From NCBI GenBank assembly GCA_023954745.1, contig JAGSHC010000001.1, positions 78,356-142,355 of the forward strand: DNA of 64,000 nucleotides. The letters run 5' to 3'. The stretch is from Deltaproteobacteria bacterium (GTDB lineage Bacteria > Myxococcota_A > UBA796 > UBA9615). Numbering within the stretch: the stretch's first letter is position 1; each line of letters begins with the position of its first letter. The notes beneath the pieces were generated by a model. The model was not told where the DNA came from. It did no database searches and saw nothing but the letters and a program-made list of their open reading frames with translations. The position numbers were made by a program, and so were the translations under genes. Shown piece by piece: positions 1 to 64,000 of this stretch.

Positions 1-739
1 TGCCTGCGTCCACGAGGTTCTTCACGTACTTCACAGGCATGCGGAACGCGTAGCAGCCCTTGTCGCTGTCCTCGGGGCACTTGTAGGAGCGGCCGGAGTC
101 GAGCAGGACGCCTTCGAGGTTGAGGAACGCGATGTCGGCTGCGTTCATGGCCTCGGAGTAGGCAGAGAACAGGTCGGCCCCGTCGCTCTTGGGCAGGCCG
201 GCGTTGCTCAGGGGCGACCCCATCATCGTGTCCCCGCCAAGGGCGAGCCGCACCGCCGTGCCTTCCCTGCGGGGAACGTCCTCGGGGGCAGCGCCCGCGC
301 CCAGGGAGGTCAGCCGTTCAGTGAGCTTCTTCTTGGCCCGCGCCTCTTCGATGTAGCGGGGGACCTCGGGGTGTTCGGGGTCGAGGGCCAGCACGCGATC
401 CCACACGGTGACCACCTCGGCCCAGCGACCCAGGACCCAATAGCTCCAGCCCACCTCGTACAAGGACTTCACGTGATCCGGATCGAGACGGAGCGCCTCT
501 TCGTAGGCCGCGATCGCGGCGTCGGTCTGCTTGGCTTTTTGCAGCTCGAAGCCCTTGGCCCACGCAGCTTCGACCTGTGCTTCCGAGGCGGCATCGCCGT
601 CCTCGGCGGCCTCGAGGTAGCCGGCCCCGAGCATCAGCCCGACCCCTAGAAACAAGGCACCAATGAGCTGATCGCGGGAACGGCCCCCGCGACGAGGGGT
701 CTCGTGGGAAGATGCTGACTCGGAAGTGGCGTGCGTCAC
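1..739 (-). CDS. TPR-CapA (poly-gamma-glutamate capsule-like) protein, 3' part cut by window edge
   Basis: Reading the minus strand from a GTG at 739-737 gives 246 codons that run off the window start. Residues about 25-40 are hydrophobic (LIGALFLGVGLMLGAG), a signal anchor or signal peptide. Residues about 60-140 form TPR-like helices (AIAAYEEALRLDPDHV, VLALDPEHP). From about 163 the chain matches the beginning of the PGA_cap/CapA metallophosphatase-like fold (VRLALGGDTMMG, ADIAFLNLEG). CapA-type proteins act in poly-gamma-glutamate or polysaccharide surface metabolism, but many are uncharacterised, so the substrate is unknown. An in-frame TAG at 751-749 limits how far upstream the start can lie. 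No clear Shine-Dalgarno is present. The fold call is good; the biological role is inference. Confidence 0.75.
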   Translation of the reverse strand, partial: MTHATSESASSHETPRRGGRSRDQLIGALFLGVGLMLGAGYLEAAEDGDAASEAQVEAAWAKGFELQKAKQTDAAIAAYEEALRLDPDHVKSLYEVGWSYWVLGRWAEVVTVWDRVLALDPEHPEVPRYIEEARAKKKLTERLTSLGAGAAPEDVPRREGTAVRLALGGDTMMGSPLSNAGLPKSDGADLFSAYSEAMNAADIAFLNLEGVLLDSGRSYKCPEDSDKGCYAFRMPVKYVKNLVDAG

Positions 740-862
740 GGAGGAACCCTACTGCTGTGTCGGACCGACGGCGCCCCGTGGCGCGGTCGCGCGCGCGGTT
801 ATACTTCGCGCGCACGCACCCGGGGCGGCCGTACCCCCCCGAGACGTTGCGGAAGGTGACCG

Positions 863-1288
863 ATGAAGAACCCCGTTGAAGCGCAGACCCGTCCCTGGGG
901 TCGCTGGATTGCCTCCCTCGCCCTCGTGGCCATCGCCACCGTGGGCATCTACTTGCCGGCCGATGCCGACGAGATCATCGAGGACGGCACCGTGGAGGAG
1001 GACCTCTCACCCGGGATCAAGCTTCGCATCGAGTCCTGCGGCTACGACAAGCCTCGTCAGATCATCGTGTCGAACGACGACGACTCCGCGGGCGATGACG
1101 ACGACGCCACGGGCGATGACGACGACGCCACGGGTGACGACGACGACGCCACGGGTGATGACGACGACTCGGCCACCGGGGACGACGACGACGCCACGGG
1201 CGATGACGACGACTCCGCAGGCGACGACGACGACTCGGCCACCGGGGACGACGACGACTCCGGCGACGACGACGACTCTGGCAACTAG
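863..1288 (+). CDS. Secreted acidic Asp-repeat protein (DDDDS/DDDDATG repeats)
   Basis: 141 residues. A basic N-terminus and hydrophobic stretch (residues 15-33, WIASLALVAIATVGIYLPA) look like a signal peptide ending near ADA at 34-36. A short non-repetitive stretch with one Cys (residue 58) follows. From about residue 70 to the end the chain is tandem GDDDDATG, GDDDDSATG and GDDDDSAG units. Such poly-Asp linkers are typical of exported proteins in some Myxococcota and may bind divalent cations, but no function is known. A GGAAGG Shine-Dalgarno lies just before the ATG. The gene ends 23 bases before the PEGA kinase and may share its transcript. The same motif ends the lipoprotein at 10874-11806. 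Confidence 0.7.
   Translation: MKNPVEAQTRPWGRWIASLALVAIATVGIYLPADADEIIEDGTVEEDLSPGIKLRIESCGYDKPRQIIVSNDDDSAGDDDDATGDDDDATGDDDDATGDDDDSATGDDDDATGDDDDSAGDDDDSATGDDDDSGDDDDSGN
1074..1279 (+). repeat. Tandem GAC-rich coding repeat (GDDDD units)
   Basis: Imperfect tandem units of about 18-27 bases built on gacgacgacgac with gccacgggcgat or tcggccaccggg spacers, about nine GDDDD blocks in all. Third-position changes (gat/gac, ggc/ggg) show that the protein repeat is kept while the DNA drifts. The array is prone to slippage and to spurious open frames on the other strand. Confidence 0.85.
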
Positions 1289-1311
1289 GTCTAGGGAGCG
1301 CCCCCGCTGTC

Positions 1312-3252
1312 GTGAGTGATGCACCGGCCTACGAGGAGTTCGGGACCTATCGGCTGACGCATCTGCTCGGTAAGGGCGGCATGGCGTCGGTCTATCGAGC
1401 CGTGCGCTCGGGTCCCATGGGCTTCGCGAAGGAGGTCGCGATCAAGCGCATCCACGATGCGCTGCTCGACAACGAGGCGATCCTCAAGGGGCTCATCAAC
1501 GAAGCCCGCATCGGAGGCCAGCTCAAGCACCCGAACATCGTCGAGATCTACGAGTTCAACAAGGTCGGCGACACCTACTACCTGGCGATGGAGTTCGTCG
1601 ACGGCTGGACCTTGGACCGGGTCGCCAAGCTCTCTCGCGAATTCAAGATGCCGGTGCCGGCGTCGGTGGTGCTCGAGATCGGGCGCCAGCTCTGCGACGG
1701 GCTCGAGTACGCGCACAACCTGGAGTCGCTGGACGGCCAGGAGGTCAAGCTCGTCCATCGGGACATGAAGCCGGCGAACATCATCTTGAGCCGCTACGGC
1801 ACCGCCAAGATCATGGACTTCGGGATTGCGAAGGCCGAAACCAACCTCTTCAAGACGACCATGGCGGACGTCACCAAGGGTACGCCGCACTACATGTCGC
1901 CCGAGCAGGTGGCGGGTGCGGCTGACCTCTCGGGGACATCGGACCTATTCGCCATGGGCTCGCTGCTCTACGAGCTGACCACCGGCAAGGTGCTCTTCGT
2001 CGGCGACGCGCTCCCCACGGTGCTCTTCAACGTCGTGAAGGCCGAGGTGGGACCCCAGATCGCAGAGGCGGACGAGCGAGTCGCCGGACTCGGCGAGATC
2101 CTCGAGGGACTTCTCAAGAAGGATCCCAAGGAGCGTCCCCAGTCCGCCGGCGAAGTAGGCAAGGCCCTCACTGCGCTGCGTGAAGGCCCGCATGCGGACG
2201 GCCCCACGATCAAGCAGTTCCTCTACACCCTGCGCGACCGCATGGTGCTTGGCGCCACTCGCTCTACGGCCCAGGTCAACGACGATCCCACCGTCGCCGA
2301 CCAGACCATGCCGCAGCTCGACGACGAGCCTGAGTTCGCGACGATGCTCGCGCCCAGCCAGCGCCCGGATCCGAGCGGGAACGAAGGCCTCGTCGAGGCG
2401 AGGGCGGCGGCGGATGCGGCCATCGGCTCGGTGGGCAAGGTGTTCGCGTCCACGGGCGCGCTGGACGTGGACACCAGCTCCGAGACCCACGCGGCGGTTC
2501 CGTCGCAAGCGGCCGCGCGCTCAGCCAACTCACCGCCTGCGACCACGCTGCGCGCGAAGGACGGGCCAAAAGCGACCCATCCCAACCAGAAGGCCACGCG
2601 AAAGATCCGGAAGAAGAAGCCGCGTCGCTCTCCGGCGCTGCTCCTGGTCGTCGCGCTCCTCGGGCTCGTGCTCGCGAGCACGTTGGGCTGGATCGTCAAG
2701 GAGACCCTGTTCTCCTCCGATCCTGTCGAGCCCCCTGCGCCGGAGGTCGCGGAGCCCGTGGACCTCTCGATTCCCGACCTGGAGTTCCCCACCCCGAAGC
2801 CCACGCCGAAGCCGCGAGTTCGCACGCCGGACCCCACGCCGAAGCCGGTCCTCGCCTCCGCGAATCCCACGCCTGCTCCGTCGGCTGAGGCAACCCCGAC
2901 CGCGGTCCCCGAGGACCTCACCCCTGCCCCGGAGCCGCCCACGGCGGCGGCAGTGGTCGTCGCTGAGCCCACCCCAGAGCCGGTGGCGGTGGTGGCGGCG
3001 GTCCAGAAGGGGAAGGGCCGCGTCTCCATCAAGACCAGCACCCCGTACTATGCGCGGGTGTGGATCGACGGCATCGACACCGGGAAGTCGACCCCTCTCA
3101 TGGGGCTCGAGTTGCCGGCAGGGAAGCACTCGGTAGAGCTCGTGGCCGATCAGCAAAAGAGGCGCAGCGCGCCGCGCACCGTCAGCATCACGGCCGACGG
3201 GCACGTCAAGCTCGGGCACTACGACTTCGACACCAAGACCTGGGATAACTGA
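1312..3252 (+). CDS. Ser/Thr protein kinase with transmembrane helix and C-terminal PEGA domain
   Basis: 646 residues. The kinase domain covers about 12-285: glycine loop GKGGMASVY (20-28), ATP-binding Lys45 in VAIKR, catalytic HRD at 149-151 (VHRDMKPANI), DFG at 169-171, and GTPHYMSPEQ. A basic patch (KIRKKKPRR) precedes a transmembrane helix near 440-465 (LLLVVALLGLVLAST). A Pro/Thr/Lys-rich linker then leads to a PEGA-type domain (ARVWIDGIDTGKSTP, LPAGKHSVEL) predicted to be outside the cytoplasm. All catalytic residues are intact. GTG start at 1312. The TGA stop overlaps the ATG of the next gene (TGATG), so translation is probably coupled. Domain calls are secure; the signal and targets are unknown. 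Confidence 0.93.
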   Translation: MSDAPAYEEFGTYRLTHLLGKGGMASVYRAVRSGPMGFAKEVAIKRIHDALLDNEAILKGLINEARIGGQLKHPNIVEIYEFNKVGDTYYLAMEFVDGWTLDRVAKLSREFKMPVPASVVLEIGRQLCDGLEYAHNLESLDGQEVKLVHRDMKPANIILSRYGTAKIMDFGIAKAETNLFKTTMADVTKGTPHYMSPEQVAGAADLSGTSDLFAMGSLLYELTTGKVLFVGDALPTVLFNVVKAEVGPQIAEADERVAGLGEILEGLLKKDPKERPQSAGEVGKALTALREGPHADGPTIKQFLYTLRDRMVLGATRSTAQVNDDPTVADQTMPQLDDEPEFATMLAPSQRPDPSGNEGLVEARAAADAAIGSVGKVFASTGALDVDTSSETHAAVPSQAAARSANSPPATTLRAKDGPKATHPNQKATRKIRKKKPRRSPALLLVVALLGLVLASTLGWIVKETLFSSDPVEPPAPEVAEPVDLSIPDLEFPTPKPTPKPRVRTPDPTPKPVLASANPTPAPSAEATPTAVPEDLTPAPEPPTAAAVVVAEPTPEPVAVVAAVQKGKGRVSIKTSTPYYARVWIDGIDTGKSTPLMGLELPAGKHSVELVADQQKRRSAPRTVSITADGHVKLGHYDFDTKTWDN

Positions 3253-4925
3253 TGCGACTGTTCTTGCGCCCGCTGCTGCTCTTGCTCGTTGTTGGGCTCG
3301 CGCTTCCTTCCATGGCCTTCGCCCAGAAGAAGAAGAAGGGTGAGGTCGAGGAGGAAGCGGGTCCGACCACGGACTCCTCGGCGATTCTCCTCTACGGACC
3401 GACTGGCGAAGACCGATCTGGTGCTGCGCTGGAGGCTCTGCAGGGTCGGATGGAGGAGGGTGAGCTCCCGCCGGCGCGCACCCTCGGTGTGCAGGAGTGG
3501 CTCGGAGCGGCTCGGTTCCGTCTCGGGGGCTCCGCCAAGGAGCTTCCGTGCACGACGCCGGATCCGAAGCTCAAGTACAAGAGGGATGAGGAGACCGAGA
3601 TCGCGGCCCTCAACAAGAAGGCGAATGGTCTGCTCGCTGATCTCGAGCCCGAGGGCGCCTTGGCGCAGTTCCTCGTCGCGCACGGGCGGCTCTCCTGCCA
3701 GACCACCTACATCGACCAGGACACCTTCTGGGAGAGCTTCTTCTACGCCGGGATCGCCGCCTTCTACACGGGCGACAGTCAGGGTTCGCGCGCGCACTTC
3801 CGGCAGGCAGCAGCCATCGCGCCCGAGCGAAAGTGGGACGCCAGCTACCCGCCCGAGCCCCAGTCCACCTTCCTCTCCGCGGTGCAGGACGTCGTCGCTC
3901 GCCCCAAGGGCAAGGTCTTTGGGGACCTGCGCGACACCAACTACAGCGAGGTCTGGCTCGACGGCCGACCCCTGGACCTGACCAAGGCCTTCGAGCTCGA
4001 GGTCTACCCGGGGCGCCATCTCATCCAGGCGGTGGACGCCGACGGCCGTTGGTCCACCTGGGTCTACGACATCCGTGAGGGCGCCACGCTCACCTTCTTC
4101 TCGGCCGTGGGTCTGGAGGAGATGGTCCTGGACGGTCCCGACGGTGTGCTCGGCAAGACCGCGTCGAACACCGTCGCCAAGAAGGCGCGCGAAGCAGGGC
4201 TCGATCACGTCTACGTCGTGCGCCTCGGAGACGACGGGAAGCCGCTGCGGGTCTGGTACTTCGAGACACGCACCATCGCCTGGACCCGCCTCGAGCGCTC
4301 CGCCACAGGCGAGATCACCCGCACGACGGTCGCCACCGAGGAGGTGGAGCTGACCCCCGAGGAGAAGAACCGCCAGGCCTTCCTGCGCAAGCCGGACTAC
4401 CGAGCGAGCGTCGCCGTGGGCTTCAAGTTCTTCGAGCTGTACAAGTGCGGTCCCCAGCAAGCGATCGCGTCCACCGACACCAGTGGTCGTGAGCGCTGCC
4501 CCGATGGGAGCTACCGGAAGAGCCCGCACCTCGGTGGAATCATTGGGATTGACATCAACCTCATTCAGGGCCTGAACCTCGACATCCGGTTCGGCGCGCT
4601 CGCCACCGACTTCAGCGTGGGCGGCAACGTGTTGCCGGAGGCCGAGGTCGGCTTCCGCTACCGCTTCCTGCAGGGCGTCCTGCAGCCGTTCATCGCGGTG
4701 GCCGGCGACTTCTTCTTCGGCACCTATCGCGAGAACTCACGAGCGGACGACGAGTTCGCGTTGTACGTCGGTCCCTCGGGCTACGGCGGCGTCGAGTTCG
4801 AGTTCCCCGACGGCTTCCGACTGACGCTGGAGGGTGGCGGCGGCGTCATCCTGAGCGGCGAAGGCTCCTCGAAGACCTGGCCGCACGGCCACGTCATGCT
4901 CGCCATCGGGCGCTTCCTCCCCTGA
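3252..4925 (+). CDS. Secreted PEGA-like envelope protein coupled to upstream kinase
   Basis: 557 residues with a clear signal peptide (LRPLLLLLVVGLALPSMAFA) followed by a Lys-rich start of the mature protein. The middle (about residues 215-275) holds a PEGA-like stretch (YSEVWLDGRPLDL, EVYPGRHLIQAVDADG), similar in style to the PEGA domain of the kinase it overlaps. An alpha-helical TPR-like part precedes it (FYAGIAAFYTGDSQGSRAHF). The last 130 residues alternate like outer-membrane beta strands (GLNLDIRFGALATDFSV, LQPFIAVAGDFFFGTY). ATG at 3252 shares one base with the kinase stop. I do not recognise a named family. Its placement suggests a periplasmic or outer-membrane partner of the kinase, which is inference. 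Confidence 0.8.
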   Translation: MRLFLRPLLLLLVVGLALPSMAFAQKKKKGEVEEEAGPTTDSSAILLYGPTGEDRSGAALEALQGRMEEGELPPARTLGVQEWLGAARFRLGGSAKELPCTTPDPKLKYKRDEETEIAALNKKANGLLADLEPEGALAQFLVAHGRLSCQTTYIDQDTFWESFFYAGIAAFYTGDSQGSRAHFRQAAAIAPERKWDASYPPEPQSTFLSAVQDVVARPKGKVFGDLRDTNYSEVWLDGRPLDLTKAFELEVYPGRHLIQAVDADGRWSTWVYDIREGATLTFFSAVGLEEMVLDGPDGVLGKTASNTVAKKAREAGLDHVYVVRLGDDGKPLRVWYFETRTIAWTRLERSATGEITRTTVATEEVELTPEEKNRQAFLRKPDYRASVAVGFKFFELYKCGPQQAIASTDTSGRERCPDGSYRKSPHLGGIIGIDINLIQGLNLDIRFGALATDFSVGGNVLPEAEVGFRYRFLQGVLQPFIAVAGDFFFGTYRENSRADDEFALYVGPSGYGGVEFEFPDGFRLTLEGGGGVILSGEGSSKTWPHGHVMLAIGRFLP

Positions 4926-5089
4926 GAGACGAAGCCGTCGGGGGGACGTGACGGACGCGCAAGGCGACCGAAGCAAGAGCTATCGGCTCGAGGACCTGGG
5001 TGCGACGGAGGAATCGTCGCGGTGGGGGACACCGACGACGGCGCTGCGCTGGGCGGGGACCGGCGCTCCGCGCTCGCGGAATCAGGTGC

Positions 5090-7513
5090 TCAGAGCTTGA
5101 TCGTGAGCTTCTGGCCGGGCTTGAGCGTGTTGCTCTTCAGGCCATTCCAGCTGCGCAAGTCCGCGACGCTGACCTTGTGCTTCTGGGCGATGCTCCACAG
5201 GGACTCGCCGTTGGCGACCTTGTGGGTCTTGGTGGCCGGTGCGGCGGCCACCTTGCTGTGCACCTTGAGCTTCTGCCCTACGCGGATGTTGGTCCCGCTG
5301 AGGCTGTTCCACTTTTGGAGGTCGGAGACCCGTACTCCGTACTTGCTCGCGATGGTCCCGAGGACCTCGCCGCTGGCGACCACGTGGGTGAGAAGCTTGG
5401 TGGCGGGCTTGCTCGGGGCAGCCTTGCCGTAGACCTTGAGCTTCTGGCCGACGCGAATGGTGGTCCCGCTGACGCTGTTGAGCTTCTGGAGGTCCTTGAC
5501 CGACATGTCGTGGCGGCTCGCGATGGTGCCGAGCACGTCGCCGCTACGGACCGTGTACGTGGTGGTCGCGCGGGTCGTGCCCCCGGACTTTGCCACCGAA
5601 CCGGTTCCGGGGATGCTGAGCTTCTGGCCAACCTTGATGGTGTCGGACTTGAGGCTGTTGGCCTTGCGCAGCGCGGCCCACGAGGTTCCGAACTTGGCGG
5701 CGATGCCGGAGACGGTGTCGCCGCTGCGCACGGTGTAGGTGGTCGCAGCGCGGGACGTCGACTTGCTGGTCGACTTCGTGGACTTGCTGCCGGTGGACTT
5801 GCTGCTCGCCGTAGCCACCCTCTCGGACTTCACCGTGATGCGCTGTCCGACCGAGATGGTGTCCGAGGTGAGGCTGTTCTGCTGCTTGAGGTGTCCGACC
5901 GACACGCCGTAGCGGGAGGCGATGGCCCCGAGGGTGTCGCCGCGGCTGACCACGTGGGTGATGGTGCGGTCGCTCAGGCCCGCGGCCTTGACCGGGATGG
6001 TCAGGGTCTGGCCAATGCGCAGCTTGCGGGGGTCGCTGATCTTGTTGAGGCTGGCGATGGCGGTCGTGGGCACGCCGTACTTGGACGCGATCGCCCCAAG
6101 GGTCTGGCCCCGCCGGACCTTGTGCCGCACGAAGGTGATCCGCTCGTCCTTGGGCACCTTCTCCCACTTCTTCGCGAAGGACTCGGCCTCGCCCCGTGGC
6201 ACGTTCAGCTCGTAGTTCTCGAAGCCCGGGGGAGTGAATCCGCGCTTGAGATGCGGATTCATGAAGACGAGATCTTCCGTCTCGATGCCGAGCACCTTGG
6301 CGACGGCGGCGAGGTCAGTGGCTTCCTCGACCTGTACCCGGTCGTAGTCCCAGGCCGGCAACCGGTGCTCGTCTTCGATCTCGGCGAGAAGCCCGTAACG
6401 ATCGGCGTACTTGCAGACAATGGCGGCGGCCATCATCTTCGGGACGTAGTGCTTGGTCTCGGGCTTGAGGTAGTTGCGCTCGGCGGAGCTCAGCTTCCAG
6501 AAGTCGCGCGTTCCGTACATGCGGATCGCCTTGCCCACCTTGCCCTCGCCTGCGTTGTAGGCGGATGTGGCGAGCTCCCAGTTCCCGAACATCTTGTAGA
6601 GATAGGTGAGGTACCGGATCGCGGCGTCGGTGGCCAACACCGGGTCGCGACGCTCGTCCACCCAGTAGTCCAGCTTGAGGCCGTAGTACCGACCCGTTCG
6701 CGGCATGAACTGCCACACGCCGACCGCCGCTGCGCGGGAGGTCGCGTAGGGGTTGAACCCCGACTCGATCATCGACTGGTAGAGGAGGTCCTGCGGGAGC
6801 CCCGCCTTCGCAAGCTCCGTCCGGATCAGAGGCTCGTATCGTGCCTTGCGTCCTAGCCACTTCACGATCGAGCGTCGACCTCGAGTCAGGAAGTAGACCA
6901 TCCAGCGCTGCACGCGCTCGTTGAGCACGATGGGGATGTCGAAGTCCCGGGGATCGACACGGTCCAGATGCAGCGCGGGTCGGTCGGCGACGACCTCCAG
7001 CGGGCTCTTGTAGTAGGCGGTGGAGGGGGCGCGGTGGTGGTCGGCGGCACCGAAGTACTGCTCTTCGAGCATCCGCTCGTCGGACAACTCCGCGCGACCA
7101 GCAGCCAGAGCGGCGTCCTGGTGGGCTTGAAGTCCCGCGAGGATCTCCTCGAGAAGCCCGTTGAGCTCTTCCTCGGTGAGCGGCTCTGGCTCGTTGGCCA
7201 CAGGGCCCGCGTCGTCGCCGAAGTAGCAGGTGGACGGGTCGTCGCAGTCGAGCCGGATGCGGTCGAGGATGTTGTCGCGGGAGTCATCCGCGTTGCGCTT
7301 CTTCTTGGTGGCGCGCTTGGACTTCTTCTTCGGCGCGACGGACTGGCGCGGCGCCACAGGGGGAGCCGGCGGAGCCTTGCCGCTGGACTCACCCTCCTCG
7401 GGAGAGCCGGCCAGAGCGCTGGACGTCGGCGCGGCGGGGAGACCCAGCGCCAACACCAGCGCCCAGACCCGGAGGTCCTTGACGAGGTGCCGACTGGTCC
7501 TTTTCCACGACAT
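5090..7513 (-). CDS. mltD: Membrane-bound lytic murein transglycosylase (MltD type) with six LysM domains
   Basis: 807 residues from the ATG at 7513; the signal peptide is VWALVLALGLPAAPTSSALA. An SLT family transglycosylase domain lies near 225-360, with catalytic Glu near 248 (SMIESGFNPYATS), GVWQFMPRTG and SAYNAGEGKV. It cleaves the MurNAc-GlcNAc bond of peptidoglycan, leaving 1,6-anhydro ends. Six LysM repeats (about 457-807; for example VRRGQTLGAIASKYG and VANGESLWSIAQKHK) bind glycan. E. coli MltD is about 450 residues with two LysM, so this is a markedly extended form. A Ser/Thr/Lys-rich spacer separates LysM 2 and 3. The gene is transcribed divergently from ntrB. Confidence 0.93.
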   Translation of the reverse strand: MSWKRTSRHLVKDLRVWALVLALGLPAAPTSSALAGSPEEGESSGKAPPAPPVAPRQSVAPKKKSKRATKKKRNADDSRDNILDRIRLDCDDPSTCYFGDDAGPVANEPEPLTEEELNGLLEEILAGLQAHQDAALAAGRAELSDERMLEEQYFGAADHHRAPSTAYYKSPLEVVADRPALHLDRVDPRDFDIPIVLNERVQRWMVYFLTRGRRSIVKWLGRKARYEPLIRTELAKAGLPQDLLYQSMIESGFNPYATSRAAAVGVWQFMPRTGRYYGLKLDYWVDERRDPVLATDAAIRYLTYLYKMFGNWELATSAYNAGEGKVGKAIRMYGTRDFWKLSSAERNYLKPETKHYVPKMMAAAIVCKYADRYGLLAEIEDEHRLPAWDYDRVQVEEATDLAAVAKVLGIETEDLVFMNPHLKRGFTPPGFENYELNVPRGEAESFAKKWEKVPKDERITFVRHKVRRGQTLGAIASKYGVPTTAIASLNKISDPRKLRIGQTLTIPVKAAGLSDRTITHVVSRGDTLGAIASRYGVSVGHLKQQNSLTSDTISVGQRITVKSERVATASSKSTGSKSTKSTSKSTSRAATTYTVRSGDTVSGIAAKFGTSWAALRKANSLKSDTIKVGQKLSIPGTGSVAKSGGTTRATTTYTVRSGDVLGTIASRHDMSVKDLQKLNSVSGTTIRVGQKLKVYGKAAPSKPATKLLTHVVASGEVLGTIASKYGVRVSDLQKWNSLSGTNIRVGQKLKVHSKVAAAPATKTHKVANGESLWSIAQKHKVSVADLRSWNGLKSNTLKPGQKLTIKL

Positions 7514-7588
7514 TGGCGCCGATATTGTCACATTTTCCCCTGAACCGTGTTCCCAAAAAACCCGGCTCCAGCCTGTGTTACTGATCGG

Positions 7589-7621
7589 CGCCTGCTCGCA
7601 AGGGGTGAGGACGAGCAGGCG
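7589..7621 (+). promoter_or_regulatory. 10-bp inverted repeat just upstream of ntrB
   Basis: CGCCTGCTCG (7589-7598) and CGAGCAGGCG (7612-7621) are perfect reverse complements around a 13-base loop. The right arm covers the AGGCGGA that would serve as ntrB Shine-Dalgarno (ATG at 7628). It could be an operator or an RNA hairpin that hides the ribosome site. The structure is seen; any role is inference. Confidence 0.45.
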
Positions 7622-7627
7622 GATTCC

Positions 7628-8758
7628 ATGCTTTCTGACGACGCTCGCGTCCGGTTGATCGACCACCTGCCGGACGGGTTGCTCCTCGTTCGCCAGGAAG
7701 TCGTCGTGTTTGCGAGCGTGCGCGCTTCCGAAATCATGGGAATCTCTCCCAGGCGGATCCAGGGGGAACCGATCCACGTCCTCGGCGACGACGCAGTCCA
7801 CGTCGTGCAGCGGGTCCTCGCGGGTTCAGCGGTCTGCACGGCGCGCGATCTCCCCTGGTCCCGCCCGGGCGGGACCCGGCGCATCACCTTCGTCGGGAGC
7901 CCCGGAGAGCACGCCGGCGAAGTCCTTCTCGTCGTCCGCGAAGCCATCGCCCAATCGGACCCCACAGAGCGCGATTCGTTCCGCCGACGCCTCCTTTGGC
8001 TCGACGGTCTTGCTGCGGGCATGGCACACGAGGTCCGTAACCCACTCGGTGGAATCCGTGGCGCGGCGCAGCTGCTTCGCCGGTCCCCGGACCCTGCAGA
8101 CGTAGACGAGCTCACGGGTCTGATTATTCGAGAGACCGACCGAATCAACGCCATCGTGGAGCAGTTGATGCTGTTCTCACGTCCGCGTGCCCTGCGTCGT
8201 GACGCGGTCCAACTCAATCGCCTGCTCCACGACGAGGTCGCGCTCCTCCGGGCTCAGTCGGCGGGCCCCGGCGCAGAGTCGGGCCCCGAAGGCGCACCGA
8301 CGATCGACGTAGTGCTCGACCTCGACCCATCGCTTCCACCAGTGGAGGGGGACCCCGACCGTCTTCGAGAGGCGGTGGGCAACCTGTTGAGGAACGCCTG
8401 GGAAGCTGCGCGCGCACGCGTGCACGTGAGCACCCGCGTGGACCCAGAGTCGCGCGTACGTGAAGGGGGCCTCGACCGGGGCCTGGGGATCCGGGTCTCG
8501 GTGGGCGACGACGGCGAGGGCATTGATCCCGAGCGACTCCCGCAGCTCTTCGCCCCGTTCGCGACCACCAAGACCGACGGGAGCGGCCTCGGACTCTTCG
8601 TCACGCGTCTCGCCGTGGATGCACATGCTGGCAAGCTCGACGTACAACCGGGCCCTGGCCAGGGAGCGCGGTTCGACCTCACCTTGTGGGAGCGGCTGCC
8701 AGACGACGTCCCTACGGTGACCTCTACCGACTCGCCCCTTGTGGAGAGACCCCTGTGA
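7628..8758 (+). CDS. ntrB: NtrB-like PAS sensor histidine kinase
   Basis: 376 residues from the ATG at 7628; an earlier in-frame ATG at 7547 lacks a ribosome site and would add 27 unlike residues. An N-terminal PAS-like region (LIDHLPDGLLLV) precedes the HisKA box GMAHEVRNPLGGIRGAAQLL with phospho-acceptor His134, the hallmark wording of the NtrB/GlnL family. The HATPase domain carries the N box (NLLRNAWEAA), G1 (GDDGEGID) and G2 (GSGLGLF). There is no transmembrane segment, so it is cytoplasmic. NtrB normally phosphorylates NtrC in response to nitrogen signals through PII; nitrogen sensing is assumed from the family. It overlaps ntrC by four bases (GTGA). Confidence 0.88.
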   Translation: MLSDDARVRLIDHLPDGLLLVRQEVVVFASVRASEIMGISPRRIQGEPIHVLGDDAVHVVQRVLAGSAVCTARDLPWSRPGGTRRITFVGSPGEHAGEVLLVVREAIAQSDPTERDSFRRRLLWLDGLAAGMAHEVRNPLGGIRGAAQLLRRSPDPADVDELTGLIIRETDRINAIVEQLMLFSRPRALRRDAVQLNRLLHDEVALLRAQSAGPGAESGPEGAPTIDVVLDLDPSLPPVEGDPDRLREAVGNLLRNAWEAARARVHVSTRVDPESRVREGGLDRGLGIRVSVGDDGEGIDPERLPQLFAPFATTKTDGSGLGLFVTRLAVDAHAGKLDVQPGPGQGARFDLTLWERLPDDVPTVTSTDSPLVERPL

Positions 8759-10212
8759 GTGCCCGCGTCCTGATCGCTGAAGACGACCGAAGCCTGCGCA
8801 CGGTCATGGGCAAGGTGTTGGCCGGTCAGGGCTTTGTCGTGCACGAGGCCGGAGATGGACAAGAAGCACTGGAGCGGCTGTCGGGTGAGCGGTTCGATGT
8901 CGCGATCGTGGACATCAAGATGCCGACCCTGTCGGGCCTCGATCTGCTGGAGAAGGTGCGGGCTCTCCCCGACCCTCCCCACGTCATCGTGATCACCGCG
9001 CAGAACACGATGCAGAACGCCATCGAGGCGATGAAGCGGGGCGCCTACGAGTACCTGACCAAGCCCTTCGACATCGATCTCTTCGAGGAGCTCGTGCTCC
9101 GGGCCGCTGGCGATCGCGTGGGGAGGACGGCCCCCTCCAGCACTCTGGACGATGGGCCGGTCGACTCACCGGACACCCGCACGCTCTTCGGGGAGAGCCC
9201 TGCGATGCAGCGGGTCTTCAAGGCCATTGGCCGGGCCGCTCGCAGCCCACATGCTGTGCTGATCAGCGGAGAGAGCGGGACCGGCAAGGAGCTCGTCGCG
9301 CGCATCCTTCACCAGTCGAGCGATCGGTCCACTGGCCCCTTCGTGGCGGTGAACGCCGCTGCGATTCCATCGGAGCTGCTCGAAGCGACCCTCTTTGGGC
9401 ACGCCAGGGGTGCGTTCACTGGCGCGACGGAGGCGAACCCCGGCAAGTTCCAGGCGGCTGACGGCGGAACCCTCTTCCTCGACGAGGTCGGCGAGATGCC
9501 GCTGGCGCTCCAGGCCAAGCTCTTGCGGGTCCTCCAGGAGAAGGAGTTCTATCCGTTGGGGGCGGCGCGGCAGGTCCGAGTGGATGTGCGCATCGTCGCT
9601 GCGACCAACCGCGACCTCCTCGAAGAGGTGCGTGCCAGCCGGTTCCGAAGCGACCTCTTCTACCGTCTCGACGTGCTCGCCATCGAGCTGCCCCCTCTGC
9701 GCGACCGCAAGGACGACATCCCGAGTCTCGCGCAGTGGTTGCTCGACCGGCACGCCTCGAGTGGCACCGTTCCTCGCCGCACCCTCTCCCACGAGGCCAT
9801 CGCGTGGCTGTCCCGGTACACGTTCCCGGGCAATGTGCGGGAGCTCGAGAACATGCTTGTCCGGGCCGCCACGTTCGCGACCGGGGAGACGATCCGCGTC
9901 GAGGATCTGCTCGGCCCCACCGGCCAGGGGCGGCGGGAGACGGGCAATCAGGAAGAGTCCATCGAGGACTTGCTGCGACGGCGCCTCGGGCCCGTGGTGC
10001 GCAACTTCGCGGAGCCGCCGCGAGGGCGGAAGTCGGATCTGCACTCCCTGGTGGTGGGCATGACGGAGCGGGTCCTGATCGAGCTGGCCTTGGAGCGGAC
10101 GCGGGGCAACCAGGTGCAAGCTGCCAAGCTGCTCGGGATCAACCGCAATACGCTGCGTCGCAAGCTGGATGACTTCGACCTGGACCCAGACGACGCGAGG
10201 AGCCGTCGATGA
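8755..10212 (+). CDS. ntrC: NtrC-like sigma-54 response regulator
   Basis: 485 residues, GTG start inside the ntrB stop. The receiver domain (about 1-115) has Asp53 as phospho-acceptor (VDIKMP). The AAA+ sigma-54 interaction domain (about 145-370) has Walker A GESGTGKE, the GAFTGA loop that contacts sigma-54, Walker B GGTLFLDEVGE and an arginine finger region (RFRSDLFYRLDV). The C-terminal Fis-type helix-turn-helix (GNQVQAAKLLGINRNTLRRK) matches NtrC best. The protein activates sigma-54 promoters when phosphorylated by its paired kinase. It overlaps thiE by four bases (ATGA). Confidence 0.92.
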   Translation: MSARVLIAEDDRSLRTVMGKVLAGQGFVVHEAGDGQEALERLSGERFDVAIVDIKMPTLSGLDLLEKVRALPDPPHVIVITAQNTMQNAIEAMKRGAYEYLTKPFDIDLFEELVLRAAGDRVGRTAPSSTLDDGPVDSPDTRTLFGESPAMQRVFKAIGRAARSPHAVLISGESGTGKELVARILHQSSDRSTGPFVAVNAAAIPSELLEATLFGHARGAFTGATEANPGKFQAADGGTLFLDEVGEMPLALQAKLLRVLQEKEFYPLGAARQVRVDVRIVAATNRDLLEEVRASRFRSDLFYRLDVLAIELPPLRDRKDDIPSLAQWLLDRHASSGTVPRRTLSHEAIAWLSRYTFPGNVRELENMLVRAATFATGETIRVEDLLGPTGQGRRETGNQEESIEDLLRRRLGPVVRNFAEPPRGRKSDLHSLVVGMTERVLIELALERTRGNQVQAAKLLGINRNTLRRKLDDFDLDPDDARSRR

Positions 10213-10877
10213 GCACATCGCCGATTCGAGGCCTGTACGGCATCGCTGATGTCAGCGGGGCGCCCGGACGCACGGAGCTGGAGGTTGGCCGCGCCTTCCT
10301 CGATGCAGGCGTCACGGTGCTTCAGCTCCGCATGAAGGGAAAGCCACGGGACGAGGTGCGAGCAGCGCTCTTGGACCTTCGCCCCCTGGCAGCAGAAGCC
10401 GGCTGCGCGCTGTTGGTGAACGACGATGTCGACCTGGCTGCCGAGTTCGATGACGTGGGGGTGCACCTGGGACAAGGCGACCTGAACCCCCGCGCTGCGC
10501 GCGCTCGCCTCGGCCCGGAGGTGATCATCGGGTGGTCCACGCACGACGCTTCGCAAGTACGCCTCGCCGCAGACCTGCCGGTGGACTACGTGGGCTTCGG
10601 CCCCGTCTTCTCGGCGGCGGGCAAGCACCTCGCTCCAACCGACACCCGGACCCCCATGGAGGCGGTGGGCCTGGCTTCCTTGTCCGGGGTCGTGGCCGAA
10701 GCTACCGTCCCGGTGGTCGCGATCGGCGGCATCGACGAGGCCCGTATCGGCTCGGTCATGCAGGCGGGCGCTGCCGCTGCGGCGGTGATCTCCGCAGTAG
10801 CCTGCGCAGAGAACCCAGCGTCCGCTGCCCGGGATCTCGCCTCGCTGATTCGGGACCGCTCGGAAGGACTTCGATGA
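10209..10877 (+). CDS. thiE: Thiamine-phosphate synthase
   Basis: 222 residues, close to the usual ThiE length. ThiE joins hydroxymethylpyrimidine pyrophosphate and hydroxyethylthiazole phosphate to make thiamine phosphate. A TIM-barrel signature is present: VTVLQLRMKGK (diphosphate/thiazole side), LLVNDDVDLA, GVHLGQGD, DYVGFGPVFS with a following Lys and Thr, and the phosphate-binding VVAIGGID. The ATG overlaps the ntrC stop and its own stop overlaps the following lipoprotein, so this thiamine gene is read as part of the ntrBC chain rather than from a thiamine operon. No TPP riboswitch is possible directly upstream because that DNA is ntrC coding sequence. Confidence 0.92.
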   Translation: MSTSPIRGLYGIADVSGAPGRTELEVGRAFLDAGVTVLQLRMKGKPRDEVRAALLDLRPLAAEAGCALLVNDDVDLAAEFDDVGVHLGQGDLNPRAARARLGPEVIIGWSTHDASQVRLAADLPVDYVGFGPVFSAAGKHLAPTDTRTPMEAVGLASLSGVVAEATVPVVAIGGIDEARIGSVMQAGAAAAAVISAVACAENPASAARDLASLIRDRSEGLR

Positions 10878-11806
10878 GACGAACAACCGCCCTTCTCCTC
10901 GGAGCGTCCCTCGTGGGCGGTGCCTTTGCTGGATGCCGCACCTCGGACCCGGACGCCTTCCCGCGTGACGGCTACGTCGACCCCCACGGAGACGACGACG
11001 ACGACTCCACCGAGGTGGACCCCAATGACCCCGAGGGTGGGGATCGCATCGCGTTTCTCGATGTGATCCAGCACTCGACGTTTGGCGGGGGCGTCGTGAC
11101 CTACGAGGCCCGCGCCTCGTTTTTCGACCCGGAACCACTCCCCGTGCCGCAGCCCGGAGTCGAGGAGTGCTTCGCCAACGGGACCGATCTGGACCCCTGG
11201 AACCCCGCTCCATCGAGCGAGGAGTTCGGAGCTCCCGTCATCACGCTGGACGGGGACCCCTGGGAACTCGAGATGTTCGGCACCGACTACTGGCGCCGGA
11301 GCCTGCCCGAGCGCATCTGGACCGACGGCGACGACGCAAACGTGCTCCTGCCCGAGACCGAGCTGGGCCCTGTCCAGTACGACGACGTCGTCTCGCTGCC
11401 TGCCGCTCTGGTCGGGACGAGCATGACCCTCGAGCGCGAGGTGGGGATCGTGGTCGAGTGGGAGTCCGACGTGGACGCCAACCAGCTCTTGCTGGTCGTG
11501 AAGGGCGACGACTCCGGTCGTACGGAGTATGTGGTCTGTGCGCCCCTCGACGACGGCGAGTTCGTCATCCCCGCGAGCCTGTTCGACAACTACCCCGCCG
11601 GCAGCGTCGAGCTGCTCCTCCGTCGCGAGCGTGTCAACGACCGCTGGGTCATCGGTCCTCAAGGCTGGGGCCGCACCGTGGGCGTCTCCCAGGTGCGGGC
11701 TCAGTTCCTCATCGAGGAGGGGGCCTTCGACCCCGAAGGGGACGACGACGACTCCGCAGGGGACGACGACGACTCCGCAGGGGACGACGACGACTCGTCC
11801 AACTGA
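10874..11806 (+). CDS. Lipoprotein with acidic DDDDS tails
   Basis: 310 residues from the ATG overlapping the thiE stop. The N-terminus (LLLGASLVGGAFAGC) is a lipoprotein signal with Cys at about residue 20. An Asp run (GDDDDDS) follows the signal, then a folded central part rich in beta strands (VVTYEARASFFDPEP, GRTEYVVCAPLDDGEFV), then three GDDDDSA repeats at the C-terminus. Central family not recognised. The poly-Asp segments may be flexible or cation-binding spacers that hold the domain away from the membrane; this is inference. The repeat tail is shared with the unrelated protein at 863-1288. Confidence 0.78.
   Translation: MRRTTALLLGASLVGGAFAGCRTSDPDAFPRDGYVDPHGDDDDDSTEVDPNDPEGGDRIAFLDVIQHSTFGGGVVTYEARASFFDPEPLPVPQPGVEECFANGTDLDPWNPAPSSEEFGAPVITLDGDPWELEMFGTDYWRRSLPERIWTDGDDANVLLPETELGPVQYDDVVSLPAALVGTSMTLEREVGIVVEWESDVDANQLLLVVKGDDSGRTEYVVCAPLDDGEFVIPASLFDNYPAGSVELLLRRERVNDRWVIGPQGWGRTVGVSQVRAQFLIEEGAFDPEGDDDDSAGDDDDSAGDDDDSSN
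11738..11800 (+). repeat. Three 21-base tandem repeats encoding GDDDDSA
   Basis: Three head-to-tail units of ggggacgacgacgactccgc plus a; the third diverges in its last four bases before the stop. The first two units are identical, which suggests recent duplication or slippage. Confidence 0.9.
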
Positions 11807-11818
11807 GCAGGACCGACG

Positions 11819-13210
11819 TTGACTCCCTTGGTCGAGCGCCCAGGCGCTCTGTGGTTGGACACCGGAACGCCCGAAGGCACCGCAGCCGGGACCAGCTATG
11901 TCGCGGCCGAGCCTGCGCTGTGGCTCCGTGGTCGTGGCGACACCCTCGAGATCCTCCCGGGACCCTTGGGGGATCGGGGCTGGGGGGCCCGCGTCGCGGC
12001 GATGGACCCAGGGGTTGGTGAGGCATTCGATCGGCTGAAGGCCATCGCCCGAGGTCTGACGACGCCCATGCTTCAGGCTGTGGGCGAAGCGAGGTTCCCC
12101 GGCGGGCTGGCGGGCTTCTTCTCCTACGATCTGGGCCGGCGCTTCGAAGAGGTGCCGGCCACGATCGCGCCGCACTCGGCCGACGTGCCCTGGGACTTCG
12201 TCTTGGGGCTCTACGACGAAGTGCTCTCGCTGGACGGCCGCACCGGTGTGCGGCGGGTGCATCGTCTCCCCGGCTCCGCGCGGCGTCTCGAGCGGCACAC
12301 CCCGCTGCTTCCCTCGCGTCTGCCCGACGTGCCCGGTGCGGCCGTCCTACCCCAGCCGGAGATGACCCGCGCGGAGCACGCCGAGGCGGTGCGCTCCATT
12401 CGCGAGCACATCAGCGCCGGGACCATCTACCAGGCGAACCTCACCCTGCGGTTTCGGGCGCCGTCGACCCACCCGCGAGCCCCCCTGGCGACCTTTCTGC
12501 GCCTGCAGGCATCGAACCCCGCACCCTTTGCGGCGTACCTCGATCTGCCAGGAATGGCCGTCGTGTCGACCAGCCCCGAGTGCTTCTTGAGCCTGTCCGC
12601 GGACCGGCGCGCGCTGTCCCGTCCCATCAAGGGCACGGCACCTCGCGGAGCGGACCCTGTCTCCGACGCGAGCTTCCGTCAGGGGCTCCTGGCCTCTTTC
12701 AAGGACCGCGCCGAGCTCACGATGATCGTGGACCTCGTGCGCAACGACCTCGGCCGTGTCTGCGCTCTGGGCACGGTCTCTCGCGCGCCGGAGCTCCGCT
12801 GCGAGGCACACCCCACGGTCTGGCATCTCGTGGCGGACGTGCAGGGACGACTTCGGGATGGGGTGGACGGGCTCGACCTGCTGCGGGCGAGTTTTCCGCC
12901 CGGGTCGTGCATCGGGGCTCCCAAGATCCGGGCGATGGCGATCATCGAGGAGCTGGAGCGATCGCGACGGGGCCCCTACACCGGAGCGATTGGCTGGGTC
13001 AGCGCAGATGGTGGCCTCGGGCTGTCGGTGGCGATCCGGACCCTGGTCTTCCGGGAGGGCGAAGTGTCCTACGGAGTGGGCGGGGGGATCGTCTACGACA
13101 GCGACCCGGATCGGGAATGGGAGGAGGCTCTTCTCAAGGGCCGGGCCCTCGCAAATGCCCTGGCTAGCTCGTCCCTGCCCTTGACTTCCCACGCGCGTGC
13201 GGGAAACTGA
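11819..13210 (+). CDS. pabB: Aminodeoxychorismate synthase component I
   Basis: 463 residues of the chorismate-binding family. With a glutaminase partner (PabA) the enzyme makes 4-amino-4-deoxychorismate for folate. Motifs: GTIYQANLTLRF, STSPECFLSL, RPIKGTAPRG (PIKGT, with the Lys linked to the PabB-type mechanism), MIVDLVRNDLGRV, HLVADVQGRL, SFPPGSCIGAPKIRAM, GPYTGAIGW and the C-terminal YGVGGGIVYDSDP. PIKGT separates PabB from TrpE, which usually has PIAGT. Start is a TTG at 11819, 12 bases after the lipoprotein stop. No pabA or pabC is in the window. Confidence 0.9.
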   Translation: MTPLVERPGALWLDTGTPEGTAAGTSYVAAEPALWLRGRGDTLEILPGPLGDRGWGARVAAMDPGVGEAFDRLKAIARGLTTPMLQAVGEARFPGGLAGFFSYDLGRRFEEVPATIAPHSADVPWDFVLGLYDEVLSLDGRTGVRRVHRLPGSARRLERHTPLLPSRLPDVPGAAVLPQPEMTRAEHAEAVRSIREHISAGTIYQANLTLRFRAPSTHPRAPLATFLRLQASNPAPFAAYLDLPGMAVVSTSPECFLSLSADRRALSRPIKGTAPRGADPVSDASFRQGLLASFKDRAELTMIVDLVRNDLGRVCALGTVSRAPELRCEAHPTVWHLVADVQGRLRDGVDGLDLLRASFPPGSCIGAPKIRAMAIIEELERSRRGPYTGAIGWVSADGGLGLSVAIRTLVFREGEVSYGVGGGIVYDSDPDREWEEALLKGRALANALASSSLPLTSHARAGN

Positions 13211-13340
13211 CGAACTGAGGTCGTCTGCTTTCTAGGAAGGAAAGCGATCTTTTTGTTCCCCACCTCGGGGTGCATCGGTTTCGTGGATCGACGGGCCGCC
13301 TGTGCAAAGGCTCGCTGTATCTGACTGGGAGGTCACAAAC

Positions 13341-15017
13341 GTGCGCATCACTTCTCTGACTCGCGGACTCGGTATCGGTCTCGCCATCGCGTCGCTCGGC
13401 GCCATGGTCGGCTGCTCCGAGACCGTCCTGATCTCGAACCCCGAGTCGGCCCCGCCGACCCGGGTCAACGCCATCATCGAGGTCACCTCCGACAACCCGG
13501 ACAACCCACTCCTCGTGGACTTCGGCGAAGTGGTCGCCGGTGAGTTCCGGGACAAGGAAGTCACGGTTCGGAACATCGGCACCGACACCCTGCAGCTGCA
13601 GGACTTCGTGCTGAGCAACAGCGCATCGTTCGAGCTGCTGAACCTCGAAGAGCTGGTTCCGCTGCTCGTACCCGACGGCGCATGGGTCCTCCAGGTCCGG
13701 TACCGCCCGGCCCAGGACGAGACGATCCAGGCCACCCTCATCGTCGCTTCGAACGACCGCGAGAACCCTGAGGTTCCCGTGTCGCTGCGCGCCGAGGGTC
13801 TCGCCCCCGCCATCGACATCGACCCGGACAGCTTCGACTTCGGCAACCGCGAGCTCGGCTGCGTCGGCTCCCTCAACGTGCAGATCGCCAACGTCGGTCG
13901 CGCGCCGCTGAGCCTCGACGAGATTTCGTTCGAGGACCTCTCCGGCAACGGTGAGATGACCGTGCAGCACAGCATCCCGCCTGGGGACACCCTCGAGCCG
14001 AGCGAGACCCGCACGGTCGAGATCTTCTACGCGCCCTCGGACGTGCAGCCCGACACCGGCACCCTCACGGTGACCAGCAACGACCCGCTGCGCCCCGAGG
14101 CGACCGCCACTCAGTTCGGCATCGCGCACCTCGGTGAGAGCAACATCGACCAGTTCGCTCAGGACGGGAACAACTCCACCGACATCCTCTGGGTGGTGGA
14201 CCACTCCTGCTCCATGGGTGACGAGCAGAGCTCGCTGGCCGTGAACTTCGCGTCCTTCGTCCAGATCGTCGAGGCACTCGACATGGACTTCCAGATCGGC
14301 GTGACCACCATGGACATCGGCGACAACGGCCTGCTGGAGGGCACCACGCCCATCATCACGCCCAACACGCCGGACCCGGCCGGCACCTTTGCCGCCAACG
14401 TCAACCTCGGCACCGCCGGCTCCGGCATCGAGAAGGGCTTCGACGGCTCCTACCTCGCGCTGTCGTCCCCGAACATCGACCCCGGTGGCGCCAACGCCGC
14501 GTTCCTCCGCGACGAGGCTGGTCTCCGGATCATCTACGTGTCTGACGAGCCCGAGCAGTCCACCACCCTCGGTGGCGGTGACCCGCAGGCCTACGTGACC
14601 TACTTCGAGGGTCTCAAGGCCAACCCCGAGCACGTCGTGCTCTCGGACATCAGTGGCGGCCTGACCGGTTGCTCCGGCGGCGGCGGCAGCGCCTCCAACG
14701 GTGTGGACTACGTCCAGGCCACCATCCTGACCGGCGGCATCTCGGCCAGCATCTGCGACCCCAACTGGGTGAGCACGCTGTCGGCCCTCGCTTGGCTCGC
14801 CCAGTCCTTCGCGGACACCTTCGAGCTGAGCAAGACGCCGGTGCCTGACACCATCGAGGTCCGGCTCTCGACGGACGGCATCAACTACGTGCCGATCTAC
14901 GTGGGCTGGGTCTTCGACCAGGCGCTCAACGCCATCGTGTTCGATCTCGATCACATCCCGGACAACGGGGACATCATCGAGGTCGAGTACACCGTGCTCG
15001 GCGACTGCGAGGACTAG
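13341..15017 (+). CDS. Choice-of-anchor-D / von Willebrand A-like lipoprotein
   Basis: 558 residues. GTG at 13341 is chosen because GGGAGGT sits seven bases before it and a lipoprotein signal follows (GIGLAIASLGAMVGC). Two ASPM-SPD-2-Hydin-like beta-sandwich (choice-of-anchor D) repeats cover about residues 40-260 (VDFGEVVAGEFRDKEVTVRN, FDFGNRELGCVGSLNVQIAN). A vWA-like domain starts near 280 with an intact MIDAS DxSxS (WVVDHSCSMGDEQ, near residue 287) and contains FQIGVTTMDIGDNG and IIYVSDEPEQ. Such proteins are cell-surface or periplasmic, and the metal site may bind a ligand; none is known. The gene is followed by a strong hairpin. Confidence 0.85.
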   Translation: MRITSLTRGLGIGLAIASLGAMVGCSETVLISNPESAPPTRVNAIIEVTSDNPDNPLLVDFGEVVAGEFRDKEVTVRNIGTDTLQLQDFVLSNSASFELLNLEELVPLLVPDGAWVLQVRYRPAQDETIQATLIVASNDRENPEVPVSLRAEGLAPAIDIDPDSFDFGNRELGCVGSLNVQIANVGRAPLSLDEISFEDLSGNGEMTVQHSIPPGDTLEPSETRTVEIFYAPSDVQPDTGTLTVTSNDPLRPEATATQFGIAHLGESNIDQFAQDGNNSTDILWVVDHSCSMGDEQSSLAVNFASFVQIVEALDMDFQIGVTTMDIGDNGLLEGTTPIITPNTPDPAGTFAANVNLGTAGSGIEKGFDGSYLALSSPNIDPGGANAAFLRDEAGLRIIYVSDEPEQSTTLGGGDPQAYVTYFEGLKANPEHVVLSDISGGLTGCSGGGGSASNGVDYVQATILTGGISASICDPNWVSTLSALAWLAQSFADTFELSKTPVPDTIEVRLSTDGINYVPIYVGWVFDQALNAIVFDLDHIPDNGDIIEVEYTVLGDCED

Positions 15018-15089
15018 ACGCCTCGGGCGTCTGAGCCCAGATACAGTGACACTCCCTGAGCGGCCTCGAACTTCGGTTCGGGGCCGCTC
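15017..15089 (+). terminator. Two hairpins after the vWA lipoprotein; the second has a perfect UUCG tetraloop
   Basis: A small stem gacgcc/ggcgtc (15017-15031) begins at the TAG stop. A 14-bp stem follows: gagcggcctcgaac (15058-15071), loop ttcg, gttcggggccgctc (15076-15089), with one G-U pair. The C(UUCG)G loop is exceptionally stable. The T tract after it is weak (tctgcttgg), so it is either an intrinsic terminator or an RNA-stabilising 3' end. Confidence 0.7.
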
Positions 15090-15101
15090 TGCTTGGAGCC
15101 C

Positions 15102-15335
15102 ATGCCCATCACCGAGATCGTTCGCATCCTGGCTCGCGCTTCCTTTCCCGGGGGGACGTACGAGCTGCTCTACGACGTGACCGGGGAGATGCTTCCCGAC
15201 GAGGAGACCCTGGGCTGGCCCGCGTTCTGGCTCCGGGAGCTCGATGGGGACACCGTGCTCCAGCGAGTGCACGGTCCATGGGAGACCGAGGACGAGGCCA
15301 TCGAGTGGGCCGAAGCCTGCGGCGCCGTCTGGTAG
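15102..15335 (+). CDS. Small hypothetical protein (77 aa)
   Basis: 77 residues from the ATG at 15102, with GGAG four bases upstream; a TTG at 15093 is an alternative. The sequence looks real: acidic and aromatic, without low complexity (YELLYDVTGEMLPDEETLGW, AFWLRELDGDTVLQRVHG, DEAIEWAEACGAVW). No signal peptide or transmembrane helix is seen. I do not recognise a family. It lies between the hairpin terminator and the end of the convergent rhomboid gene, which stops 20 bases away. Confidence 0.6.
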   Translation: MPITEIVRILARASFPGGTYELLYDVTGEMLPDEETLGWPAFWLRELDGDTVLQRVHGPWETEDEAIEWAEACGAVW

Positions 15336-15354
15336 GGCACTCCAGCGGCGGGGA

Positions 15355-16848
15355 TCAGCCGCCCGCGGCGGCCATGCGAGCGATGCGGTCCTTGGTCAGT
15401 GACCGATCTGGCCAACGGGAGCGCATGTGGTCGAGCACCTCTCGCGCTCGCTCCAGTCGTTGACGCTGAAGAAGTACATCGAAGGCCAGAGCGACGAATG
15501 GCAGGTCGTCGGGCTCGAGAAGGAGCATCCGCTCGGCCATTTGTTCGCGATCTGCTGCCAGCGCGCGCCCCTCTCCCAAGTGCAGCTCCAGCCAGAGTCG
15601 CCAGTAGAGGACCTCTGAAGCATCCGGCTCGGAGACCTCGAGCTCGGCGAGCAGGCCTTCGGCCTCCTCGCGCTGACCCAGCCGAGCCAGCGTCGCCGCG
15701 AGAGCGAGGCGGGAGCTGTTGTCCCCCTCCACCAAGGCACTGCGTGCCTGGCGCACCGCGTCCGTCTCCGTGAGGGAGAGGGAGGTGAAGGCTCGCTGTC
15801 GCACCCTCTTGTACGCACCCCAGTGCTCGATGGGGTGCACGAACTGAAGAGTGGTGACGTGGGCGCCCCGGACGCACCCGAGGTCGAGAGACCGCAGCAG
15901 ATCGCCATCGACGACCAGATCCGCTTCCATCGTGAAGCAGCCCTCCAAGGACTCGGGCATGCGAGGCGCGAGGGCCATGTCCCGCGGGGAGACCACCGCG
16001 CCTCCGCGCTCCAGCGACGCGACCCAGGCGGCCTTCACCGATGCTCGGGATGGTGGCTCGTGCTCCTCGACCCAGGCGCTGCTCGTGAGCCGCGCCGCGC
16101 CGGTCGGAGAGCGCCAGCTCGGAGCTCCATCGGCTTGCTCGCTGATCCACGTGCGGGGCGGTGCCAGTCGGTACCCCGCCTGGGGGAACTCCACCGGGTC
16201 TCCCGGGCTGACCGTGCCGATGAAGTCCAGGCCCCAGGCAGCAGGCATGAGGACGCCGGCGCCGAACAACACGCCCGCGGCGGCGGCGGCGCGCATGGGG
16301 GCCCTCCAGCTCTCCGCCGGCGTCTCGACGTGGGCCGAGGGCAACGTCATTCCCAGGGCGCCGCCCGCCATCAGACCGCCGAGGTGGCAGAAGTTGTCGA
16401 CCCAGTCGGACCACATGGCCCCGAATGCCAGGAAGTAGACGACGAAGGGGAAGACCGACCACCCGAAGCGCGCTGCGGTGCGCGGGGGCAGCCACTCGCC
16501 GTAGCGCCAGCCCAAGGCCACCGCGGCGCCGAAGAGCCCGAAGGTGACGCCCGACGCGCCGACCGTAGGAAGCGGGGTCGCCACGCTGGAGACGATCATC
16601 GAAGCGACAGCTGAGCCCACGACAACGAGCAGCGTGCCGGTGCGGCCCAGCAGGGACTCCACGTTCCAGCCGACATACAGAACGTAGAGAAGGTTGGGGA
16701 TGAGGTGGGTCCACCCTGCGTGCAGAGCGGAGGCCGTGACGAGCCGCCACCACTGACCGAGCTCTACCTGGTGGGGGAGGGACTTCGCGCCCTGCTCGAT
16801 GAGGACGGCGCTCGTGAGGGTCCCAGCGCGGAGCTGCCAGGCAAACAC
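15355..16848 (-). CDS. Rhomboid intramembrane serine protease with TPR-like C-terminal domain
   Basis: 497 residues from GTG at 16848. Rhomboid core: WTHLIPNLLYVLYVG (HxxxN), catalytic Ser99 in GASGVTFGLFG and catalytic His155 in DNFCHLGGLMAGG, so the dyad is intact. Rhomboids cut transmembrane segments of membrane proteins. After the core, about 300 soluble residues end in TPR-like helices (DNSSRLALAATLARLGQREE, EGRALAADREQMAERMLLLE). The frame stays open upstream and encodes the rest of transmembrane helix 1 (PWVTLAGAAILIVVFAW), but no ATG/GTG/TTG occurs before an in-frame TGA. The real start may therefore be a rare codon such as CTG at 16956, overlapping nothing essential. The gene follows the MmgE/PrpD segment on the same strand. 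Confidence 0.88.
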   Translation of the reverse strand: MFAWQLRAGTLTSAVLIEQGAKSLPHQVELGQWWRLVTASALHAGWTHLIPNLLYVLYVGWNVESLLGRTGTLLVVVGSAVASMIVSSVATPLPTVGASGVTFGLFGAAVALGWRYGEWLPPRTAARFGWSVFPFVVYFLAFGAMWSDWVDNFCHLGGLMAGGALGMTLPSAHVETPAESWRAPMRAAAAAGVLFGAGVLMPAAWGLDFIGTVSPGDPVEFPQAGYRLAPPRTWISEQADGAPSWRSPTGAARLTSSAWVEEHEPPSRASVKAAWVASLERGGAVVSPRDMALAPRMPESLEGCFTMEADLVVDGDLLRSLDLGCVRGAHVTTLQFVHPIEHWGAYKRVRQRAFTSLSLTETDAVRQARSALVEGDNSSRLALAATLARLGQREEAEGLLAELEVSEPDASEVLYWRLWLELHLGEGRALAADREQMAERMLLLEPDDLPFVALAFDVLLQRQRLERAREVLDHMRSRWPDRSLTKDRIARMAAAGG

Positions 16849-16960
16849 GACGATCAGGATCGCGGCGCCGGCCAGAGTGACCCAGGGGATCTGGCGCAGG
16901 GAGAAGGCCGCCAGGAAACGGGCCTGCTCGTCGCTGGGCTCGTCGAGGTAGTCCAGGACG

Positions 16961-17806
16961 TCAGCCTCCGAGAAGGAAAGCGGGACCGTCTCCGGGCAGG
17001 GGCGTCAGGTGCGTCCCTCGCGCGTTGCCCACACCCAGGAGCGCCTCGGCGAGCGAGTGGTGCCGGGCCTGGTCCGTGGGGTCCGCCTGGAGGAGCGCCT
17101 GGAGCAGCTTCGCGCGCACCGCAGCCCTCCGCTCCTCGGGAGGACGCGCGGGGCTCCCCGCTGGCTCGTCGACGGCCGCCTGGTGCACGTGCCCGCCGTG
17201 AAGGAGGACGCGAACCCTCGCGGGGAAGACCACATGAAGTCCTTCGAGGGACTGCTCTGCGAGGTCGAACTCGTCGGAGCGTCGAGGGGTCACTGCCGCG
17301 GGCAGCAACCGCTCCAGACCGCGCGCCGCGAAGTCGGTCAGCTTGCTCAGGCCCCGGCCGAACAGCGCAGGGAGCTCGTCGGGGGGGACGCCTTGCAGTC
17401 GATCACCTGCGATGGCCAGAGGGAGCTCGGTCAACGACAGCCCGGCTTCCAGACCGCCGCCCCGGCCGAGGGCGGAGAGCAGCGGCCCAGGCCCCACCTC
17501 GGTGAGCAGACGCTGCACTCCCGTTCCCCGCAGGGCGTTCCAGCTGGCGAGCGAGAGCCGCCAGTCGTGATGGACGCGGATCTTCTCGGCGAGGGAGTCG
17601 ATGGCCTCGGAGTGGTCGGCGACCCAGGCGCGGGTCAGCTGCTGGGGGCCCAACTCTCCGGCGATGAGGAGCACCGCGATGGACCGGCGGACCGAGTAGT
17701 TGACCGCGGAAGGGCTCAGCTCCAGGCCTCCTACCACCCGCTCCATGGCGCTGGTGAGCGCTCCACAGTCGACGTCGACGCGGAGGATGTCGTCGGGTCC
17801 GAGCAC
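16961..17806 (-). CDS. MmgE/PrpD family protein, C-terminal segment (after an in-frame TAG)
   Basis: 281 codons from GTG at 17806. It is in the same frame as the upstream segment 17843-18685: removing the TAG at 17845-17843 joins both into one chain of about 575 residues (..AAVEAT, stop, QVLEEVRTADDR, VLGPDDILRVDVDCG..). It matches the PrpD C-terminal domain in style (LSPSAVNYSVRRSIAVLLIA, then a late FPARVRVLLHGG with a Pro-Gly-rich strand). The family includes 2-methylcitrate dehydratase and cis-aconitate decarboxylase; the substrate here is unknown. It could be a separately translated subunit, a pseudogene half or a readthrough product. No Shine-Dalgarno precedes the GTG. Confidence 0.65.
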   Translation of the reverse strand: MLGPDDILRVDVDCGALTSAMERVVGGLELSPSAVNYSVRRSIAVLLIAGELGPQQLTRAWVADHSEAIDSLAEKIRVHHDWRLSLASWNALRGTGVQRLLTEVGPGPLLSALGRGGGLEAGLSLTELPLAIAGDRLQGVPPDELPALFGRGLSKLTDFAARGLERLLPAAVTPRRSDEFDLAEQSLEGLHVVFPARVRVLLHGGHVHQAAVDEPAGSPARPPEERRAAVRAKLLQALLQADPTDQARHHSLAEALLGVGNARGTHLTPLPGDGPAFLLGG

Positions 17807-17842
17807 GCGATCGTCGGCGGTCCGTACCTCCTCGAGGACCTG

Positions 17843-18685
17843 CTAGGTCGCCTCGACGGCTGCCGTCAGGTAGTCGCAGCCAGGGACGCACTTGACGGTG
17901 AGAGACCAGGTCAGCCACGCCGTCCCGGAGGGATCTTCGACCGGGAGTCCACTGAACCAGCCGCGGACCGGACGCCCGCCAGCGAAGACCGAGGTGAACT
18001 CGGAGTCCTCGTCGAGCAGACCCACCGGTCCGGTGACTCCCTCCTCTACGAGCTCGGCCACACGCCAGCCATCGAGCAACGGGCGAGCGGCCATCAGGGT
18101 CTTCCCCGGGCCCGAGAACAATCGCCAGTCCACGTGGGAGGCCTGCGCGAGGGTCAAGGCCATTCCGGACGCGAGCTGCTCCGGCGAGTGTCCGCGCAGG
18201 AGACCACCGACCAGCGCTCCACCGACCCCGTGCAGAAACGACCAACTCTGGCCGTTCTGCCGTCCGGGGAGGCAGTAACCGCCCAGCCGCGCGAGGATCT
18301 CGTTGGCCACGATCTGCGCGCGCAGCGCCGCATCCCAGCCGAGGCCGAGCTCTGCTGCTCCGACCCAGGCGGCCCAGACCGCGCTGTGGCTCGGGTGCGC
18401 GCAGAGCATCCAGTCGTCGTAGTCGTGCGCCATCGACAAGGAGGCGCCTGCGAAGAGAGCGCCCTCCATCGTCAGGCCGTCCACGCCGGGGGCGATGCGG
18501 TGCGAGCCCGCACCCATGCGCCGCGCCACGGTCAGGGCGATCTGCGCGTCCTCGGAGTGCACCCCGGCCGCTGCGGCAGCCAGCGTGGACGCTGCTTGAA
18601 GTCGGAGTCGCTCGCGTAGGGCGGGCGGTACATCGGCGATGGAGACCGAGTGAGCCCACCGAGCCATGTGGAGCAGCGTGCTCAT
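17843..18685 (-). CDS. MmgE/PrpD family protein, N-terminal segment ending at premature TAG
   Basis: 280 residues from ATG at 18685 (MSTLLHMARWAHSV), overlapping the Pnkp stop by four bases. All-helical MmgE/PrpD N-terminal domain: RLQAASTLAAAAAGVHSEDA, DGLTMEGALFAGASLSMAHD, DYDDWMLCAHPSHSAVWAAW (the family His-Pro-stop-interface region), and LARLGGYCLPGRQNGQSWSF. It ends SLTVKCVPGCDYLTAAVEAT, where family members carry the K-x-Y-P-x-C-x-x-x-H region and continue without a break. TAG ends it in the middle of the normal fold, and the remaining domain follows in frame. Both halves keep sensible sequence, so the break is recent, an error in the sequence, or tolerated. Confidence 0.7.
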   Translation of the reverse strand: MSTLLHMARWAHSVSIADVPPALRERLRLQAASTLAAAAAGVHSEDAQIALTVARRMGAGSHRIAPGVDGLTMEGALFAGASLSMAHDYDDWMLCAHPSHSAVWAAWVGAAELGLGWDAALRAQIVANEILARLGGYCLPGRQNGQSWSFLHGVGGALVGGLLRGHSPEQLASGMALTLAQASHVDWRLFSGPGKTLMAARPLLDGWRVAELVEEGVTGPVGLLDEDSEFTSVFAGGRPVRGWFSGLPVEDPSGTAWLTWSLTVKCVPGCDYLTAAVEAT

Positions 18686-19986
18686 CCGGCGGTCGCCTCG
18701 TCGCTGGGGGTCATGGTGTCCGCTGGCTCCGCCGCGCCCCAGCGGCCTCCGCCCCACCAGGCCTTCTCGGCGGGAACGGTGACGAAGGTCTTCTCCGGCC
18801 AGCGCATGGCGCAGAGGTCCCCGCCGAACACGACGCCGAGATCGATGTCTGCGACTCGGTTCCGCCATTGCGGAAGCCGAACGGGGACATGGCCGTGGGC
18901 GACGTAGGCCGCGCCTTCATAGTCGGCGGCCCAGTCGAGTCTCTCGGGGTACCCGTCGATCACCTTGCCCGTCGTCTTCCCGAACAAGCAGAACGCCGAG
19001 ACCGCGTCGCCGGTGCGCCCGTGATCCCTCTCCTCGAGACCCGCGTGGGAGACGAGGAGACGACCCCCGTCCAGCCACAGGTAGTGCGGAGCCTCTTTCA
19101 TGACCGCGAGGAAGCGCCGTCGCAGGAGTCGCTCCTCGGGGGCGCTCAACTGCTGCCACTCGCCCACGGTGGTCGCAAGCCCGCCCGTCACCTTGACGGC
19201 GCGTCCATGCAGCCAGCGAGCCAGCTTGTCGTCGTGGTTCCCGGGGACGAACAGGGCTCGCCCTTGCTCCACCCAGGGCAACACGCGTCGAAGGACCCCC
19301 ACCGAGTCGGGCCCACGGTCTACGAGATCACCGACGAAGACCAGGCGGCGCCCTTCGGGATGCTCACCGTCCTCGTCGTAGCCCAGCTCTCGCACCAGGG
19401 TGTCGAGCTCGGACAGGCATCCGTGCACGTCACCCACCACATCGAAGGGGCCCTCCTCCTCGAAGCGAACGGGGGGCAGCGTGGTTCGCACCACCTCCGC
19501 GGACTCGAGCTGTTGGGCATCGATGCGGTCGATGCGCCCCCAGCGCTCCTTCTCGAGGGCGGCATCGAGGTGCTCGACCATGTGCAGGTGACCGCGCAAG
19601 ACGCCGTCATCGACGCGTCGGTCTCGCCGCTGATTGCGCTCGCGGATGGTCTCGAGGTCGGCCGAGATCACGATCAGGTGAGACGGAAGACGCGCGCGCC
19701 GGGCCAGCTGGCGAAGTGGCAGTCGCGCGGATGCTTCGAGGTTCGTGGCGTCGATCACCGTCAGACGCCCGTTCGCGAGCCGTAGCTCGGCGATGCGGTG
19801 CAAGACCTCGAAGACGCTCTCGTTGATCCCTTGCTCCGCGGGGTTGTCGCAGAGCCAGCCGCGCACGGTGTCGGCGCAGAGGACCTCGGTCTCCCGGAAC
19901 CAGCGCGCGGCGAACGTGCTCTTCCCGCAGCCTGCGGGTCCGCAGAGCACGACGAGAGAGGGTTCCTGGACGGCGAGGACAGTCAC
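18682..19986 (-). CDS. Bacterial Pnkp-like polynucleotide kinase-phosphatase without ligase domain
   Basis: 434 residues from GTG at 19986, directly before the P-loop domain. Kinase part: Walker A GPAGCGKSTFA (16-26), TVIDATNLEASARLPL and a lid-like RERNQRRDR. The calcineurin-type phosphatase part has all metal motifs: GDVHGC (185-190), GDLVDRGPDS (219-228), GNHDD (249-253) and LLVSHAGLE. Bacterial Pnkp heals broken RNA by phosphorylating 5'-OH ends and removing 2',3' phosphates, and usually has a third, ligase domain and a Hen1 partner; both are absent here. The role may be RNA or DNA end repair, or another phospho-substrate. It starts an overlapping chain with MmgE/PrpD. Confidence 0.85.
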   Translation of the reverse strand: MTVLAVQEPSLVVLCGPAGCGKSTFAARWFRETEVLCADTVRGWLCDNPAEQGINESVFEVLHRIAELRLANGRLTVIDATNLEASARLPLRQLARRARLPSHLIVISADLETIRERNQRRDRRVDDGVLRGHLHMVEHLDAALEKERWGRIDRIDAQQLESAEVVRTTLPPVRFEEEGPFDVVGDVHGCLSELDTLVRELGYDEDGEHPEGRRLVFVGDLVDRGPDSVGVLRRVLPWVEQGRALFVPGNHDDKLARWLHGRAVKVTGGLATTVGEWQQLSAPEERLLRRRFLAVMKEAPHYLWLDGGRLLVSHAGLEERDHGRTGDAVSAFCLFGKTTGKVIDGYPERLDWAADYEGAAYVAHGHVPVRLPQWRNRVADIDLGVVFGGDLCAMRWPEKTFVTVPAEKAWWGGGRWGAAEPADTMTPSDEATAG

Positions 19987-20038
19987 AGAGCTCGGTGATA
20001 GCAGGGCAGCGGCGCGATCGCGCCGGTGGGGTGTGCGA

Positions 20039-21298
20039 TCACGGCACAGGAGCAGGCAGCCGAAAGCTGTCCGCGGGCGCGGAGAGGCCCAGAACGCCTG
20101 CGAGCCCGGGCCGTGACGCCGCGAGGGCGCTGCGCAGAGCAGTGCTGTCGTGGGCGGCGAGGGCATCGCCGATGTCGGTGTCCGCGAGGGCCCCAATGAG
20201 GACGGGAGATTCCCAGTGAGGCTTCGCATCGCTCCCGGGGGAGCCCACGACCTGTGCCGAGTACCGCACGATGAGGTCGTCACTCAAGTGTGATCCGCCT
20301 CCAGGCAGGTCTGCGTTGGGGCTTGCCGGGAGGAGCAGCACCGCCTCGGGCGCGGGCGTCAACATCGTGGGGTCGAGGAACGACGCCTGATGCACCCGCA
20401 CCGGGACCGACTCCCAACCCGTCGTCCATCGCGCGGCGAGGTCGCCTACGAGATAGAGGGCGGAGAGCTTCGTCACCGGGGTCGCGAGGTCCTGCAAGGG
20501 AAGGCCAGCGGCGAGGGCTCCCACGGTCCCGCTCCTGCCGAAGACGAGTGTGTGGCGGACCTCCGAAGGCCATCGCTCCTCGGCGTGGTCCGCTCGCCGT
20601 CGCTCGACGAGAACTCCGCGGGCCTCGAGTGACGCCACGACCTCGCCGAACAGGGGCTGATCGCCGTCGCTCACCAGCAGCGCCCGGTCCCCCGGAGAGA
20701 GCTCCACCGACGACGCGCTGCTGCTGGCGTGCCCGAGGGCGGCCCGTGCCGCGCGACGCAGTGTGCGCTCGCCCGCGGGGACGGCGAGGTCGATCAGGGG
20801 AACCTCGGTGCTCTCTCTCCGCTCGCGCCGCCGCTCCATGCGGTCTGCGAAGCGCGCGAGCTGGAAGAGAGTCTCCAGGTCGAGACCGTGCGGATCGACC
20901 CGCAGGCCCCACCGCGCCTCTGCGCGCTCGTCCCGAAACCGGGCCGCGGCGAGGTTCGTCGCGTCGGCCCAGGAGATGGGGTGGAAGCCGTCACTGCCTC
21001 GGCGAATCATCGGGCGCGGGATGCGGCCGAGCCCTCGGAGTGCCCGCGCGGAGAGCCCTCGCAAGGAGCCTGGGTGCTCGAGCAATCCGGGCGAGAAGGC
21101 AGGCGCGGTCTCGCGTGAGAGCCGATCGAGCCGGCGGCCGCACAGGTGTCTCCCCGGCACGACCCCGGTCAGGCCAGAGCTTCCCAGCGAGCAGTCGGCG
21201 CACGCGCCATGGCGCAGCACGTCCCACGCAAAGGACAGCTTGCTTCGATGAGTCCACAGCGCCCCCAGAGCGGGCGCGACGAGTCGGTCGGGTCGCAC
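20039..21298 (-). CDS. Reduced, probably degenerate molybdopterin oxidoreductase next to fdhD
   Basis: 419 residues from GTG at 21298. The N-terminus resembles the Fe-S loop of FdhF-like oxidoreductases (HGACADCSLGSSGL, then GRHLCGRRLDRL), followed by IPRPMIRRGSDGFHPISWAD, the usual lead-in to the Mo-bisPGD domains. The C-terminal third resembles the family end (RVHQASFLDPTML, EAVLLLPAS, GGGSHLSDDLIVRYSAQVVG). The middle, which normally carries the cofactor core, is too short: 419 residues against 700 or more. It may be an internally deleted relic or a non-catalytic offshoot. It faces fdhD across 24 bases, and FdhD sulfurates exactly this enzyme class. Distant homology read by eye. Confidence 0.6.
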   Translation of the reverse strand: MRPDRLVAPALGALWTHRSKLSFAWDVLRHGACADCSLGSSGLTGVVPGRHLCGRRLDRLSRETAPAFSPGLLEHPGSLRGLSARALRGLGRIPRPMIRRGSDGFHPISWADATNLAAARFRDERAEARWGLRVDPHGLDLETLFQLARFADRMERRRERRESTEVPLIDLAVPAGERTLRRAARAALGHASSSASSVELSPGDRALLVSDGDQPLFGEVVASLEARGVLVERRRADHAEERWPSEVRHTLVFGRSGTVGALAAGLPLQDLATPVTKLSALYLVGDLAARWTTGWESVPVRVHQASFLDPTMLTPAPEAVLLLPASPNADLPGGGSHLSDDLIVRYSAQVVGSPGSDAKPHWESPVLIGALADTDIGDALAAHDSTALRSALAASRPGLAGVLGLSAPADSFRLPAPVP

Positions 21299-21322
21299 GG
21301 GGGTGATGCTATATCGCCGGCC

Positions 21323-22150
21323 ATGAGTGGGCCCGGGCCAACGCGGCGCGAACCGGTCGCTGCACGCGTGCTTCAGCGCTTCAGCGGCGGGTCGTCCGAG
21401 CATCGAGAAGACGAGCTGGTCGTCGAGGAACCCCTCGAGATCCGTCTCGGCGACGACCCGTTGGCGGTGCTGATGCGCACTCCCGGTCACGACATGGACC
21501 TTGCGGTGGGGTTTCTGTTCAGCGAAGGGGTTCTGAGGGATCCGGCCCAGCTCTTGCTCGTCGAGTACTGCGCCGACATCACGGACGACGCCCGGGGGAA
21601 CATCGTCCGCGTGCGCGCGGAGGGGGCCGATCCCAAGGCAGCCGAGGCCGCGCGACGCGAGGTGTACGCCTCGTCCTCTTGCGGGCTCTGTGGAAAGACG
21701 ACCCTGGCGACCGTCCGGCTGCTCGCGCCGGACCTCACTCCTCCGCCATCCCTCGCCGCCTCTCTCCTGCGCTCCTTGCCGGCCCGCCTCTTGGAGTCGC
21801 AGTCGCTGTTCGCTCGCACCGGAGGCCTTCACGCCGCCGGACTCTTCGATCAGCAAGGCAATGTCGAGCTCGTCCGCGAGGACATCGGGCGCCACAACGC
21901 CGTCGACAAGGTGCTCGGGGCCATGGCCCGCGATGAGGTGTGGCCGCTGTCGGGTCGGATCCTCGTGTTGTCGGGGCGTGCTTCCTTCGAGATGGTTCAG
22001 AAGGCCGCCATGGCCGGGATCGGAGCTGTGGTCTCGGTCTCTGCTCCGAGTTCTCTCGCCGTCGACTACGCTCGGGAGGCCGGCATGACGCTGGCGGGCT
22101 TCGTCCGCGAAGACAGGCTCAACGTGTACTCCGGTGAGGTGGTTCCATGA
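21323..22150 (+). CDS. fdhD: Formate dehydrogenase accessory sulfurtransferase FdhD
   Basis: 275 residues from ATG at 21323. FdhD passes sulfur from a cysteine desulfurase to the molybdenum cofactor of formate dehydrogenase. The catalytic CxxC is at Cys120/Cys123 (SSSCGLCGK), almost the E. coli positions. Other family motifs: EEPLEIRL, GHDMDLAVGFLFSEGV, HAAGLFD, EDIGRHNAVDKVLG, LSGRASFEMVQKAAMAGI and the ending AGFVREDRLNVYSG. It overlaps the DUF962 gene by four bases (ATGA) and is divergent from the reduced oxidoreductase. No complete formate dehydrogenase is in the window. Confidence 0.95.
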   Translation: MSGPGPTRREPVAARVLQRFSGGSSEHREDELVVEEPLEIRLGDDPLAVLMRTPGHDMDLAVGFLFSEGVLRDPAQLLLVEYCADITDDARGNIVRVRAEGADPKAAEAARREVYASSSCGLCGKTTLATVRLLAPDLTPPPSLAASLLRSLPARLLESQSLFARTGGLHAAGLFDQQGNVELVREDIGRHNAVDKVLGAMARDEVWPLSGRILVLSGRASFEMVQKAAMAGIGAVVSVSAPSSLAVDYAREAGMTLAGFVREDRLNVYSGEVVP

Positions 22151-22521
22151 GCGACGAGCGTCTCCAGTCCTTCGAGGAGTTCTGGCCCTTCTACGTGGGC
22201 GAGCATCGTCTGCCCTCGTGCCGCGCCGTGCACTACGTGGGGAGCTTCGCCGCTCCCGCGACGCTCGCCTGGGTCATCGCCACCGGGAGTTGGCTGTTCC
22301 TGCCGTTGGTCCTCGTGGCGGGCTACGGGCCGGCCTGGGTCGGTCACTTCATCATCGAGAAGAACCGCCCGGCGACCTTCACCTACCCCGTTTGGTCGCT
22401 GATCGGCGACTACAAGATGCTCAGCTATGCGCTGCGCGGGAAGATGGCCGACGAGGTCACGCGGCTCTACGGATCGGCGTCACCGGCGAAGGATGCACCT
22501 CTGCTCGTCGACGCCGCCTGA
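22147..22521 (+). CDS. DUF962 / Mpo1-like membrane protein
   Basis: 124 residues. The N-terminal motif FEEFWPFYVGEHRLPSCRAV followed by HYVGS is that of the DUF962/Mpo1-like family, with two hydrophobic helices (PATLAWVIATGSWLFLPLVL) and a conserved GHFIIEKNRPATF. Yeast Mpo1 is a dioxygenase in phytosphingosine breakdown; bacterial members are unstudied. The start overlaps the fdhD stop (ATGA). The last 65 bases overlap the end of the convergent lipoprotein gene (22457-23626). Confidence 0.85.
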   Translation: MSDERLQSFEEFWPFYVGEHRLPSCRAVHYVGSFAAPATLAWVIATGSWLFLPLVLVAGYGPAWVGHFIIEKNRPATFTYPVWSLIGDYKMLSYALRGKMADEVTRLYGSASPAKDAPLLVDAA

Positions 22522-23626
22522 GCCCGAACGCCGCCAGCGCGAAGGCGCCGAGAACCCAACCGGTAGAAGCGTCATCGGCGGAGGCGGAGCAGCCACCGCA
22601 CCCAGCCATCCCGTCGCAGTGTCCGTTCTCCATGACCTGGACCTCTTCCGGCGTCAGCCACGCAGAGCGGACCATGGGTCCATCCGGGGTGTCGAGGCGC
22701 GCGACGACGCAGATCTCGGCCGTGGCGTATCGGTCGAGCTGATCCTCCCGAAGGAAGAGCAGGCGCAGCCCCTCGCGGTCTGGCTCCTCGGCGACCTGCC
22801 CGATCTCACCGATGCCCCGCCCTGACCACTCCACCGGGGCTCTCAAGATCCGTTCGCCCTCCCCATCGGTCACCGTGGCCATGAAGTAGGCGAGGGTCTG
22901 GCTTCCTCCTTCGCCCCCTTCGACGGCGGCTGGGTCCCGCGCAGGCTGCCAGGCGGCCAGGTCGAGGGTCGCCCCCGTGAGGTCGTCGACCGCTACGACG
23001 TCGGTCCTCAGCAACTCGGAGCTGTCTTCGTGGTGCACGGTCACCAGGCCGGCGCCCGGAATGAGGGGCTGCCCCTCCTGCAAGGTCACCCCCGACAGGT
23101 TCAGGGCCCCCATGCTGTACGCGAGGTCACGGCCATCAGCGTCCGCCACCGTGACCTTCACCGCCACCGCCTGTCCCTCCCAGACCTGGATGGGGTCTCC
23201 CAGATCTCCCGGAGGGATCGCTCCCGCCGTCTCTCCTTCGGGCGCCTCCGCGAGGAGATCGATGGCGAAGAGGCGATAGGGGTCGTCGAGAGTCGCGGAC
23301 GCGGCTTGCACCACCTCCCAGGCGATGCGGTCGCTCTCGCCGGTGTCGAGGGTGACGGAGACCTCGACGGTGCCCGGGGCGTATGCGTGCACGGTCCAAT
23401 CGCCTGCGAACCCCGTGACCTCGAGAACGGAGGGATCCGTCGTGGTCCACACGCCATCGGTCTCTTCGGCACCCTCGATGTCCAAGCCGAAGGCGCTCCC
23501 CGCCATCAGAGGTCGTTCCAGGTCTTCGCATCCATTGAAGGTGAGCACGCCATCGAGGCCCTCGAACATGGGACAGGGGCATCCAGCGAGGAGCAGCGCT
23601 GCAGACAAGGAGAGGAGGTGTCGCAT
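22457..23626 (-). CDS. Lipoprotein with MYXO-CTERM-like C-terminal tail
   Basis: 389 residues. Lipobox LSAALLLAGC puts the lipidated Cys at residue 16. The middle is beta-rich with Big-like features (TTTDPSVLEVTGFAGDWTVH, YAPGTVEVSVTLDTGES). The C-terminus has GCGGCSASADD, then a hydrophobic helix (TGWVLGAFALAAFGL) and RRRRR: the three-part layout of MYXO-CTERM surface-sorting tails. Fifteen further residues follow the Arg run, more than usual. The tail resembles those of the two MopE-repeat proteins in this window. Ligand unknown. The stop lies inside the convergent DUF962 gene. Confidence 0.8.
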   Translation of the reverse strand: MRHLLSLSAALLLAGCPCPMFEGLDGVLTFNGCEDLERPLMAGSAFGLDIEGAEETDGVWTTTDPSVLEVTGFAGDWTVHAYAPGTVEVSVTLDTGESDRIAWEVVQAASATLDDPYRLFAIDLLAEAPEGETAGAIPPGDLGDPIQVWEGQAVAVKVTVADADGRDLAYSMGALNLSGVTLQEGQPLIPGAGLVTVHHEDSSELLRTDVVAVDDLTGATLDLAAWQPARDPAAVEGGEGGSQTLAYFMATVTDGEGERILRAPVEWSGRGIGEIGQVAEEPDREGLRLLFLREDQLDRYATAEICVVARLDTPDGPMVRSAWLTPEEVQVMENGHCDGMAGCGGCSASADDASTGWVLGAFALAAFGLRRRRRAEVHPSPVTPIRRAA

Positions 23627-23687
23627 GTCTCCTCAGCCTGCGCGCTTCGTACCCATCGAAGGGGCAATGCGCGTCCCGGGGTCGCCC

Positions 23688-24701
23688 TCAACCGCCGATT
23701 TGGATCATCTCCCCCTCGAAGGGGTTGCTCATGTCTTCGCCGGTGATGTGGGCGAGGGGCTTGCGGAGGATCGCGGCGCGGATTGCCACTTCGAGGTCGT
23801 CGTCGGTGCCGCCGCTTCGCATGACGTCGCGTAGGGAGACCATCTGGGGCTCGTAGGCGAGGCAGTTCTTCAGGCGCCCATCGGAGGTGATCCGCACCCG
23901 GTTGCACGCCTCGCAGAACTGACGGGAGAGTGCACCGATGGCGCCCACCACCACGGCGGTACCGGCGACGGACCAGTAGTTGGCCGGCCCGCTGCCGTCC
24001 GGCCCGGCCGCGGGGACGAGGGTGTAGCGCTCCTCGAGTCGTGCGCGGGTCCTCGACCAGGGCACGAGCTCGAAGCGGCTCTCGCCGAAGGGCATGTACT
24101 CGATGAACCGGATGGTGACCGGGAGGTGAGCGAAGCGGTCGACGAACGTCGCCACCTCGTCCTCGTTCATGCCGTCGCAGACCACCACGTTGAGCTTCAG
24201 CGGCAGCCAGTCCATGGCGACCACGGCCTCGATTCCGGCGAGCACATCGTCGAGCCGATCGACCCGGGCGAGGTCGATGAACCGCTGGCGGTCCAGGGTG
24301 TCGATGGAGATGTTCACCCGCGTGAGGCCCGCGGCCTTCAGGTCGGGCCCGATCTTCGCGAGGTTCCAGCCGTTGGTGGTCATCGCGAGGTCGTTGAGCA
24401 TCGGCAGGGAACCGAGTCGGCGCACGAGCTCGATGATGTCTCGGCGGACCGTGGGCTCCCCACCCGTCAGGCGAATGCGGTCGACCCCCATCTCGCTCAG
24501 GACACGTCCCAACTGCTCGATCTCCTCGAAGGTCATGAGCTCGTCGCGCTGGGTGAACTCGACGCCTTCCTCTGGCATGCAGTACACGCAGCGGAAGTTG
24601 CATCGGTCCGTCACCGACATCCGCACGTAGTGGATGCGCCGCCCGAAGGGGTCGATGATGGGCCCGCGGGGCGGGTTCTTTGGGGGAAGGGAGCGCGCCA
24701 T
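23688..24701 (-). CDS. moaA: GTP 3',8-cyclase MoaA
   Basis: 337 residues from ATG at 24701. MoaA is a radical SAM enzyme that converts GTP to 3',8-cyclo-GTP, the first step of molybdenum cofactor synthesis. The radical SAM cluster is at Cys34, Cys38 and Cys41 (DRCNFRCVYC). Also present: IRLTGGEPTVRRD, TTNGWNL, NISIDTLDRQRF, IRFIEYMPFG, the second cluster FCEACNRVRITSDGRLKNC and the essential C-terminal Gly-Gly (MIQIGG). It is the last of the moeA-mobBA-moaA run, 35 bases after mobBA. Confidence 0.96.
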   Translation of the reverse strand: MARSLPPKNPPRGPIIDPFGRRIHYVRMSVTDRCNFRCVYCMPEEGVEFTQRDELMTFEEIEQLGRVLSEMGVDRIRLTGGEPTVRRDIIELVRRLGSLPMLNDLAMTTNGWNLAKIGPDLKAAGLTRVNISIDTLDRQRFIDLARVDRLDDVLAGIEAVVAMDWLPLKLNVVVCDGMNEDEVATFVDRFAHLPVTIRFIEYMPFGESRFELVPWSRTRARLEERYTLVPAAGPDGSGPANYWSVAGTAVVVGAIGALSRQFCEACNRVRITSDGRLKNCLAYEPQMVSLRDVMRSGGTDDDLEVAIRAAILRKPLAHITGEDMSNPFEGEMIQIGG

Positions 24702-24736
24702 GTGCCTCGAGGGATAGCCCGGATCGAGGGTCGAAG

Positions 24737-25879
24737 CTACCGCGTCGAGCCCAATGCCTCGACGCGAGCGAGGTCCTCGGGGGTGTTCACATTGAGGAAC
24801 GAGGTGCCGTCGGGGTGCACCGTGCGCCACAGGTCTTCGGGGACTCGCTCCACACGGACCGAGCCGAGCCAGGTGCCCATGCCCAACTCACCCGAGAGCA
24901 CGGCCTGCTTGATCGCACCGAGGCAGCGGGCCCCGTAGACGGCATGGGTGGGCTCGGCGTGTCCGTCCCGCATGGGCAGGATGACGTCGGCGTGCCGCCC
25001 CGGGTGGCTCGCGAGCCAGGTCACGAATGTGGGATCGAGCAGCGGAAGGTCGCACGCTGCGAGGAAGACGAACGGTGTGGGAGCGGCCGCGAGTCCGGTC
25101 AGGAGGCCGCCGAGGGGACCGAGATCGGGCAGCAGGTCCTGCACGACCGTCACCCCCGACGGCAGGGGAGGTAGCTCCTGCCCTTCTCGCCGCACCACCA
25201 CGACGTGCTCCGAGCAGCTCTGGAGCCGGGCGATCAGGCGGGGGAGAAGCGGCTCACCTCCAAAGGTGAGATCGGCCTTGTCGGAGCCCATGCGCACTGA
25301 GTGCCCCCCGGCGAGCAGGACTCCCGTGAGGGCGCGACGTGGGCTCGCATGTCGCCCAAGCATCTCCAGGATCAAGTCGGCGCATGGCGCGGGGTCGTGG
25401 AGGGGAAGTCGAGGCAGGGCGGAGTAGCGCGCAGGCAGTTCGGCGGGATGGTCGGCCACGATCCCCACCAGGTTGTCCATGGCCTCGATGGCGCCGGGCT
25501 TCCAGGGACGGCGGGGCGTGGCGCCCTCTCGAGCGACCAGGAGCTTCGGCATCGACGAGCTTCGGTAGCCCTCGGTGATGACGAGGTCGACCCCGTGCCC
25601 ATGGCGCTCCACGAGCTCCCGGAGGGGAATCTCACCGTCGGCGGAGCCCATGAGGGCGAGCTTGCGCCGGTTGGTGATGAGCACGCGGTGGGCCCCGGCC
25701 TGGGTGAAGCGCCACGTGTCCTTGCCCTCGTGGTCTACATCGAAGCGGTGCACGTCGTGCTTCACGACCATCACGCGCACGCCACGGTCGCGAAGGGCAG
25801 GGATGAGCTTCTCGAGGAACGTGGTCTTTCCGGTGCCCGAGGGAGCGACGAACGAGATGGTGGCTGGCAGATCGCTCAC
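24737..25879 (-). CDS. mobA: MobB-MobA fusion, molybdenum cofactor guanylyltransferase with adaptor
   Basis: 380 residues from GTG at 25879, overlapping the moeA stop by four bases. Residues 1-165 are MobB (P-loop VAPSGTGKTTFLEK, VVKHDVHRFDVD, DLVITEGYRSSSMPK), a GTP-binding adaptor. Residues about 190-380 are MobA (GVLLAGGHSVRMGSDKADL, DLGPLGGLLTGL, LAACDLPLLDP, FLNVNTPEDLARVEAL), which joins GMP to molybdopterin to make MGD. MobB-MobA fusions occur in other bacteria but usually as MobA-MobB or separate genes. The product supports bis-MGD enzymes such as the formate dehydrogenase implied by fdhD. Confidence 0.93.
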   Translation of the reverse strand: MSDLPATISFVAPSGTGKTTFLEKLIPALRDRGVRVMVVKHDVHRFDVDHEGKDTWRFTQAGAHRVLITNRRKLALMGSADGEIPLRELVERHGHGVDLVITEGYRSSSMPKLLVAREGATPRRPWKPGAIEAMDNLVGIVADHPAELPARYSALPRLPLHDPAPCADLILEMLGRHASPRRALTGVLLAGGHSVRMGSDKADLTFGGEPLLPRLIARLQSCSEHVVVVRREGQELPPLPSGVTVVQDLLPDLGPLGGLLTGLAAAPTPFVFLAACDLPLLDPTFVTWLASHPGRHADVILPMRDGHAEPTHAVYGARCLGAIKQAVLSGELGMGTWLGSVRVERVPEDLWRTVHPDGTSFLNVNTPEDLARVEALGSTR

Positions 25880-27108
25880 GGACGCCGGACTCCAAGGGCT
25901 GCCTGCCCGACCTCGCCCGGAAGCATCACGATCCGGACGCGGCTGCCTTGTCGCAGCATCTCCGACTCCTCGGGGGCCACGATGAGGCACGTGGCCTTGG
26001 CCATGGAGCTCTGGATTCCCGAGCCTTGAGGCCCAGTGGTCCGGACCATCAGGTCCCCGGCGTCATCGGGGTGATGAACCCCTCGAAAGAGGATGAGGAA
26101 GCCAACTCGCTTGCGCAGGTCGTGCTCCAGTCGCGCCTCCCGCGTGGGAAGGAAGTGGTGGGCGTGCCCTTGCATCGCCCGAAGCGCGGGTCGGACGTAC
26201 ATCAAGAAGGAGACGTCGCAGGAGACCGGGTTCCCCGGCAGTCCGAACCAGCGCACGTCCCCGATCCTGCCGAACGCGTTGGGCTTGCCGGGGCGTACCT
26301 TGACCTTCCAGAAGCGCTGTTCGCCACCCCGGGCGGCGATGGCCTCCTTCACGAAGTCCAGCTCGCCCACGGAGACGCCGCCGATGGTGAGCAGGACGTC
26401 GGCGCCCGTGATCCCGTCCAGCGCTGCGTCGAGCGACGCACGGTCGTCCCGCGCGATCCCGAGGTATCGGGGGATTCCACCGGCCTCCTGCACCCGGGCG
26501 GCGAGGGCCCAGGAGTTGCTGCTGACGATGTGTCCGCGGGGGAGCGGGTCCCCCGGTTCGTGGACCTCGTCCCCCGTGGAGAGGATGGCGACGACCGGCC
26601 TGCGCACGACGTCGACCCAGGTAAGACCTTGCCCAGCGAGCAGTCCGATGAGCCCCGGCGTGAGGGACTGGCCCACCTGGCCGATGGAGTCCCCTGGCAT
26701 CACATCCTCGCCGGCGCGGCGGATGTTCGCTCCCAGCGTCTCGGGCTTCACGATGCGTACGGGCCCGTCACCGTCTCGCTCAGTGCGCTCCTGAGCCACC
26801 ACGGTGTCGGCGCCTTCGGGCACCGGCGCCCCCGTGAAGATGCGCGCTGCCTCCCCGGATCCGAGCGTCCTCTCGGGCCACGAGCCCGCCGCGATGAACA
26901 TGGGCACCGGCAAGGCGGCTCCCTGGTCCGCGTGCTTCAGCGCGTATCCGTCCATGGCCGAGTTGTCGGCGGGAGGGACGGCGCGTCGGGCGATCACGGG
27001 TCGGGCGAGCACGCGACCGAGACCATCTGCCAGCGTGATTCGCTCGCTGCCGAGGCTCTGGATGCCTGACAGGACGGTATGAATGGCTTCCTCGAAGGGG
27101 ATCAGCAT
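25876..27108 (-). CDS. moeA: Molybdopterin molybdenumtransferase MoeA
   Basis: 410 residues from ATG at 27108. MoeA inserts molybdate into adenylylated molybdopterin. Motifs: DNSAMDGYAL (domain I), IFTGAPVPEGADTVVAQE, VAILSTGDEVHEPG, TIGGVSVGELDFVKEA and FGLPGNPVSCDVSFLMYVRP. Length is normal. The start was placed at LIPFEEAIHTV because residues upstream of it are unlike the family. It is first in the moeA-mobBA-moaA run and divergent from the beta-barrel gene at 27168. Confidence 0.95.
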   Translation of the reverse strand: MLIPFEEAIHTVLSGIQSLGSERITLADGLGRVLARPVIARRAVPPADNSAMDGYALKHADQGAALPVPMFIAAGSWPERTLGSGEAARIFTGAPVPEGADTVVAQERTERDGDGPVRIVKPETLGANIRRAGEDVMPGDSIGQVGQSLTPGLIGLLAGQGLTWVDVVRRPVVAILSTGDEVHEPGDPLPRGHIVSSNSWALAARVQEAGGIPRYLGIARDDRASLDAALDGITGADVLLTIGGVSVGELDFVKEAIAARGGEQRFWKVKVRPGKPNAFGRIGDVRWFGLPGNPVSCDVSFLMYVRPALRAMQGHAHHFLPTREARLEHDLRKRVGFLILFRGVHHPDDAGDLMVRTTGPQGSGIQSSMAKATCLIVAPEESEMLRQGSRVRIVMLPGEVGQAALGVRRP

Positions 27109-27167
27109 GGCCGCGGAGCTTACTCTCGTTTGCGACCTTCGGCCGGCCCCTGCGACAATGGCGGCCG

Positions 27168-28028
27168 GTGTCTCGATTCCTCCTCTTCTCGATGCTCTTC
27201 GTGCTGCTGCTTCCAGCCAGCGCAATGGCAGCTCCCCCCTACGACATCGCCGTCGTGGGGCTCGAGAAGATTGAGCCGTCCCGGCGGCAGGCGCGCTTCG
27301 ACTTCGTCGCCCGGGAGCTGGCTCTCACCATCTCGGGTCCCCCGGGATACGCCGCAGCGGCCCTGGGAATGTACGAGGCTGAGCTCGCATTCGAGAATCG
27401 GGTCTCATTCATTCACGCCGCGGCGGATACTGGCGAATCGTCCTCTCCGTGGGACGACCTGACCGAGAGTGGAGAGGCGGACTCCGTCGCGTTTCTCCCG
27501 GGAGTGATGATCCGCAAGGGCCTGCCCTTCTCGTTCGAGGTCGGCGGGCGCATGTCGTGGTTCACGGGCAGTCGCCAGTTCGTCGTTGGCGGGTTCGGTC
27601 GCTGGGTGCCCTTTGGCAACTGGGACAAGGTCCCGGACATCTCCATTGGCATGGGATACGACGGGCTGGTCGGGAACGATCAGCTCGAGCTGGGTACGTT
27701 CCACCTCGACCTGTCGCTGGGATACAGCTTCAAGCTGAACCTGCGCGGCACCCGTCCGGGGACGCGCTTCTCACCGTTCGCCGGCTACCAGTTCCTGCAG
27801 TCCCACGCGCGGCCCGGAGTCAGCGTCGACCAGGTGGGCGCGGTCACGGGCTGGGCCGAGAACGCGGCACCTGGTGTCGACCCGCGCTCGTTCCGGTACC
27901 ACCGGGGCTTCGTGGGGATGGAGGTCCGGGGCGGCGGCTTCGCCTTCCGGTTTGCGTTTGACGCCGGCTTTCCCCGGAGTGCCCCCATCGTGGCGGGTCT
28001 GAACGTCACCCTCGCGCTCCGCTTCTGA
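27168..28028 (+). CDS. Predicted outer-membrane beta-barrel protein
   Basis: 286 residues from GTG at 27168. Signal peptide FLLFSMLFVLLLPASAMA. The rest alternates like transmembrane beta strands with aromatic girdles (FSFEVGGRMSWFTGS, FHLDLSLGYSFKLNLRG, RFSPFAGYQFLQS, AFRFAFDAGFP) and ends LNVTLALRF; a terminal Phe is the usual beta-barrel assembly signal. About ten to twelve strands can be drawn. No family recognised. It stands alone, divergent from moeA and convergent with the GDPD gene 28 bases away. Confidence 0.75.
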   Translation: MSRFLLFSMLFVLLLPASAMAAPPYDIAVVGLEKIEPSRRQARFDFVARELALTISGPPGYAAAALGMYEAELAFENRVSFIHAAADTGESSSPWDDLTESGEADSVAFLPGVMIRKGLPFSFEVGGRMSWFTGSRQFVVGGFGRWVPFGNWDKVPDISIGMGYDGLVGNDQLELGTFHLDLSLGYSFKLNLRGTRPGTRFSPFAGYQFLQSHARPGVSVDQVGAVTGWAENAAPGVDPRSFRYHRGFVGMEVRGGGFAFRFAFDAGFPRSAPIVAGLNVTLALRF

Positions 28029-28056
28029 GCGGGCGCAGAGCTCGAGCTCCGGCCCC

Positions 28057-28923
28057 TCAGGCTCCCGAAACCGCCCGTCCTGCAAAGGGGTCGACGTCGT
28101 CGAGGACCCGCAGCGCGACATCGGGGAAGTCGGTGATGAGCGAGTTGACCCGCATTCCCACGAGCTCCCGCATCCGGATCTCCTCATTGACCGTCCACGT
28201 GTTCACCGCCAGGCCACGCAGATGCGCCTTGCGGACCATCTCCGGCGTGACCACCCTGTGGCTCGGATGGAGCGCGTACACAGACAACAGGGGAGCCGCC
28301 CAGGGACGGCGCAGGATGCGCTCCCTCAGCTGCATTCCATCGGTGGGGTAGACGAGAGCGAGGGGGGCGTCGCAGTGCAGCTTCACCCGCAGCAGCGCCA
28401 TGGGGTTGAAGCTGCTCACGATGCAGTCCGAGTAGAGGCCAGTCCGACGAATGAACTCCGCCACCGCGAGGGCGGTTCCGTCGCCTCGCGTTTGGTCCTC
28501 CTTGATCTCGATGTTGAAGCGCACCTGTCCTCGAAAGGTCTGCACGACCTCGTCGAGCAGGGGTACGGGCTCGCCAGCGAACTGCGGCCCGAAGTGGGAG
28601 CCGACGTCGATCTCCTTGAGCCTCGACCAGGACATCTTCGTGACGTCGTCGGTGATCCCAGTGAGCCGCTCGGGCGTACGGTCATGGTGAACCACGAGCT
28701 CACCGGTGCCGCAGCGGCGCACGTCGAACTCGAACCAGGGAACGCCCATGTCCGCCGCGTTGCGAAATGCAGCCATCGTGTTCTCGGGGGCGAGCCCGGC
28801 GCCGCCACGATGAGCCTGGACCTGGACATAGGCCGCGCGCTTGGGCGCCTCCTTGTGGGTCTTGCTGGACGCGCGCCCAGGCGCGCGTGGGATCTCGGAT
28901 GGGGTGTCGGACACGGCGCTCAC
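28057..28923 (-). CDS. Glycerophosphodiester phosphodiesterase
   Basis: 288 residues from GTG at 28923; a second GTG at 28914 is also possible. GDPD enzymes release glycerol 3-phosphate from glycerophosphodiesters. The TIM-barrel active site is complete: AHRGGAGLAPENT (HR and ENT), WFEFDVR (the E and D that bind the metal), VVHHDRTPERLTG (second catalytic His), NIEIKED and LAVNTWTVN. There is no clear signal peptide, so it is probably cytoplasmic (UgpQ-like). The 5' end lies 18 bases from the start assigned to the divergent Omp85-like gene. Confidence 0.92.
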   Translation of the reverse strand: MSAVSDTPSEIPRAPGRASSKTHKEAPKRAAYVQVQAHRGGAGLAPENTMAAFRNAADMGVPWFEFDVRRCGTGELVVHHDRTPERLTGITDDVTKMSWSRLKEIDVGSHFGPQFAGEPVPLLDEVVQTFRGQVRFNIEIKEDQTRGDGTALAVAEFIRRTGLYSDCIVSSFNPMALLRVKLHCDAPLALVYPTDGMQLRERILRRPWAAPLLSVYALHPSHRVVTPEMVRKAHLRGLAVNTWTVNEEIRMRELVGMRVNSLITDFPDVALRVLDDVDPFAGRAVSGA

Positions 28924-28941
28924 CCTACAGTCATCGTCTTC

Positions 28942-31695
28942 GTGTTGGCGTTCCTGGGAGCGGCGCTCCCGTCTGCCGCCGCCGAGGAGCTTCCGAACTG
29001 GAGTGTGGAGATCGACGCCACCGTTCAGGGGGACGACGGCACCATCGCCGGACGCGCCCATCTGACGGTGTGGAACCCCACCCAACAGCCCCTCTCCTCG
29101 ATCCGTCTGTTCCTGTACCCGGAGCACTACCGCGCGAAGCCAGCTCTGGACGACATCCTCTGGGAGCGGGTGTATCCGGGGATCTGGGAGCCGGGCGGCA
29201 TGTCCCTGGGGTTCGTAAGGCACCTTCGTGAGGACGGTGGCACCAGCGGACTCACATGGCGCCGCATCGAGGATGGCCCGCCCATGGCAGAGGTCGACCT
29301 CCCCGGGCCGCTGCTCCCCGGCGAGTCGACCACCCTGGAGATCCCGTTCCTCACCCAGGTCCCGCGCAAGTACGGCACCTTCGGGCGCGCGCGCGGAATT
29401 TTGACCGCCTCGGGCGGCTGGCATCCGATGCCGGTCACCCTGACCCCAGAGGGCGAATGGGTGGCCGATGCCGCCCCACCCCCGGCGGACTACTCGATTC
29501 AGCTGACGACGTCGTCAGCGCACGCGGTCGTGCTCGGGGACGCGGTGGACGTGCCCCGGTCCCGCACTCGGCTGGGAGCAGACTTCGTACCCACTGCCGC
29601 ACCGTTGGGTGGATCCTCGACCGTCACCCTGGATGGCGACGCGCGACGCACCCACTGGTCAGGCAAGGCTCGGTGGGTCGGCGTCACCGTGCATCGACGG
29701 GCGACCCAGCGCGACATTCCTCTGGAGGACGGCTCTACGGTCACATGGGTCGGGCGTCCCCTGAGCAAGCCGCAGGTGCGCTGGATCCGACGCGCTGCCC
29801 ACGCAGTTCGGCGGACCGAGGTGGAGCTTGGCCTCGAGGTGGAGCCGCGCGATGTCCTGCTGCTCGAGGCCCCCCTGCGGCGCCGGCTGGTCGAAGAGTG
29901 GGAGGGCGCCCTCTTCGTCTCCGACCGCTATCTGGAGGCTGAGGCCCCGTTCTGGCGCTACCACGACGTGCACCTCGCTCGGGCCCTGCTGGCCCACGAC
30001 ATGGAGAGTCTCATCCAGGGGGCGGAGCCGCCGCGCATGGCCCCCTTCGTCCTCGAAGCGCTCTCCTGGGAGCTCGTGGGGGACTATCTCCAGACCCGCT
30101 GGAAGAACCACGTGGGCCTGCGGAACCTCCTCCAACGCTTCTCCTTCTTCCCCCAGGTGGAGACGCTCCTCGAGACGCCGGCGTTTCCCTTCGCGGACCA
30201 GATCTTCGACAACCCCTGGATCGTCGATCCGCTCTCGGCCGACATCCGGCGGTTCAACCGGCCGCTCCGCTCCGGGCGAACGCTTTCGCTTCGGCTGGAT
30301 GACCGCGTCGGCACCGCGAGCAAGCGCCAGTCAATGCTTCGGTACCTCCGGGGGCAGACCTCACGACCGCTCTTCGTCGCGATGGCAGCAGACGCAGGCC
30401 AGGAGATCGACGAGCTGGCGAACAGCTGGTTGGGCTCGGTGCCGCGGGTGGACTTCCAGCTCGAGACCATCGAGCGCGATCGGACCGAAGGGGGCCTGCA
30501 TCGCACCACGGTCACCGCGCGCCGGGTGGAGCTGGAGGGGGTCTCCCCCGATGAGGTGGTCGAGGTTCGCCTCTCGCCGGGTCATGGACGCACCAAGGGC
30601 AGGGTGACGCTTCGCTGGACGGGGAGCGAGGAGGTCGCGACTTGGGAGGTCTTGAGCCGACGGCGCATGCACGTGGTGGAGATCGATCCCCAAGCGCGTC
30701 TGACGGAGCTGGACGAGAACGGACTCAACCTCCGGCAGGACAACCGCCGCCCCGGTCTCCTCCGGGTGAGCGGCTTTGGCTACGCCGGGTTGTCGATCAC
30801 CGGTCGGGGCTTCGAAGCCTACGGCCTGCTGAACATCCGCCCCCGGCACAGCGCGAGACACCAGGTGAACCTCCGGGCGTTCACGAACGAGCAGTCCCTG
30901 GCTGGGGGAGGCGTCACCTATGCGCACTACTTCGGCCCGCCCCGTTGGGGACTGAACCTGAAGCACCGCGTGGTCTTCACCGTGGACGTATCGCTCCTGA
31001 ACCAGAACTTTCGGGAGACCGACGCGCCGCTGCTCTCGCGGATCTCGGCGGGCTATGTCTACGAGACCCGATCGAACAGCATGATGCCCACGAAGGGGGG
31101 GCGGTTCTCCGTCACGGTCACCGGAGGCCGCGACTTCTCTCTGAAGAAGGAGCAGGCCAGGAGCATCACCGAGGCGGGATTCATCGGGCTGGACGTGCAA
31201 GCGATTCGACTGCTGAAGCTGCACCCTCATCACGTGTTGGCCCTGCGCGGCAAGGCCGGCTTCGTGCTCGGGGAGGTGGAGCACAGTCGCATCACCCTGG
31301 GTGGCAACGCAGATCTCCGGGGGATCCCGGAGCGTGCGGTGCTGACCCCCGCTCGGGTTCTCGGCGTCGTAGAATGGCGTCATCTCTTCTTCAAGGACGC
31401 AGACATCCCGCTTCCGTTCCAGCGCGTGCGTGGACTTCAAGGCGGGCTCTTCATCGAGGGGGCTCTTGCTGCAAAGGGCTTCGACGAGGCCCCCGGCGTG
31501 GAGGACCTGCACTTCTCGGTGGGCTACGGCTTCCGGTGGTTTGTCGACTGGCTCGGGGTCCTGCCTGGCGCCTGGGGAATGGACTTCGCATACACCCCGG
31601 GCACGACGCCGGGGCGACTCCCCATTGGCTTCTTCCCCGAGGACTGGCCCGAAGTGCCGTTCCAGGTCTACTTCGTGGGCTCGCAGAGCTTCTAG
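28942..31695 (+). CDS. M1-peptidase-like domain fused to an Omp85-like outer-membrane barrel
   Basis: 917 residues from GTG at 28942. A signal-like stretch (LAFLGAALPSAAAEE) is short, so the true start may be upstream (GTG at 28855 would overlap the GDPD gene). Residues 15-220 look like the beta-sandwich N-domain of M1 aminopeptidases (DGTIAGRAHLTVWNPT, SSIRLFLYPEHYR). Around 340-385 a region resembling the M1 site (ARALLAHDMESLI, APFVLEALSWELVGDYL) lacks HExxH, so it is probably inactive. From about 600 a barrel follows (LLRVSGFGYAGLSI..), with an Omp85-like lid motif ITLGGNADLRGIP, then VLGVVEWRHLFF, and a terminal Phe (VGSQSF). Such fusions parallel patatin-Omp85 proteins. Function unknown. 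Confidence 0.72.
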   Translation: MLAFLGAALPSAAAEELPNWSVEIDATVQGDDGTIAGRAHLTVWNPTQQPLSSIRLFLYPEHYRAKPALDDILWERVYPGIWEPGGMSLGFVRHLREDGGTSGLTWRRIEDGPPMAEVDLPGPLLPGESTTLEIPFLTQVPRKYGTFGRARGILTASGGWHPMPVTLTPEGEWVADAAPPPADYSIQLTTSSAHAVVLGDAVDVPRSRTRLGADFVPTAAPLGGSSTVTLDGDARRTHWSGKARWVGVTVHRRATQRDIPLEDGSTVTWVGRPLSKPQVRWIRRAAHAVRRTEVELGLEVEPRDVLLLEAPLRRRLVEEWEGALFVSDRYLEAEAPFWRYHDVHLARALLAHDMESLIQGAEPPRMAPFVLEALSWELVGDYLQTRWKNHVGLRNLLQRFSFFPQVETLLETPAFPFADQIFDNPWIVDPLSADIRRFNRPLRSGRTLSLRLDDRVGTASKRQSMLRYLRGQTSRPLFVAMAADAGQEIDELANSWLGSVPRVDFQLETIERDRTEGGLHRTTVTARRVELEGVSPDEVVEVRLSPGHGRTKGRVTLRWTGSEEVATWEVLSRRRMHVVEIDPQARLTELDENGLNLRQDNRRPGLLRVSGFGYAGLSITGRGFEAYGLLNIRPRHSARHQVNLRAFTNEQSLAGGGVTYAHYFGPPRWGLNLKHRVVFTVDVSLLNQNFRETDAPLLSRISAGYVYETRSNSMMPTKGGRFSVTVTGGRDFSLKKEQARSITEAGFIGLDVQAIRLLKLHPHHVLALRGKAGFVLGEVEHSRITLGGNADLRGIPERAVLTPARVLGVVEWRHLFFKDADIPLPFQRVRGLQGGLFIEGALAAKGFDEAPGVEDLHFSVGYGFRWFVDWLGVLPGAWGMDFAYTPGTTPGRLPIGFFPEDWPEVPFQVYFVGSQSF

Positions 31696-31714
31696 GACCC
31701 TGGCCCTCGGCTTC

Positions 31715-32293
31715 TTGCTCTGCACCCTGGCTCTCGCTGGGTGTGCCACCACGGGGCGAAGCGGGCGGCCGACCGGCTCGCTGCAGCGGATCCTGGACAC
31801 GGCCACCTCGCTGCTCGGCCAGAGCAAGGTCACGGTGAACAAGCGGCCGTACCGCGCCGACTGCTCTGGATTCGTGAAGGCCGCCTTCAGCCCGACGAAT
31901 GTCCAGCTGATCTCGGCTTCGGCAAAGGGCGCTTCGGGGACGGAGCTCATCTATCAGACACTGAGGGAGCGAAGGCGCTTGCGCGGGCCAGGGTCGATTC
32001 GCCCCGGCGACCTGCTCTTCTTCCACAACACCTGGGATCGAAACAAGAACCGACTCCGGGACGATCAGTTCACCCACGTGGCGCTCGTCTCTCAGGTGGA
32101 GCCGGATGGCACGGTCAGCTACTTCCACTACGCATCGGGGCGCGTCAAACGCGGGGTCATGAATCTTCGCCATCGGGACGAAGCGCGCGATCCGGACACC
32201 GGGAAGACCTGGAACAGCCCGCTCCGAGTCGGCGGTGGTCGGGTACTCGCAGGGCAGCTCTTTTTTCGGGTTGGGCGGCCGCTCGATCGCTGA
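31715..32293 (+). CDS. NlpC/P60 peptidoglycan hydrolase lipoprotein
   Basis: 192 residues from TTG at 31715. Lipobox LALAGC; catalytic Cys50 in ADCSGFVKAAF, RPGDLLFFHNTW, and His121 in FTHVALVSQV. These enzymes cut peptide cross-links of peptidoglycan, usually D-iso-Glu to meso-DAP. The TTG leaves only nine residues before the lipid Cys; CTG at 31700 would give a proper signal (LALGFLLCTLALAGC) five codons longer and lies five bases after the stop of the barrel gene, with AGGA ahead. No ATG or GTG fits. The gene is probably co-transcribed with the barrel gene. Confidence 0.85.
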   Translation: MLCTLALAGCATTGRSGRPTGSLQRILDTATSLLGQSKVTVNKRPYRADCSGFVKAAFSPTNVQLISASAKGASGTELIYQTLRERRRLRGPGSIRPGDLLFFHNTWDRNKNRLRDDQFTHVALVSQVEPDGTVSYFHYASGRVKRGVMNLRHRDEARDPDTGKTWNSPLRVGGGRVLAGQLFFRVGRPLDR

Positions 32294-32478
32294 AGAACCC
32301 CGCTTCCAAAGGGTTTCTTCGTTTCTCGAGGTCGGCTAGGGCACCGGAGAGCCCGGTGAGATTGCAGGTCCGCCCTGGATCAAACTTGTCGGCATGGGGT
32401 ATGACCGCTTCCATTCCCGGCCCGCGCGCCTGCCCTCAGGGGAGTTGGCTTGCCGCACGAGACCGGATGGAGGATTCA

Positions 32479-35400
32479 ATGGCGTCCTGTTTGCGCTCCC
32501 TTATCGCCGCATCTGCAACTCTCGCGGCTCTGATTCCTGCCTCTGCACTGGCCCAAGGCGGGCCTGACAGCAGCGGATATCTCTGGAGCTCGGCTCCGTA
32601 CGACTTCGTCGTATTGGACCCAGCGGCTGGAGGTCTCGGCACCGTCGAGTCGATCACGGGCTCGAGCTTCGAGATCGACGTGGCCCTGCCCTGGGCCGGT
32701 GGCTTCTCGTTCTACGGGAACTCCTACACCGACATCACGGTGTCCGAAGAAGGCGGCATCACCATGGGTGCCGGGGGCAACATGTTCGGGGGCAACGGCT
32801 CCCTGCCGGACACGTCGTCCTCCTCGGCAGACATCGCGGTCTTCTGGGATGAACTCGACGCGTGGGACTTCGGTGCGAGCAGCTCCAATGGCGGGCTGTT
32901 CACCTACTACGACTCCGCTGCGGATCGTTTCATCGTCTCGTGGGAGAACGTCTCCGAGGGCGGGGACGACGCCACGTTGTCGTTCCAGGCGCACCTGTAC
33001 GGCAACGGTGAGATCACGTTCCACTACGCGGACGTCACCAGCGAAGACTTCATCAGCTCCTCCACCGGCGTGGACAACAACAGCTTCGGCAACAGCGCCA
33101 CGGTAGGGATCCAGGACTTCACCGGCGGAACGGCTGCCTCCGGCAACGCGCTGCAGATTTCGTACAACACGCCTTCGCTCGTTGATGGCGTCACTGCCTA
33201 CAGCATCGTGCAGTGCGTGGACGTCGACGGCGACGGTGGGTACGCCGAGTCTTGCGGCGGCGACGACTGCGACGACGCCGACCCGCTGATCTTCGCGGGT
33301 CAGGCTGAGGTCTGCTCCGACGGCGTCGACCAGGACTGCAACGGATACGACCAGGTGTCCGACCAGGACCTCGACACGTTCCTCAACCCCGCCTGCGGCG
33401 GTGACGACTGCGACGACCTCGACCCGCTGCTGAACCCGGCCAGCGACCAGGACGCCGATGGCTCCCTCGGCTGCACCGACTGCGACGACAACGACGCGAC
33501 GGCGGTCCCCGGCGGCCTCGAGATCTGCGACGGCGTCGACAACGACTGCGACGGGACCTTCGCCTATGGCCTGACCTTCGGTGACAACGCGAACAGCACC
33601 TTCGGGCCGGGCGGAAACCGTGGTCGCGGTTCCTGGTGGGACATCACGACGGACGTCACCCTCACCGAGCTCGGCGCCAACATGGGCGTCCCCGCTGGCG
33701 AGGACCTCACCTTCGGCATCTACGAGGGCGTTCAGGGTGGCTCGACCTTCACCCAGGTCTGGACCGGCACGATCACCTCGACGGACGGTGCTCTCGCCGA
33801 CCGCATGATCCCCGTGGGCTACCCGCTGACGAGCGGCAACCGGTACTTCTTCGGGTACGTCTGGAGTGCCAGCTCGCTCTACGGCTACAACACCGCTGGT
33901 CGCAGCGCGATGCCGACCACGCCGTTCGGCACCATGACCGACGGCGCCACCATCAGCGGCAGCAGCCTGCCGACGAACCCCACGAGCACTTCGTCCACCT
34001 ACTACTCGGCCATCGTCTCCTTCAGCGACGCGGCCGCCGAGCTGCTCGACTCGGACGCCGACGGCATCTCGGCTTGCCTCGGCGACTGCGACGACTCGGA
34101 CGCGACGGCAGTTCCCGGCGGGACCGAGTTCTGCGGTGACGGAGTGGACAACGACTGCTCGGGTGTCGCCGATGACATCGACGCGGACCTCGACGGCGAG
34201 ATCGCGGCCCTCTGCGGTGGCACGGACTGCAACGACGCAGACGCGACCATCAACACTGCCGCGGTGGAACTCTGCGACGCCATCGACAGCGACTGCGACG
34301 GCCTCGTCGACGCCAACGACACGGACGTGGGCACGGTCCTCGACGCGCCGGTGCTTCTCACGGACGCACCGGCTGCGGTGATCGACGGCACCACGCCGAT
34401 TCAAACGAGCAGCGTGACCGTGGCGGGCACCACCAACCCGGTGCTCGACATCAACGTGACGGTGGACGTCACCCACGCCTGGACCGGTGACGTGGACATG
34501 AGTCTCACGTCGCCCACTGGGACCGTCATCGACCTCGTGACCGGGATCGGAGGCTCCAGCGACAACTTCACGAACACCGTGTTCGATGATCAGGCGTCCG
34601 CGACGATCGGGAGCGGCAGCGCGCCTTACACCGGCTCCTTCATTCCCGAGACCCCCCTCGCGACGTTCAGCGGCGAGGCAGCGGACGGAGTCTGGACCCT
34701 CACGGTCGAGGACACCTTCCCGAGCGCGGACGACGGAGTTCTCAACTCCTGGACCCTCGAGCTCACCACGGGCATCGCCTCCGACATCGACGGTGACGGC
34801 TGGGTGGATGCGGTGTACTGCGCTGGCGCCGACTGCGACGACACCGATGCGGCCCTGAACCCGGGCGCCGCTGAGATCTGCGGTGATTCGCTGGACCAGG
34901 ACTGCGACGGCGTCGATCTCATCGATGATGTCGACCTCGACACCTTCACCTCGGTGGCTTGCGGCGGCGACGACTGCGACGACACCGACCCCAACGTGTT
35001 CAACGGCTCGGACTTCGACCTCGACCTCGCCCTCGGGTGCCAGGACGACTGCGACGACAACGACGCCACGGCCAACCCCAACGGCGTCGAGGTTTGCAAC
35101 GACGGCATCGACCAGGACTGCAGCGGCGCCGACCTCGTGGGCACCATCGACAACGACCTCGACGGTGAGAACACCTGCACCGACTGCGACGACACCAACC
35201 CCGCCATCAACGCGGCGGCTACCGAGGTGTGCGGCGACGGCATCGACAACAACTGCTCCGGCACCGCGGACGACGTGGACGCGGACGGCGACGGCGACTT
35301 CAGCCTCGAGTGCGGCGGCGGTGACTGCGACGAAGCAGACGCCACCGTGTTCGCAGGGGCGACGGAAGCCTGCGACGGCATCGACGGTGACTGCGACGGT

Positions 35401-38397
35401 CTCGAGGACGGCCAGGACACGGACCTCCTCCCTGCGGGCAGCGCCGTGAGCGGTACGAACGCTCCTGGCTCGGGGATCAGCAGTACCAACCCGCTGACCA
35501 CCGACACGATCACCATCGCGTCGGGCACCACCGATACGATCATCGACGTCAACCTGACCATCGACATCACCCACACCTGGCTCGACGACCTGGACATCTT
35601 CCTCGTCTCGCCGGATGGCGTGTCGGTGGAGATCGTGACGGACATCGGAAGCAGCGGCGACGACTTCACCAACACGGTGTTCGACGACCAGGCGGCCACC
35701 CCGATTCCCGACTCGTCGTCCGAGGCGCCCTTCACGGGGACCTACCAGCCTGAGGGGTCCCTCGCGGCCTTCAACGGCGGCACGGTGGACGGTGTCTGGA
35801 CCCTCGAGATCACGGACGACGCCGGCGGTGACAACGGGACTCTCAACAGCTGGACGATCGACCTGCAGTACGGCGCGAGCCCCGATGCGGACGGCGACGG
35901 CTGGTACGCCGCGTCCTTCTGCTCCTTCGGCGACTGCGACGACGACCCGCTCGTGAACGTGGACGCGGCGCTCACCAACCCCGGCGCGGCCGAGGTTTGC
36001 GGCGACACCATCGACCAGGACTGCGACGGCGCGGACCTGGTGGCGGACATCGACCTCGACACCTACAGCTCGGTGGCGTGCGGCGGCGACGACTGCGACG
36101 ACGCAGACGCGACCGTCAACGTGGCCGCGACCGAGGTGTGCAACGACACCATCGACAACGACTGCGACGCGCTGACCCTCGACGTGGACGATGTCGACGG
36201 CGACGGGTTCGACTGCATCGCGGACTGCGACGACAACGACGACCTCTCCTACCCCGGCTTCTACGAGCTCTGCAACGACGGCGCGGACAACGACTGCAAC
36301 CCGGCGACGCCCGACCTCAACGACGCCGACGGCGACGGTGACGACTGCACCGTGGACTGCGACGACACGAACCCGCTGTTCGGACCCAGCCAGACCGAGC
36401 TGCTCTGCTCCGGCTTCGATGAGGACTGCGACTTCGGCGTGAGCACCCCGGACATCGACGACGGTGACCTCGACGGGTTCAACTGCGACGAGGAGTGCCT
36501 CGACACCGACCCGGCGGTGAACCCCGCCGCGGTGGAGGTGAACTGCGACGGTCTGGACAACGACTGCGACCCGGCGACCGAAGGCGAGGTCGACGTCGAC
36601 GGCGACGGTTCCACCTGCGGATTCGACTGCGACGACAACGAGCCGCTCGCATTCCCCGGCAACGTGGAAGCGTGCAACGACAGCGTCGACAACGACTGCG
36701 ACCCGACCACGGTCGACGACTTCGACATCGACCTCGACGGCGTCACTTGCGTCACCGACTGCGACGACAACGACCCGCTCAGCTTCCCGGGAGCCCCCGA
36801 GATTTGCGCGGACGGAATCGACCAGGACTGCGACCTGAGCATCGATGAAGTCGCCAACGACGCCTACGACCTGTCGGACGACGACTCGGTGCTCATCGGG
36901 CTCTGCGGCATCTCGTTCCCCTTCTGCGGAACGAACTGGGACACGGTCTACGTCTCGTCCAACGGGCGGATCACCTTCGGCTTCGACTCTGGTGAGCACA
37001 CGGAGTCGGCGGCGGTTCTCCTCTCGGAGGCGCCGCAGATTGCGGCCTTCTGGAACGACCTCGACCCCTCCGCGGGCGGCACGGTCGAAGTCCAGGAGAC
37101 CCCGAACGCTGTGGTGGTGACCTACACCGACGTCCCGGAGCTCGGCGTCGCCGGCTCGGCCAACACCGCGACGGTGACCCTCTTCGACGACGGTACTGCC
37201 AGCTTCGTGTACGGCAGCCTGAGCATGGGTGACGGACTCGTCGGCTTCTCCTGCGGCACCAGCGGGGACGTCGTCGAGACGGATGTCAGCGAGTACGAGT
37301 TCGCCTCCAACCAGTGGGCCGTCGGGCAGGGCACCGAGTCCGCCGTGTACGAGCTGTTCTCGGGCACCAACCCCAACGACCTCGCGGACTCCACCGTGGA
37401 CTTCTGCCTCAGTGGCGGAGACGACGCGGACGGTGACGGCTGGACGGACACCTGCGGTGACTGCGATGACGCGGCCGCCGATGTGTTCCCCGGCGCCGAC
37501 GATGTCTGCGGTGACAGCGTCGATCAGGATTGCGACGGCACGGCCGACAACGCCGACCTCGATGGCGACGGTGAGATTGACGTGGCCTGTGGCGGCGTCG
37601 ACTGCGATGACCTCAACGAGGACATCAACACCGGAGCGACGGAGATCTGCAACGGCATCGATGACGACTGCTCGGGTGCTCCCGAGGATGGCGGCGCCGA
37701 TGACGACGGTGACGGCTTCCTCATCTGCGGCGGTGACTGCGACGACACCAACGACGCGATCAACCCCGACGCGGCTGAGGTCTGCGACCAGGTCGACAAC
37801 GACTGCGACGGCGCGCTCGACAACGGGTTCACCCCCGACTTCGACAACGACGGTCAGGTCTCTGACGACTGCGGTGGCGACGACTGCGACGACACCAACG
37901 ACGCCGTCTTCGTCGGCGCGGACGAAATCTGCGACCTCGCGGACAACGACTGCAACGGCGAGATCGACGAGATTGACGTGGATGAGGACACCTTCATCGA
38001 CGGCAACTGCAACGGCGACGACTGCAACGACAACGACGCAGCGGTGAACCCCGGCGCGGCCGAGGTGCCCTACGACGGAATCGACAACGACTGCAGCGGC
38101 GGCGACGTCGTCGACGCGGACGGTGACGGCTTCTTCGGTGGAGAGTCCGGCACGGACTGCAACGACGGCGACGCAGCGGTGAACCCCGACGCAGAGGAAA
38201 TCTGCGACGACGACATCGACAACAACTGCAACGGCGGCACCGACCAGGGCGACAAGGACAACGACATCGACGCCGATGCTGTCTGCAGTGACTGCAACTG
38301 CAGCTCGTCGCTCATCGACGATGACGCGCCGACCGGTTCGGCGATGATGCTCCTCGGCCTCGTGGGCCTGATGGGCATGCGCCGTCGCCGCCAGTAG
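32479..38397 (+). CDS. Giant MopE-repeat surface protein with two P-domains and sorting-like tail
   Basis: 1972 residues. ATG at 32479 has GGAGG five to six bases ahead; ATG at 32467 is an alternative. Signal peptide SLIAASATLAALIPASALAQ. The N-terminal 220 residues are nidogen-like (ADIAVFWDELDAWDF, DRFIVSWENVSEGGDDATLS). About 22 MopE-type putative metal-binding motifs follow (CGGDDCDDADPL, DQDCNG..). Two proprotein-convertase P-domain-like beta sandwiches interrupt them (nt about 34380-34790 and 35440-35870; TNTVFDDQA, GVWTLEITDDAGGDNGTLNS). A second nidogen-like segment is at nt 36880-37400. The end is CNCSS, a hydrophobic helix and RRRRQ, a MYXO-CTERM-like tail. Probably calcium- or copper-binding and surface-exposed; inference from family. 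Confidence 0.88.
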   Translation: MASCLRSLIAASATLAALIPASALAQGGPDSSGYLWSSAPYDFVVLDPAAGGLGTVESITGSSFEIDVALPWAGGFSFYGNSYTDITVSEEGGITMGAGGNMFGGNGSLPDTSSSSADIAVFWDELDAWDFGASSSNGGLFTYYDSAADRFIVSWENVSEGGDDATLSFQAHLYGNGEITFHYADVTSEDFISSSTGVDNNSFGNSATVGIQDFTGGTAASGNALQISYNTPSLVDGVTAYSIVQCVDVDGDGGYAESCGGDDCDDADPLIFAGQAEVCSDGVDQDCNGYDQVSDQDLDTFLNPACGGDDCDDLDPLLNPASDQDADGSLGCTDCDDNDATAVPGGLEICDGVDNDCDGTFAYGLTFGDNANSTFGPGGNRGRGSWWDITTDVTLTELGANMGVPAGEDLTFGIYEGVQGGSTFTQVWTGTITSTDGALADRMIPVGYPLTSGNRYFFGYVWSASSLYGYNTAGRSAMPTTPFGTMTDGATISGSSLPTNPTSTSSTYYSAIVSFSDAAAELLDSDADGISACLGDCDDSDATAVPGGTEFCGDGVDNDCSGVADDIDADLDGEIAALCGGTDCNDADATINTAAVELCDAIDSDCDGLVDANDTDVGTVLDAPVLLTDAPAAVIDGTTPIQTSSVTVAGTTNPVLDINVTVDVTHAWTGDVDMSLTSPTGTVIDLVTGIGGSSDNFTNTVFDDQASATIGSGSAPYTGSFIPETPLATFSGEAADGVWTLTVEDTFPSADDGVLNSWTLELTTGIASDIDGDGWVDAVYCAGADCDDTDAALNPGAAEICGDSLDQDCDGVDLIDDVDLDTFTSVACGGDDCDDTDPNVFNGSDFDLDLALGCQDDCDDNDATANPNGVEVCNDGIDQDCSGADLVGTIDNDLDGENTCTDCDDTNPAINAAATEVCGDGIDNNCSGTADDVDADGDGDFSLECGGGDCDEADATVFAGATEACDGIDGDCDGLEDGQDTDLLPAGSAVSGTNAPGSGISSTNPLTTDTITIASGTTDTIIDVNLTIDITHTWLDDLDIFLVSPDGVSVEIVTDIGSSGDDFTNTVFDDQAATPIPDSSSEAPFTGTYQPEGSLAAFNGGTVDGVWTLEITDDAGGDNGTLNSWTIDLQYGASPDADGDGWYAASFCSFGDCDDDPLVNVDAALTNPGAAEVCGDTIDQDCDGADLVADIDLDTYSSVACGGDDCDDADATVNVAATEVCNDTIDNDCDALTLDVDDVDGDGFDCIADCDDNDDLSYPGFYELCNDGADNDCNPATPDLNDADGDGDDCTVDCDDTNPLFGPSQTELLCSGFDEDCDFGVSTPDIDDGDLDGFNCDEECLDTDPAVNPAAVEVNCDGLDNDCDPATEGEVDVDGDGSTCGFDCDDNEPLAFPGNVEACNDSVDNDCDPTTVDDFDIDLDGVTCVTDCDDNDPLSFPGAPEICADGIDQDCDLSIDEVANDAYDLSDDDSVLIGLCGISFPFCGTNWDTVYVSSNGRITFGFDSGEHTESAAVLLSEAPQIAAFWNDLDPSAGGTVEVQETPNAVVVTYTDVPELGVAGSANTATVTLFDDGTASFVYGSLSMGDGLVGFSCGTSGDVVETDVSEYEFASNQWAVGQGTESAVYELFSGTNPNDLADSTVDFCLSGGDDADGDGWTDTCGDCDDAAADVFPGADDVCGDSVDQDCDGTADNADLDGDGEIDVACGGVDCDDLNEDINTGATEICNGIDDDCSGAPEDGGADDDGDGFLICGGDCDDTNDAINPDAAEVCDQVDNDCDGALDNGFTPDFDNDGQVSDDCGGDDCDDTNDAVFVGADEICDLADNDCNGEIDEIDVDEDTFIDGNCNGDDCNDNDAAVNPGAAEVPYDGIDNDCSGGDVVDADGDGFFGGESGTDCNDGDAAVNPDAEEICDDDIDNNCNGGTDQGDKDNDIDADAVCSDCNCSSSLIDDDAPTGSAMMLLGLVGLMGMRRRRQ

Positions 38398-38413
38398 CGG
38401 ACGAGTAGATTGA

Positions 38414-38473
38414 CCGGGCGAGAGCCCGGGAGATGAATTGCGGAAGGGGAGGACCTGAGAGGGTCCTCCCCTT
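38414..38473 (+). terminator. Two hairpins between the MopE-repeat genes
   Basis: Stem ccgggc/gcccgg with GAGA loop (38414-38429), then a 12-bp perfect stem aaggggaggacc / ggtcctcccctt (38444-38455 and 38462-38473) followed by tctgctt. It is the best intrinsic-terminator candidate in the window and should end the 32479-38397 transcript; the next gene starts 27 bases later and therefore needs its own promoter or readthrough. Confidence 0.75.
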
Positions 38474-38500
38474 TCTGCTTGGGGCTGCTACAACGCGAAT

Positions 38501-41500
38501 ATGGACCTCAGGCCACGTGTCCTTCTGCTGCCGCTCCTCACCCTCCTCCTTCCAGGCGCTGTGCTGGCGCAGGGGGGCCCCGACGCATCGGGATACATCT
38601 GGGGGACCACCGCCTACGACTACGTGCCTCTGGATGGCTCAGGGGGCGTGACGGGCACCGTCGCGCCGGTGTTCACCAATGGCGCGGTCGACGTCCCTCT
38701 TCCCTTCCCTTTCCCCTGGTACGCCGGGACCTCGAGCCTGGTGTCCGTCTCCGGGAACGGTGCGCTCCGGCTCACCACCGGCGGCCTGGCCGGGGCAATG
38801 AACCAGCCCATCCCGAGCCCTCCGGGCCCCCGCCCCGACATCGCGGTCCTGTGGGACGCCCTGGACCCGTCTTCGGGAGGCGCAGTGCGGTGGTACGACG
38901 ACGTACCCGGGAATCGCTTCATCGTCTCCTGGGAAGGCATTCCCCACGCCAGTGGCGTCGGCTCGGTCTCCTTCCAGGCCCACCTGTCGCCCGACGGATC
39001 GGTGCGGATGCACTGGCTGGACACGCAGCTGGGGAACCCGATCTTCGACAACGGGGCGTCGGCCACGGTGGGGATTCAGGACGCCCTCGGTGGGAGCTTG
39101 GGTGCAGGGAACGCCCTGCAGTACTCGTACAACGCCCCAAACATCTTCGACCAGAGCGCGTTGTATCTCGGCCCATGCACCGGAGACGTCGACGGGGACG
39201 GCTACGTCAGCAGCGCATGTGGCGGCGACGACTGCGACGACTTCGACGCGGCCCTCAGCCCTGGGGCTGTCGAGATCTGCGACGACGGCGACGACCAGGA
39301 CTGCGATGGCTCGGACCAGTCGGCGGACGGCGACGGCGACGGGTATGACTCCGTCGCGTGTGGGGGCGACGACTGTGACGACGACGACCTCAACGTCTCG
39401 CCCGGCGCGACCGAGGTCGCGTGCGACACCATCGACAACGACTGCGAGCCCACCACCCTCGACCTCTCGGACGGCGACGGCGACGGCGACGCCTGCGATG
39501 TGGACTGCGACGACACCGATCCCACCATCGGTCCCAGCGCGCCCGAGGTTTGCGACGATCTGACGGATCAGGACTGTGACGGCGCCGATCTCGTGTCCGA
39601 CGCGGACGGCGACACCTACGCCAACGCCGACTGCGGCGGGCCCGACTGCGATGACCTCGACGCCTCCGTGAACCCGGGGGTCGACGCGGACGGAGACACC
39701 TGGAACGCGTGCCTCGACTGCGACGACTCGGACTTCACCGCCTACCCCGGCAACGGCGCCGAGGTGTGTGACGGGGTCGACTCCGACTGCGACGGCCTCG
39801 AGGACGGACTGGACGCCGACGTGGGCGCGGACGCCGATGGCGACGGCTGGGTGGACTCCTGCGGGGACTGCGACGGCTCTGATCCGTTGACGTACCCCGA
39901 CGCACCCGAGATCTGTGGGGACGGACTCGACCAGGACTGCGACGGCTCCGACCTCGCCGCGGACATCGACGCCGACACCTTCACCAGCGTGGCCTGTGGC
40001 GGTGATGACTGCGACGACGCGGACCCCGCCGTGAACTCCTCCGTGGCCGAGGTCTGTAACGACGCGATCGACAACGACTGCGATGAGTTGACCCTCGACC
40101 TGTTCGACGTCGATGGGGATGGGTCCGACTGCGCCTCCGATTGCGACGACGCCGACGCGTCGATCGCGCCCGGCGCCCCCGAGGTGTGCGACGACACCAT
40201 CGACCAGGACTGCGACGGCTCGGATCTGGTGGGGGACCTCGACGGGGACGGCGTGAGCGGTGCCGCGTGCGGAGGCACCGACTGCGACGACAACGACGCG
40301 TTCGTCTATCCGGGAGCGAACGAGTTCGTGTGCGACGGAATCGACCAGGCGTGCGATGGCCTTGGGGACGAGGACGACCTCGACGGCGACGGCTACGCCT
40401 TATGTGACGACGACTGCGACGACGGCGACCCTCTCGTTTGGTCTGGCGCACCGGAGCTCTGCGGGGACGGCGTAGACAACGACTGCGACGGAGCTCTCGA
40501 CGAGTTCGTCGACGACGACTACGTCCTGGACGACGACGGCGGCCTCACCTTCAGCATCTGTAGCTTCAGCTTCCCGTTCTGCGGCGAGAGCTTCGACAGC
40601 TTCACCTTGCACGCCAATGGGCGCGTGACCTTCGGCGACGCCGGAGGCGGTGGATTCAGCGATGGATCGGGCGCCGATGTGACCTCTGCAGGCTCGCTGA
40701 GCGACCTGCACGGAGAGGCGCCGCAGCTCGCGTTTCTCTGGAGCGATCTCGACCCCACGATCTCCGGGACCGTGCACGTCACGGAGGACAGCAACACCGC
40801 CAGCATGGTCGTGACCTACACCAACGTGACCCAGCACCCGGCGTGGCCGGGCGCGGTGCTCGGCGGCAACTCGGTGACCGTGACGTTCGGCGGAGCGGGC
40901 TTCGCGACCTACGAGTACGGGGCGATCTCCGGCGAGGTCGCCATCGCCGGCTGGTCCTGCGGGAACACCTCGCCCGTCGCCATGGATCTGAGCGATCCCG
41001 GGTTGCCTGAGGCCGCGCCGCGCATCGGGCAGGGCAGCGAGACCGCGATCTTCCAGGTGTTCGAGGGCGCGGCGAGCGGCGGAGACAGCGTCGACCTCGA
41101 CAATCTCGACGTCTCGTTCTGCCTGACGGACGGCGTGGACGGCGACGGCGACGGCTGGAGCGACCAGTGCGGCGACTGCGACGACTCGGCCGCGGACGTC
41201 TACCCGGGAGCCCCGGAGCTGTGTGACGGAGTCGATCACGACTGCAACGGCTCGGTGGATGACGCGGACGCGGACGACGATGGGTACACGGCGGTCGCCT
41301 GCGGCGGCGCGGACTGCGACGACGCCGATCCCATCACGAACCCGGAGGCGACCGAGGTCTGCGATGGGCTCGACAATGACTGCGACGGCCTGCCCGAAGC
41401 GGGTGGCGAGGACGCGGACGCGGACGGCTGGCTGGTCTGTGGCGGCGACTGCGACGACAGCCGCTTCGACGTGAACCCCGGCGCTCTCGAGATCTGCAAC

Positions 41501-42118
41501 GAGGTCGACGACAACTGCGACACGTTCATCGACGAGGGGTGGAGCTCCGATCAGGACGCCGATGGCACCTTGAACCCCGACTGCGGTGGGGACGACTGCG
41601 ACGATCTGGATCCGGACGTGTCCCCCATCGATGACGAGGTCTGCGACGGCAAGGACAACGACTGCAACGACGTCGTGGACGACCTCGACGCCGACTCGGA
41701 TGGCTTCGTCGACGTGGCGTGCGGGGGGGACGACTGCAACGACCTGCGACCCCAGGTGTTCCCCGGCGCAGACGAGGCATGCGATGGCCTCGACACGGAC
41801 TGCAACGGAGTCGAGAACGACGTGGACCTCGATGGCGATGGAGCCATCGACGCCGACTGTGGCGGTGACGACTGCCACGACGGCGACCCTGCGATCGTCC
41901 CCGGAGCCGAGGAGATCTGCGACGACGGCGAAGACAACGACTGCAACGGAGGGGTGGACCAGGGTGGGGACGACCTCGTCGCCGACCCGGTCTGCACCGG
42001 CTGTGCCTGCAGCGCCTCCGGAACGGCGGACGACAGCCGGGCGGCCTTGGCGATGCTGCTTCTGTGGCCACTCTGTGGCCTGCGGCGGCGGCGAGGCGTC
42101 TCTACACTCCGCGGGTGA
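38501..42118 (+). CDS. MopE-repeat surface protein, paralog of the preceding gene
   Basis: 1205 residues. Signal peptide LLLPLLTLLLPGAVLAQGG; the mature start AQGGPDASGYIWGTTAYDY parallels AQGGPDSSGYLWSSAPYDF of the preceding protein, so they are paralogs. Nidogen-like N-domain (PDIAVLWDALDPSSGG, NRFIVSWEG). About 16 MopE-type motifs (CGGDDCDD, DQDCDGSD), with a second nidogen-like part at nt 40500-41130 (FPFCGESFDSFTLHANGRVTF). No P-domains, which accounts for much of its shorter length. C-terminus CACSASG, hydrophobic helix (LAMLLLWPLCGL), RRRR and seven further residues. TGA overlaps the GTG of the methyltransferase, an odd coupling of a surface protein to cytoplasmic genes. Confidence 0.86.
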   Translation: MDLRPRVLLLPLLTLLLPGAVLAQGGPDASGYIWGTTAYDYVPLDGSGGVTGTVAPVFTNGAVDVPLPFPFPWYAGTSSLVSVSGNGALRLTTGGLAGAMNQPIPSPPGPRPDIAVLWDALDPSSGGAVRWYDDVPGNRFIVSWEGIPHASGVGSVSFQAHLSPDGSVRMHWLDTQLGNPIFDNGASATVGIQDALGGSLGAGNALQYSYNAPNIFDQSALYLGPCTGDVDGDGYVSSACGGDDCDDFDAALSPGAVEICDDGDDQDCDGSDQSADGDGDGYDSVACGGDDCDDDDLNVSPGATEVACDTIDNDCEPTTLDLSDGDGDGDACDVDCDDTDPTIGPSAPEVCDDLTDQDCDGADLVSDADGDTYANADCGGPDCDDLDASVNPGVDADGDTWNACLDCDDSDFTAYPGNGAEVCDGVDSDCDGLEDGLDADVGADADGDGWVDSCGDCDGSDPLTYPDAPEICGDGLDQDCDGSDLAADIDADTFTSVACGGDDCDDADPAVNSSVAEVCNDAIDNDCDELTLDLFDVDGDGSDCASDCDDADASIAPGAPEVCDDTIDQDCDGSDLVGDLDGDGVSGAACGGTDCDDNDAFVYPGANEFVCDGIDQACDGLGDEDDLDGDGYALCDDDCDDGDPLVWSGAPELCGDGVDNDCDGALDEFVDDDYVLDDDGGLTFSICSFSFPFCGESFDSFTLHANGRVTFGDAGGGGFSDGSGADVTSAGSLSDLHGEAPQLAFLWSDLDPTISGTVHVTEDSNTASMVVTYTNVTQHPAWPGAVLGGNSVTVTFGGAGFATYEYGAISGEVAIAGWSCGNTSPVAMDLSDPGLPEAAPRIGQGSETAIFQVFEGAASGGDSVDLDNLDVSFCLTDGVDGDGDGWSDQCGDCDDSAADVYPGAPELCDGVDHDCNGSVDDADADDDGYTAVACGGADCDDADPITNPEATEVCDGLDNDCDGLPEAGGEDADADGWLVCGGDCDDSRFDVNPGALEICNEVDDNCDTFIDEGWSSDQDADGTLNPDCGGDDCDDLDPDVSPIDDEVCDGKDNDCNDVVDDLDADSDGFVDVACGGDDCNDLRPQVFPGADEACDGLDTDCNGVENDVDLDGDGAIDADCGGDDCHDGDPAIVPGAEEICDDGEDNDCNGGVDQGGDDLVADPVCTGCACSASGTADDSRAALAMLLLWPLCGLRRRRGVSTLRG

Positions 42119-42873
42119 CCGCGCCTGAACCTGCCGACTACGACGCGCTCTGGCGTGGCCCCTGGAGAGACGCAGCGGCCCGCGGGCCCGGCTTCCGATC
42201 CAGGTACGCGACTCTTCTGCGTCTCATGGCCCGTCATGGAGCGGCGGGCCGCTTCCTGGAGATCGGCGCCGGCACCGGCGCGTTCCTTCCCATCGTGCAG
42301 GCTCGCTTCCCGTGGCTCGAGGTCTCGGGACACGACGGCTCGTCGGTCGCCCTCGAGGCGCTCCGCGCCCGGGCTGGTCTGGCCGCGGTCTACGGGGGCC
42401 AACTCGGGGAGGCCTTCGACCTGGACCGGGCCTTCGACGTCGTCGTGTGCAGCGAGGTGCTGGAGCACATTGACGATCACGCCGCGGCCCTGGGGGCCAT
42501 CGTCCGTCATCTCCGGCCCGGAGGGCGGCTCTACCTCAGCGTGCCCCTGCGCCAGGACCTGTGGACCCAGGTCGACGACGCCGTTGGACATGTGCGCCGG
42601 TACGGGCGCGGTGAGCTGGCGGGGATGTGCAAGGGACTGGGCCTCGACGTGCTGGACGACCTCAGCACGGGGTTTCCCCTCTACAACGCCTACTACCAAG
42701 TCCTGGGTCGCAAGAGCCCCGAGGAGACCGCCTCGGGGGCCCGCAGGAGCCCCGTGGTGTCGCTGGTGACCGGAGTGCTCGCGAAGGCGCTGAGCCTCGA
42801 GACGCGGGTCTCCACGCCCTTTGGCGGTCGTGGCTTCGTGGTCGCCCGGCGTCCCTATCGGACGTCTTCGTGA
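42115..42873 (+). CDS. Class I SAM-dependent methyltransferase
   Basis: 252 residues from GTG at 42115, overlapping the upstream stop (GTGA). Rossmann methyltransferase motifs: I FLEIGAGTGAFLP, II-like VSGHDGSS, and post-I FDVVVCSEVLEHIDDH with HLRPGGRLYLSVP. This layout (EVLEH, RPGG) is that of UbiG/type-11/12 methyltransferases that act on small molecules or lipids; the substrate is unknown. There are no membrane helices. It overlaps the ABC ATPase gene by four bases, so the three downstream genes form one translational chain. Confidence 0.87.
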   Translation: MTAPEPADYDALWRGPWRDAAARGPGFRSRYATLLRLMARHGAAGRFLEIGAGTGAFLPIVQARFPWLEVSGHDGSSVALEALRARAGLAAVYGGQLGEAFDLDRAFDVVVCSEVLEHIDDHAAALGAIVRHLRPGGRLYLSVPLRQDLWTQVDDAVGHVRRYGRGELAGMCKGLGLDVLDDLSTGFPLYNAYYQVLGRKSPEETASGARRSPVVSLVTGVLAKALSLETRVSTPFGGRGFVVARRPYRTSS

Positions 42874-43778
42874 CGGTGCTTCTCGATGTGCGCGGCGTCG
42901 AGAAGTCGTTCCGGACGACCCGGGCCGTGGACGGGGTCTCCTTCGGCATCGAGGAGGGAGAGATCTTCGGACTGCTCGGGCCCAACGGCGCCGGCAAGTC
43001 GACGCTCATCCGCATGATGCTCGACATCTACCGGCCCGACGAAGGCTCGGTGCTGGTGTTCGGGCACCCCATGGAGCGCGAAGATCTCGACCGCATCGGC
43101 TACCTGCCGGAGGAGCGGGGTCTGTACCGAAAGCGCCGGGTGATTCAGGTGCTGCGGTACCTGGGGCAGCTGAAGGGCCTGACGGCAGCGGACGCGACCG
43201 CCTCAGCGGATCGGTGGCTCCTCAGGCTCTCGATGGAGCACTACCGAGACAGCAAGGTCGAGAGCCTGAGCAAGGGCAACCAGCAGAAGATCCAGCTCAT
43301 CGGCACGCTCCTCGGCGATCCTCCTCTGCTCGTGTGGGACGAGCCCTTCTCCGGCCTGGATCCGGTGAATGCCAACCAGGTGCGTGACCTGCTCATCGAG
43401 CTTCGCGACGCCGGGACCACGGTCGTGCTCTCCACCCACCTCATGGCTCAGGCCGAAGCCGTCTGCGATCGGGTGGGCCTCATCCATGGTGGCCGGATGG
43501 TCCTCTGCGGCCCCATCGGCGAGGTCAGGCAGCAGTTCGGCGCCGACCAGGCAGTGATCATCACCGACGCACCCCTCGCCGAGGGGGACGACTGGCCCGA
43601 GCTCGCCAAGGTTCTGGACGACGTTCCCGAGGACGGCGCTCGGCGCTTCACGGTGTGCGTGCAAGGCAGCCCCGAGGCCTTGGCGCGCCGCATCATCGAG
43701 GCGGGCTACGAGCTCACCGAGTTCCATCGTCATCGACCCACCCTCGAGGACGTCTTTCTCCAGGCGGTGGCGGGATGA
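42870..43778 (+). CDS. ABC transporter ATP-binding protein (ABC-2 exporter type)
   Basis: 302 residues from GTG at 42870, overlapping the methyltransferase stop. Walker A GPNGAGKSTL, Q-loop replaced by YLPEERGLY (typical of NatA-like/ABC-2 ATPases), signature LSKGNQQK, Walker B LLVWDEPFSGLDP, and switch His in LSTHLM. The C-terminal DUF4162-like extension (DAPLAEGDDWPELAKVLDD) ends RPTLEDVFL, characteristic of this exporter group. It pairs with the permease it overlaps by four bases (ATGA). Sodium or drug export is the family norm; cargo unknown. Confidence 0.93.
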   Translation: MTVLLDVRGVEKSFRTTRAVDGVSFGIEEGEIFGLLGPNGAGKSTLIRMMLDIYRPDEGSVLVFGHPMEREDLDRIGYLPEERGLYRKRRVIQVLRYLGQLKGLTAADATASADRWLLRLSMEHYRDSKVESLSKGNQQKIQLIGTLLGDPPLLVWDEPFSGLDPVNANQVRDLLIELRDAGTTVVLSTHLMAQAEAVCDRVGLIHGGRMVLCGPIGEVRQQFGADQAVIITDAPLAEGDDWPELAKVLDDVPEDGARRFTVCVQGSPEALARRIIEAGYELTEFHRHRPTLEDVFLQAVAG

Positions 43779-45181
43779 GCCAGCGCGCATCGCCGAAGCG
43801 CATCGCCACCGTCGCGAAGCGGGAGTTCATCGCGACGGTGAGCCGCAAGGGCTACATCGCGACTCTGCTCTTGCTCCCCCTGCTGATGGCGGGCATCGCG
43901 GTCTTGCCGGCCATTGCCATTGCGTTGGCGGGGGGCACCAGCGAGATCATGGGTCTCCAGCCGCCCGGCGAGATCTCGGTCATTGGAGTGGTCGACGGGA
44001 CCGGTCGCGACATCGTCAACGACGAGTTCCTCGCCTGGCACAACGCAGACCAGCGCCACGCCGACGCTCAGGAGCGGCAGCTCCCCGGGGACGAGGAGGT
44101 CATCGGGGACAAGCTGCCCGAGTTCCTCAAGGACAAGCAGCTGACGGACCGCCGGGACTACGGGGGCTTCGACGGAGACTGGCGGCTCGAGCTACGGCGC
44201 TACGACGCGGAGGACACAGCGCGGGAGGCCATCCTCTCGGGAGAAGCAAAGGCCGTCTACGTGTTCGGCCCCGACTGGGTCGAGACCGGGGCGGTGCTGT
44301 CGCTGCTCCCGGAGCGTGGCGCCATGAGCGTGGCTCTGTACCCCGGCAAGGTGGCGGTGGCGCGGCTGGTGCGGAAGTCCATCGCGGCTCCCACGATGGC
44401 CGACAAAGCCATGCTCGAGCGGATCCTGCGCCTGATGGAGACCACCGAAGAGACCGTGCGCGATCCCAACGCGGAGCCTGAGGACGAAGGCGACAGTGGA
44501 CTCGACAAGGGCATCGCGATGGTTCTGCCCGTGCTCTTCGCGAGCTTCTTCTCGCTCTCCATCTTCGTCGCCTCCGGGTACTTGCTCGACGGCATCGGTG
44601 AGGAGAAGGAGAACAAGGTGCTCGAGGTCCTCCTGGCGAGCCTGACCCCCGAGGAGCTCCTGCTGGGCAAGATCGTGGGCCTGGGGGCGGCGGGCCTGTT
44701 GCAGACCTCGGTCATGCTCGTCTTGGGTCTGATCCCCATGCTCGCCATGGGGGCCCTGTCTCTCGGGTTCTGGACCATCGCCGCCATGGCCCTGTGCGCG
44801 GCTCTCGGATACATCGAGTACGCCGCGGTGATGGCAGCCAGCGGGGCCGTGGCGGGCAACCGCCAGGAGGGTCGCCAGATCAGCGCGGTGTTCACGCTGA
44901 CTGCCTCCAGTCCGATGTTCGTACTTCCGGTCTTCATGGCCGCTGCTGACGGCGGGGTGGCGGTGTTTCTGAGCCTGTTCCCCCCGACCGCTCCCATGGC
45001 CATGACGATGCGCCTGGGGCTCGGTGACGTGCCCGGTTGGCAGCTGGCGGTCTCGGTGCTGGGAATGGCCCTGTGTGGATGGCTCTCGTGGCGCCTTGGC
45101 TCACGGGTCTTCCGCGTAGCGATTCTACTCACCGGCGCCCGGCCCCCGCTTCGCCGCATCTTCGAGTGGATGCGCGGCTGA
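43775..45181 (+). CDS. ABC-2 type permease (NatB-like)
   Basis: 468 residues from ATG at 43775. One N-terminal transmembrane helix (YIATLLLLPLLMAGIAVLP), a large extracytoplasmic loop of about 200 residues (DGTGRDIVNDEF, DARKAVYVFG-like RAILSGEAKAVYVFGP), then five or six helices (VLPVLFASFFSLSIFVASGY, AAGLLQTSVMLVLGLIPML, FVLPVFMAAADGG). GEEKENKVLEVLLASLTPEE is the coupling motif typical of ABC-2/NatB permeases. It works with the ATPase encoded just upstream; a homodimer of this permease with two ATPases is expected from the family. Confidence 0.9.
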   Translation: MSQRASPKRIATVAKREFIATVSRKGYIATLLLLPLLMAGIAVLPAIAIALAGGTSEIMGLQPPGEISVIGVVDGTGRDIVNDEFLAWHNADQRHADAQERQLPGDEEVIGDKLPEFLKDKQLTDRRDYGGFDGDWRLELRRYDAEDTAREAILSGEAKAVYVFGPDWVETGAVLSLLPERGAMSVALYPGKVAVARLVRKSIAAPTMADKAMLERILRLMETTEETVRDPNAEPEDEGDSGLDKGIAMVLPVLFASFFSLSIFVASGYLLDGIGEEKENKVLEVLLASLTPEELLLGKIVGLGAAGLLQTSVMLVLGLIPMLAMGALSLGFWTIAAMALCAALGYIEYAAVMAASGAVAGNRQEGRQISAVFTLTASSPMFVLPVFMAAADGGVAVFLSLFPPTAPMAMTMRLGLGDVPGWQLAVSVLGMALCGWLSWRLGSRVFRVAILLTGARPPLRRIFEWMRG

Positions 45182-45242
45182 TCAGCGGGATCTTGCGCGT
45201 CCCCGTCGCGCCGATCGTTGCGAGGTTCCGTACACTGCCCCC

Positions 45243-46571
45243 GTGGCGTCCGATCCCGACTCGTCGTTCCGACCCGACGACCGCCTCGACAGATTCCGGC
45301 TGGAGCGGCTGCTCGGGCGCGGTGCGTTCGGGCAGGTGTGGTTGGCCGTAGACGAAGGCGGCTTTGGCTTCGAGAAGCGTGTCGCGCTCAAGATCCTCGA
45401 CGACATGACCAACCAGCAGCGCGTCGACTCGCTCATCCGGGAGGCGCGCATCTGCGCGGGGTTGAACCACCCCAACGTCATCGATGTCTACGGGGTCGGG
45501 CAGGTCGACAAGGCGGTCTTCATCGTCATGGAGTACGTCGAGGGGGAGACTCTCGCTGCCTTGTGGCGTGACCTCGACTTCCTCGGCGTGGGCTTTCCTC
45601 GCTCCATCATCTGCGATCTGGGGATCGCGGTGGCTGAAGCGCTCCATCACGCGTGGACCGCGAACGACACCAAGGGACGCCCCCTGGCCATCGTGCACCG
45701 GGACCTGAAGCCCGCGAACATCATGGTGTCCGTGCGGGGCGTCGCCAAGGTCGGCGACTTTGGCGTGGCCAAGGCTCTCCCCGAGCCCACGGACACCGTG
45801 TCCGGGCGCTTGAAGGGCACCCCGTCCTATCTCGCCCCGGAGGTGTGGCAAGGCACCAGGGACTTCAAGCCGACCGTCGACCTGTGGTCCCTGGGCGTCA
45901 TCCTCTGGGAGCTCGCCGTCGCGAAGCGTTTCCTGGGCAAGATCAAGGTCCTTCAGATCTTCGACCTGCTGAACAACCGCAGGCCGGAGGACGAAGCGGC
46001 GGAAGTGGAGAAGCACTTCCCGGAGCTCGCTCCCATCGTGAAGGGCCTCCTCCAGCGTGATCCCGATCAGCGCTTCCAGACCGCCCTCGAGGTGGCCGAT
46101 GCACTTCGCTCCATTCGTCAGGGCCTCGGGCCTGGCGGGGACCTGCTCCAGTTCATGCGCCTCGTGCGCGCGGGCCGCGTCGAGCCCGAGCACCGCAACG
46201 ACAGCCTGCTCGCGTTCCCCGCGTTGCCCAAGGACGCCAAAGACTGGCTGCCGCTCCTGAAGGTGGCGGCCGAGGAGTACACCGGCGACGCGCCAGCGCC
46301 ACCGCCGACTCCAGCCCCCCCGAGCTCGGCGAGCCCCAAGCCGCAGCCGCCGTCTCCTGCCCCTGCTCCTCCTCCCCCCCGGGGCCCCGGGCCGGCTCAG
46401 CTCGCTCCTACACCTGTCCTTCCGGCTCCCGCGCTCAACGACGCAACGGAGCAACTGGTGGACTCCACCATCGACGAGCCCATGAGTACCAACTCCTCCG
46501 TGTGGCTCATGGCGGGAGGGGTGCTGATCCTCATTGGAGTGCTGCTGTGGCTACTGTCCTTGGGAGACTGA
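45243..46571 (+). CDS. Ser/Thr protein kinase with Pro-rich linker and C-terminal membrane anchor
   Basis: 442 residues from GTG at 45243. Kinase motifs: GRGAFGQVW (25-33), Lys50 (VALKIL), HRD 152-154 (VHRDLKPANI), DFG 172-174, GTPSYLAPE and DLWSLGVILWEL; all catalytic residues are intact. A Pro/Ala/Ser linker (about 355-400) leads to a single helix at the very end (VWLMAGGVLILIGVLLWLL), so it is tail-anchored with the kinase domain inside the cell and essentially no outside domain, unlike the PEGA kinases in this window. The GH31 gene starts two bases later. Confidence 0.93.
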   Translation: MASDPDSSFRPDDRLDRFRLERLLGRGAFGQVWLAVDEGGFGFEKRVALKILDDMTNQQRVDSLIREARICAGLNHPNVIDVYGVGQVDKAVFIVMEYVEGETLAALWRDLDFLGVGFPRSIICDLGIAVAEALHHAWTANDTKGRPLAIVHRDLKPANIMVSVRGVAKVGDFGVAKALPEPTDTVSGRLKGTPSYLAPEVWQGTRDFKPTVDLWSLGVILWELAVAKRFLGKIKVLQIFDLLNNRRPEDEAAEVEKHFPELAPIVKGLLQRDPDQRFQTALEVADALRSIRQGLGPGGDLLQFMRLVRAGRVEPEHRNDSLLAFPALPKDAKDWLPLLKVAAEEYTGDAPAPPPTPAPPSSASPKPQPPSPAPAPPPPRGPGPAQLAPTPVLPAPALNDATEQLVDSTIDEPMSTNSSVWLMAGGVLILIGVLLWLLSLGD

Positions 46572-46573
46572 AG

Positions 46574-49075
46574 GTGCTCGGCGCCATGCGAGGCCGGCTC
46601 TCTCTCCTGGCGGTGATGGTGGCGCTGCCGAGCCTCTCGGGGTGCGAGGCCCCAGCGACTCCTTGCGCCATCGTTCCGGTCTTCGAGTCCGGCCGGGACG
46701 AGGCAATCCTCTCGGTGGATCAGTGCACTGGTGGCGCCATCCTCGGGAACGCCGATGACCCGGCGGCCTGGCTCCGTCCCCCTCCCGAAGGCACCCCGGC
46801 CATCGCCTGGGCCGACGATCAACTCAGCACCTCGATGACCCAGGGTCGTTATGTGTTCGAGGGCGAGTTCGGGGCCTGGGAGGGAGTCGGCGACGGCGAC
46901 TTTGTGGGCCTGGGCGCATGGGCGAATCAGCAGGGCGACCACATCGCGCGTCTCGAGTGGACCGCGGGGCCCGAGGGCTCCATCCAGTTGTCTCTCGACG
47001 TGTCTGGTGAGCCTTCGCGCATCTCCCTCGCCTTCGGCTGCAACGACGGGGAGCGCTTCTACGGATTGGGCGCCCGGCCGGACGGTGTGGACCACACCGG
47101 CAAGACCCGGATGCTCTACACGGCTGAGCAGGGCATCGGTCAGCGGGACTATGGCCTGGACGAGCTGGACCCCATCGAAGGACGCACGGGCGACAGCTAC
47201 TTCCCCGTCCCTTGGACCGTGACGGACCAAGGCCTCGGAGTGGGCATGGGCGGCACGGCGGTCGCGCGGATGTACCTGTGCGGGGCGGACGAGCCGGGGG
47301 TGCTGCGGTTCGAATCCTGGGACAGCCGCATGGACCTGTTCCTGTACGCGGCAGGAGACCCGATGGATGCAGTGGGACGTTGGACGCTGTCCTCGGGCAC
47401 GCCGGCTCCGGCTCCCGACTGGGCTTACGGCCCCTGGCTCGCCAGCCAACGTGGCACGGAGCGGCTGCTCCAGACTGCCGAGGACGTGCGGCGCCTCGGT
47501 ATTCCGGCCACGGCCATCTGGTCTCAAGACTGGATTGGAGGGCGCGAGAACGCCTTTGGCTATGACCTGAACTACCACTGGGAGTGGGACGAGGAGACCT
47601 ACCCGGACCTCCCGCAGGCGATCGACACACTCCACGACCGGGGCTTCGCGTTTCTGGGGTACTTCAACCCCTTCATCACCGAGGGGTTCGACTTCTACGA
47701 CGAGGCCCTCGCTGCCGGGTTCATGCCCGAGGATCCGCAAGGCGAGCCCTATCAGTTCAGCATCGTGACCCGCTTTGGCTCGGTCGTGGACTTGCTCGAC
47801 CCGGCTGCCTGGGACTGGGCCAAGGACTACATGGAGGCCGCCCCTGCCATGGGCCAGGACGGCTGGATGTGCGACTTTGCTGAGTGGATGCCCTTCGACG
47901 CCCAGCTGTTTGGTGGCGTGCTCGGCCAGGAGAACCACAACGAGTACCCCCTGCTCTGGCAGCGCCTGAACATGGACGTGCTCAACGAGGGTCTGGGAGA
48001 GGGGCAGGGCCTGTGCTTCAACCGCTCGGGGTGGACCGGCAGCTGGACGATCGCGCCGGTGACCTGGGGCGGAGACCAGGAGACGGACTTCTCGCTGGAC
48101 GACGGCATCGGGACCGCACGTCACATCGGGGTCGGGCTGGGCCTCAGCGGCGTCGGGCGCTACGGCAGCGACATCGCCGGGTTCTCTTCGCTGTTCGGGG
48201 GCGCATCCACCGAGGAGCTGTACTGGCGGTGGGTCTCCATGAGCGCCTTTGAGCCCGTGATGCGTCTCCACGACGGGTTGCGAGACCAGGCGAACTGGCG
48301 ATGGGATCGAGACGACGCGACCATCGACCACTTCCGGCGATACACCCGCCTGCATCTCCGCATGCTGCCTCTGTGGCGCATCTTGAACCGCGACTACGAG
48401 ACCCAGGGTCGCCCGTTCATGCGGCACGGCATCCTCGTGGAGCCCCAGGACAGCCCTGCATTCGAGCTCGTTCGCGACGCCCCTGACCAGCACTTCATCG
48501 GGGACGATTTGCTGGTGGCGCCGGTCGTGACCGAGGGGGCCGTCAATCGTCAGGTGGTTCTCCCGCCGGGGCGTTGGTACGTGTTCCCCGAGGGGCCTGT
48601 GGTGGAGGGCGGCGAGGAGGGCACGGAGCTCCTGGTGGCCGCGCCGCTGTCGGAGATCCCGGTCTATGCACGAGGAGGCTCCATTCTCCCGCTGCTGGAC
48701 GAGTCGGTGATGACCTCCTACCGCTCCGACGAGCCAGGGGTGACCGACGACGGGGACCTCGACCACATCCTGGATCTCGTCGTGTTCCACGAACTCGCGG
48801 CCGAGGTCGAGTTGGTGGATGGTCGCCGCTTCACCTGGGCAGCGGAGAGCCGGCAGCGGCTGGAGCCTGGCGTGATCACCCTCGACGGCGTCGAGCTGCC
48901 CGAGTGCACCGCCAACCGCGAGCACAACTGCTCACGGAGTCACCAGAGCGGTCGTTGGCTCATCGAGGCGAGCTGGGCCACGGACTCGAGCGTGCTCGCA
49001 GGCCCTGGCTGGACGCTGACGGCGTCGGGCGCGGCGGACACGCGCGGCACCATCGAGCTGCGCTTCCCCGAGTAG
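46574..49075 (+). CDS. GH31 family glycosidase lipoprotein, YihQ (sulfoquinovosidase)-like
   Basis: 833 residues. GTG at 46574 has GGGAG at good distance; ATG at 46586 is four codons later. Lipobox SLSGC. GH31 core: AIWSQDWIGGRENAFG, nucleophile Asp434 (DGWMCDFAEW) and acid/base Asp501 (WGGDQETDF), LGLSGVGRYGSDIAGF and SAFEPVMRLHDG. QDWxGxR, GWMxDF and W(A/G)GDQ are closer to E. coli YihQ, which splits sulfoquinovosides, than to ordinary alpha-glucosidases; still, the substrate is not proven. It is exported, whereas YihQ is cytoplasmic. A long N-terminal domain and an extra C-terminal beta domain are present. It lies directly downstream of a kinase. Confidence 0.88.
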   Translation: MLGAMRGRLSLLAVMVALPSLSGCEAPATPCAIVPVFESGRDEAILSVDQCTGGAILGNADDPAAWLRPPPEGTPAIAWADDQLSTSMTQGRYVFEGEFGAWEGVGDGDFVGLGAWANQQGDHIARLEWTAGPEGSIQLSLDVSGEPSRISLAFGCNDGERFYGLGARPDGVDHTGKTRMLYTAEQGIGQRDYGLDELDPIEGRTGDSYFPVPWTVTDQGLGVGMGGTAVARMYLCGADEPGVLRFESWDSRMDLFLYAAGDPMDAVGRWTLSSGTPAPAPDWAYGPWLASQRGTERLLQTAEDVRRLGIPATAIWSQDWIGGRENAFGYDLNYHWEWDEETYPDLPQAIDTLHDRGFAFLGYFNPFITEGFDFYDEALAAGFMPEDPQGEPYQFSIVTRFGSVVDLLDPAAWDWAKDYMEAAPAMGQDGWMCDFAEWMPFDAQLFGGVLGQENHNEYPLLWQRLNMDVLNEGLGEGQGLCFNRSGWTGSWTIAPVTWGGDQETDFSLDDGIGTARHIGVGLGLSGVGRYGSDIAGFSSLFGGASTEELYWRWVSMSAFEPVMRLHDGLRDQANWRWDRDDATIDHFRRYTRLHLRMLPLWRILNRDYETQGRPFMRHGILVEPQDSPAFELVRDAPDQHFIGDDLLVAPVVTEGAVNRQVVLPPGRWYVFPEGPVVEGGEEGTELLVAAPLSEIPVYARGGSILPLLDESVMTSYRSDEPGVTDDGDLDHILDLVVFHELAAEVELVDGRRFTWAAESRQRLEPGVITLDGVELPECTANREHNCSRSHQSGRWLIEASWATDSSVLAGPGWTLTASGAADTRGTIELRFPE

Positions 49076-49116
49076 ACGCGTCGCGGACAGCGCGTCGCGG
49101 GTCGCGCGTCGTCCGA

Positions 49117-50763
49117 CTACGGCTCGAAGTCCGGGGGATCCGTGTCGGGGTCCTCCTCCGGAATCGTCGTCGGCTCCTCCACGGGCGCAGCAGCCGGGTC
49201 GGTGGGGTTCTCCGGTGGGGAGTCCTGAGCCTCCTCGGTAGCTGCTGGCCCCTGGGCCACTTGATCCCCGGTGTTCTGGGCCCACCCGTAGCTCTGGAGA
49301 GACCGATCGACGGTGCTCACCCGGATGGGGGGCGCTGGGAGCCACAGGGTGACCTCGAACCCGCCCTCTGGATGATTACGGGCGGAGAGACCGCCTTCAT
49401 GGAGGGCCAGAACCAGCCGGGCGACGCGCATCCCGAGTCCGAGGCCCTCGGAGTCGGCCCCCCCCAGCCTCCGAAACGGCTGGAACAGATTGCCGACCTC
49501 TTCGAAGGGGACGCCGGGGCCGGCGTCCCGAATGCGGATCTCCACCTTCGTGTGCGCGCGACTCGCGTGAATCGTGACCGGCCCGCTGCCATGCACGCGC
49601 ACGTTGTCGAGCAGAGCGGCGAACACCCCGGCGAGCAGTCGAGAGTCCAGTCTGAGGGTCTCGTCTACGTCCTCGTGGAACTGGATGTCCACGTCGAGAC
49701 CGGGCGCCCGACGCTCGACGAAGAGCCGGACGACGTCCCGAACGAGCCGGCGCACCTCGGTGTCGTCGAGGTTTGCCTGGAGTGACCCCGCCTCGAGGGA
49801 GTTCCACTGCCACAGGGCGGACACGGTGCGATGCAGGTTCCCCACATCACGCTCGGCGTCCCCGAGGGCTTCCCGGCGGGCCGCGCTCATTCGCCCCCCT
49901 GAGATGCTGGCCAGGTTCTCTTTCACCCGGCCGATGGGCTCCACGAGGATCTGCCCAAGGGAGCGGAGGACTGCCCGTTGCTGGTTCTCCGCATCCACGG
50001 CGCGCTGTCTCAGCCGGGTCGCCGCGCGAGCGATCCAGCCGATCTCCTTGATCGACGAGCTGCTCTGGTTCCAGGTGCCTCCGCTGGACGCCATGCGTTC
50101 CATGGCGATGGCTGCGTCTTCGAGCGGCCGGGCGAGGCGAAGGGCGATGAGCAGGCTGAACAGAGCCATGACGATGAAGAGAACGAAGAGGGCCGACCGG
50201 TAGCCACCGTCCCGGAGGGGCAGCAGCGACAGGGGGATGAGGCGCAGCGTGATGTTCTTGCCTGCCGGGACCTCGACTGCGTACGGCCAGTCCAATTGCA
50301 CGCGAACCGCCCGCCCTCGGATTCGGGGATACCGGTCGGGGTCGGCTGCGTCGCCGAAGGTTGGGACCCATGGGGTTTGGCCGCTGTCGGTGAAGCGTCC
50401 TGGGGCGTCCGCGTTCTTGAGGCGCTTCAGAGCCCGACTGAGAGAGGGGCCATGGGCGACTCCGAGGGGAGCGTCGTCCTCGAGGATCAGCACCAGGGAG
50501 ACATCGAGGTCGAGGGAGGCCCGGTGCAGGTACCCCTGGGTCGCCGGCGTGGGCATGCCCTGCGCTGTGAGCGTGCGGTCGAGTTCTGCGGAGACGCGGA
50601 CGGCCTGGGTGTACGCCAGGCGAGCCAGCTCGACGTCCGCAGCCCCCCGGCCGGTGCGGGTGTACAGGGACGAAGCGATGAGCAACGTCACCGCGATGGC
50701 GACGACCATGCCCGCCGCGATGCGCTGCCCAAAGGAGGTCCCCTGACGTGCCCGTCCTGCCAT
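49117..50763 (-). CDS. Two-helix sensor kinase-like protein lacking the phospho-acceptor His
   Basis: 548 residues. Helix 1 (IAAGMVVAIAVTLLIASSLY), a periplasmic sensor part of about 150 residues, helix 2 (SALFVLFIVMALFSLLIAL), a HAMP-like stretch, a HisKA-like dimer and HATPase. At the HisKA position the sequence is SLGQILVEPIGRVKENL; aligning P shows Gln where His belongs. The HATPase motifs look intact: ALLDNVRVHG, RDAGPGVPF and GLGLGMRVARLV. An acidic Pro-rich tail (EEPTTIPEEDPDTDPPD) ends it. There is no response regulator beside it. It may be a pseudokinase, an ATP-sensing scaffold or a phosphatase. The 3' end is 41 bases from the convergent GH31 gene. Confidence 0.82.
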   Translation of the reverse strand: MAGRARQGTSFGQRIAAGMVVAIAVTLLIASSLYTRTGRGAADVELARLAYTQAVRVSAELDRTLTAQGMPTPATQGYLHRASLDLDVSLVLILEDDAPLGVAHGPSLSRALKRLKNADAPGRFTDSGQTPWVPTFGDAADPDRYPRIRGRAVRVQLDWPYAVEVPAGKNITLRLIPLSLLPLRDGGYRSALFVLFIVMALFSLLIALRLARPLEDAAIAMERMASSGGTWNQSSSSIKEIGWIARAATRLRQRAVDAENQQRAVLRSLGQILVEPIGRVKENLASISGGRMSAARREALGDAERDVGNLHRTVSALWQWNSLEAGSLQANLDDTEVRRLVRDVVRLFVERRAPGLDVDIQFHEDVDETLRLDSRLLAGVFAALLDNVRVHGSGPVTIHASRAHTKVEIRIRDAGPGVPFEEVGNLFQPFRRLGGADSEGLGLGMRVARLVLALHEGGLSARNHPEGGFEVTLWLPAPPIRVSTVDRSLQSYGWAQNTGDQVAQGPAATEEAQDSPPENPTDPAAAPVEEPTTIPEEDPDTDPPDFEP

Positions 50764-50908
50764 GTCCTCCCTGTCCTTGCATCCAGTCTAGAGCACCGGC
50801 CCACTCCCTCGTTGGAGACACCCTTGGACATCCCTCTTGGGTGCCTTCGCTACCATCGGCGGGGGTCGGGGCGTGCCGCACGCTCCACTGCAGGCGGGAG
50901 GACGATCG

Positions 50909-51316
50909 ATGAGGGTTGGTTTCATTGTGCTGGCGACCGCGGGCTTTCTGGTCGTGGGGTGTGGGGACACCAACCGTGGTTCTGGGGTGTCCTACGCTTC
51001 GGGCGTGTCCGCGTCCCTCTCCGCCAACGCGGGCCTGAGCCAGGCGCAGGTCTCGACCTTTCACGCCGACGTGCGCTCCAAGTGGGCTGTGGCGTACGAC
51101 CCAGCGGTTCCCCCGGGGTGCGCTCCTGGCGGCCTCGGGACCGGGACGCAAGCGCCTCCCATCGCGGAGCGGCCCTGCAAGGCCTTCGTGCTCGAGCGAC
51201 TCAAGACGTCGTGGCTTCTTCGGGCTGTCGGCACGCCCGGTCAGCTGTCTCTGCCGGAGTCGACCCCTACCGACCTGGGGCATCCCGACCGCCTGAGCTA
51301 CCTCGGCAGCTCCTGA
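50909..51316 (+). CDS. Small lipoprotein of unknown function
   Basis: 135 residues from ATG at 50909, preceded by GGGAGGA at good spacing. Lipobox GFLVVGC, Cys at about 17. The mature part is small and neutral, with two Cys (PPGCAPGG, ERPCKAFVLERL) that could form a disulfide. Family not recognised. It is divergent from the sensor kinase-like gene across 145 bases, in which I see no clear promoter boxes. Its stop codon abuts the stop of the convergent kinase gene: the two TGA codons form the palindrome TGATCA with no base between. Confidence 0.75.
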   Translation: MRVGFIVLATAGFLVVGCGDTNRGSGVSYASGVSASLSANAGLSQAQVSTFHADVRSKWAVAYDPAVPPGCAPGGLGTGTQAPPIAERPCKAFVLERLKTSWLLRAVGTPGQLSLPESTPTDLGHPDRLSYLGSS

Positions 51317-53461
51317 TCAGTCCTCGCCGCGGTGGGTGAAGCCGGGGTGGGTGGCGATCATGGGGTTGGTCCCCGGAACGGTCTGACCGGACCGTCGAGA
51401 CTCGAACGCGCGCGCCAACCCGAGGAGCCGCCGGGCCTCGCTGCTGCAGCCGATTCCCACGTGGGACTTGGCGGCGCGGGCATAGGCATCGGCGGCGCGC
51501 CCTGGCTCCCCTGACTTGTGCCAGTGCTCCGCGGTGCGCTCCGCAGCGAGGCCACCGAACTCTCCGTTGCGCTCGAGCCAACGGGCGGCACGGGCGTGGG
51601 TCTCGGACCGGCGGGGGAGCTCGGCCTTCGACCGGCTGTCCCGGTTGCCGATCTGCATGAACCAACGTCCGCCGACCTCCCGGAACTGGATCACGTCCAG
51701 GTCAGCGGCCCAGCGCAGGGCATCGAGCACCTGGCTCCGGGCCATGGGGAGAGCGGCGAGGGCCAACTCGATCTCCACCCAGCGTCCGAGCTCGTCGATG
51801 TAGCCGAGGATCAGGTCGAGGCGGGGCGGGGGCTCGACGAACTCGTCCGCCGCGGTCGTCCCCTGTTGGGGGATCCAGACCCGACCGCGTCGCCGCAGCT
51901 GACCCTTTGTCTCCTTGTCGAGCATGCTCTGGATGAGCTCGCGAGGGTTCCCGCGGGCGCGCTCCACCTCGCTCGCCACGAGCTCCTCGAGCTCCTCGCG
52001 GGCCTCGGGCGTTTCGACCTCGGGCCGGAGCATCTCGGAGACCTGCTGAGGGCGCAGGGGGGGCAGCGCGACGTTGAAGAGACGGTCGGCCCCTTCTTGC
52101 ACAAAGGGCGTCAATCCCCCGAGCGCTCGCCCGGCGAGCACGATGATCAGCGGCTTCGGCGCCCAGCCGTCGATGGCGATGGCCGCCGCTCGTTGGATGC
52201 GCGCCCAGGTGGTGGAGTCCACCTCCTCCAAGGCGTCGAGCAGCAGGACCGTCGGCTGGTCGAGGCGCTCCATGGCCTGCGCCACGAGGTCGGTCGGCGG
52301 AGGTGACTTCGGGTCGACGGGCGGGGGGCGGAACCATCGATGCAAGGCGGTGCGTGGGCGCTCCGGGAGGCAGGATGCCGCGAGAACTTGCACCCGGCGG
52401 TCCTGACTCGCCTGGCGGGCCCAGCGTCGGAGCAAGCGGGTCTTGCCGGTGCCGGCTTCGTCGACCACCCGGATCAAGCAGCCCTTGCGGCTTCGCAGGT
52501 CGAGCAGTCGCCGACGAAAGAAGGCGTCGAGAGCTTCGCGACCGACCATGGGAGGGCGAGTGACGGACCAGATCTGAGTGGGAGGATCGACCGCGCTGCA
52601 TAGCGCGTCACCGAAGGCGTCCCGCACGTCCGACATGGTGGCGAATCGGGCACTGGGATCCCAACGGAGCAGGCGCTCCACGGCGCGGGCGACGCCGGCG
52701 TCGGCTTCGGGGCGCCACTCGCCCACCGGCTGCACGCGACCCACGCTGTACGCGCGGTCGAACTCGGCAGGGGTGTGGCCTGGGACGGCCTTCTGCCCGG
52801 TGATCAGCTCGTAGACGATCGCCCCGAGAGACCACTGGTCGGACCGGCGCGACCCCTTGCCGCCGTCCATCAGCTCGGGGGCCGAGTAGCCCGAGCGCTC
52901 CTGGATCTCCGCCATGGGGCGGGTGTCGATCCCCTCCTTCGCGGGCCAGATGCCGAGATCGACGAGATGCACCTCGCCCGCGCGCCCCACCAGGATGTTG
53001 TGAGGCTTCATGTCGAGATGAGCCGTCTGGCGGGTGTGCATCGCCTCCAGGGCGTCGATCAGTCCAGCCACGATGGGGCCGGCGTGGCGCCAGCGCTCAC
53101 GGAACGAAGCGTTCTGCCCCAAGGGAAGACACGTCCACCACTCCAGCAGCCCGCGGCCAGGGCAGTGCTCACACACGAGCCAGGCGTCGGCGCGCGCCTC
53201 CACGAGCTCCCGGGTGCCCATCACCTTGGGGTTGTTCAGCCCCGACAGGACTTTGTGCACCGTGCGGAGTCGGGTGATGTCTTCCTGGGACGGCTCGAAC
53301 ACGCGCTTCAGGACGACGTCTTGTCCCTCGCGGTTGTCACTCGCAACGACCACGTCACCCCGCTGGCCGCGATGCAGCACTCGGATGACTCGATACTGGC
53401 CTCGGATGAGCGCGGGTCGATAGACCTCGGCGTCGTCGGGAGCACTGTCCCAGGGATTCAA
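51317..53461 (-). CDS. Ser/Thr kinase fused to a P-loop (AAA/STAND-like) ATPase
   Basis: 714 residues from TTG at 53461, with GGAGG seven bases ahead. Kinase domain 20-285: loop HRGQRGDVVV, Lys52, catalytic HLDMKPHNI (Asp150) and VDLG in place of DFG (Asp168 kept); the substitutions are tolerated in other kinases. A gap with TRPPMVGREALDAFFRRR leads to an ATPase: Walker A DEAGTGKTRLL (about 340), Walker B LLLDALEEVDS, and HRWF. The C-terminal 200 residues are helical, TPR-like (ERTAEHWHKSGEPGRAADAY, ARAAKSHVGIGCSSEA). This kinase-ATPase-helical layout is common in Myxococcota and may be a regulatory switch. No transmembrane helix. Confidence 0.9.
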   Translation of the reverse strand: MNPWDSAPDDAEVYRPALIRGQYRVIRVLHRGQRGDVVVASDNREGQDVVLKRVFEPSQEDITRLRTVHKVLSGLNNPKVMGTRELVEARADAWLVCEHCPGRGLLEWWTCLPLGQNASFRERWRHAGPIVAGLIDALEAMHTRQTAHLDMKPHNILVGRAGEVHLVDLGIWPAKEGIDTRPMAEIQERSGYSAPELMDGGKGSRRSDQWSLGAIVYELITGQKAVPGHTPAEFDRAYSVGRVQPVGEWRPEADAGVARAVERLLRWDPSARFATMSDVRDAFGDALCSAVDPPTQIWSVTRPPMVGREALDAFFRRRLLDLRSRKGCLIRVVDEAGTGKTRLLRRWARQASQDRRVQVLAASCLPERPRTALHRWFRPPPVDPKSPPPTDLVAQAMERLDQPTVLLLDALEEVDSTTWARIQRAAAIAIDGWAPKPLIIVLAGRALGGLTPFVQEGADRLFNVALPPLRPQQVSEMLRPEVETPEAREELEELVASEVERARGNPRELIQSMLDKETKGQLRRRGRVWIPQQGTTAADEFVEPPPRLDLILGYIDELGRWVEIELALAALPMARSQVLDALRWAADLDVIQFREVGGRWFMQIGNRDSRSKAELPRRSETHARAARWLERNGEFGGLAAERTAEHWHKSGEPGRAADAYARAAKSHVGIGCSSEARRLLGLARAFESRRSGQTVPGTNPMIATHPGFTHRGED

Positions 53462-53509
53462 CCACTACCTCCGTAGCCGCACGGTCGCCCACCGTGGAGT
53501 CGGCCCATT

Positions 53510-54349
53510 CTAGCGGATCCCGCGACGTGCTCCGATGAGGGCGAACGCGCCGGCTCCGGCCGCGAGTGAGACGAGGAGCCACGGAGCCGTGGCGGGTTCG
53601 TCCCAACCCGCGAGGATGGTTGTGGCAGCGAGGCCGTTGTTCAAGACGTGCACGGCGACACAGGGGATCAAGCTCCCACTGCGCCAGCGAAGAACTCCAA
53701 GAAAGACTGCGAGAGGGAGCACGCCCACGGACTGGATGGGGTCGAAGTGCCACAGAGCGAAGATCAGGGAGGTGGTGATGATGGCCCCGACGGGGTGTGC
53801 GTCTCCGTCCATGACTCGCCAGAGGAACCCGCGGAACACCAGCTCTTCGAAGAGAGGTCCCACGAGCACGACCACCGCGGCGAACACGGCGCGCTCGACC
53901 ATGGGGCCGGTCCTCAACGACTCGGCGATCGCCGCGAGGTTGTCCAACGGGAGGCGCCATCCGAACGTGGAGCTGACCAGGTCCCACACGCCCGTCCCGA
54001 GGGCTTCGCCGACGACTCCGAGGAAGACCGCCCCCAAGGCGGCTCCGAGCCAGAGCGGCGCCCCCCAGCTCCCTCGGATCAGCCCCCAGGTCTCGCCAGG
54101 CGACCAGGTCTGCAGGCGCCGTGCGACCTCGGCGATCGCAAAGGCGCCGCCGGACATGCCCACCGCGCTCACCGCCAGGGCGAGGGGCGAGGCGAGTCCG
54201 TCCTCGCCGAAGAGCAACAGCAGCAGGGGGACCACCACCACCACGGTCCAGACGACGCACGTCACCACGTAGAGCAACGCGAAGCCCAAACGAGGACGGG
54301 GTAACGATTGGAGAGGCACGATGACTCCAGGAGGCTGTCTGGCGGCCAA
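53510..54349 (-). CDS. CPBP family intramembrane glutamic protease
   Basis: 279 residues with seven or eight predicted helices. CPBP (CAAX protease/bacteriocin-processing) motifs: GPLFEELVFRGFLW (Glu168, Glu169, Arg173), ALWHFDPIQ (His201) and VHVLNNG (His and Asn near 233-238). All three catalytic boxes are intact. Family members remove C-terminal or N-terminal tags within membranes; a branch called myxosortases is linked to processing of MYXO-CTERM proteins. Since three proteins in this window have such tails, this gene is a candidate for the processing enzyme. The start is tentative; TTG/ATG choices remain. Same strand as the kinase-ATPase gene, 48 bases upstream. Confidence 0.9.
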   Translation of the reverse strand: MAARQPPGVIVPLQSLPRPRLGFALLYVVTCVVWTVVVVVPLLLLLFGEDGLASPLALAVSAVGMSGGAFAIAEVARRLQTWSPGETWGLIRGSWGAPLWLGAALGAVFLGVVGEALGTGVWDLVSSTFGWRLPLDNLAAIAESLRTGPMVERAVFAAVVVLVGPLFEELVFRGFLWRVMDGDAHPVGAIITTSLIFALWHFDPIQSVGVLPLAVFLGVLRWRSGSLIPCVAVHVLNNGLAATTILAGWDEPATAPWLLVSLAAGAGAFALIGARRGIR

Positions 54350-54431
54350 TGGTCGCAGTGGCTATACCTGACGGCCCCTCAGCGCGGAACCGCGGGAGGG
54401 TTGCGGGGCTCCGCCCGCGAGGACTCGACCC

Positions 54432-55388
54432 GTGCATTCTGCCCTTCCCATTCCGTCTGCTCCATCTCGTCACCCCTTCGAAGGTGCGGCGGGGATCCTC
54501 GAGAGGGTGGGGAACACTCCGCTCGTGCGGCTCTGTCACGTGGCCGAGGGACTGCCCGACGACGTCGAGGTCTGGGCGAAGCTCGAGAGCGCGAATCCCG
54601 GGGGCTCCGTGAAGGACCGACCGGCCCTCGCCATCGTGTTGGACGCCATCCGTACGGGCCGGCTCAAGCGCGGTCAGCGGATCCTCGATGCGAGCTCGGG
54701 GAACACTGGGATCGCCTACGCGATGATCGGGGCGAACCTGGGCTTCGAGCTCACCCTGTGCCTGCCGAAGAATGCCAACGCGGAGCGAAAGCAGATCCTC
54801 TCGGCGTACGGGGTCGAAGTCGTCGAGACAGATCCGCTGGAGGGGAGTGACGGCGCGATCCGCAAGGCGCGCGAGCTCGCCGTGGACACCGAGCGCTACG
54901 CCTACCTCGACCAGTACAGCAACGACAACAACTGGCGGGCTCACTACGGGTCCACCGGGCCCGAGATCGTCGCCCAGACCGGCGGGGGCGTGACCCACTT
55001 CGTGGCCTCCCTGGGCACCAGCGGCACCTTCATGGGCACCACCCGCTTCCTCCGCCAGTGGAGCCCTGCGGTGAAGTGCTACTCGGTGCAGCCGGATTCC
55101 CCGTTCCATGGACTCGAGGGCCTCAAGCACATGGAGACCTCCATCGTGCCGCCCATCTACGACGACACCCTGGCCGATGGAAACATCGAGGCGCCCACCG
55201 AAGAGTCGTTCGAGCTGGTGCGTGATCTCGCCCGCTACGACGGAATTCTCGTCGGTCCCTCCTGCGGCGCAGCATGCTGGGCTGCTCTCCAGGTGGCGCG
55301 CACACTGGAGAGCGGAGTCGTCGTGACGGTGTTTCCCGACAGCGGCGAGCGCTACCTCAGCGAGTCCCACCTCTGGAACGCCCCATGA
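54432..55388 (+). CDS. cysM: Cysteine synthase, CysM/CysK family
   Basis: 318 residues from GTG at 54432. Fold-type II PLP enzyme: GNTPLVRL, PLP Lys61 in NPGGSVKDRPA, the phosphate loop SSGNTGIAYA, GTSGTFMGTTR and VGPSCGAACW. The gene is coupled to a JAMM protease, a sulfur carrier and an E1-rhodanese, the set used by actinobacterial CysM, which takes sulfur from a protein thiocarboxylate instead of sulfide and O-phosphoserine instead of O-acetylserine. The donor and acceptor here are inferred from this context. The TGA overlaps the next ATG (ATGA). Confidence 0.92.
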   Translation: MHSALPIPSAPSRHPFEGAAGILERVGNTPLVRLCHVAEGLPDDVEVWAKLESANPGGSVKDRPALAIVLDAIRTGRLKRGQRILDASSGNTGIAYAMIGANLGFELTLCLPKNANAERKQILSAYGVEVVETDPLEGSDGAIRKARELAVDTERYAYLDQYSNDNNWRAHYGSTGPEIVAQTGGGVTHFVASLGTSGTFMGTTRFLRQWSPAVKCYSVQPDSPFHGLEGLKHMETSIVPPIYDDTLADGNIEAPTEESFELVRDLARYDGILVGPSCGAACWAALQVARTLESGVVVTVFPDSGERYLSESHLWNAP

Positions 55389-55801
55389 CCTTGCACATCA
55401 TCCCCGAGCAGCTCGCGATGCTTCATCAGCACGCCGAAGAGGGCTTTCCCCACGAGGTGGTAGGCATCCTCGCCGGTTCGCGGGAGGACTGGAGCGTCAC
55501 CGAAGTCGTGCCGCTCACCAACGAGCGAGCTGACTCCGCGCACAATCGCTACAAGGTCTCGGGCCTGTTGTTGATGCGCGCCGAGCAGGAGCTCGAGTCC
55601 CGCGGCCTCGAGGTCGTCGGCTACTACCATTCCCACCCTGACCACCCCTCGCAGTACAGCGACTACGACCGCGACCACGCCCTGCCGAACATGAGCTACG
55701 TCATTGTTTCGGTGATGAGCGGGCGGGCCGCGACCACCCAGAGCTGGCGGCTGACCGACGACCGGTCCCGCATGGACGAAGAAGAGCTCCACTCCCTCTG
55801 A
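55385..55801 (+). CDS. mec: JAMM/MPN+ metalloprotease, Mec-like
   Basis: 138 residues. The JAMM zinc site is complete: Glu24 (PHEVVGILAG), His82 and His84 (YYHSHPDHPS), Ser92 and Asp95 (YSDYD), that is HxH(x7)S(x2)D. Mycobacterial Mec frees cysteine from the CysO-Cys adduct; the related QbsD trims two residues to expose the carrier's GG. Because the carrier downstream ends GGAR, this protease may do both jobs here. Stop-start overlap with cysM (ATGA) and 27 bases before the carrier gene. Confidence 0.9.
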   Translation: MTLHIIPEQLAMLHQHAEEGFPHEVVGILAGSREDWSVTEVVPLTNERADSAHNRYKVSGLLLMRAEQELESRGLEVVGYYHSHPDHPSQYSDYDRDHALPNMSYVIVSVMSGRAATTQSWRLTDDRSRMDEEELHSL

Positions 55802-55828
55802 TCAGAGGGTCGAGCTACAGGAGAGACC

Positions 55829-56110
55829 ATGAGCGTGTCCGTGATGATTCCCACCGCCCTGCGTTCCTACGCAGAGGGCAACGCGTCCATCACCTGTTCC
55901 GGGTCGACCGTGGGCGAGGCGCTGGCCTCTCTGACGGAGCAGCACCCCGGTCTCGCGAAGCACCTCCGTACGGCGGACGGGAAGCTGCGCAGCTTCGTCA
56001 ACGTCTACCTGGGTGAAGAAGACATCCGGTACATGGACGGCGAGGCCACCCCCGTCGCCGAGGGCGCGACGCTGACCATCGTGCCCTCCATCGCTGGAGG
56101 AGCCCGATGA
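55829..56110 (+). CDS. cysO: CysO/MoaD-like ubiquitin-fold sulfur carrier with GG-Ala-Arg tail
   Basis: 93 residues, beta-grasp fold (VMIPTALRSYAEG, STVGEALASL, FVNVYLGEEDIRYMDG, TLTIVPSIAGG). MoaD/CysO carriers normally end in Gly-Gly, whose carboxylate is adenylated and thiocarboxylated; this one has two more residues, Ala-Arg. The tail must be cut before activation, presumably by the neighbouring JAMM protease, as known for QbsE/QbsD. The DNA of the last four codons is ggaggagcccga followed by TGA, which also supplies the Shine-Dalgarno and start of the next gene. In its place in this operon the CysO role is more likely than MoaD. Confidence 0.88.
   Translation: MSVSVMIPTALRSYAEGNASITCSGSTVGEALASLTEQHPGLAKHLRTADGKLRSFVNVYLGEEDIRYMDGEATPVAEGATLTIVPSIAGGAR
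56096..56109 (+). promoter_or_regulatory. Ribosome-binding site embedded in the carrier's Gly-Gly codons
   Basis: GGAGGAG (56096-56102) encodes the two Gly of the carrier and begins its Ala codon, and sits four bases before ATG 56107 of the E1 gene, which overlaps the carrier's TGA (ATGA). It is the strongest Shine-Dalgarno of the cluster. Confidence 0.8.
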
Positions 56111-57300
56111 ACGCCCCCAAGACCGAGCTCCCGGAGCTCAACAACGAAGAGATCGGCCGCTATTCGCGCCACCTCATTCTCCCCAACGTGGGCATGGAGG
56201 GGCAGCGCAAGCTCAAGGGTGCCTCGGTGCTCTGCGTGGGCACCGGGGGGCTCGGCTCACCGCTGGCGCTCTACCTCGCGGCGGCTGGAGTGGGTCGCAT
56301 CGGGCTCGTGGACTTCGACGTCGTCGACGCCAGCAACCTGCAGCGGCAGATCATCCACGGCACCTCCTGGGTCGGGAAGAGTAAGGTGGAGAGCGCCAAG
56401 GCGCGGATCGCCGACCTCAACCCCAACGTGCAGGTGGACGTCTACGAGGAGCCACTGACGTCGGACAACGCCCTGGCGATCGTGGAGCCCTACGACGTCA
56501 TCGTCGACGGCACCGACAACTTCCCCACGCGGTACCTCGTCAACGACGCGTGCGTGCTGCTCGGCAAGCCCAACGTGTACGGCTCGATCTTCCGCTTCGA
56601 GGGCCAGGCATCGGTGTTCAACCACGAGGGCGGGCCCTGCTACCGCTGCCTCTATGAGGAGCCGCCGCCTCCAGGCCTCGTGCCCAGCTGCGCCGAAGGC
56701 GGCGTGCTCGGGATCCTCCCCGGCATCATCGGGGTGATCCAGGCCACGGAGATCGTGAAGATCATCCTCGGCGTGGGCGAGACCCTGTCCGGTCGCTTGA
56801 TGCTCTACGACGCCCTGGGGATGAACTTCCGTCAGCTCAAGCTGCGCAAGAACCCCAAGTGTGTGATCTGCGGCCCGAACCCGACCGTCACCGAGCTCAT
56901 CGACTACAACCAGTTCTGCGGTGTGCCGAGCATGGACGAGGGCGCACGTCCCACGGACGTCTCCCAGACCGACGAGGGGTTCGCCCGGCTGTCCGTGAAG
57001 GACATCAAGGCGAAGCTGGATGCCGGTTGGGCGCCCTTCGTGCTCGACGTGCGCAAGCCGCACGAGGCGGACATCGTGAAGCTCGACTTCGCGGACCTCC
57101 TGGTGGCCCACGAGGACGTGGCCGCGCACCTGGCGGAGATCCCGAAGGACCGTGACATCCTCGTGCACTGCAAGATGGGTGGACGCTCGGCGAAGGCCAG
57201 CAAGGTGCTCGCGGACGCTGGCTACGGCAGCGTGACCAACATGGAGGGCGGCATCACGGGGTGGGCGAACGAGATCGACCCCAGCCTGCCCACGTACTGA
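56107..57300 (+). CDS. moeZ: MoeZ-like adenylyltransferase-sulfurtransferase (E1 plus rhodanese)
   Basis: 397 residues. ThiF/MoeB domain 1-265: ATP site CVGTGGLGSPLALYL, DFDVVDASNLQRQ, VDGTDNFPTRYLVND, Zn Cys pairs 178/181 (PCYRCLY) and 252/255 (KCVICG), and active-region Cys195 (PSCAEGGVLG). The rhodanese domain 295-397 has active Cys356 (VHCKMGGRSAKA). It adenylates the carrier C-terminus and then transfers persulfide sulfur to give the thiocarboxylate. MoeZ does this for CysO in mycobacteria. Start fixed by the embedded Shine-Dalgarno. Last gene of the coupled cysM-mec-cysO-moeZ run. Confidence 0.94.
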   Translation: MNAPKTELPELNNEEIGRYSRHLILPNVGMEGQRKLKGASVLCVGTGGLGSPLALYLAAAGVGRIGLVDFDVVDASNLQRQIIHGTSWVGKSKVESAKARIADLNPNVQVDVYEEPLTSDNALAIVEPYDVIVDGTDNFPTRYLVNDACVLLGKPNVYGSIFRFEGQASVFNHEGGPCYRCLYEEPPPPGLVPSCAEGGVLGILPGIIGVIQATEIVKIILGVGETLSGRLMLYDALGMNFRQLKLRKNPKCVICGPNPTVTELIDYNQFCGVPSMDEGARPTDVSQTDEGFARLSVKDIKAKLDAGWAPFVLDVRKPHEADIVKLDFADLLVAHEDVAAHLAEIPKDRDILVHCKMGGRSAKASKVLADAGYGSVTNMEGGITGWANEIDPSLPTY

Positions 57301-57360
57301 GATCGATCGACGGGGCGCCGTGCCCTAGAGTGCGCGCCCTTCCGGCTCGAGGTTCCTTCC

Positions 57361-58278
57361 ATGTCTGTTCGCTCTGACTTCATCTGGTTCGACGGTGACT
57401 TCGTCCCCTATGACGACGCCACGGTCCACGTGCTCTCCCACACGCTCCACTACGGCCTGGGAGTCTTCGAGGGCATTCGCGCCTACGAGCAGCCGGACGG
57501 TACTGCAGGGATCTGGCGACTCGAGCCCCACCTGAAGCGGTTCCTCGACTCCCTCAAGATGATGCGCTGGGAGTGTGGCTACACCCACGACCAGCTCCGG
57601 GACGCCTGCCTCTCCACGCTGCAGCGCAACGGCTTCACCTCGGCCTACCTGCGACCGATCGCGTTTCTCGGGCACGGCGAGATGGGTCTGGGAGCCCGCG
57701 GCAACAAGCTGCACACCGTGGTCGCTTCATGGAAGTGGGGCGCGTACCTCGGCGCCGAAGGCATGGAGCGCGGCGTGCGGCTCCAGACCAGCTCCTTCAC
57801 TCGGCATCACCCCAATGCAGCGCTGCAGCGCGCGAAGGTCGTCGGTCACTACGTGAACTCGATCCTCGCCCGCTACGAGGCCAACGAGAACGGCTTCGAC
57901 GAGGCGCTGATGCTCGACGGCCACGGGATGGTCGCCGAGGGCACCGGCGAGAACGTGTTCGTCGTGCACGACGGGGTCGTGAGCACGCCGATGGTGACCA
58001 ACATCCTCCCGGGCATCACCCGGGACTCGGTGATGGACATCTGCAAGCACGAAGGCATCGAGGTCCGAGAGACCACCTTCGGGCGCGACGCGTTCTACAC
58101 CGCCGATGAGGCCTTCATGTGCGGCTCAGCCGCCGAGGTGACGCCGGTGCGCGAGCTCGACCGTCGCCAGATCGGCAGCGGCTCCCGCGGCCCGATCACC
58201 GAGCGGATCCAGAGCATCTACCTCGACGCGGTACGCGGTCGAGTGGACTGGATGAAGGACGACATCACCACCGCGTAG
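57361..58278 (+). CDS. ilvE: Branched-chain amino-acid aminotransferase
   Basis: 305 residues, fold-type IV PLP enzyme. PLP Lys159 (QRAKVVGHYVNS) matches E. coli IlvE Lys160. Also HTLHYGLGVFEGIRAY, YLRPIAFLG, LQTSSFTRHHPNAAL, DEALMLDGHGMVAEGTGENVF and MCGSAAEVTPV. It interconverts Leu/Ile/Val and their 2-oxo acids with glutamate. It lies 60 bases after moeZ and may share its transcript, but no overlap links it. Convergent with the receptor gene 32 bases away. Confidence 0.95.
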   Translation: MSVRSDFIWFDGDFVPYDDATVHVLSHTLHYGLGVFEGIRAYEQPDGTAGIWRLEPHLKRFLDSLKMMRWECGYTHDQLRDACLSTLQRNGFTSAYLRPIAFLGHGEMGLGARGNKLHTVVASWKWGAYLGAEGMERGVRLQTSSFTRHHPNAALQRAKVVGHYVNSILARYEANENGFDEALMLDGHGMVAEGTGENVFVVHDGVVSTPMVTNILPGITRDSVMDICKHEGIEVRETTFGRDAFYTADEAFMCGSAAEVTPVRELDRRQIGSGSRGPITERIQSIYLDAVRGRVDWMKDDITTA

Positions 58279-58310
58279 GAGCCTCGGAACACCTCGGGAG
58301 GGGCTGGCCC

Positions 58311-60821
58311 CTAGAAGCGATAGGTCGCGCTTCCCAGTACCCGAGGGCCCACCACGGTGCCCAGGCAGTGCTCACGGTGGCCGCCAGTGCCGAAGCCGAT
58401 GAGGTTGTTGCCGCTGATCCCCACCTCGAGCTTGTCCTCGAGGAAGCGGAACCCGACGCGGGCGTTGAGCAGCGGGTAGGCGCCGGCCTCGCAGTCATCG
58501 ACCACCACGTTCCCCGTGGCGTCGAAGGCCCGCTCGGGCACGTTCACGTTGCTCACGACGTGGAAGTCGACGTTGGCGTCGAGCCCAAAGGGGCTCCGGT
58601 AGGTCACACCCACCATCCCCATGTGCTGCGGATGACGTCGGTCGAAGTGGTCCGGCGCCGTCAGCCCCGAGTCCTTCTTCTCCTGGTCGATGGTGAGGTT
58701 CAAGGAGTAGTTGGCGCGGATGTCGAGGCCGTCCAGCGGGAACGCGTGTACCTCAGCCTCCCCGCCCAGCGCATGGAAGACGCCGTCGATGTTCTCGAAC
58801 GTCGAGCTGCCGGCGATGAACTGCGAGCCCTGGAGCTCTACGCGGTCCGCGCTCTGCACGCCCCCCAGGGCGATGAGGTTGGAGACGCGCTCGTAGTACG
58901 CGTTGACCCCGAAGCTGATGTAGTCGCTGTCCTCGAAGGTGTAGCCGAGCTCGACACTGAAGATGTTCTCGGGCGCCAGCTCCGTGCTCCCCAGGGACTG
59001 CAGGGCCACACCCTTGACGTTGGTCGGCACCACGAGGTCCAGGTAGCTCTCCAGGAACGTCGGGGTGCGGAAGGCCGTCCCCGCCGAGACGCGCAGCGAC
59101 TGGCCGCCAGTGGGCTTCAGCAGGACCGTGGCTCGGGGCGACGGCGTGAAGCCCACCAGGGGATGCTGGTCGAAGCGGAACCCGAGCACGGCGACCACCT
59201 GGGGCACGAAGGTGATCCGATCCTCCACGAAGCCGTTGAGGTGTTGCTCGAGGTGGTTCTCGTCGAGGTAGTCCCAGTTGATGGTCTTGAGCCGATAGCC
59301 GGCGCCAGCGCTCAGGTCGTGGCGCACCGGGCCGGTCATGGCGGTGCCGCTGTACAGCGCCTCCACGTCGACGACGTGGCTCTTGACGTCGGTGCCGAGG
59401 TCGAGACCTCCCACCGGCTGCCATGTGGGGCTCGCCTCGGCGTCAAACACGTTCCAGAACGCGCGGACCGACAGGCCCCCGATGTTGATGTCCGTACGTA
59501 CGTCGGTGATCAGACCCTGGAGCCAGTAGTCCCGGAACACACCGATGGCGAAGAAGTTGTCGAAGACGTAGGAGAGGCCACCGGACACTCCGATGCTGAC
59601 GTTCTCCGCCGGCACGATGGTCACCCCACCGTTGGCTCGCAGAGCGCGCACCGCGAGGCTGGCGTCCTGGGTCGTCAGCTCGACGTCGGTGCGATCGGGC
59701 CCGTACTCCAGCGCATACCGGTCGGTCTGCTCGTAGCCCACGGAGCCCCGCCAACCCACGATCCCCTTGCGACCCGAGAACTGCACATTCCCCTGCAGCG
59801 TCTCGCCGGTGCCGCCGCGAATGGTCACCTGGCCGCCCTGGGAGCTGCCGGCAGCCTTCGTGATGATGTTCACCACGCCGCCAAAGGCGTTTGCGCCGTA
59901 CAGCGTCGAGCCGGGCCCCCGGATGACCTCGATGCGCTCGATGTCCGCGAGGTCGATGGAGAGGGTGCGGAAGAAGGTGCCACCGAGGAAGTCGAAGTAG
60001 GCCGACCGCCCGTCCACGAGCACGAGCAGCTTGTTGGAGATGCGCTGGTTGAAGCCGCGCACCGCGAGGTTCGCGTTCCCCGCCCCCATCGTCAGCGTCG
60101 ACATGCCAGGCACCCGCCGCAGGATGTCCGGGATGTTGGTGACTCCGGAGAGACGGATGTCCTCAGCGGTGATGATGGTGATCGCGGACGGCGCGTCGAC
60201 CGGCGCCGTGGCGGTGCGCGACGCGGAGACGACCTGCTCTTCGTAGAAGTCGCCCCCCTTCGCCTGAAGCAGCTCGGCCTCGGGTGCATCGGCGAGCACA
60301 TCGACCTCGGGCTCGGAGGTGCCCTCGATGCGGTCGGCCAGGGCCTCGAGACGCTCCAGGAGCGCAGCGATCTCAGGAGCCGCGACCATCTTTCCCGATG
60401 CCGAGGGGGCTGGAGTCGTCGTGCCCGTGGGCTCGCTTCCGGGGAGCGTCGGACCCGTCGGTGTGTCCGTGGTGGGGTTGGTCTCGTCCTCCTGCTGACG
60501 GAGGAGGACGATCAGCCGCTCCACAGCCGCGGTGTCGTCCGGTCGCTCGGCGAGGTAGGCCTCGAAGGCCTCGACGGACTTGTCGAACTCCCCGGCATCG
60601 GCCCACGCGAGACCAATGTTGTAGAGGACCGAAGGGTGCGGGAGCAGGTCGTACGCCTTCTGGAGCAGGAGCGCCCCGTCGGCGTGCGCTCCCTGTTCGA
60701 TGAGCTCCATCCCCGTGCGGAAGGCGCGACGCGCGTCATCTCGGGCATCAGCCAGAGCCTGTCCCGGCACGAGCAGGAGCAGGAGCAGGAGGGCGAGCGC
60801 ACGGAGGGGGCGTGTCGACAT
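58311..60821 (-). CDS. TonB-dependent receptor with N-terminal TPR domain, coupled to a kinase
   Basis: 836 residues from ATG at 60821. Signal peptide RALALLLLLLLVPGQALA. Residues about 25-110 form TPR-like helices (ALLLQKAYDLLPHPSVLYNI, VEAFEAYLAERPDDTAAVER), unusual for a receptor. A Thr/Pro linker and coiled stretch follow (EIAALLERLEALADRIEGT). The plug (QVVSASRTATAPVDAPSAIT, LRRVPGMSTLTMGAGNANLA, IERIEVIRGPGSTLYGANAF, GGVVNIITK) and the 22-strand-type barrel are complete, ending VLGSATYRF. Likely transports a metal chelate, vitamin or sugar; the ligand is unknown. The ATG shares one base with the stop of the kinase upstream (TGATG). Confidence 0.93.
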   Translation of the reverse strand: MSTRPLRALALLLLLLLVPGQALADARDDARRAFRTGMELIEQGAHADGALLLQKAYDLLPHPSVLYNIGLAWADAGEFDKSVEAFEAYLAERPDDTAAVERLIVLLRQQEDETNPTTDTPTGPTLPGSEPTGTTTPAPSASGKMVAAPEIAALLERLEALADRIEGTSEPEVDVLADAPEAELLQAKGGDFYEEQVVSASRTATAPVDAPSAITIITAEDIRLSGVTNIPDILRRVPGMSTLTMGAGNANLAVRGFNQRISNKLLVLVDGRSAYFDFLGGTFFRTLSIDLADIERIEVIRGPGSTLYGANAFGGVVNIITKAAGSSQGGQVTIRGGTGETLQGNVQFSGRKGIVGWRGSVGYEQTDRYALEYGPDRTDVELTTQDASLAVRALRANGGVTIVPAENVSIGVSGGLSYVFDNFFAIGVFRDYWLQGLITDVRTDINIGGLSVRAFWNVFDAEASPTWQPVGGLDLGTDVKSHVVDVEALYSGTAMTGPVRHDLSAGAGYRLKTINWDYLDENHLEQHLNGFVEDRITFVPQVVAVLGFRFDQHPLVGFTPSPRATVLLKPTGGQSLRVSAGTAFRTPTFLESYLDLVVPTNVKGVALQSLGSTELAPENIFSVELGYTFEDSDYISFGVNAYYERVSNLIALGGVQSADRVELQGSQFIAGSSTFENIDGVFHALGGEAEVHAFPLDGLDIRANYSLNLTIDQEKKDSGLTAPDHFDRRHPQHMGMVGVTYRSPFGLDANVDFHVVSNVNVPERAFDATGNVVVDDCEAGAYPLLNARVGFRFLEDKLEVGISGNNLIGFGTGGHREHCLGTVVGPRVLGSATYRF

Positions 60822-62524
60822 CAATAGGGATTGTCCTTGTAGCCCGACGGCACCTTGTCGGGCTTCGCTTCGGGCTTGGGAGTCGGCTTCGCTTCGGGCT
60901 TGGGGGTCGGCTTCGCCTCGGGCTTGAGAGTCGGCTTCGCTTCGGGCTTGGGGGTCGGCTTCACTTCGGGCTGTGGCGCTGCCTTCGCCGCCGGCTCGGT
61001 CCGGGGGGTCGGCACCGCGCTCGGATCGGGTCGGAGGGTCCCCGACCAGCTCAGCGAGCCGTCGTCGGTCGGCAGGTCGACCTCGCGGGTCACGTGGCCG
61101 TCGAGGCTGATGCGCAGTGTCACGCTGTCGGGCTGGTATGGGGCGCGGTACTCGGGGAGGGTGACAGGGGTGGTGCCCAGAGGAACGAACGTCCCGTCGA
61201 AGCTGATGTCCACGGTGGCCCCCGCGGGGTCGCTCGTGACGGAGACAGCGAGAGCGGCGGCGTCCCCTACCTCGATCTCGCCTGGGGCGGCTGCTCCGAG
61301 ATTCTCTTCGGGGGGCGGCATCCTGCTGTCCCCGGGCTTGAGCACGAGGAAGGCGATCGCAGCGAGAAGCAGGGCCGCGATTCCGCCGAGGACCGGGAGC
61401 ACCGGGGAGCGCTTGTTGCGACGGACCTTCCTTGGCCTCTGGGCGCGGGCTGACGACGTTCCAGGCGCGGCGGCGGGCCGAGGAGCCGGCGGCGGTGGCG
61501 CGAGTGGTTCGACCGCCGGGATGGAGCCGGGCTCCAGATCGAGCTCGAGAGACTCGTTCACCTCGAGGTCGAGGGTCTCGGTGTCTTCCTGTCCAAAGGC
61601 GGCGCCCACCGCACGGAGGGCGATGACGAGCTGCCCCATGGACTGGTAGCGCTTCTCGGCGTCCTTTTCGAGGCACTTCGCCACCAGCTCCTCGAGCTCC
61701 GGCGTGGTCTGCGATGCGGGGTTGAGCTTCCACATCGGCTTGGGCTTCTCGTGCAGATGCGCGTGCAGGACCTGCATGGGATCGCCGTCGAAGGGCGGGT
61801 GGCCGGTGATCATGGTGAACAGCAGGATGCCGAGCGCGTAGATGTCCGCCCGGTGGTCGACCTCCTTGTTCCGATCGAGGGCCTCGGGCGACGTGTAGCG
61901 GGGTGAGCCCAGGAACTTGCCGGCGAGGGTGATCTCCGAGGCCTCACCGCGAAACTTCACCAGCCCGAAGTCGAGGACCTTCACGAAGTCGAGGTCCTCG
62001 TCGCGGTCGACCAGCAGCACGTTTGCGGGCTTCAGATCCCGGTGGATGATCCCCTTGCGATGCGCCTCGCGCAGCGACTTGCACACCTGCTTGGCCACGT
62101 GGATCGCCCGGGCCGGCGAGAAGGCACCTTCGTGGGAGAGCACCGCGCGGACGTCGTTGCCCTCGAGGTACTCCATGACGATGTAGAGCGCTCCGTCGTC
62201 GGCCTGGCCGAAGTCGTGCACTGTGATCGTGTTGGGGTGTGAGAGTCGAGCCGCCGCGGCTGCTTCGCGTAGAAAGCGCTCGTCGAAGTTCGGATCGTCC
62301 TCGAGGGACTCGGGAGGCTTCAGGATCTTGAGGGCGACCTCGCGGCCGAGAGGCGACTGGTTGGCGAGGTAGACGACGCCCATTCCACCGCGTCCGAGCA
62401 GTCGCTGGATGTCGTAGCGACCTGCGAAGACCTCACCCACGTCGGGCATACGCGTCGGGATCGCGGGGACCTTGCGCAAGGTGTCCGCGAGGGTCCCAAG
62501 CCCCTTCGTCCCGTCTTCAGGCAT
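60821..62524 (-). CDS. Ser/Thr protein kinase with transmembrane helix, PEGA-like domain and KPEAKPT repeats
   Basis: 567 residues. Kinase 37-305: GRGGMGVVY (44-52), Lys66 (VALKIL), HRD 161-163 (IHRDLKPANVLL), DFG 185-187, GSPRYTSPEA and DIYALGILLFTM. A transmembrane helix (LPVLGGIAALLLAAIAFLVL) near 380-400 is preceded by basic residues. The outside domain is PEGA-like (VTSDPAGATVDISFDG, VTLRISLDGHVTREVDLP), then about four PTPKPEAK units, then SGYKDNPY. The Lys-Pro-rich tail may reach peptidoglycan, as for wall-spanning linkers. It is coupled to the TPR-receptor gene. Targets unknown. Confidence 0.93.
   Translation of the reverse strand: MPEDGTKGLGTLADTLRKVPAIPTRMPDVGEVFAGRYDIQRLLGRGGMGVVYLANQSPLGREVALKILKPPESLEDDPNFDERFLREAAAAARLSHPNTITVHDFGQADDGALYIVMEYLEGNDVRAVLSHEGAFSPARAIHVAKQVCKSLREAHRKGIIHRDLKPANVLLVDRDEDLDFVKVLDFGLVKFRGEASEITLAGKFLGSPRYTSPEALDRNKEVDHRADIYALGILLFTMITGHPPFDGDPMQVLHAHLHEKPKPMWKLNPASQTTPELEELVAKCLEKDAEKRYQSMGQLVIALRAVGAAFGQEDTETLDLEVNESLELDLEPGSIPAVEPLAPPPPAPRPAAAPGTSSARAQRPRKVRRNKRSPVLPVLGGIAALLLAAIAFLVLKPGDSRMPPPEENLGAAAPGEIEVGDAAALAVSVTSDPAGATVDISFDGTFVPLGTTPVTLPEYRAPYQPDSVTLRISLDGHVTREVDLPTDDGSLSWSGTLRPDPSAVPTPRTEPAAKAAPQPEVKPTPKPEAKPTLKPEAKPTPKPEAKPTPKPEAKPDKVPSGYKDNPY
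60861..60974 (-). repeat. 24-base tandem repeats encoding PTPKPEAK
   Basis: Four full units of about ggcttcgcttcgggcttggg plus agtc on the plus strand (60861-60884, 60885-60908, 60909-60932, 60933-60956) and a partial fifth. Units differ at one to three bases each. They lie in the kinase's C-terminal tail. Confidence 0.9.
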
Positions 62525-62590
62525 TCAGCCCCGGAGCGGAAGTCAGGCCCACGGTGAATCCGCGCACCCGCCCCACAGCGGTTGATTCTA

Positions 62591-64000
62591 TCAGCGGCGC
62601 CGACGCCCAGGCAGCGCGCGCACGGCCGCGCGTAGGAGGGGGCGTCGTGCCGAGCGCACGAGGCGGCTGGACACCGAGCCGTTGCCTTTGGCTCCGCGGC
62701 TGTCCAGCCAACCCACGGCGGCGTCGAGAACGGCCGACGGCAGGACGCCGTCCTTCGCTGCACGGTCGGCGACCGGGCCTTCGACCACCCGGGCCCAGTC
62801 CTTGCGGAAGAGCGCCGGGGAGTCGGGGTCGACGCGCGTGACCTCCACCCCATGGGGCTCCACGATGCTCACCATCTGCAAGGTCTGGTCGAGGTCGGCC
62901 CGGGTCTCACCGGGGAGCCCCACGAGGACCTGCAGCCCCAGCTCGATCCCGACAGAGCGCACGGTCGTCGCCGCCCGGTAGACGCTCGCGGGCTCGTAGG
63001 ACCAGGAGAGCGCCTTCATCAGGCGAGACGACCCGCTGGCCGCGTCGAGCTCGAGGCGGACGCAGCCAACGCGGGCCAGCCGCTCCACGCTCGCTTCGTC
63101 GAGGTTCGCGGGGTGGGCGCTGGCCTCGAACTCGACCTCGCGGCCGCTCTGCTCGATGGCATCACAGAAGTCGGCGATCCAGGTGGGGTCGAAGAGAAAG
63201 ACCTCATCGGTGAACACGAAACGATCGACGGGGAAGCGATCGAGCAGATCCATCATCTCCGACACGACGTCCGCTGGGGTACGCCGCCGGTAGGGGCGTC
63301 CGAACACCGTGTTCGTACAGAAGCCGCAGGAGATCGGGCAGCCCCGAGCCGAGCGAATCGCGAGCTGACTCCCGGCGCCGAGGGTGAGCCAGCGATCGAG
63401 GTGCACGCGGGTGACCTCCGGGTCCCGGTAGGGACGCGGGAGCTCTTCGATGGGCACCAACCTCTCGGCGCCGGCGGAGTAGCGCAGGGTCCCGTGCTGA
63501 TCCATCCAGCAGGTGCCGGGGATCCGCGAGAGCACGTCGCTGTCGGGGCGGTAGTCGTTGGCGCGGAGGGCCAGCACCAGGTCGAGGGTCGCGTTCTCCC
63601 CTTCCCCGAGGACGACGGCGTCGGCGCCGGAGCGTAGATAGAGCGAAGGCCGGAGCAGCGCGTCGGGACCAGCTGCGATGACGGTGGCGCCGGCTCGGCG
63701 CGCCATGCGGCAGAACTGAGTGGCGGTGTCACGGGTCGTGGGGTGGGTGTAGAGCCAGGCAACCCGCGGGCGCAGGCGTGACACTGCCACCTCGAACGCT
63801 CCGAGATCGCGCCGGAAGGTCGAGTCCCAGGTCTCCACCGCTGTAAACGCGCGGTCCGCGATCCAGGCAGCTACTTCGGCGGGCTCCAGTGGGGGCAACG
63901 GGTGCACGGCCCCCGGACGACGGCGGTCGAGTCCGAGCATGTACGCGTGAGCGAACAGCACCTCGGGCTGGATGACGTACTGGCCGGTCTTGTCCACGGA
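62591..64000 (-). CDS. B12-binding radical SAM protein, 5' end beyond window
   Basis: At least 468 residues. The N-terminal part is cobalamin-binding-like (RPRVAWLYTHPTTRD, AGATVIAAGPD, SGADAVVLGEGE). The radical SAM cluster is Cys220, Cys224 and Cys227 counted from GTG 63997 (ARGCPISCGFC), with FVFTDEVFLFDPTW and LQVLVGLPGETRADLDQT. The frame is open to 64000 and the first beta strand of the B12 domain seems to be missing, so the true start probably lies outside. Such enzymes do methylations or ring chemistry on lipids, hopanoids, cofactors or natural products; the reaction is unknown. The C-terminus is basic (PLLRAAVRALPGRRRR). Confidence 0.88.
   Translation of the reverse strand, partial: SVDKTGQYVIQPEVLFAHAYMLGLDRRRPGAVHPLPPLEPAEVAAWIADRAFTAVETWDSTFRRDLGAFEVAVSRLRPRVAWLYTHPTTRDTATQFCRMARRAGATVIAAGPDALLRPSLYLRSGADAVVLGEGENATLDLVLALRANDYRPDSDVLSRIPGTCWMDQHGTLRYSAGAERLVPIEELPRPYRDPEVTRVHLDRWLTLGAGSQLAIRSARGCPISCGFCTNTVFGRPYRRRTPADVVSEMMDLLDRFPVDRFVFTDEVFLFDPTWIADFCDAIEQSGREVEFEASAHPANLDEASVERLARVGCVRLELDAASGSSRLMKALSWSYEPASVYRAATTVRSVGIELGLQVLVGLPGETRADLDQTLQMVSIVEPHGVEVTRVDPDSPALFRKDWARVVEGPVADRAAKDGVLPSAVLDAAVGWLDSRGAKGNGSVSSRLVRSARRPLLRAAVRALPGRRRR

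Follow-up and report, generated by a model that had tools for sequence, protein, structure and literature searches.

A gene of the MmgE/PrpD family in the window, as we call the whole 64,000-nucleotide stretch of DNA that was analyzed, from an uncultured bacterium of soil or water type, is interrupted by an in-frame TAG codon. We consider this probably to be the outcome of a recent single-base nonsense change in the genome's only MmgE/PrpD gene, which would leave the enzyme broken or very weakly expressed. The gene occupies positions 16961 to 18685 on the minus strand and comprises 575 codons, including the terminal TGA. Translation of the frame placed the TAG at codon 281 (positions 17843 to 17845, minus strand) and showed no other internal stop, confirming what an earlier reading of the sequence alone had claimed. 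The next codon is CAG, so that the TAG is directly followed by C, as that reading had also noted.

MmgE/PrpD sequence lies on both sides of the stop

Open frames by themselves are weak proof of a gene here, since the strand opposite the MmgE/PrpD gene is also open, for 536 codons (positions 17009 to 18619, plus strand), probably as a side effect of the biased codon use of GC-rich DNA. The N-terminal part of the frame (positions 17846 to 18685, minus strand; 280 codons), whose ATG shares bases with the TGA that ends the upstream gene, matched the Pfam family MmgE_PrpD_N with 63.8 bits against a curated cutoff of 32.1 (E = 1.8e-17). The C-terminal part (positions 16964 to 17842, minus strand; 293 codons), searched alone, matched MmgE_PrpD_C with 37.9 bits against a curated cutoff of 32.1 (E = 2.1e-9). 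The claim that MmgE/PrpD sequence is kept on both sides of the TAG was thus borne out. With the frame read through the TAG, the MmgE_PrpD_C score was 42.5 bits and the match began at residue 270, ahead of the TAG, which therefore sits inside the C domain and not between the N and C domains. Beyond the Pfam match, the frame continues into a C-terminal stretch of about 190 residues (positions 16964 to 17540, minus strand) that is common to loci L002, L003, and L007 of relatives and runs longer than in solved members of the family.

The assembly sequence likewise has one TAG inside the frame, but this is no independent check, since the window was taken from the assembly itself. A profile search with PF03972 matched the genome once, so that by this profile MmgE/PrpD is a single-copy gene, and we rejected a paralog or donor copy.

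The stop is not shared with aligned relatives

We checked related genomes for the gene and for the stop. Counting the window's own genome, an MmgE/PrpD match was present in 36 of 141. Within the genus, G001 alone gave a match; there the gene is uninterrupted across query residues 2 to 570, at 56% identity. Homology on both sides of the TAG together with this intact relative indicates that the break is real as a sequence feature. We aligned the window protein with 20 relatives, leaving out 9 partial or interrupted loci. None of the 20 had a stop at the codon 281 column, a variable position among these relatives (D, E, F, L, F, D, H, N, H, E, D, V, L, S, A, R, E, D, N, and E). Among the loci left out of the alignment was L012, from G058, a relative in the same class. 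Its MmgE/PrpD-like frame is interrupted close to the N terminus by a separate TAG, which, lying at a different place, says nothing about a shared mechanism.

The surrounding gene order (positions 15355 to 20283, minus strand) is the same in G001. Upstream lies a gene with AAA_33 kinase-like and calcineurin-like phosphatase parts (positions 18682 to 20283, minus strand), and downstream lies a rhomboid gene (positions 15355 to 16956, minus strand). A second relative, G004, has the phosphatase part, MmgE/PrpD, and rhomboid. There is no obvious functional link among the three genes. In the region from 16848 to 17004 (minus strand), the rhomboid frame has no ATG, GTG, or TTG ahead of the GTG at 16848. 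That GTG falls within the apparent first membrane helix, and a protein started there would be without about 50 N-terminal residues found in G001 and G004. We infer a possible start at the CTG at 16956, which lies 8 nt past a GGAGG and 4 nt past the MmgE/PrpD stop.

The break falls within a predicted helix

We predicted the structure of the read-through frame from 21 sequences (mean pLDDT, 85.0; pTM, 0.87). Residue 281 lies in the middle of a predicted helix spanning residues 271 to 291, in blocks with pLDDT values of 94 to 96, so the break is not at a domain or loop boundary. Compared with the PDB, the predicted fold matched 2hp3_A (TMt, 0.77) and 5mux (TMt, 0.75 to 0.76); over the matches to cis-aconitate decarboxylase, PrpD/MmgE, and iminodisuccinate epimerase, the best E value was 7.9e-15. 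At least 23 PDB chains matched at an E value of ≤0.001, all of them, among the matches listed, MmgE/PrpD/IRG1/IDS epimerase proteins. Sequence-profile matches included 7bra (E = 4.2e-26), 2hp3 (E = 2e-21), and 1szq.

In having both Pfam domains and the fold, the protein resembles the MmgE/PrpD superfamily, which includes 2-methylcitrate dehydratase, cis-aconitate decarboxylase/IRG1, and iminodisuccinate epimerase. It is longer than these proteins, however, at 574 residues versus about 450 to 490, with an extra C-terminal stretch, and its identity to solved members in the Foldseek alignments is 13 to 17%, so that its substrate cannot be named. Residue 280, the last before the TAG, is sixteen residues past the lysine of a VKCVPGC motif, a putative active-site residue. 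Judging from the predicted structure, a protein ending at residue 280 would lose half of the helix and the whole C-terminal domain, and we infer that it would be inactive.

The position of the break also bears on a functional split, in which two polypeptides, the second restarting at the GTG at 17806, would assemble into one enzyme. This GTG (positions 17804 to 17806, minus strand) is the first in-frame start codon past the TAG, and a Shine-Dalgarno (SD)-like AGGAGGT lies between the two; the Pfam N and C domains, moreover, are on opposite sides of the TAG. However, the AGGAGGT ends 19 nt before the GTG, which would probably be too far for efficient use given the usual SD spacer of 5 to 9 nt, and G001 has no start codon there, the aligned residue being L. 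The break inside the predicted helix and the start of the MmgE_PrpD_C match ahead of it in the read-through frame also argue against two separate chains. The split with restart, which the sequence-only reading had listed, thus gained no positive support, and we regard it as highly improbable.

The frame past the stop shows no clear decay

Identity to G001 was 178/279 residues (0.64) before the TAG and 138/289 (0.48) after it. An intact pair of loci, L005 and L006, showed a matching drop, from 183/271 (0.68) to 58/112 (0.52), so there is no extra decay past the TAG. The frame is kept, with a coding signal per codon of 0.36 after the TAG versus 0.25 before it, and a search for a second lesion in the 293 codons past the TAG found no further stop. 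Because frame and coding signal are kept, the change, if real, should be recent; the lack of decay would mean either a recent change or a gene that is not a pseudogene.

In a three-sequence test with G004 as the outgroup, the window copy kept the outgroup residue at 33 sites versus 68 for G001 (P = 0.001), a hint, at the level of sequence comparison, of relaxed constraint on the window copy. The same test gave 14/20 and 30/38 for the neighbor genes, and the contrast in residue retention between MmgE/PrpD and these neighbors did not reach significance (Fisher P = 0.15). When 19 outgroups were used, the N-terminal part alone gave the signal (5 versus 16; P = 0.027), which was absent past the TAG (20 versus 22; P = 0.88). 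With a nonsignificant neighbor contrast and a signal limited to the N-terminal part, we keep relaxed constraint as a hint and do not take it to prove the age of a pseudogene.

The lack of a second lesion and the persisting coding signal also suit the main rival explanation, an error of sequence, consensus, or assembly in the draft that conceals an intact gene. One wrong base would suffice, the draft is in 481 contigs, and the gene of the same-genus relative is intact. On the other hand, the contig is 150,958 bases long, completeness is 100, and contamination is 0.59. None of the 66 ABC_tran and none of the 48 adh_short matches of the assembly (114 matches) contained an in-frame stop, which argues that the assembly is not riddled with errors and that such stops are uncommon in well-conserved families; they may be commoner in dispensable genes. 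We consider an error possible, if unlikely.

TAG is an ordinary terminator in this genome

We scanned 689,560 bases in 41 stretches (GC, 0.678) for gene-end-like stops on the basis of codon bias. The 344 found comprised 202 TGA, 131 TAG, and 11 TAA codons; within the window, TAG accounted for 7 of 21. The RF1 gene, prfA, scored 518.8 bits against a cutoff of 423.25. TAG ending 131 of the 344 frames and RF1 above its cutoff support a standard code, in agreement with the sequence-only reading. Rfam located 46 tRNA places, and ARAGORN gave a readable anticodon for 45. None of these 45 was CUA; one of the 46 was unreadable, and the tRNA set is incomplete, with four amino acids lacking a gene among those read and Trp, Asn, and Ile not seen. 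The best PylS match, at 22.7 bits, was below the cutoff of 178.15. The TAG gene ends, the presence of RF1, and the PylS score together spoke against genome-wide recoding of TAG, which we rejected. The 100 nt past the TAG folded no better than shuffled sequences (z = +1.17), and no Rfam family matched positions 16800 to 18900; these searches thus gave no structured RNA or Rfam element at the TAG. TAG is an ordinary terminator here, and nothing points to special decoding.

The scan also recorded stops after which the same frame continued, coding-like on both sides, and we rejected an excess of such continuation after TAG. There were 13 among the 131 TAG, 12 among the 202 TGA, and none among the 11 TAA codons, and most look like adjacent genes, the next start codon being no more than a few codons away. 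The scan threshold was 0.35, and the 60 codons ahead of the focal TAG score 0.27, so that the focal TAG fell below it and similar cases will be missed.

These results weigh on the proposal that readthrough of the UAG, by natural misreading or a suppressor tRNA, is efficient enough to be useful and gives some full-length enzyme. The persistence of frame and coding signal past the TAG is compatible with readthrough, as are the C directly following it and the gaps in the tRNA set, and a survey, PMC7918605, argues that many bacterial genes carry in-frame stops and that purifying selection often acts on them. Set against this are the absence of the stop from all 20 aligned relatives, the normal use of TAG as a stop throughout with RF1 present, and the failure to find a CUA anticodon among the 45 readable tRNAs, a PylS above its cutoff, or a downstream fold. 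Readthrough, another suggestion of the sequence-only reading, therefore found no positive support, and we judge it distinctly unlikely. It is very unlikely that the TAG serves as a leaky brake, with UAG misreading supplying low-level full-length MmgE/PrpD and the same event setting the dose of the coupled rhomboid.

DISCUSSION

According to the nonsense change that we favor, a single base would recently have changed to create a TAG at codon 281 of the sole MmgE/PrpD gene. Translation would stop at residue 280, short of half of a core helix and the C-terminal domain, and the enzyme would be lost, or made in traces when UAG is naturally misread. Translation of the rhomboid gene downstream may also be reduced, since its putative start abuts the MmgE/PrpD stop. 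Several points count against this reading: in-frame stops look rare in this assembly, the hint of relaxed constraint is weak, the kept frame and coding signal past the TAG would also suit a functional full-length gene, and an error would yield an identical sequence. The sequence-only reading had put forward four options and chosen none; with relatives intact, the stop not common to them, and no decay past it, its recent nonsense change or sequence error is supported.

PMC7918605 describes in-frame stops in bacterial genes as mostly short-lived as well as widespread, which fits a recent nonsense change. A literature search on MmgE PrpD combined with pseudogene found nothing. The case matters little beyond annotation, where an interrupted gene, rather than two proteins, should be recorded; were the TAG confirmed by reads and the junction spanned by peptides, this would become one more tolerated in-frame stop in bacteria.

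The case is ordinary. The comparison covers one genome of the species, and in having one stop, intact orthologs, and no further lesions the gene resembles other bacterial pseudogenes or polymorphisms that carry a lone nonsense codon in frame.

What the first reader, a model, noticed from the sequence alone, without database searches (positions are those of the whole stretch)
28942..31695. M1-aminopeptidase-like domain fused to an Omp85-like barrel
The N-terminal two thirds look like an M1 scaffold without HExxH; the C-terminal third has an Omp85-type GG..LRG segment, VVEWR and a terminal Phe. Patatin-Omp85 proteins (PlpD type) are known; a non-catalytic M1-like passenger would be a different kind of Omp85 fusion. 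It is followed by an NlpC/P60 hydrolase.
Basis: partly seen in the sequence, partly recalled or inferred. Interest (0 to 1): 0.65.

Follow-up and report, generated by a model that had tools for sequence, protein, structure and literature searches.

The report
Dead aminopeptidase fused to Omp85 barrel

Summary
The 917-residue protein at 28942-31695 is a catalytically dead M1-aminopeptidase scaffold (domains I-III) whose helical domain IV is replaced by an Omp85-type outer-membrane barrel; no POTRA was found. An AlphaFold2 model built from 79 homologs (pLDDT 92, pTM 0.91) matches M1 enzymes (Foldseek E 8e-18; VIA-align Z 24.7) and BamA (Z 22.4, rmsd 3.0). Profile-profile comparison with 44 true M1 peptidases gives E 2e-12; reversed controls exceed 0.2. 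The HExxH site is absent from all members examined; a different signature (SDR...H) is near-invariant instead. Omp85 loop-6 elements are kept. The modelled barrel has 14 strands, not 16. The family occurs in about 64 of 71 genomes of the class and, divergently, in other classes. In 57 of 62 genomes holding both genes, a putative small outer-membrane barrel protein is encoded directly upstream; an NlpC/P60 lipoprotein often follows. Most likely it is a dedicated Omp85-type assembly factor or partner for the neighbouring protein, the dead M1 domain serving as periplasmic client receptor in place of POTRAs. The architecture is well supported by prediction and homology; the function is inferred. 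No earlier description was found.

The parts
28942..31695 (+). pseudo-M1/Omp85 fusion protein, 917 aa (start codon uncertain, could be upstream near 28855)
   Evidence: ORF; AF2 model pLDDT 92.3, pTM 0.91; homologs
28942..28983 (+). probable signal peptide (LAFLGAALPSAAA|EE); n-region depends on the start chosen
   Evidence: sequence inspection
28993..29754 (+). M1-like domain I (residues ~18-271), with the conserved PRxxG..G and NGxWYP segments (141-164)
   Evidence: strands in the model; column counts P141 77/79, G148 76/79, G158 73/79, W160 66/79, P162 78/79
29755..30441 (+). M1-like domain II (thermolysin-like, residues ~272-500), zinc site degenerate
   Evidence: fold matches; hhalign with catalytic M1 peptidases
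29920..29964 (+). family signature S327-D328-R329...H341 at the former active-site edge
   Evidence: S 74/79, D 76/79, R 65/79, H 75/79
29944..30024 (+). helix 335-361 that aligns with the HExxH helix of M1 enzymes; the motif is absent
   Evidence: hhalign alignment; no HExxH here in any row
30445..30684 (+). M1-like domain III (beta-sandwich, residues ~502-581)
   Evidence: model strands; profile alignment extends to residue 588
30760..31692 (+). Omp85-type outer-membrane barrel (residues 607-917), 14 predicted strands
   Evidence: PF01103 weak hit; profile hits to BamA/TamA structures; VIA Z 22.4 to 9ccg
31300..31323 (+). Omp85 loop-6 motif GGNADLRG (787-794)
   Evidence: G787 76/79, G788 73/79, R793 55/79
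31366..31380 (+). VVEWR on the strand after loop 6; E811 and R813 near-invariant
   Evidence: E 78/79, R 79/79
27168..28028 (+). C1: putative outer-membrane beta-barrel protein (286 aa), conserved upstream neighbour
   Evidence: adjacent to the fusion gene in 57 of 62 genomes; one member hits OMP_b-brl weakly
31700..32293 (+). C2: NlpC/P60 lipoprotein (lipobox LAGC, Cys codon 31742-31744), start codon uncertain; catalytic C, H, H conserved
   Evidence: PF00877; alignment A4; neighbour in 12 of 21 neighbourhoods

Best explanation
An outer-membrane Omp85-type protein whose periplasmic POTRA domains are replaced by an inactive M1 aminopeptidase scaffold. Strongly supported by prediction and homology: the M1 fold, the Omp85 barrel, loss of the zinc site, and conserved pairing with the gene of a putative outer-membrane barrel protein. 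Inferred: the M1 domain sits in the periplasm under the barrel, its former peptide cleft binds an unfolded client (most simply the neighbouring protein C1, or an equivalent in other lineages), and the Omp85 barrel helps that client fold and insert, or forms a stable complex with it; the NlpC/P60 lipoprotein trims peptidoglycan locally to make room.
For: Fold. Remote homology with controls: (E 2.3e-12; distant classes alone 1.1e-18; reversed alignments 0.26 and 0.36). Omp85 hallmarks. Pseudoenzyme state across the family. Dedicated-partner evidence: C1 directly upstream in 57 of 62 genomes (53 same strand, 4 divergent) and co-occurrence 62/2/2/5, Fisher p 3e-5, not corrected for phylogeny. In another lineage a signal-peptide protein with an OmpA domain, probably an outer-membrane barrel, is encoded next to the fusion gene, divergently where both were resolved. 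The genome has a separate true BamA with five POTRAs, so this is not the housekeeping insertase. Precedents: all Omp85 proteins characterised before PlpD assemble or translocate proteins, and PlpD's extra domain is periplasmic (PMC11116518); the M1-family protein Tma108 uses its substrate pocket to bind nascent proteins (PMC11266112).
Against: No functional data. Adjacency shows a link, not an insertase-client relation. The predicted 14-strand barrel without POTRAs might not work as an insertase. PlpD shows that an Omp85 barrel can carry a domain without a known assembly role. C1 being a barrel is itself an inference.
Confidence: 0.45

Rival explanations
1. The fusion protein and C1 are two subunits of one stable outer-membrane complex (transport, adhesion or envelope anchoring); the Omp85 barrel is only a membrane anchor and does no assembly.
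For: Tight gene pairing and co-occurrence; PlpD shows Omp85 barrels without a proven assembly role (PMC11116518); 14-strand barrel and no POTRA.
Against: Loop-6 and E/R residues associated with Omp85 function are conserved, and in another lineage the neighbouring gene is a different protein, which suits a client better than a fixed subunit.
Confidence: 0.27
2. The pseudo-M1 domain is a periplasmic sensor or regulator, for example of peptidoglycan peptides or of the neighbouring NlpC/P60 hydrolase, with the barrel as anchor.
For: NlpC/P60 lipoprotein with intact catalytic residues follows in about half of the neighbourhoods; a peptide-binding cleft is the natural property of an M1 scaffold.
Against: The NlpC/P60 link is weaker than the C1 link and was not found in the other-class neighbourhoods.
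Confidence: 0.13
3. The M1-like domain has a new, zinc-independent catalytic activity that uses the near-invariant S327, D328 and H341.
For: S/D/H are kept in 74-76 of 79 members from several classes.
Against: Coordinates could not be measured, so geometry is unknown; the residues may be structural; S and D are adjacent in sequence.
Confidence: 0.06
4. Type V-like secretion: the M1-like part is a passenger moved to the cell surface through the barrel.
For: Older view of PlpD-type proteins, described as such in PMC11116518.
Against: The patatin domain of PlpD proved periplasmic (PMC11116518); a folded ~600-residue domain tightly modelled next to the barrel would hardly pass it.
Confidence: 0.05

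Closest known systems
Omp85/BamA superfamily (closest fold match 9ccg, Fusobacterium nucleatum BamA)
   Same: Barrel fold, loop-6 GG..LRG motif, E on the following strand, C-terminal Phe
   Different: No POTRA domains found; 14 predicted strands; M1-like N-terminal domain
PlpD-type patatin-Omp85 (PMC11116518)
   Same: Enzyme-like domain N-terminal to an Omp85 barrel
   Different: Patatin is replaced by an M1-like domain; PlpD keeps a POTRA; zinc site dead here
Omp85 'Metallo' and 'noNterm' subfamilies of Heinz and Lithgow (PMC4104836)
   Same: Omp85 proteins without POTRA; 'Metallo' carries a metal-enzyme domain
   Different: That domain is PF00149, unrelated to M1; no M1-like architecture was found in the passages read
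M1 aminopeptidases (ERAP1, IRAP, Thermoplasma F3)
   Same: Domains I-III, same order
   Different: HExxH, second Glu ligand and GxMEN missing; domain IV replaced by a barrel
M1-like pseudopeptidases (Tma108; TAF2 from memory)
   Same: M1 fold used for protein binding rather than catalysis
   Different: Eukaryotic, cytosolic or nuclear, no membrane barrel; Tma108 keeps most active-site residues

Membership tests
Omp85 superfamily | Homologous C-terminal barrel | tested here: met
   Profile hits to BamA/TamA structures; VIA Z 22.4, rmsd 3.0, 267 residues
Omp85 superfamily | Loop-6 (V/I/L)RG motif and partner acidic residue | tested here: met
   G787, G788 >90%, R793 55/79, E811 78/79
Omp85 superfamily | 16 strands | tested here: inconclusive
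   Model shows 14 strands; prediction only, single family member modelled
Omp85 superfamily | At least one POTRA domain (usual, not universal) | tested here: not met
   No POTRA in Pfam scans or genome-wide PF07244 search at this locus; model has M1 domain III directly before the barrel. POTRA-less subfamilies are known (PMC4104836)
M1 peptidase family | M1 fold, domains I-III | tested here: met
   Foldseek E 7.8e-18 and VIA Z 24.7; hhalign E 2.3e-12
M1 peptidase family | HExxH(18x)E zinc site | tested here: not met
   Absent at this site in all 79 aligned rows
M1 peptidase family | GxMEN exopeptidase motif | tested here: not met
   Aligned segment reads R-L-A-R-x-G-P-G in the family consensus
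PlpD/type Vd | N-terminal patatin domain | tested here: not met
   No PF01734 hit; model shows M1 fold
BamA (housekeeping insertase) | Five POTRAs plus barrel | tested here: not met
   No POTRA here; a separate BamA with five POTRAs is at G000:C293

The most novel reading that the evidence does not exclude
A phylum-wide class of dedicated outer-membrane assembly machines in which a dead peptidase replaced the POTRA domains as client receptor, joined to a 14-strand Omp85 barrel and paired gene by gene with its own client.
Probability: 0.33. Interest if true: 0.8.

Novelty: new variant of a known kind. Interest (0 to 1): 0.67.

Why it matters
It adds an N-terminal domain of a new kind to the Omp85 superfamily, shows a peptidase scaffold repurposed where POTRAs normally bind clients, and supplies a natural system (fusion protein plus its conserved neighbour) to test whether Omp85 barrels need POTRAs or 16 strands to insert proteins. 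The M1-like domain was not recognised by Pfam or NCBIfam here, so annotation pipelines are likely to miss it.

Tried and rejected
Single-sequence structure prediction failed (pLDDT 32), solved by an alignment of 79 homologs. Pfam, NCBIfam and phmmer against PDB do not see the M1 part. A plasmid search found nothing. A phylum-wide profile search for C1 failed on the server, so co-occurrence was done in the class with a single sequence. HEVLH in L108 is not at the zinc site and is counted as chance. HDMES at 352-356 of this protein looks like a broken HExxH, but the 60% identical ortholog lacks it. An ancestor still holding HExxH plus a barrel was looked for in the phylum and not found. Other phyla could not be searched ('of' accepts only genome handles), so restriction to this phylum is not claimed. 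Literature searches found no description of an M1-Omp85 fusion; only open-licence papers were searched.

Full report
Observation. The frame 28942-31695 on the + strand codes for 917 residues and ends in Phe. The start is uncertain, because the open frame runs further upstream and a glycerophosphodiester phosphodiesterase gene lies on the other strand between this gene and its upstream neighbour. A same-genus ortholog is 60% identical and differs mostly at third codon positions, so the frame is under selection.

Homologs. A protein search found matches in 64 of 94 related genomes. A profile of 28 homologs found the family in 66 of 71 genomes of the class; two of these (G018, G047) are hits to the barrel region only, so about 64 hold the fusion. 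More distant members were found in other classes of the phylum. About fifty such regions, near and far, were read. Apart from a few contig-edge fragments, they carry the M1-like part and the barrel in the same order.

Structure. With an alignment of 79 members AlphaFold2 gave pLDDT 92.3 and pTM 0.91. Foldseek's best PDB matches are M1 aminopeptidases (IRAP, ERAP1; best E 7.8e-18). VIA-align gave Z 24.7 to ERAP1 and Z 22.4 (rmsd 3.0, 267 residues) to the F. nucleatum BamA structure. The order is M1 domain I, domain II, domain III, then the barrel, which stands where M1 enzymes have helical domain IV. DSSP counts 14 barrel strands of three or more residues between 607 and 912; the canonical number is 16. 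Two strands before loop 6 are missing and five follow it, as in BamA (my count from the strand list). This rests on one predicted model.

Independent sequence evidence. hhalign between the family and 44 catalytic M1 peptidases from the same phylum gives probability 97.7 and E 2.3e-12 over residues 21-588. Reversed profiles give E 0.26 and 0.36, and unrelated neighbour families 0.11 and 0.44; members from other classes alone score E 1.1e-18. The family profile hits solved BamA and TamA structures through its barrel (best E 3.5e-10). The genome has its own BamA with five POTRAs elsewhere; no POTRA hit falls in this gene.

Dead active site. No member has HExxH at the place that aligns with the M1 zinc helix. 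Near-invariant instead are P141, G148, G158, P162, S327, D328 and H341. The first four fall in or near a segment that aligns with the WFP region of M1 enzymes, the last three at the edge of the former active site. This suggests a conserved cleft with a non-zinc role. The Omp85 loop-6 glycines, E811 and R813 are also conserved, and R793 mostly.

Neighbours. A 286-residue protein with a signal peptide and barrel-like sequence (C1, 27168-28028) is encoded directly upstream in 57 of 62 genomes that hold both genes, on the same strand in 53 and divergently in 4. Presence and absence agree in 67 of 71 genomes (Fisher p 3e-5, not corrected for shared ancestry). A lipoprotein of the NlpC/P60 type with conserved catalytic residues was found close by in 12 of 21 neighbourhoods. 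In the other-class neighbourhoods C1 was not found; in one lineage a signal-peptide protein with a C-terminal OmpA domain, which looks like an outer-membrane barrel, is encoded next to the fusion gene, divergently where both were resolved. In two further genomes a patatin gene lies nearby, directly downstream in one.

Mechanism. Architecture and inactivity are strongly supported by prediction and homology. That the M1-like part is periplasmic is inferred from the barrel topology and from PlpD, whose extra domain proved periplasmic (PMC11116518). That it binds unfolded protein is inferred from the M1 cleft and from Tma108, an M1-family protein that binds nascent chains through its substrate pocket (PMC11266112). 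That its client is C1 is inferred from gene pairing. A stable complex with C1 without any assembly role is the main rival.

Novelty. The published survey of Omp85 proteins lists ten architectures; the passages read name no M1-like one, and its 'Metallo' group carries PF00149 (PMC4104836). Literature searches found no description of this fusion. I therefore rate it a new variant of a known kind, with the limit that only one phylum and an open-licence library were searched.

Noticed in passing
window 32440-38397 and 38501-42118: Two very long open frames; the first codes for many cysteine- and Asp-rich repeats (CDD...EVCGDGxDxDC, MopE-like) and ends in a hydrophobic stretch plus RRRR that resembles a MYXO-CTERM-type sorting signal; the second clusters with it by BLAST.
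   Followed up: no
window 23691-27225, - strand: Molybdenum-cofactor genes (MoaA-like, MobA/MobB-like, MoeA-like); members of this cluster often neighbour the C1-fusion pair in the class.
   Followed up: partly
window 28057-28919, - strand: Glycerophosphodiester phosphodiesterase gene (PF03009, E 2e-38) on the opposite strand between C1 and the fusion gene; its start abuts or overlaps the fusion gene's start.
   Followed up: partly
L149:7034-7993 and L148:3714-4643: Patatin-like phospholipase genes near distant members of the family (directly downstream of the fusion gene in L149), noteworthy because patatin is the domain fused to Omp85 in PlpD.
   Followed up: partly
L207:11255-13642, L209:10154-12913, L215:771-3713, L218:3874-6849: Large signal-peptide protein with carboxypeptidase-regulatory and OmpA domains, probably an outer-membrane barrel, encoded next to the fusion gene in another lineage; its open frame overlaps the fusion frame in some loci, so exact starts are unresolved.
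   Followed up: partly
L179:1104-3215: Catalytic M1-type protein (HETTH) whose N-terminal domain matches residues 15-164 of the window protein (E 2.6e-5); possible nearest active relative.
   Followed up: partly

Follow-up and report, generated by a model that had tools for sequence, protein, structure and literature searches.

What does a sulfur carrier that runs past its Gly-Gly (GG) end do in an operon with a cysteine synthase, a JAMM metalloprotease and an E1-rhodanese protein? The question is raised by four genes lying end to end in a 64,000-nucleotide stretch of DNA from a Deltaproteobacteria bacterium (the window). Having compared the operon with over 200 related loci, we consider it likely that this operon encodes a protein-thiocarboxylate cysteine pathway with a tail-trimmed carrier, in which one JAMM enzyme would serve for both trimming and release.

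Gene content and the proposed cysteine route

The four genes named in the original prediction were all recovered as open reading frames on the forward strand where it had placed them, with matches to the expected families (Table 1). For the first gene, the top NCBIfam match was TIGR01138 cysM (5.9e-107, under the family cut-off), and its best structure match was E. coli CysM, with M. tuberculosis CysM also detected (3dwg_A, 1.1e-54). A CysM-type PLP synthase beside the carrier is a feature of the CysO/CysM/Mec pathway, and the two were adjacent in most relatives. The JAMM protein matched Prok-JAB (9.3e-21) and the desampylase model NF041370 (2.6e-22, under that model's cut-off), and its AF2 model (pLDDT 94) matched Salinibacter 2kcq and P. 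furiosus JAMM1-SAMP2 5lda. Alignment of the JAMM proteins (n = 31) showed H82, S83, H84, S92 and D95 to be invariant and E24 to be conserved in at least 90%, such that the zinc and catalytic residues of a JAMM/MPN+ metalloprotease (E, HxH, S and D) are all present.

The carrier matched ThiS (5.9e-11), and its best PDB match was M. tuberculosis CysO (3dwg_C, 1.2e-19 over residues 1-91), a chain that ends at GG. The C-terminus of the window carrier reads ...TLTIVPSIAGGAR, an IVPSIAGG-Ala-Arg end, and it is thus a CysO-homologous ubiquitin-fold protein with GG and two residues after it. Both domains of the E1-rhodanese were detected by profile (ThiF, 3.7e-84; rhodanese, 2.3e-9; PRK07411 MoeB, 2.7e-175), and its predicted role is thiocarboxylation of the carrier. 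The close coupling claimed for the genes was also borne out, with 4-nt overlaps at the cysM/JAMM and carrier/E1 junctions and a 27-nt gap between JAMM and carrier.

Table 1 Features of the operon, in positions of the window
Feature	Position	Strand	Details
cysM-like PLP cysteine synthase	54432..55388	+	318 aa, GTG start; PALP 5e-66, TIGR01138, E. coli CysM structures
JAMM/MPN+ metalloprotease (Mec/QbsD/HcyD-like)	55385..55801	+	138 aa; E24, H82, S83, H84, S92, D95; Prok-JAB
Ubiquitin-fold sulfur carrier (CysO-like)	55829..56110	+	93 aa; GG at 90-91, then Ala-Arg
Gly-Gly codons GGAGGA	56096..56101	+	Sequence; Shine-Dalgarno-like GGAGG 6 nt 5' of E1 start
Disposable C-terminal tail Ala92-Arg93	56102..56107	+	Predicted piece for JAMM removal
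ATGA overlap, carrier stop / E1 start	56107..56110	+	Sequence
MoeZ-like E1 adenylyltransferase with C-terminal rhodanese domain	56107..57300	+	397 aa; ThiF, Rhodanese matches

Gene content, protein families and CysO as the closest carrier structure support the predicted CysO/CysM/Mec-like cysteine route. In the scheme that we propose, the carrier would first be made as a precursor ending in GG-Ala-Arg, and JAMM cleavage after Gly91 would expose the GG end; HvJAMM1 cleaves a linear SAMP1-MoaE fusion exactly behind the GG glycine (PMC4443979), and MoaX requires cleavage after its GG (PMC4326299). The E1-rhodanese would adenylate Gly91, as MoeB/MoeZ enzymes do with a C-terminal glycine (PMC3227635), and then place sulfur there. 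CysM would react the thiocarboxylated carrier with an activated serine. This is probably O-phosphoserine, as a profile search of the organism's own genome found no serine acetyltransferase (CysE) above the curated cut-off; the only other close PALP enzyme in that genome is a cystathionine beta-synthase. Lastly, the carrier-cysteine bond would be cut by the same JAMM, yielding free cysteine and the regenerated carrier; hydrolysis of CysO-cysteine by Mec is established (PMC3227635). The one adjacent JAMM is the candidate for both cuts.

Carrier tails, fusions and the JAMM protease

The original prediction had proposed comparing carrier ends and JAMM co-occurrence among homologs, and this was done for 49 relatives within the phylum, 80 named relatives and 89 Terriglobia loci. 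Residues beyond GG were encoded by 47/49, 71/80 and 87/89 of the carriers, respectively, and JAMM was present in 46/49, 63/80 and 89/89 of the loci. An exact GG end was found in 29 of the 31 ThiS/MoaD proteins of related genomes versus 2/49 carriers (Fisher P = 4e-17, kinship ignored); the two ThiS/MoaD proteins with residues past GG were both MoaD-MoaE fusions. The tail is not a reading artifact, since IVPSIAGG is conserved and nearly all relatives encode residues past it, and a sequencing or frame error was ruled out by the presence of IVPSIAGG plus tail in dozens of independent genomes. Residues encoded after GG are characteristic of carriers trimmed by a JAMM of the QbsD/HcyD type. As judged from these sequences, the tail is hypervariable in both length and sequence and is often replaced by a whole E1 enzyme, two features that the original prediction missed.

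At approximately 45 loci the tail consists of the entire E1-rhodanese protein, fused to its own carrier. The E1 tree contains at least 21 changes between the fused and separate states, 8 of them forced by well-supported branches, and the fusion junction (residues 86-97) is predicted to be flexible in the structure model (pLDDT < 50). A carrier-E1 fusion cannot be thiocarboxylated while uncut. Since tails vary, whole-E1 tails exist, and fused and separate states interchange repeatedly, a cut after the carrier GG is very likely; these fusions and the prevalence of tails agree with the claim that the carrier needs such a cut, for which the JAMM encoded next to it is the obvious candidate.

It could be argued that the JAMM solely frees cysteine from the carrier-Cys and that another peptidase or a carboxypeptidase removes the tail, given that M. 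tuberculosis Mec acts on a carrier with no need of trimming and that the source genome encodes two further JAMM-family proteins, either of which could trim the carrier. A few tailed carriers also lack a JAMM at their own locus (L008, L016, L124 and L148), although JAMM genes occur elsewhere in those genomes, and the fused L119, from a short contig, had only a marginal JAMM match genome-wide. However, JAMM genes adjoin nearly all tailed or fused carriers, and the fusions need an endopeptidase cut after GG, for which there is JAMM precedent (PMC4443979) and for which a carboxypeptidase is unsuited, making this division of labor unlikely. Apparent JAMM absence in some relatives was dismissed upon finding the Prok-JAB gene about 1 kb off or elsewhere in the genome. 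The sole case without any JAMM match genome-wide, in 22 checked genomes, was L163, and there the carrier tail is absent.

The original prediction had counted a carrier without a tail beside the same JAMM gene as evidence against itself, and such carriers do occur: L078, L079, L181, L182, L258 and L284 end at GG despite a nearby JAMM, as does M. tuberculosis CysO. These cases rule out a strict tie between tail and JAMM presence and indicate that a JAMM allows a tail but does not demand one.

A ubiquitin-like protein conjugation system, with the JAMM as deconjugase and cysteine synthesis as a secondary matter, would accord with the matches of carrier and JAMM to the archaeal SAMP1 and desampylase families, and Iyer et al. 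2006 assigned a predicted conjugation role to E1+JAB operons (PMC1779556). We regard this as improbable: the operon opens with a cysteine synthase gene, which is also adjacent in most relatives, the E1 has a rhodanese domain, the closest carrier structure is CysO from the CysO-CysM complex, and no E2-like gene is apparent within the segment. The operon and its relatives make it possible to test directly what bacterial JAMM proteins do in sulfur transfer, with the natural fused and tailed carriers as ready substrates and many natural GG-X sequences from which to learn what a JAMM tolerates past the cut.

Possible reuse of the carrier C-terminus

If, as we propose, JAMM trimming renders everything past GG disposable, the residues after GG would be nearly free of protein-level selection and the C-terminus would be free for reuse. 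We give roughly even chances to the broader idea of an evolutionary free zone, reused as a coupling spacer in the window, as a whole E1 in a polyprotein, or as a cysteine-attenuator leader peptide in a subset of Terriglobia.

In the unfused relatives (n = 32), the carrier stop and E1 start overlapped as NTGA or TGATG in 28/32, and most tails were 1-3 residues, with their length set by this overlap. The Ala-Arg tail of the window may likewise be a translational-coupling spacer, a possible role that the original prediction also missed; in this lineage it would couple the end of carrier translation to initiation at the E1 start codon. The E1 ribosome-binding site may in turn lie in the Gly-Gly codons themselves; in 8/32 relatives, GGA stands at the first Gly position of the pair, versus 252/3073 Gly codons (P = 0.004). 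That the tail is just a neutral leftover of this gene overlap, with an E1 that works untrimmed and no protease needed, fits the short tails and overlapping codons but is very improbable, given that adenylation targets a C-terminal glycine (PMC3227635) that a tail would block, that neutrality cannot explain fusion to an enzyme of ~400 residues, and that ThiS in related genomes keeps the exact GG end.

In the Terriglobia subset, the carrier ends in ...RCICS-stop, and a conserved stem covers the stop codon. All other copies found of this element lie 5' of cysK, or of a second carrier plus cysK, which suggests that the RCICS tail is a cysteine leader peptide built into a discarded carrier tail. 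This reading concerns the Terriglobia tails and not the window. The tails show the attenuator features of Cys codons close to the stop, a conserved RNA structure and cysteine genes downstream; no terminator U-run was seen at the element. A dispersed repeat was ruled out by its 1-2 copies per genome, and a translation-independent RNA element was weakened as an explanation by the carrier-linked copies, 27/27 of which, though sharing ancestry, are in the carrier reading frame. If the leader reading is true, the carrier gene itself would act as a sensor of cysteinyl-tRNA that controls how much of the activating enzyme is made, and the pathway's own protease would discard the sensing peptide. Cysteine sensing would thereby be tied to a part of the sulfur carrier that proteolysis removes. 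The element would then be a candidate cysteine-responsive RNA in Acidobacteriota; it matched no Rfam family at gathering score. In a limited literature search, we came across no previous description of a leader peptide encoded within the removable tail of a functional pathway protein.

Relation to known systems

The merging of trimming and release, inferred in the original prediction, has a precedent in Wolinella, where, according to what Krishnamoorthy and Begley are said to have described in 2011, one JAMM (HcyD) takes the C-terminal Ala off HcyS and later frees homocysteine. Because of this reported single-JAMM precedent, and because the operon has been known since 2006, the merged scheme is a variant and not a new kind. 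The HcyS/HcyD/HcyF/MetY system differs in its product, homocysteine for the methionine pathway, and in its partner, MetY instead of CysM. In thioquinolobactin synthesis, the JAMM QbsD takes two residues off QbsE after GG; that system makes a siderophore and is not known to include a cysteine synthase or an amino-acid release step.

The occurrence outside Actinobacteria is not new either. An operon of ThiS/MoaD, JAB, E1-rhodanese and cysteine synthase, exactly the gene set of the window, was tabulated in 2006 by Iyer et al. (Table 1, row 4c), who listed it for proteobacteria, Acidobacteria, Rubrobacter, Salinibacter and Chloroflexus; among the operons described there, those of the Wolinella type have an E1-like protein without a rhodanese domain (PMC1779556). 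In the portion of that paper considered here, we found neither the tails nor the carrier-E1-rhodanese fusions nor the leader-like tails (PMC1779556).

The M. tuberculosis CysO/CysM/Mec/MoeZ system shares all four protein types, as well as the GG end, E1-rhodanese activation and JAMM release (PMC3227635). However, CysO ends at GG and needs no trimming, and moeZ (Rv3206c) is located away from the cysO-cysM pair (Rv1335-Rv1336), with another gene order. MoaX, other MoaD-MoaE fusions and the HvJAMM1/SAMP1-MoaE pair likewise involve a ubiquitin-fold carrier that is freed, by a cut after GG, from the enzyme to which it is fused (PMC4326299, PMC4443979), but there the partner is MoaE of molybdopterin synthesis, whereas in the relatives of the window the carrier is joined to its own activating enzyme, the E1.

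The operon and its proposed pathway

The original prediction had described a CysO/CysM/Mec-like cluster with a trimmed carrier, and its coordinates, residue numbers, and gene identities agree with the open reading frames, family matches, and CysO structure match obtained here. The cysM and JAMM genes overlap by 4 nt, as do the carrier and E1 genes (ATGA). NCBIfam names serve for orientation (cysM, 5.9e-107; desampylase, 2.6e-22; SAMP1, 1.4e-15; MoeB/MoeZ), with the cysM, desampylase, and SAMP1 scores all below the curated cut-offs. The downstream aminotransferase gene may be co-transcribed with the operon.

Features of the window and of the loci retrieved from relatives (L numbers)
Feature	Location	Strand	Description
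cysM	54432-57300 (operon)	+	318 aa; PALP, 5e-66
JAMM protease	54432-57300 (operon)	+	138 aa; Prok-JAB, 9.3e-21
Ubiquitin-fold carrier	54432-57300 (operon)	+	93 aa; ThiS, 5.9e-11
E1-rhodanese protein	54432-57300 (operon)	+	397 aa; ThiF, 3.7e-84; rhodanese, 2.3e-9
GGAGGA	56096-56101		Upstream of E1 ATG
Class IV aminotransferase gene	57361-58278	+	Starts 60 nt past the E1 stop
CAAX-type (Rce1-like) protease gene	53510-54349	-	Divergent from cysM
MoaD (ThiS), MoaE, and TrmB-type methyltransferase domains in one ORF	L001:169-1743 (own genome, G000:C398)
Terriglobia tails ending RCICS-TAG or close variants	L210, L214-L227, L230, L233, L234, L236, L242, L249, L252, L256, L273, L298
Element directly upstream of cysK	L307, L321, L332, L335, L338, L339, L340		Short leader ORF
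Element directly upstream of second carrier and cysK	L304		Short leader ORF, ending MRCICS; downstream of moeZ; second carrier ThiS-like
JAMM gene, leader ORF, cysK	L321:844-2432		Leader ORF MPVKVITPTSSIAGSTVLRCICT

Genes, active-site residues, and the pattern of tails and fusions were observed directly; each reaction of the most likely route we infer. The JAMM protease would remove Ala-Arg from the precursor carrier, E1 would adenylate Gly91 for sulfuration by the rhodanese, CysM would form carrier-Cys, and JAMM would then release cysteine. Across the 31 JAMMs compared, H82, S83, H84, S92, and D95 were invariant and E24 nearly so. The AF2 model of the window JAMM (mean pLDDT 94) matched Salinibacter 2kcq and 5lda, a complex of P. 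furiosus JAMM1 with the ubiquitin-like SAMP2.

In the window's own genome (7.13 Mb, 481 contigs), no serine acetyltransferase was found above the TIGR01172 curated cut-off, and the only other close CysM relative was a cystathionine beta-synthase adjoining a cystathionine gamma-synthase/lyase-type gene (G000:C476; L379). This picture makes the window CysM the likely cysteine synthase and favors O-phosphoserine as its acceptor, the same as in M. tuberculosis.

Carrier tails and carrier-E1 fusions

The best solved relative of the window carrier was M. tuberculosis CysO (3dwg_C; 1.2e-19, residues 1-91), whose chain ends where the window carrier goes on with Ala-Arg. Residues followed Gly-Gly in 47 of 49 carriers from relatives' loci (AR, WLA, AL, LRAR, R, N, V, ARV, FR, CRLDGAFL, LPVSGPSGSNR, others, or E1 itself), and 46 of the 49 loci held JAMM in the same stretch. 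In contrast, 29 of 31 ThiS/MoaD proteins of related genomes ended exactly at GG (Fisher P = 4e-17, kinship ignored), the two exceptions being fusions; the one checked, L001, was MoaD-MoaE. Judged by these sequences, the window carrier tail is real and variable across relatives. The second carrier of the own genome, in L001, also seems to need cutting, given an internal GGG at its MoaD end. Four carriers (L075, L076, L136, and L183) ended GG-Cys-stop, so that the gene itself encodes what the carrier-cysteine adduct would look like.

Among 80 named relatives (Acidobacteria, Chloroflexi, Gemmatimonadota, Bacteroidetes, Actinobacteria, and others; L104 = G021, L105 = G005, and L135 = G067 are shared with the first set), 36 carriers were fused to E1, 35 were tailed, and nine ended at GG. 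Tailed or fused carriers made up 61 of 63 with JAMM in the locus and 10 of 17 without. Nearly all genomes with no JAMM at the carrier locus encoded one elsewhere; L163, with a tailless carrier, was the sole checked genome without any JAMM match. The 89 Terriglobia loci, picked mainly as unfused, comprised 86 tailed, one fused, and two GG-ending carriers, all with JAMM.

The fusions carry ThiS, ThiF, and Rhodanese domains on a single chain, with linkers of 11 to 47 residues where measured. They made up 45 of 104 loci on an E1 tree from which the carrier portion was left out, a quick tree with some long branches that implied at least 21 changes between fused and separate, at least eight forced by well-supported branches. 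By established CysO activation chemistry (PMC3227635), a fused carrier could not present its glycine carboxylate, so its function would demand a cut after GG. HvJAMM1 cleaves a linear SAMP1-MoaE fusion precisely there (PMC4443979), and M. tuberculosis MoaX needs such a cut (PMC4326299). In the AF2 model of one fusion, residues 86-97, including the GG junction, had pLDDT < 50, so the junction is likely flexible and protease-accessible.

Of 32 unfused relatives with an E1 gene, 28 had a carrier stop overlapping the E1 start (NTGA or TGATG). GGA was the first of the paired Gly codons in 8/32, versus 252/3073 among the Gly codons in cysM and E1 (P = 0.004). As the window GGAGGA lies 6 nt upstream of the E1 ATG (measured from GGAGG), the Gly-Gly codons could double as a putative ribosome-binding site, with Ala-Arg as spacer.

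A candidate cysteine leader in Terriglobia tails

Cysteine made up 91 of 675 residues in Terriglobia tails and occurred in 46 of 88; without the CxCx motif it still accounted for 35 of 445. CxCx-stop, mostly RCICS, ended 25 of the 88 tails, with TAG in all 25 and, in nearly all, CCTGG and a stem directly 3'. This conserved stem begins on the stop codon in RCICS-TAG loci; its closing pairs are CCTGGG...CCCGGGC, and the inner hairpin varies in sequence.

A covariance model, R1 (training set including L302/L340, L304, and L307 and excluding L321, L332, L335, L338, and L339), found the element in 28 of 250 Terriglobia genomes, at one to two copies each. All 27 carrier-linked copies were in the carrier reading frame, and the remaining eight seen all ended short ORFs (e.g., MRCICR, MRCICS). 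The three cysK genes scanned after elements all scored above the TIGR01139 cut-off. In L321 the leader, MPVKVITPT-SSIAGSTVLRCICT, apparently joins the beginning and end of a carrier gene whose middle was lost. In carrier tails the element is a candidate cysteine attenuator, and since no U-run was seen 3' of the stem, it might act either Rho-dependently or translationally. The window itself holds no RCICS-type element.

Relation to known systems

Actinobacteria have known cysteine leader peptides (PMC1262725), and in Rhodobacterales such a peptide precedes cysS (PMC8632094). A limited literature search found no earlier leader peptide inside a protein's removable tail.

The original prediction had proposed one JAMM enzyme that both trims and releases, outside Actinobacteria, as a merger of two known schemes; in Wolinella, the single JAMM protein HcyD reportedly serves this merged use already. 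Iyer et al. tabulated the four-gene operon outside Actinobacteria in 2006 (Table 1, row 4c) and foresaw fused carriers freed by JAB domains (PMC1779556). With both precedents, the window system is a variant of already known kinds.
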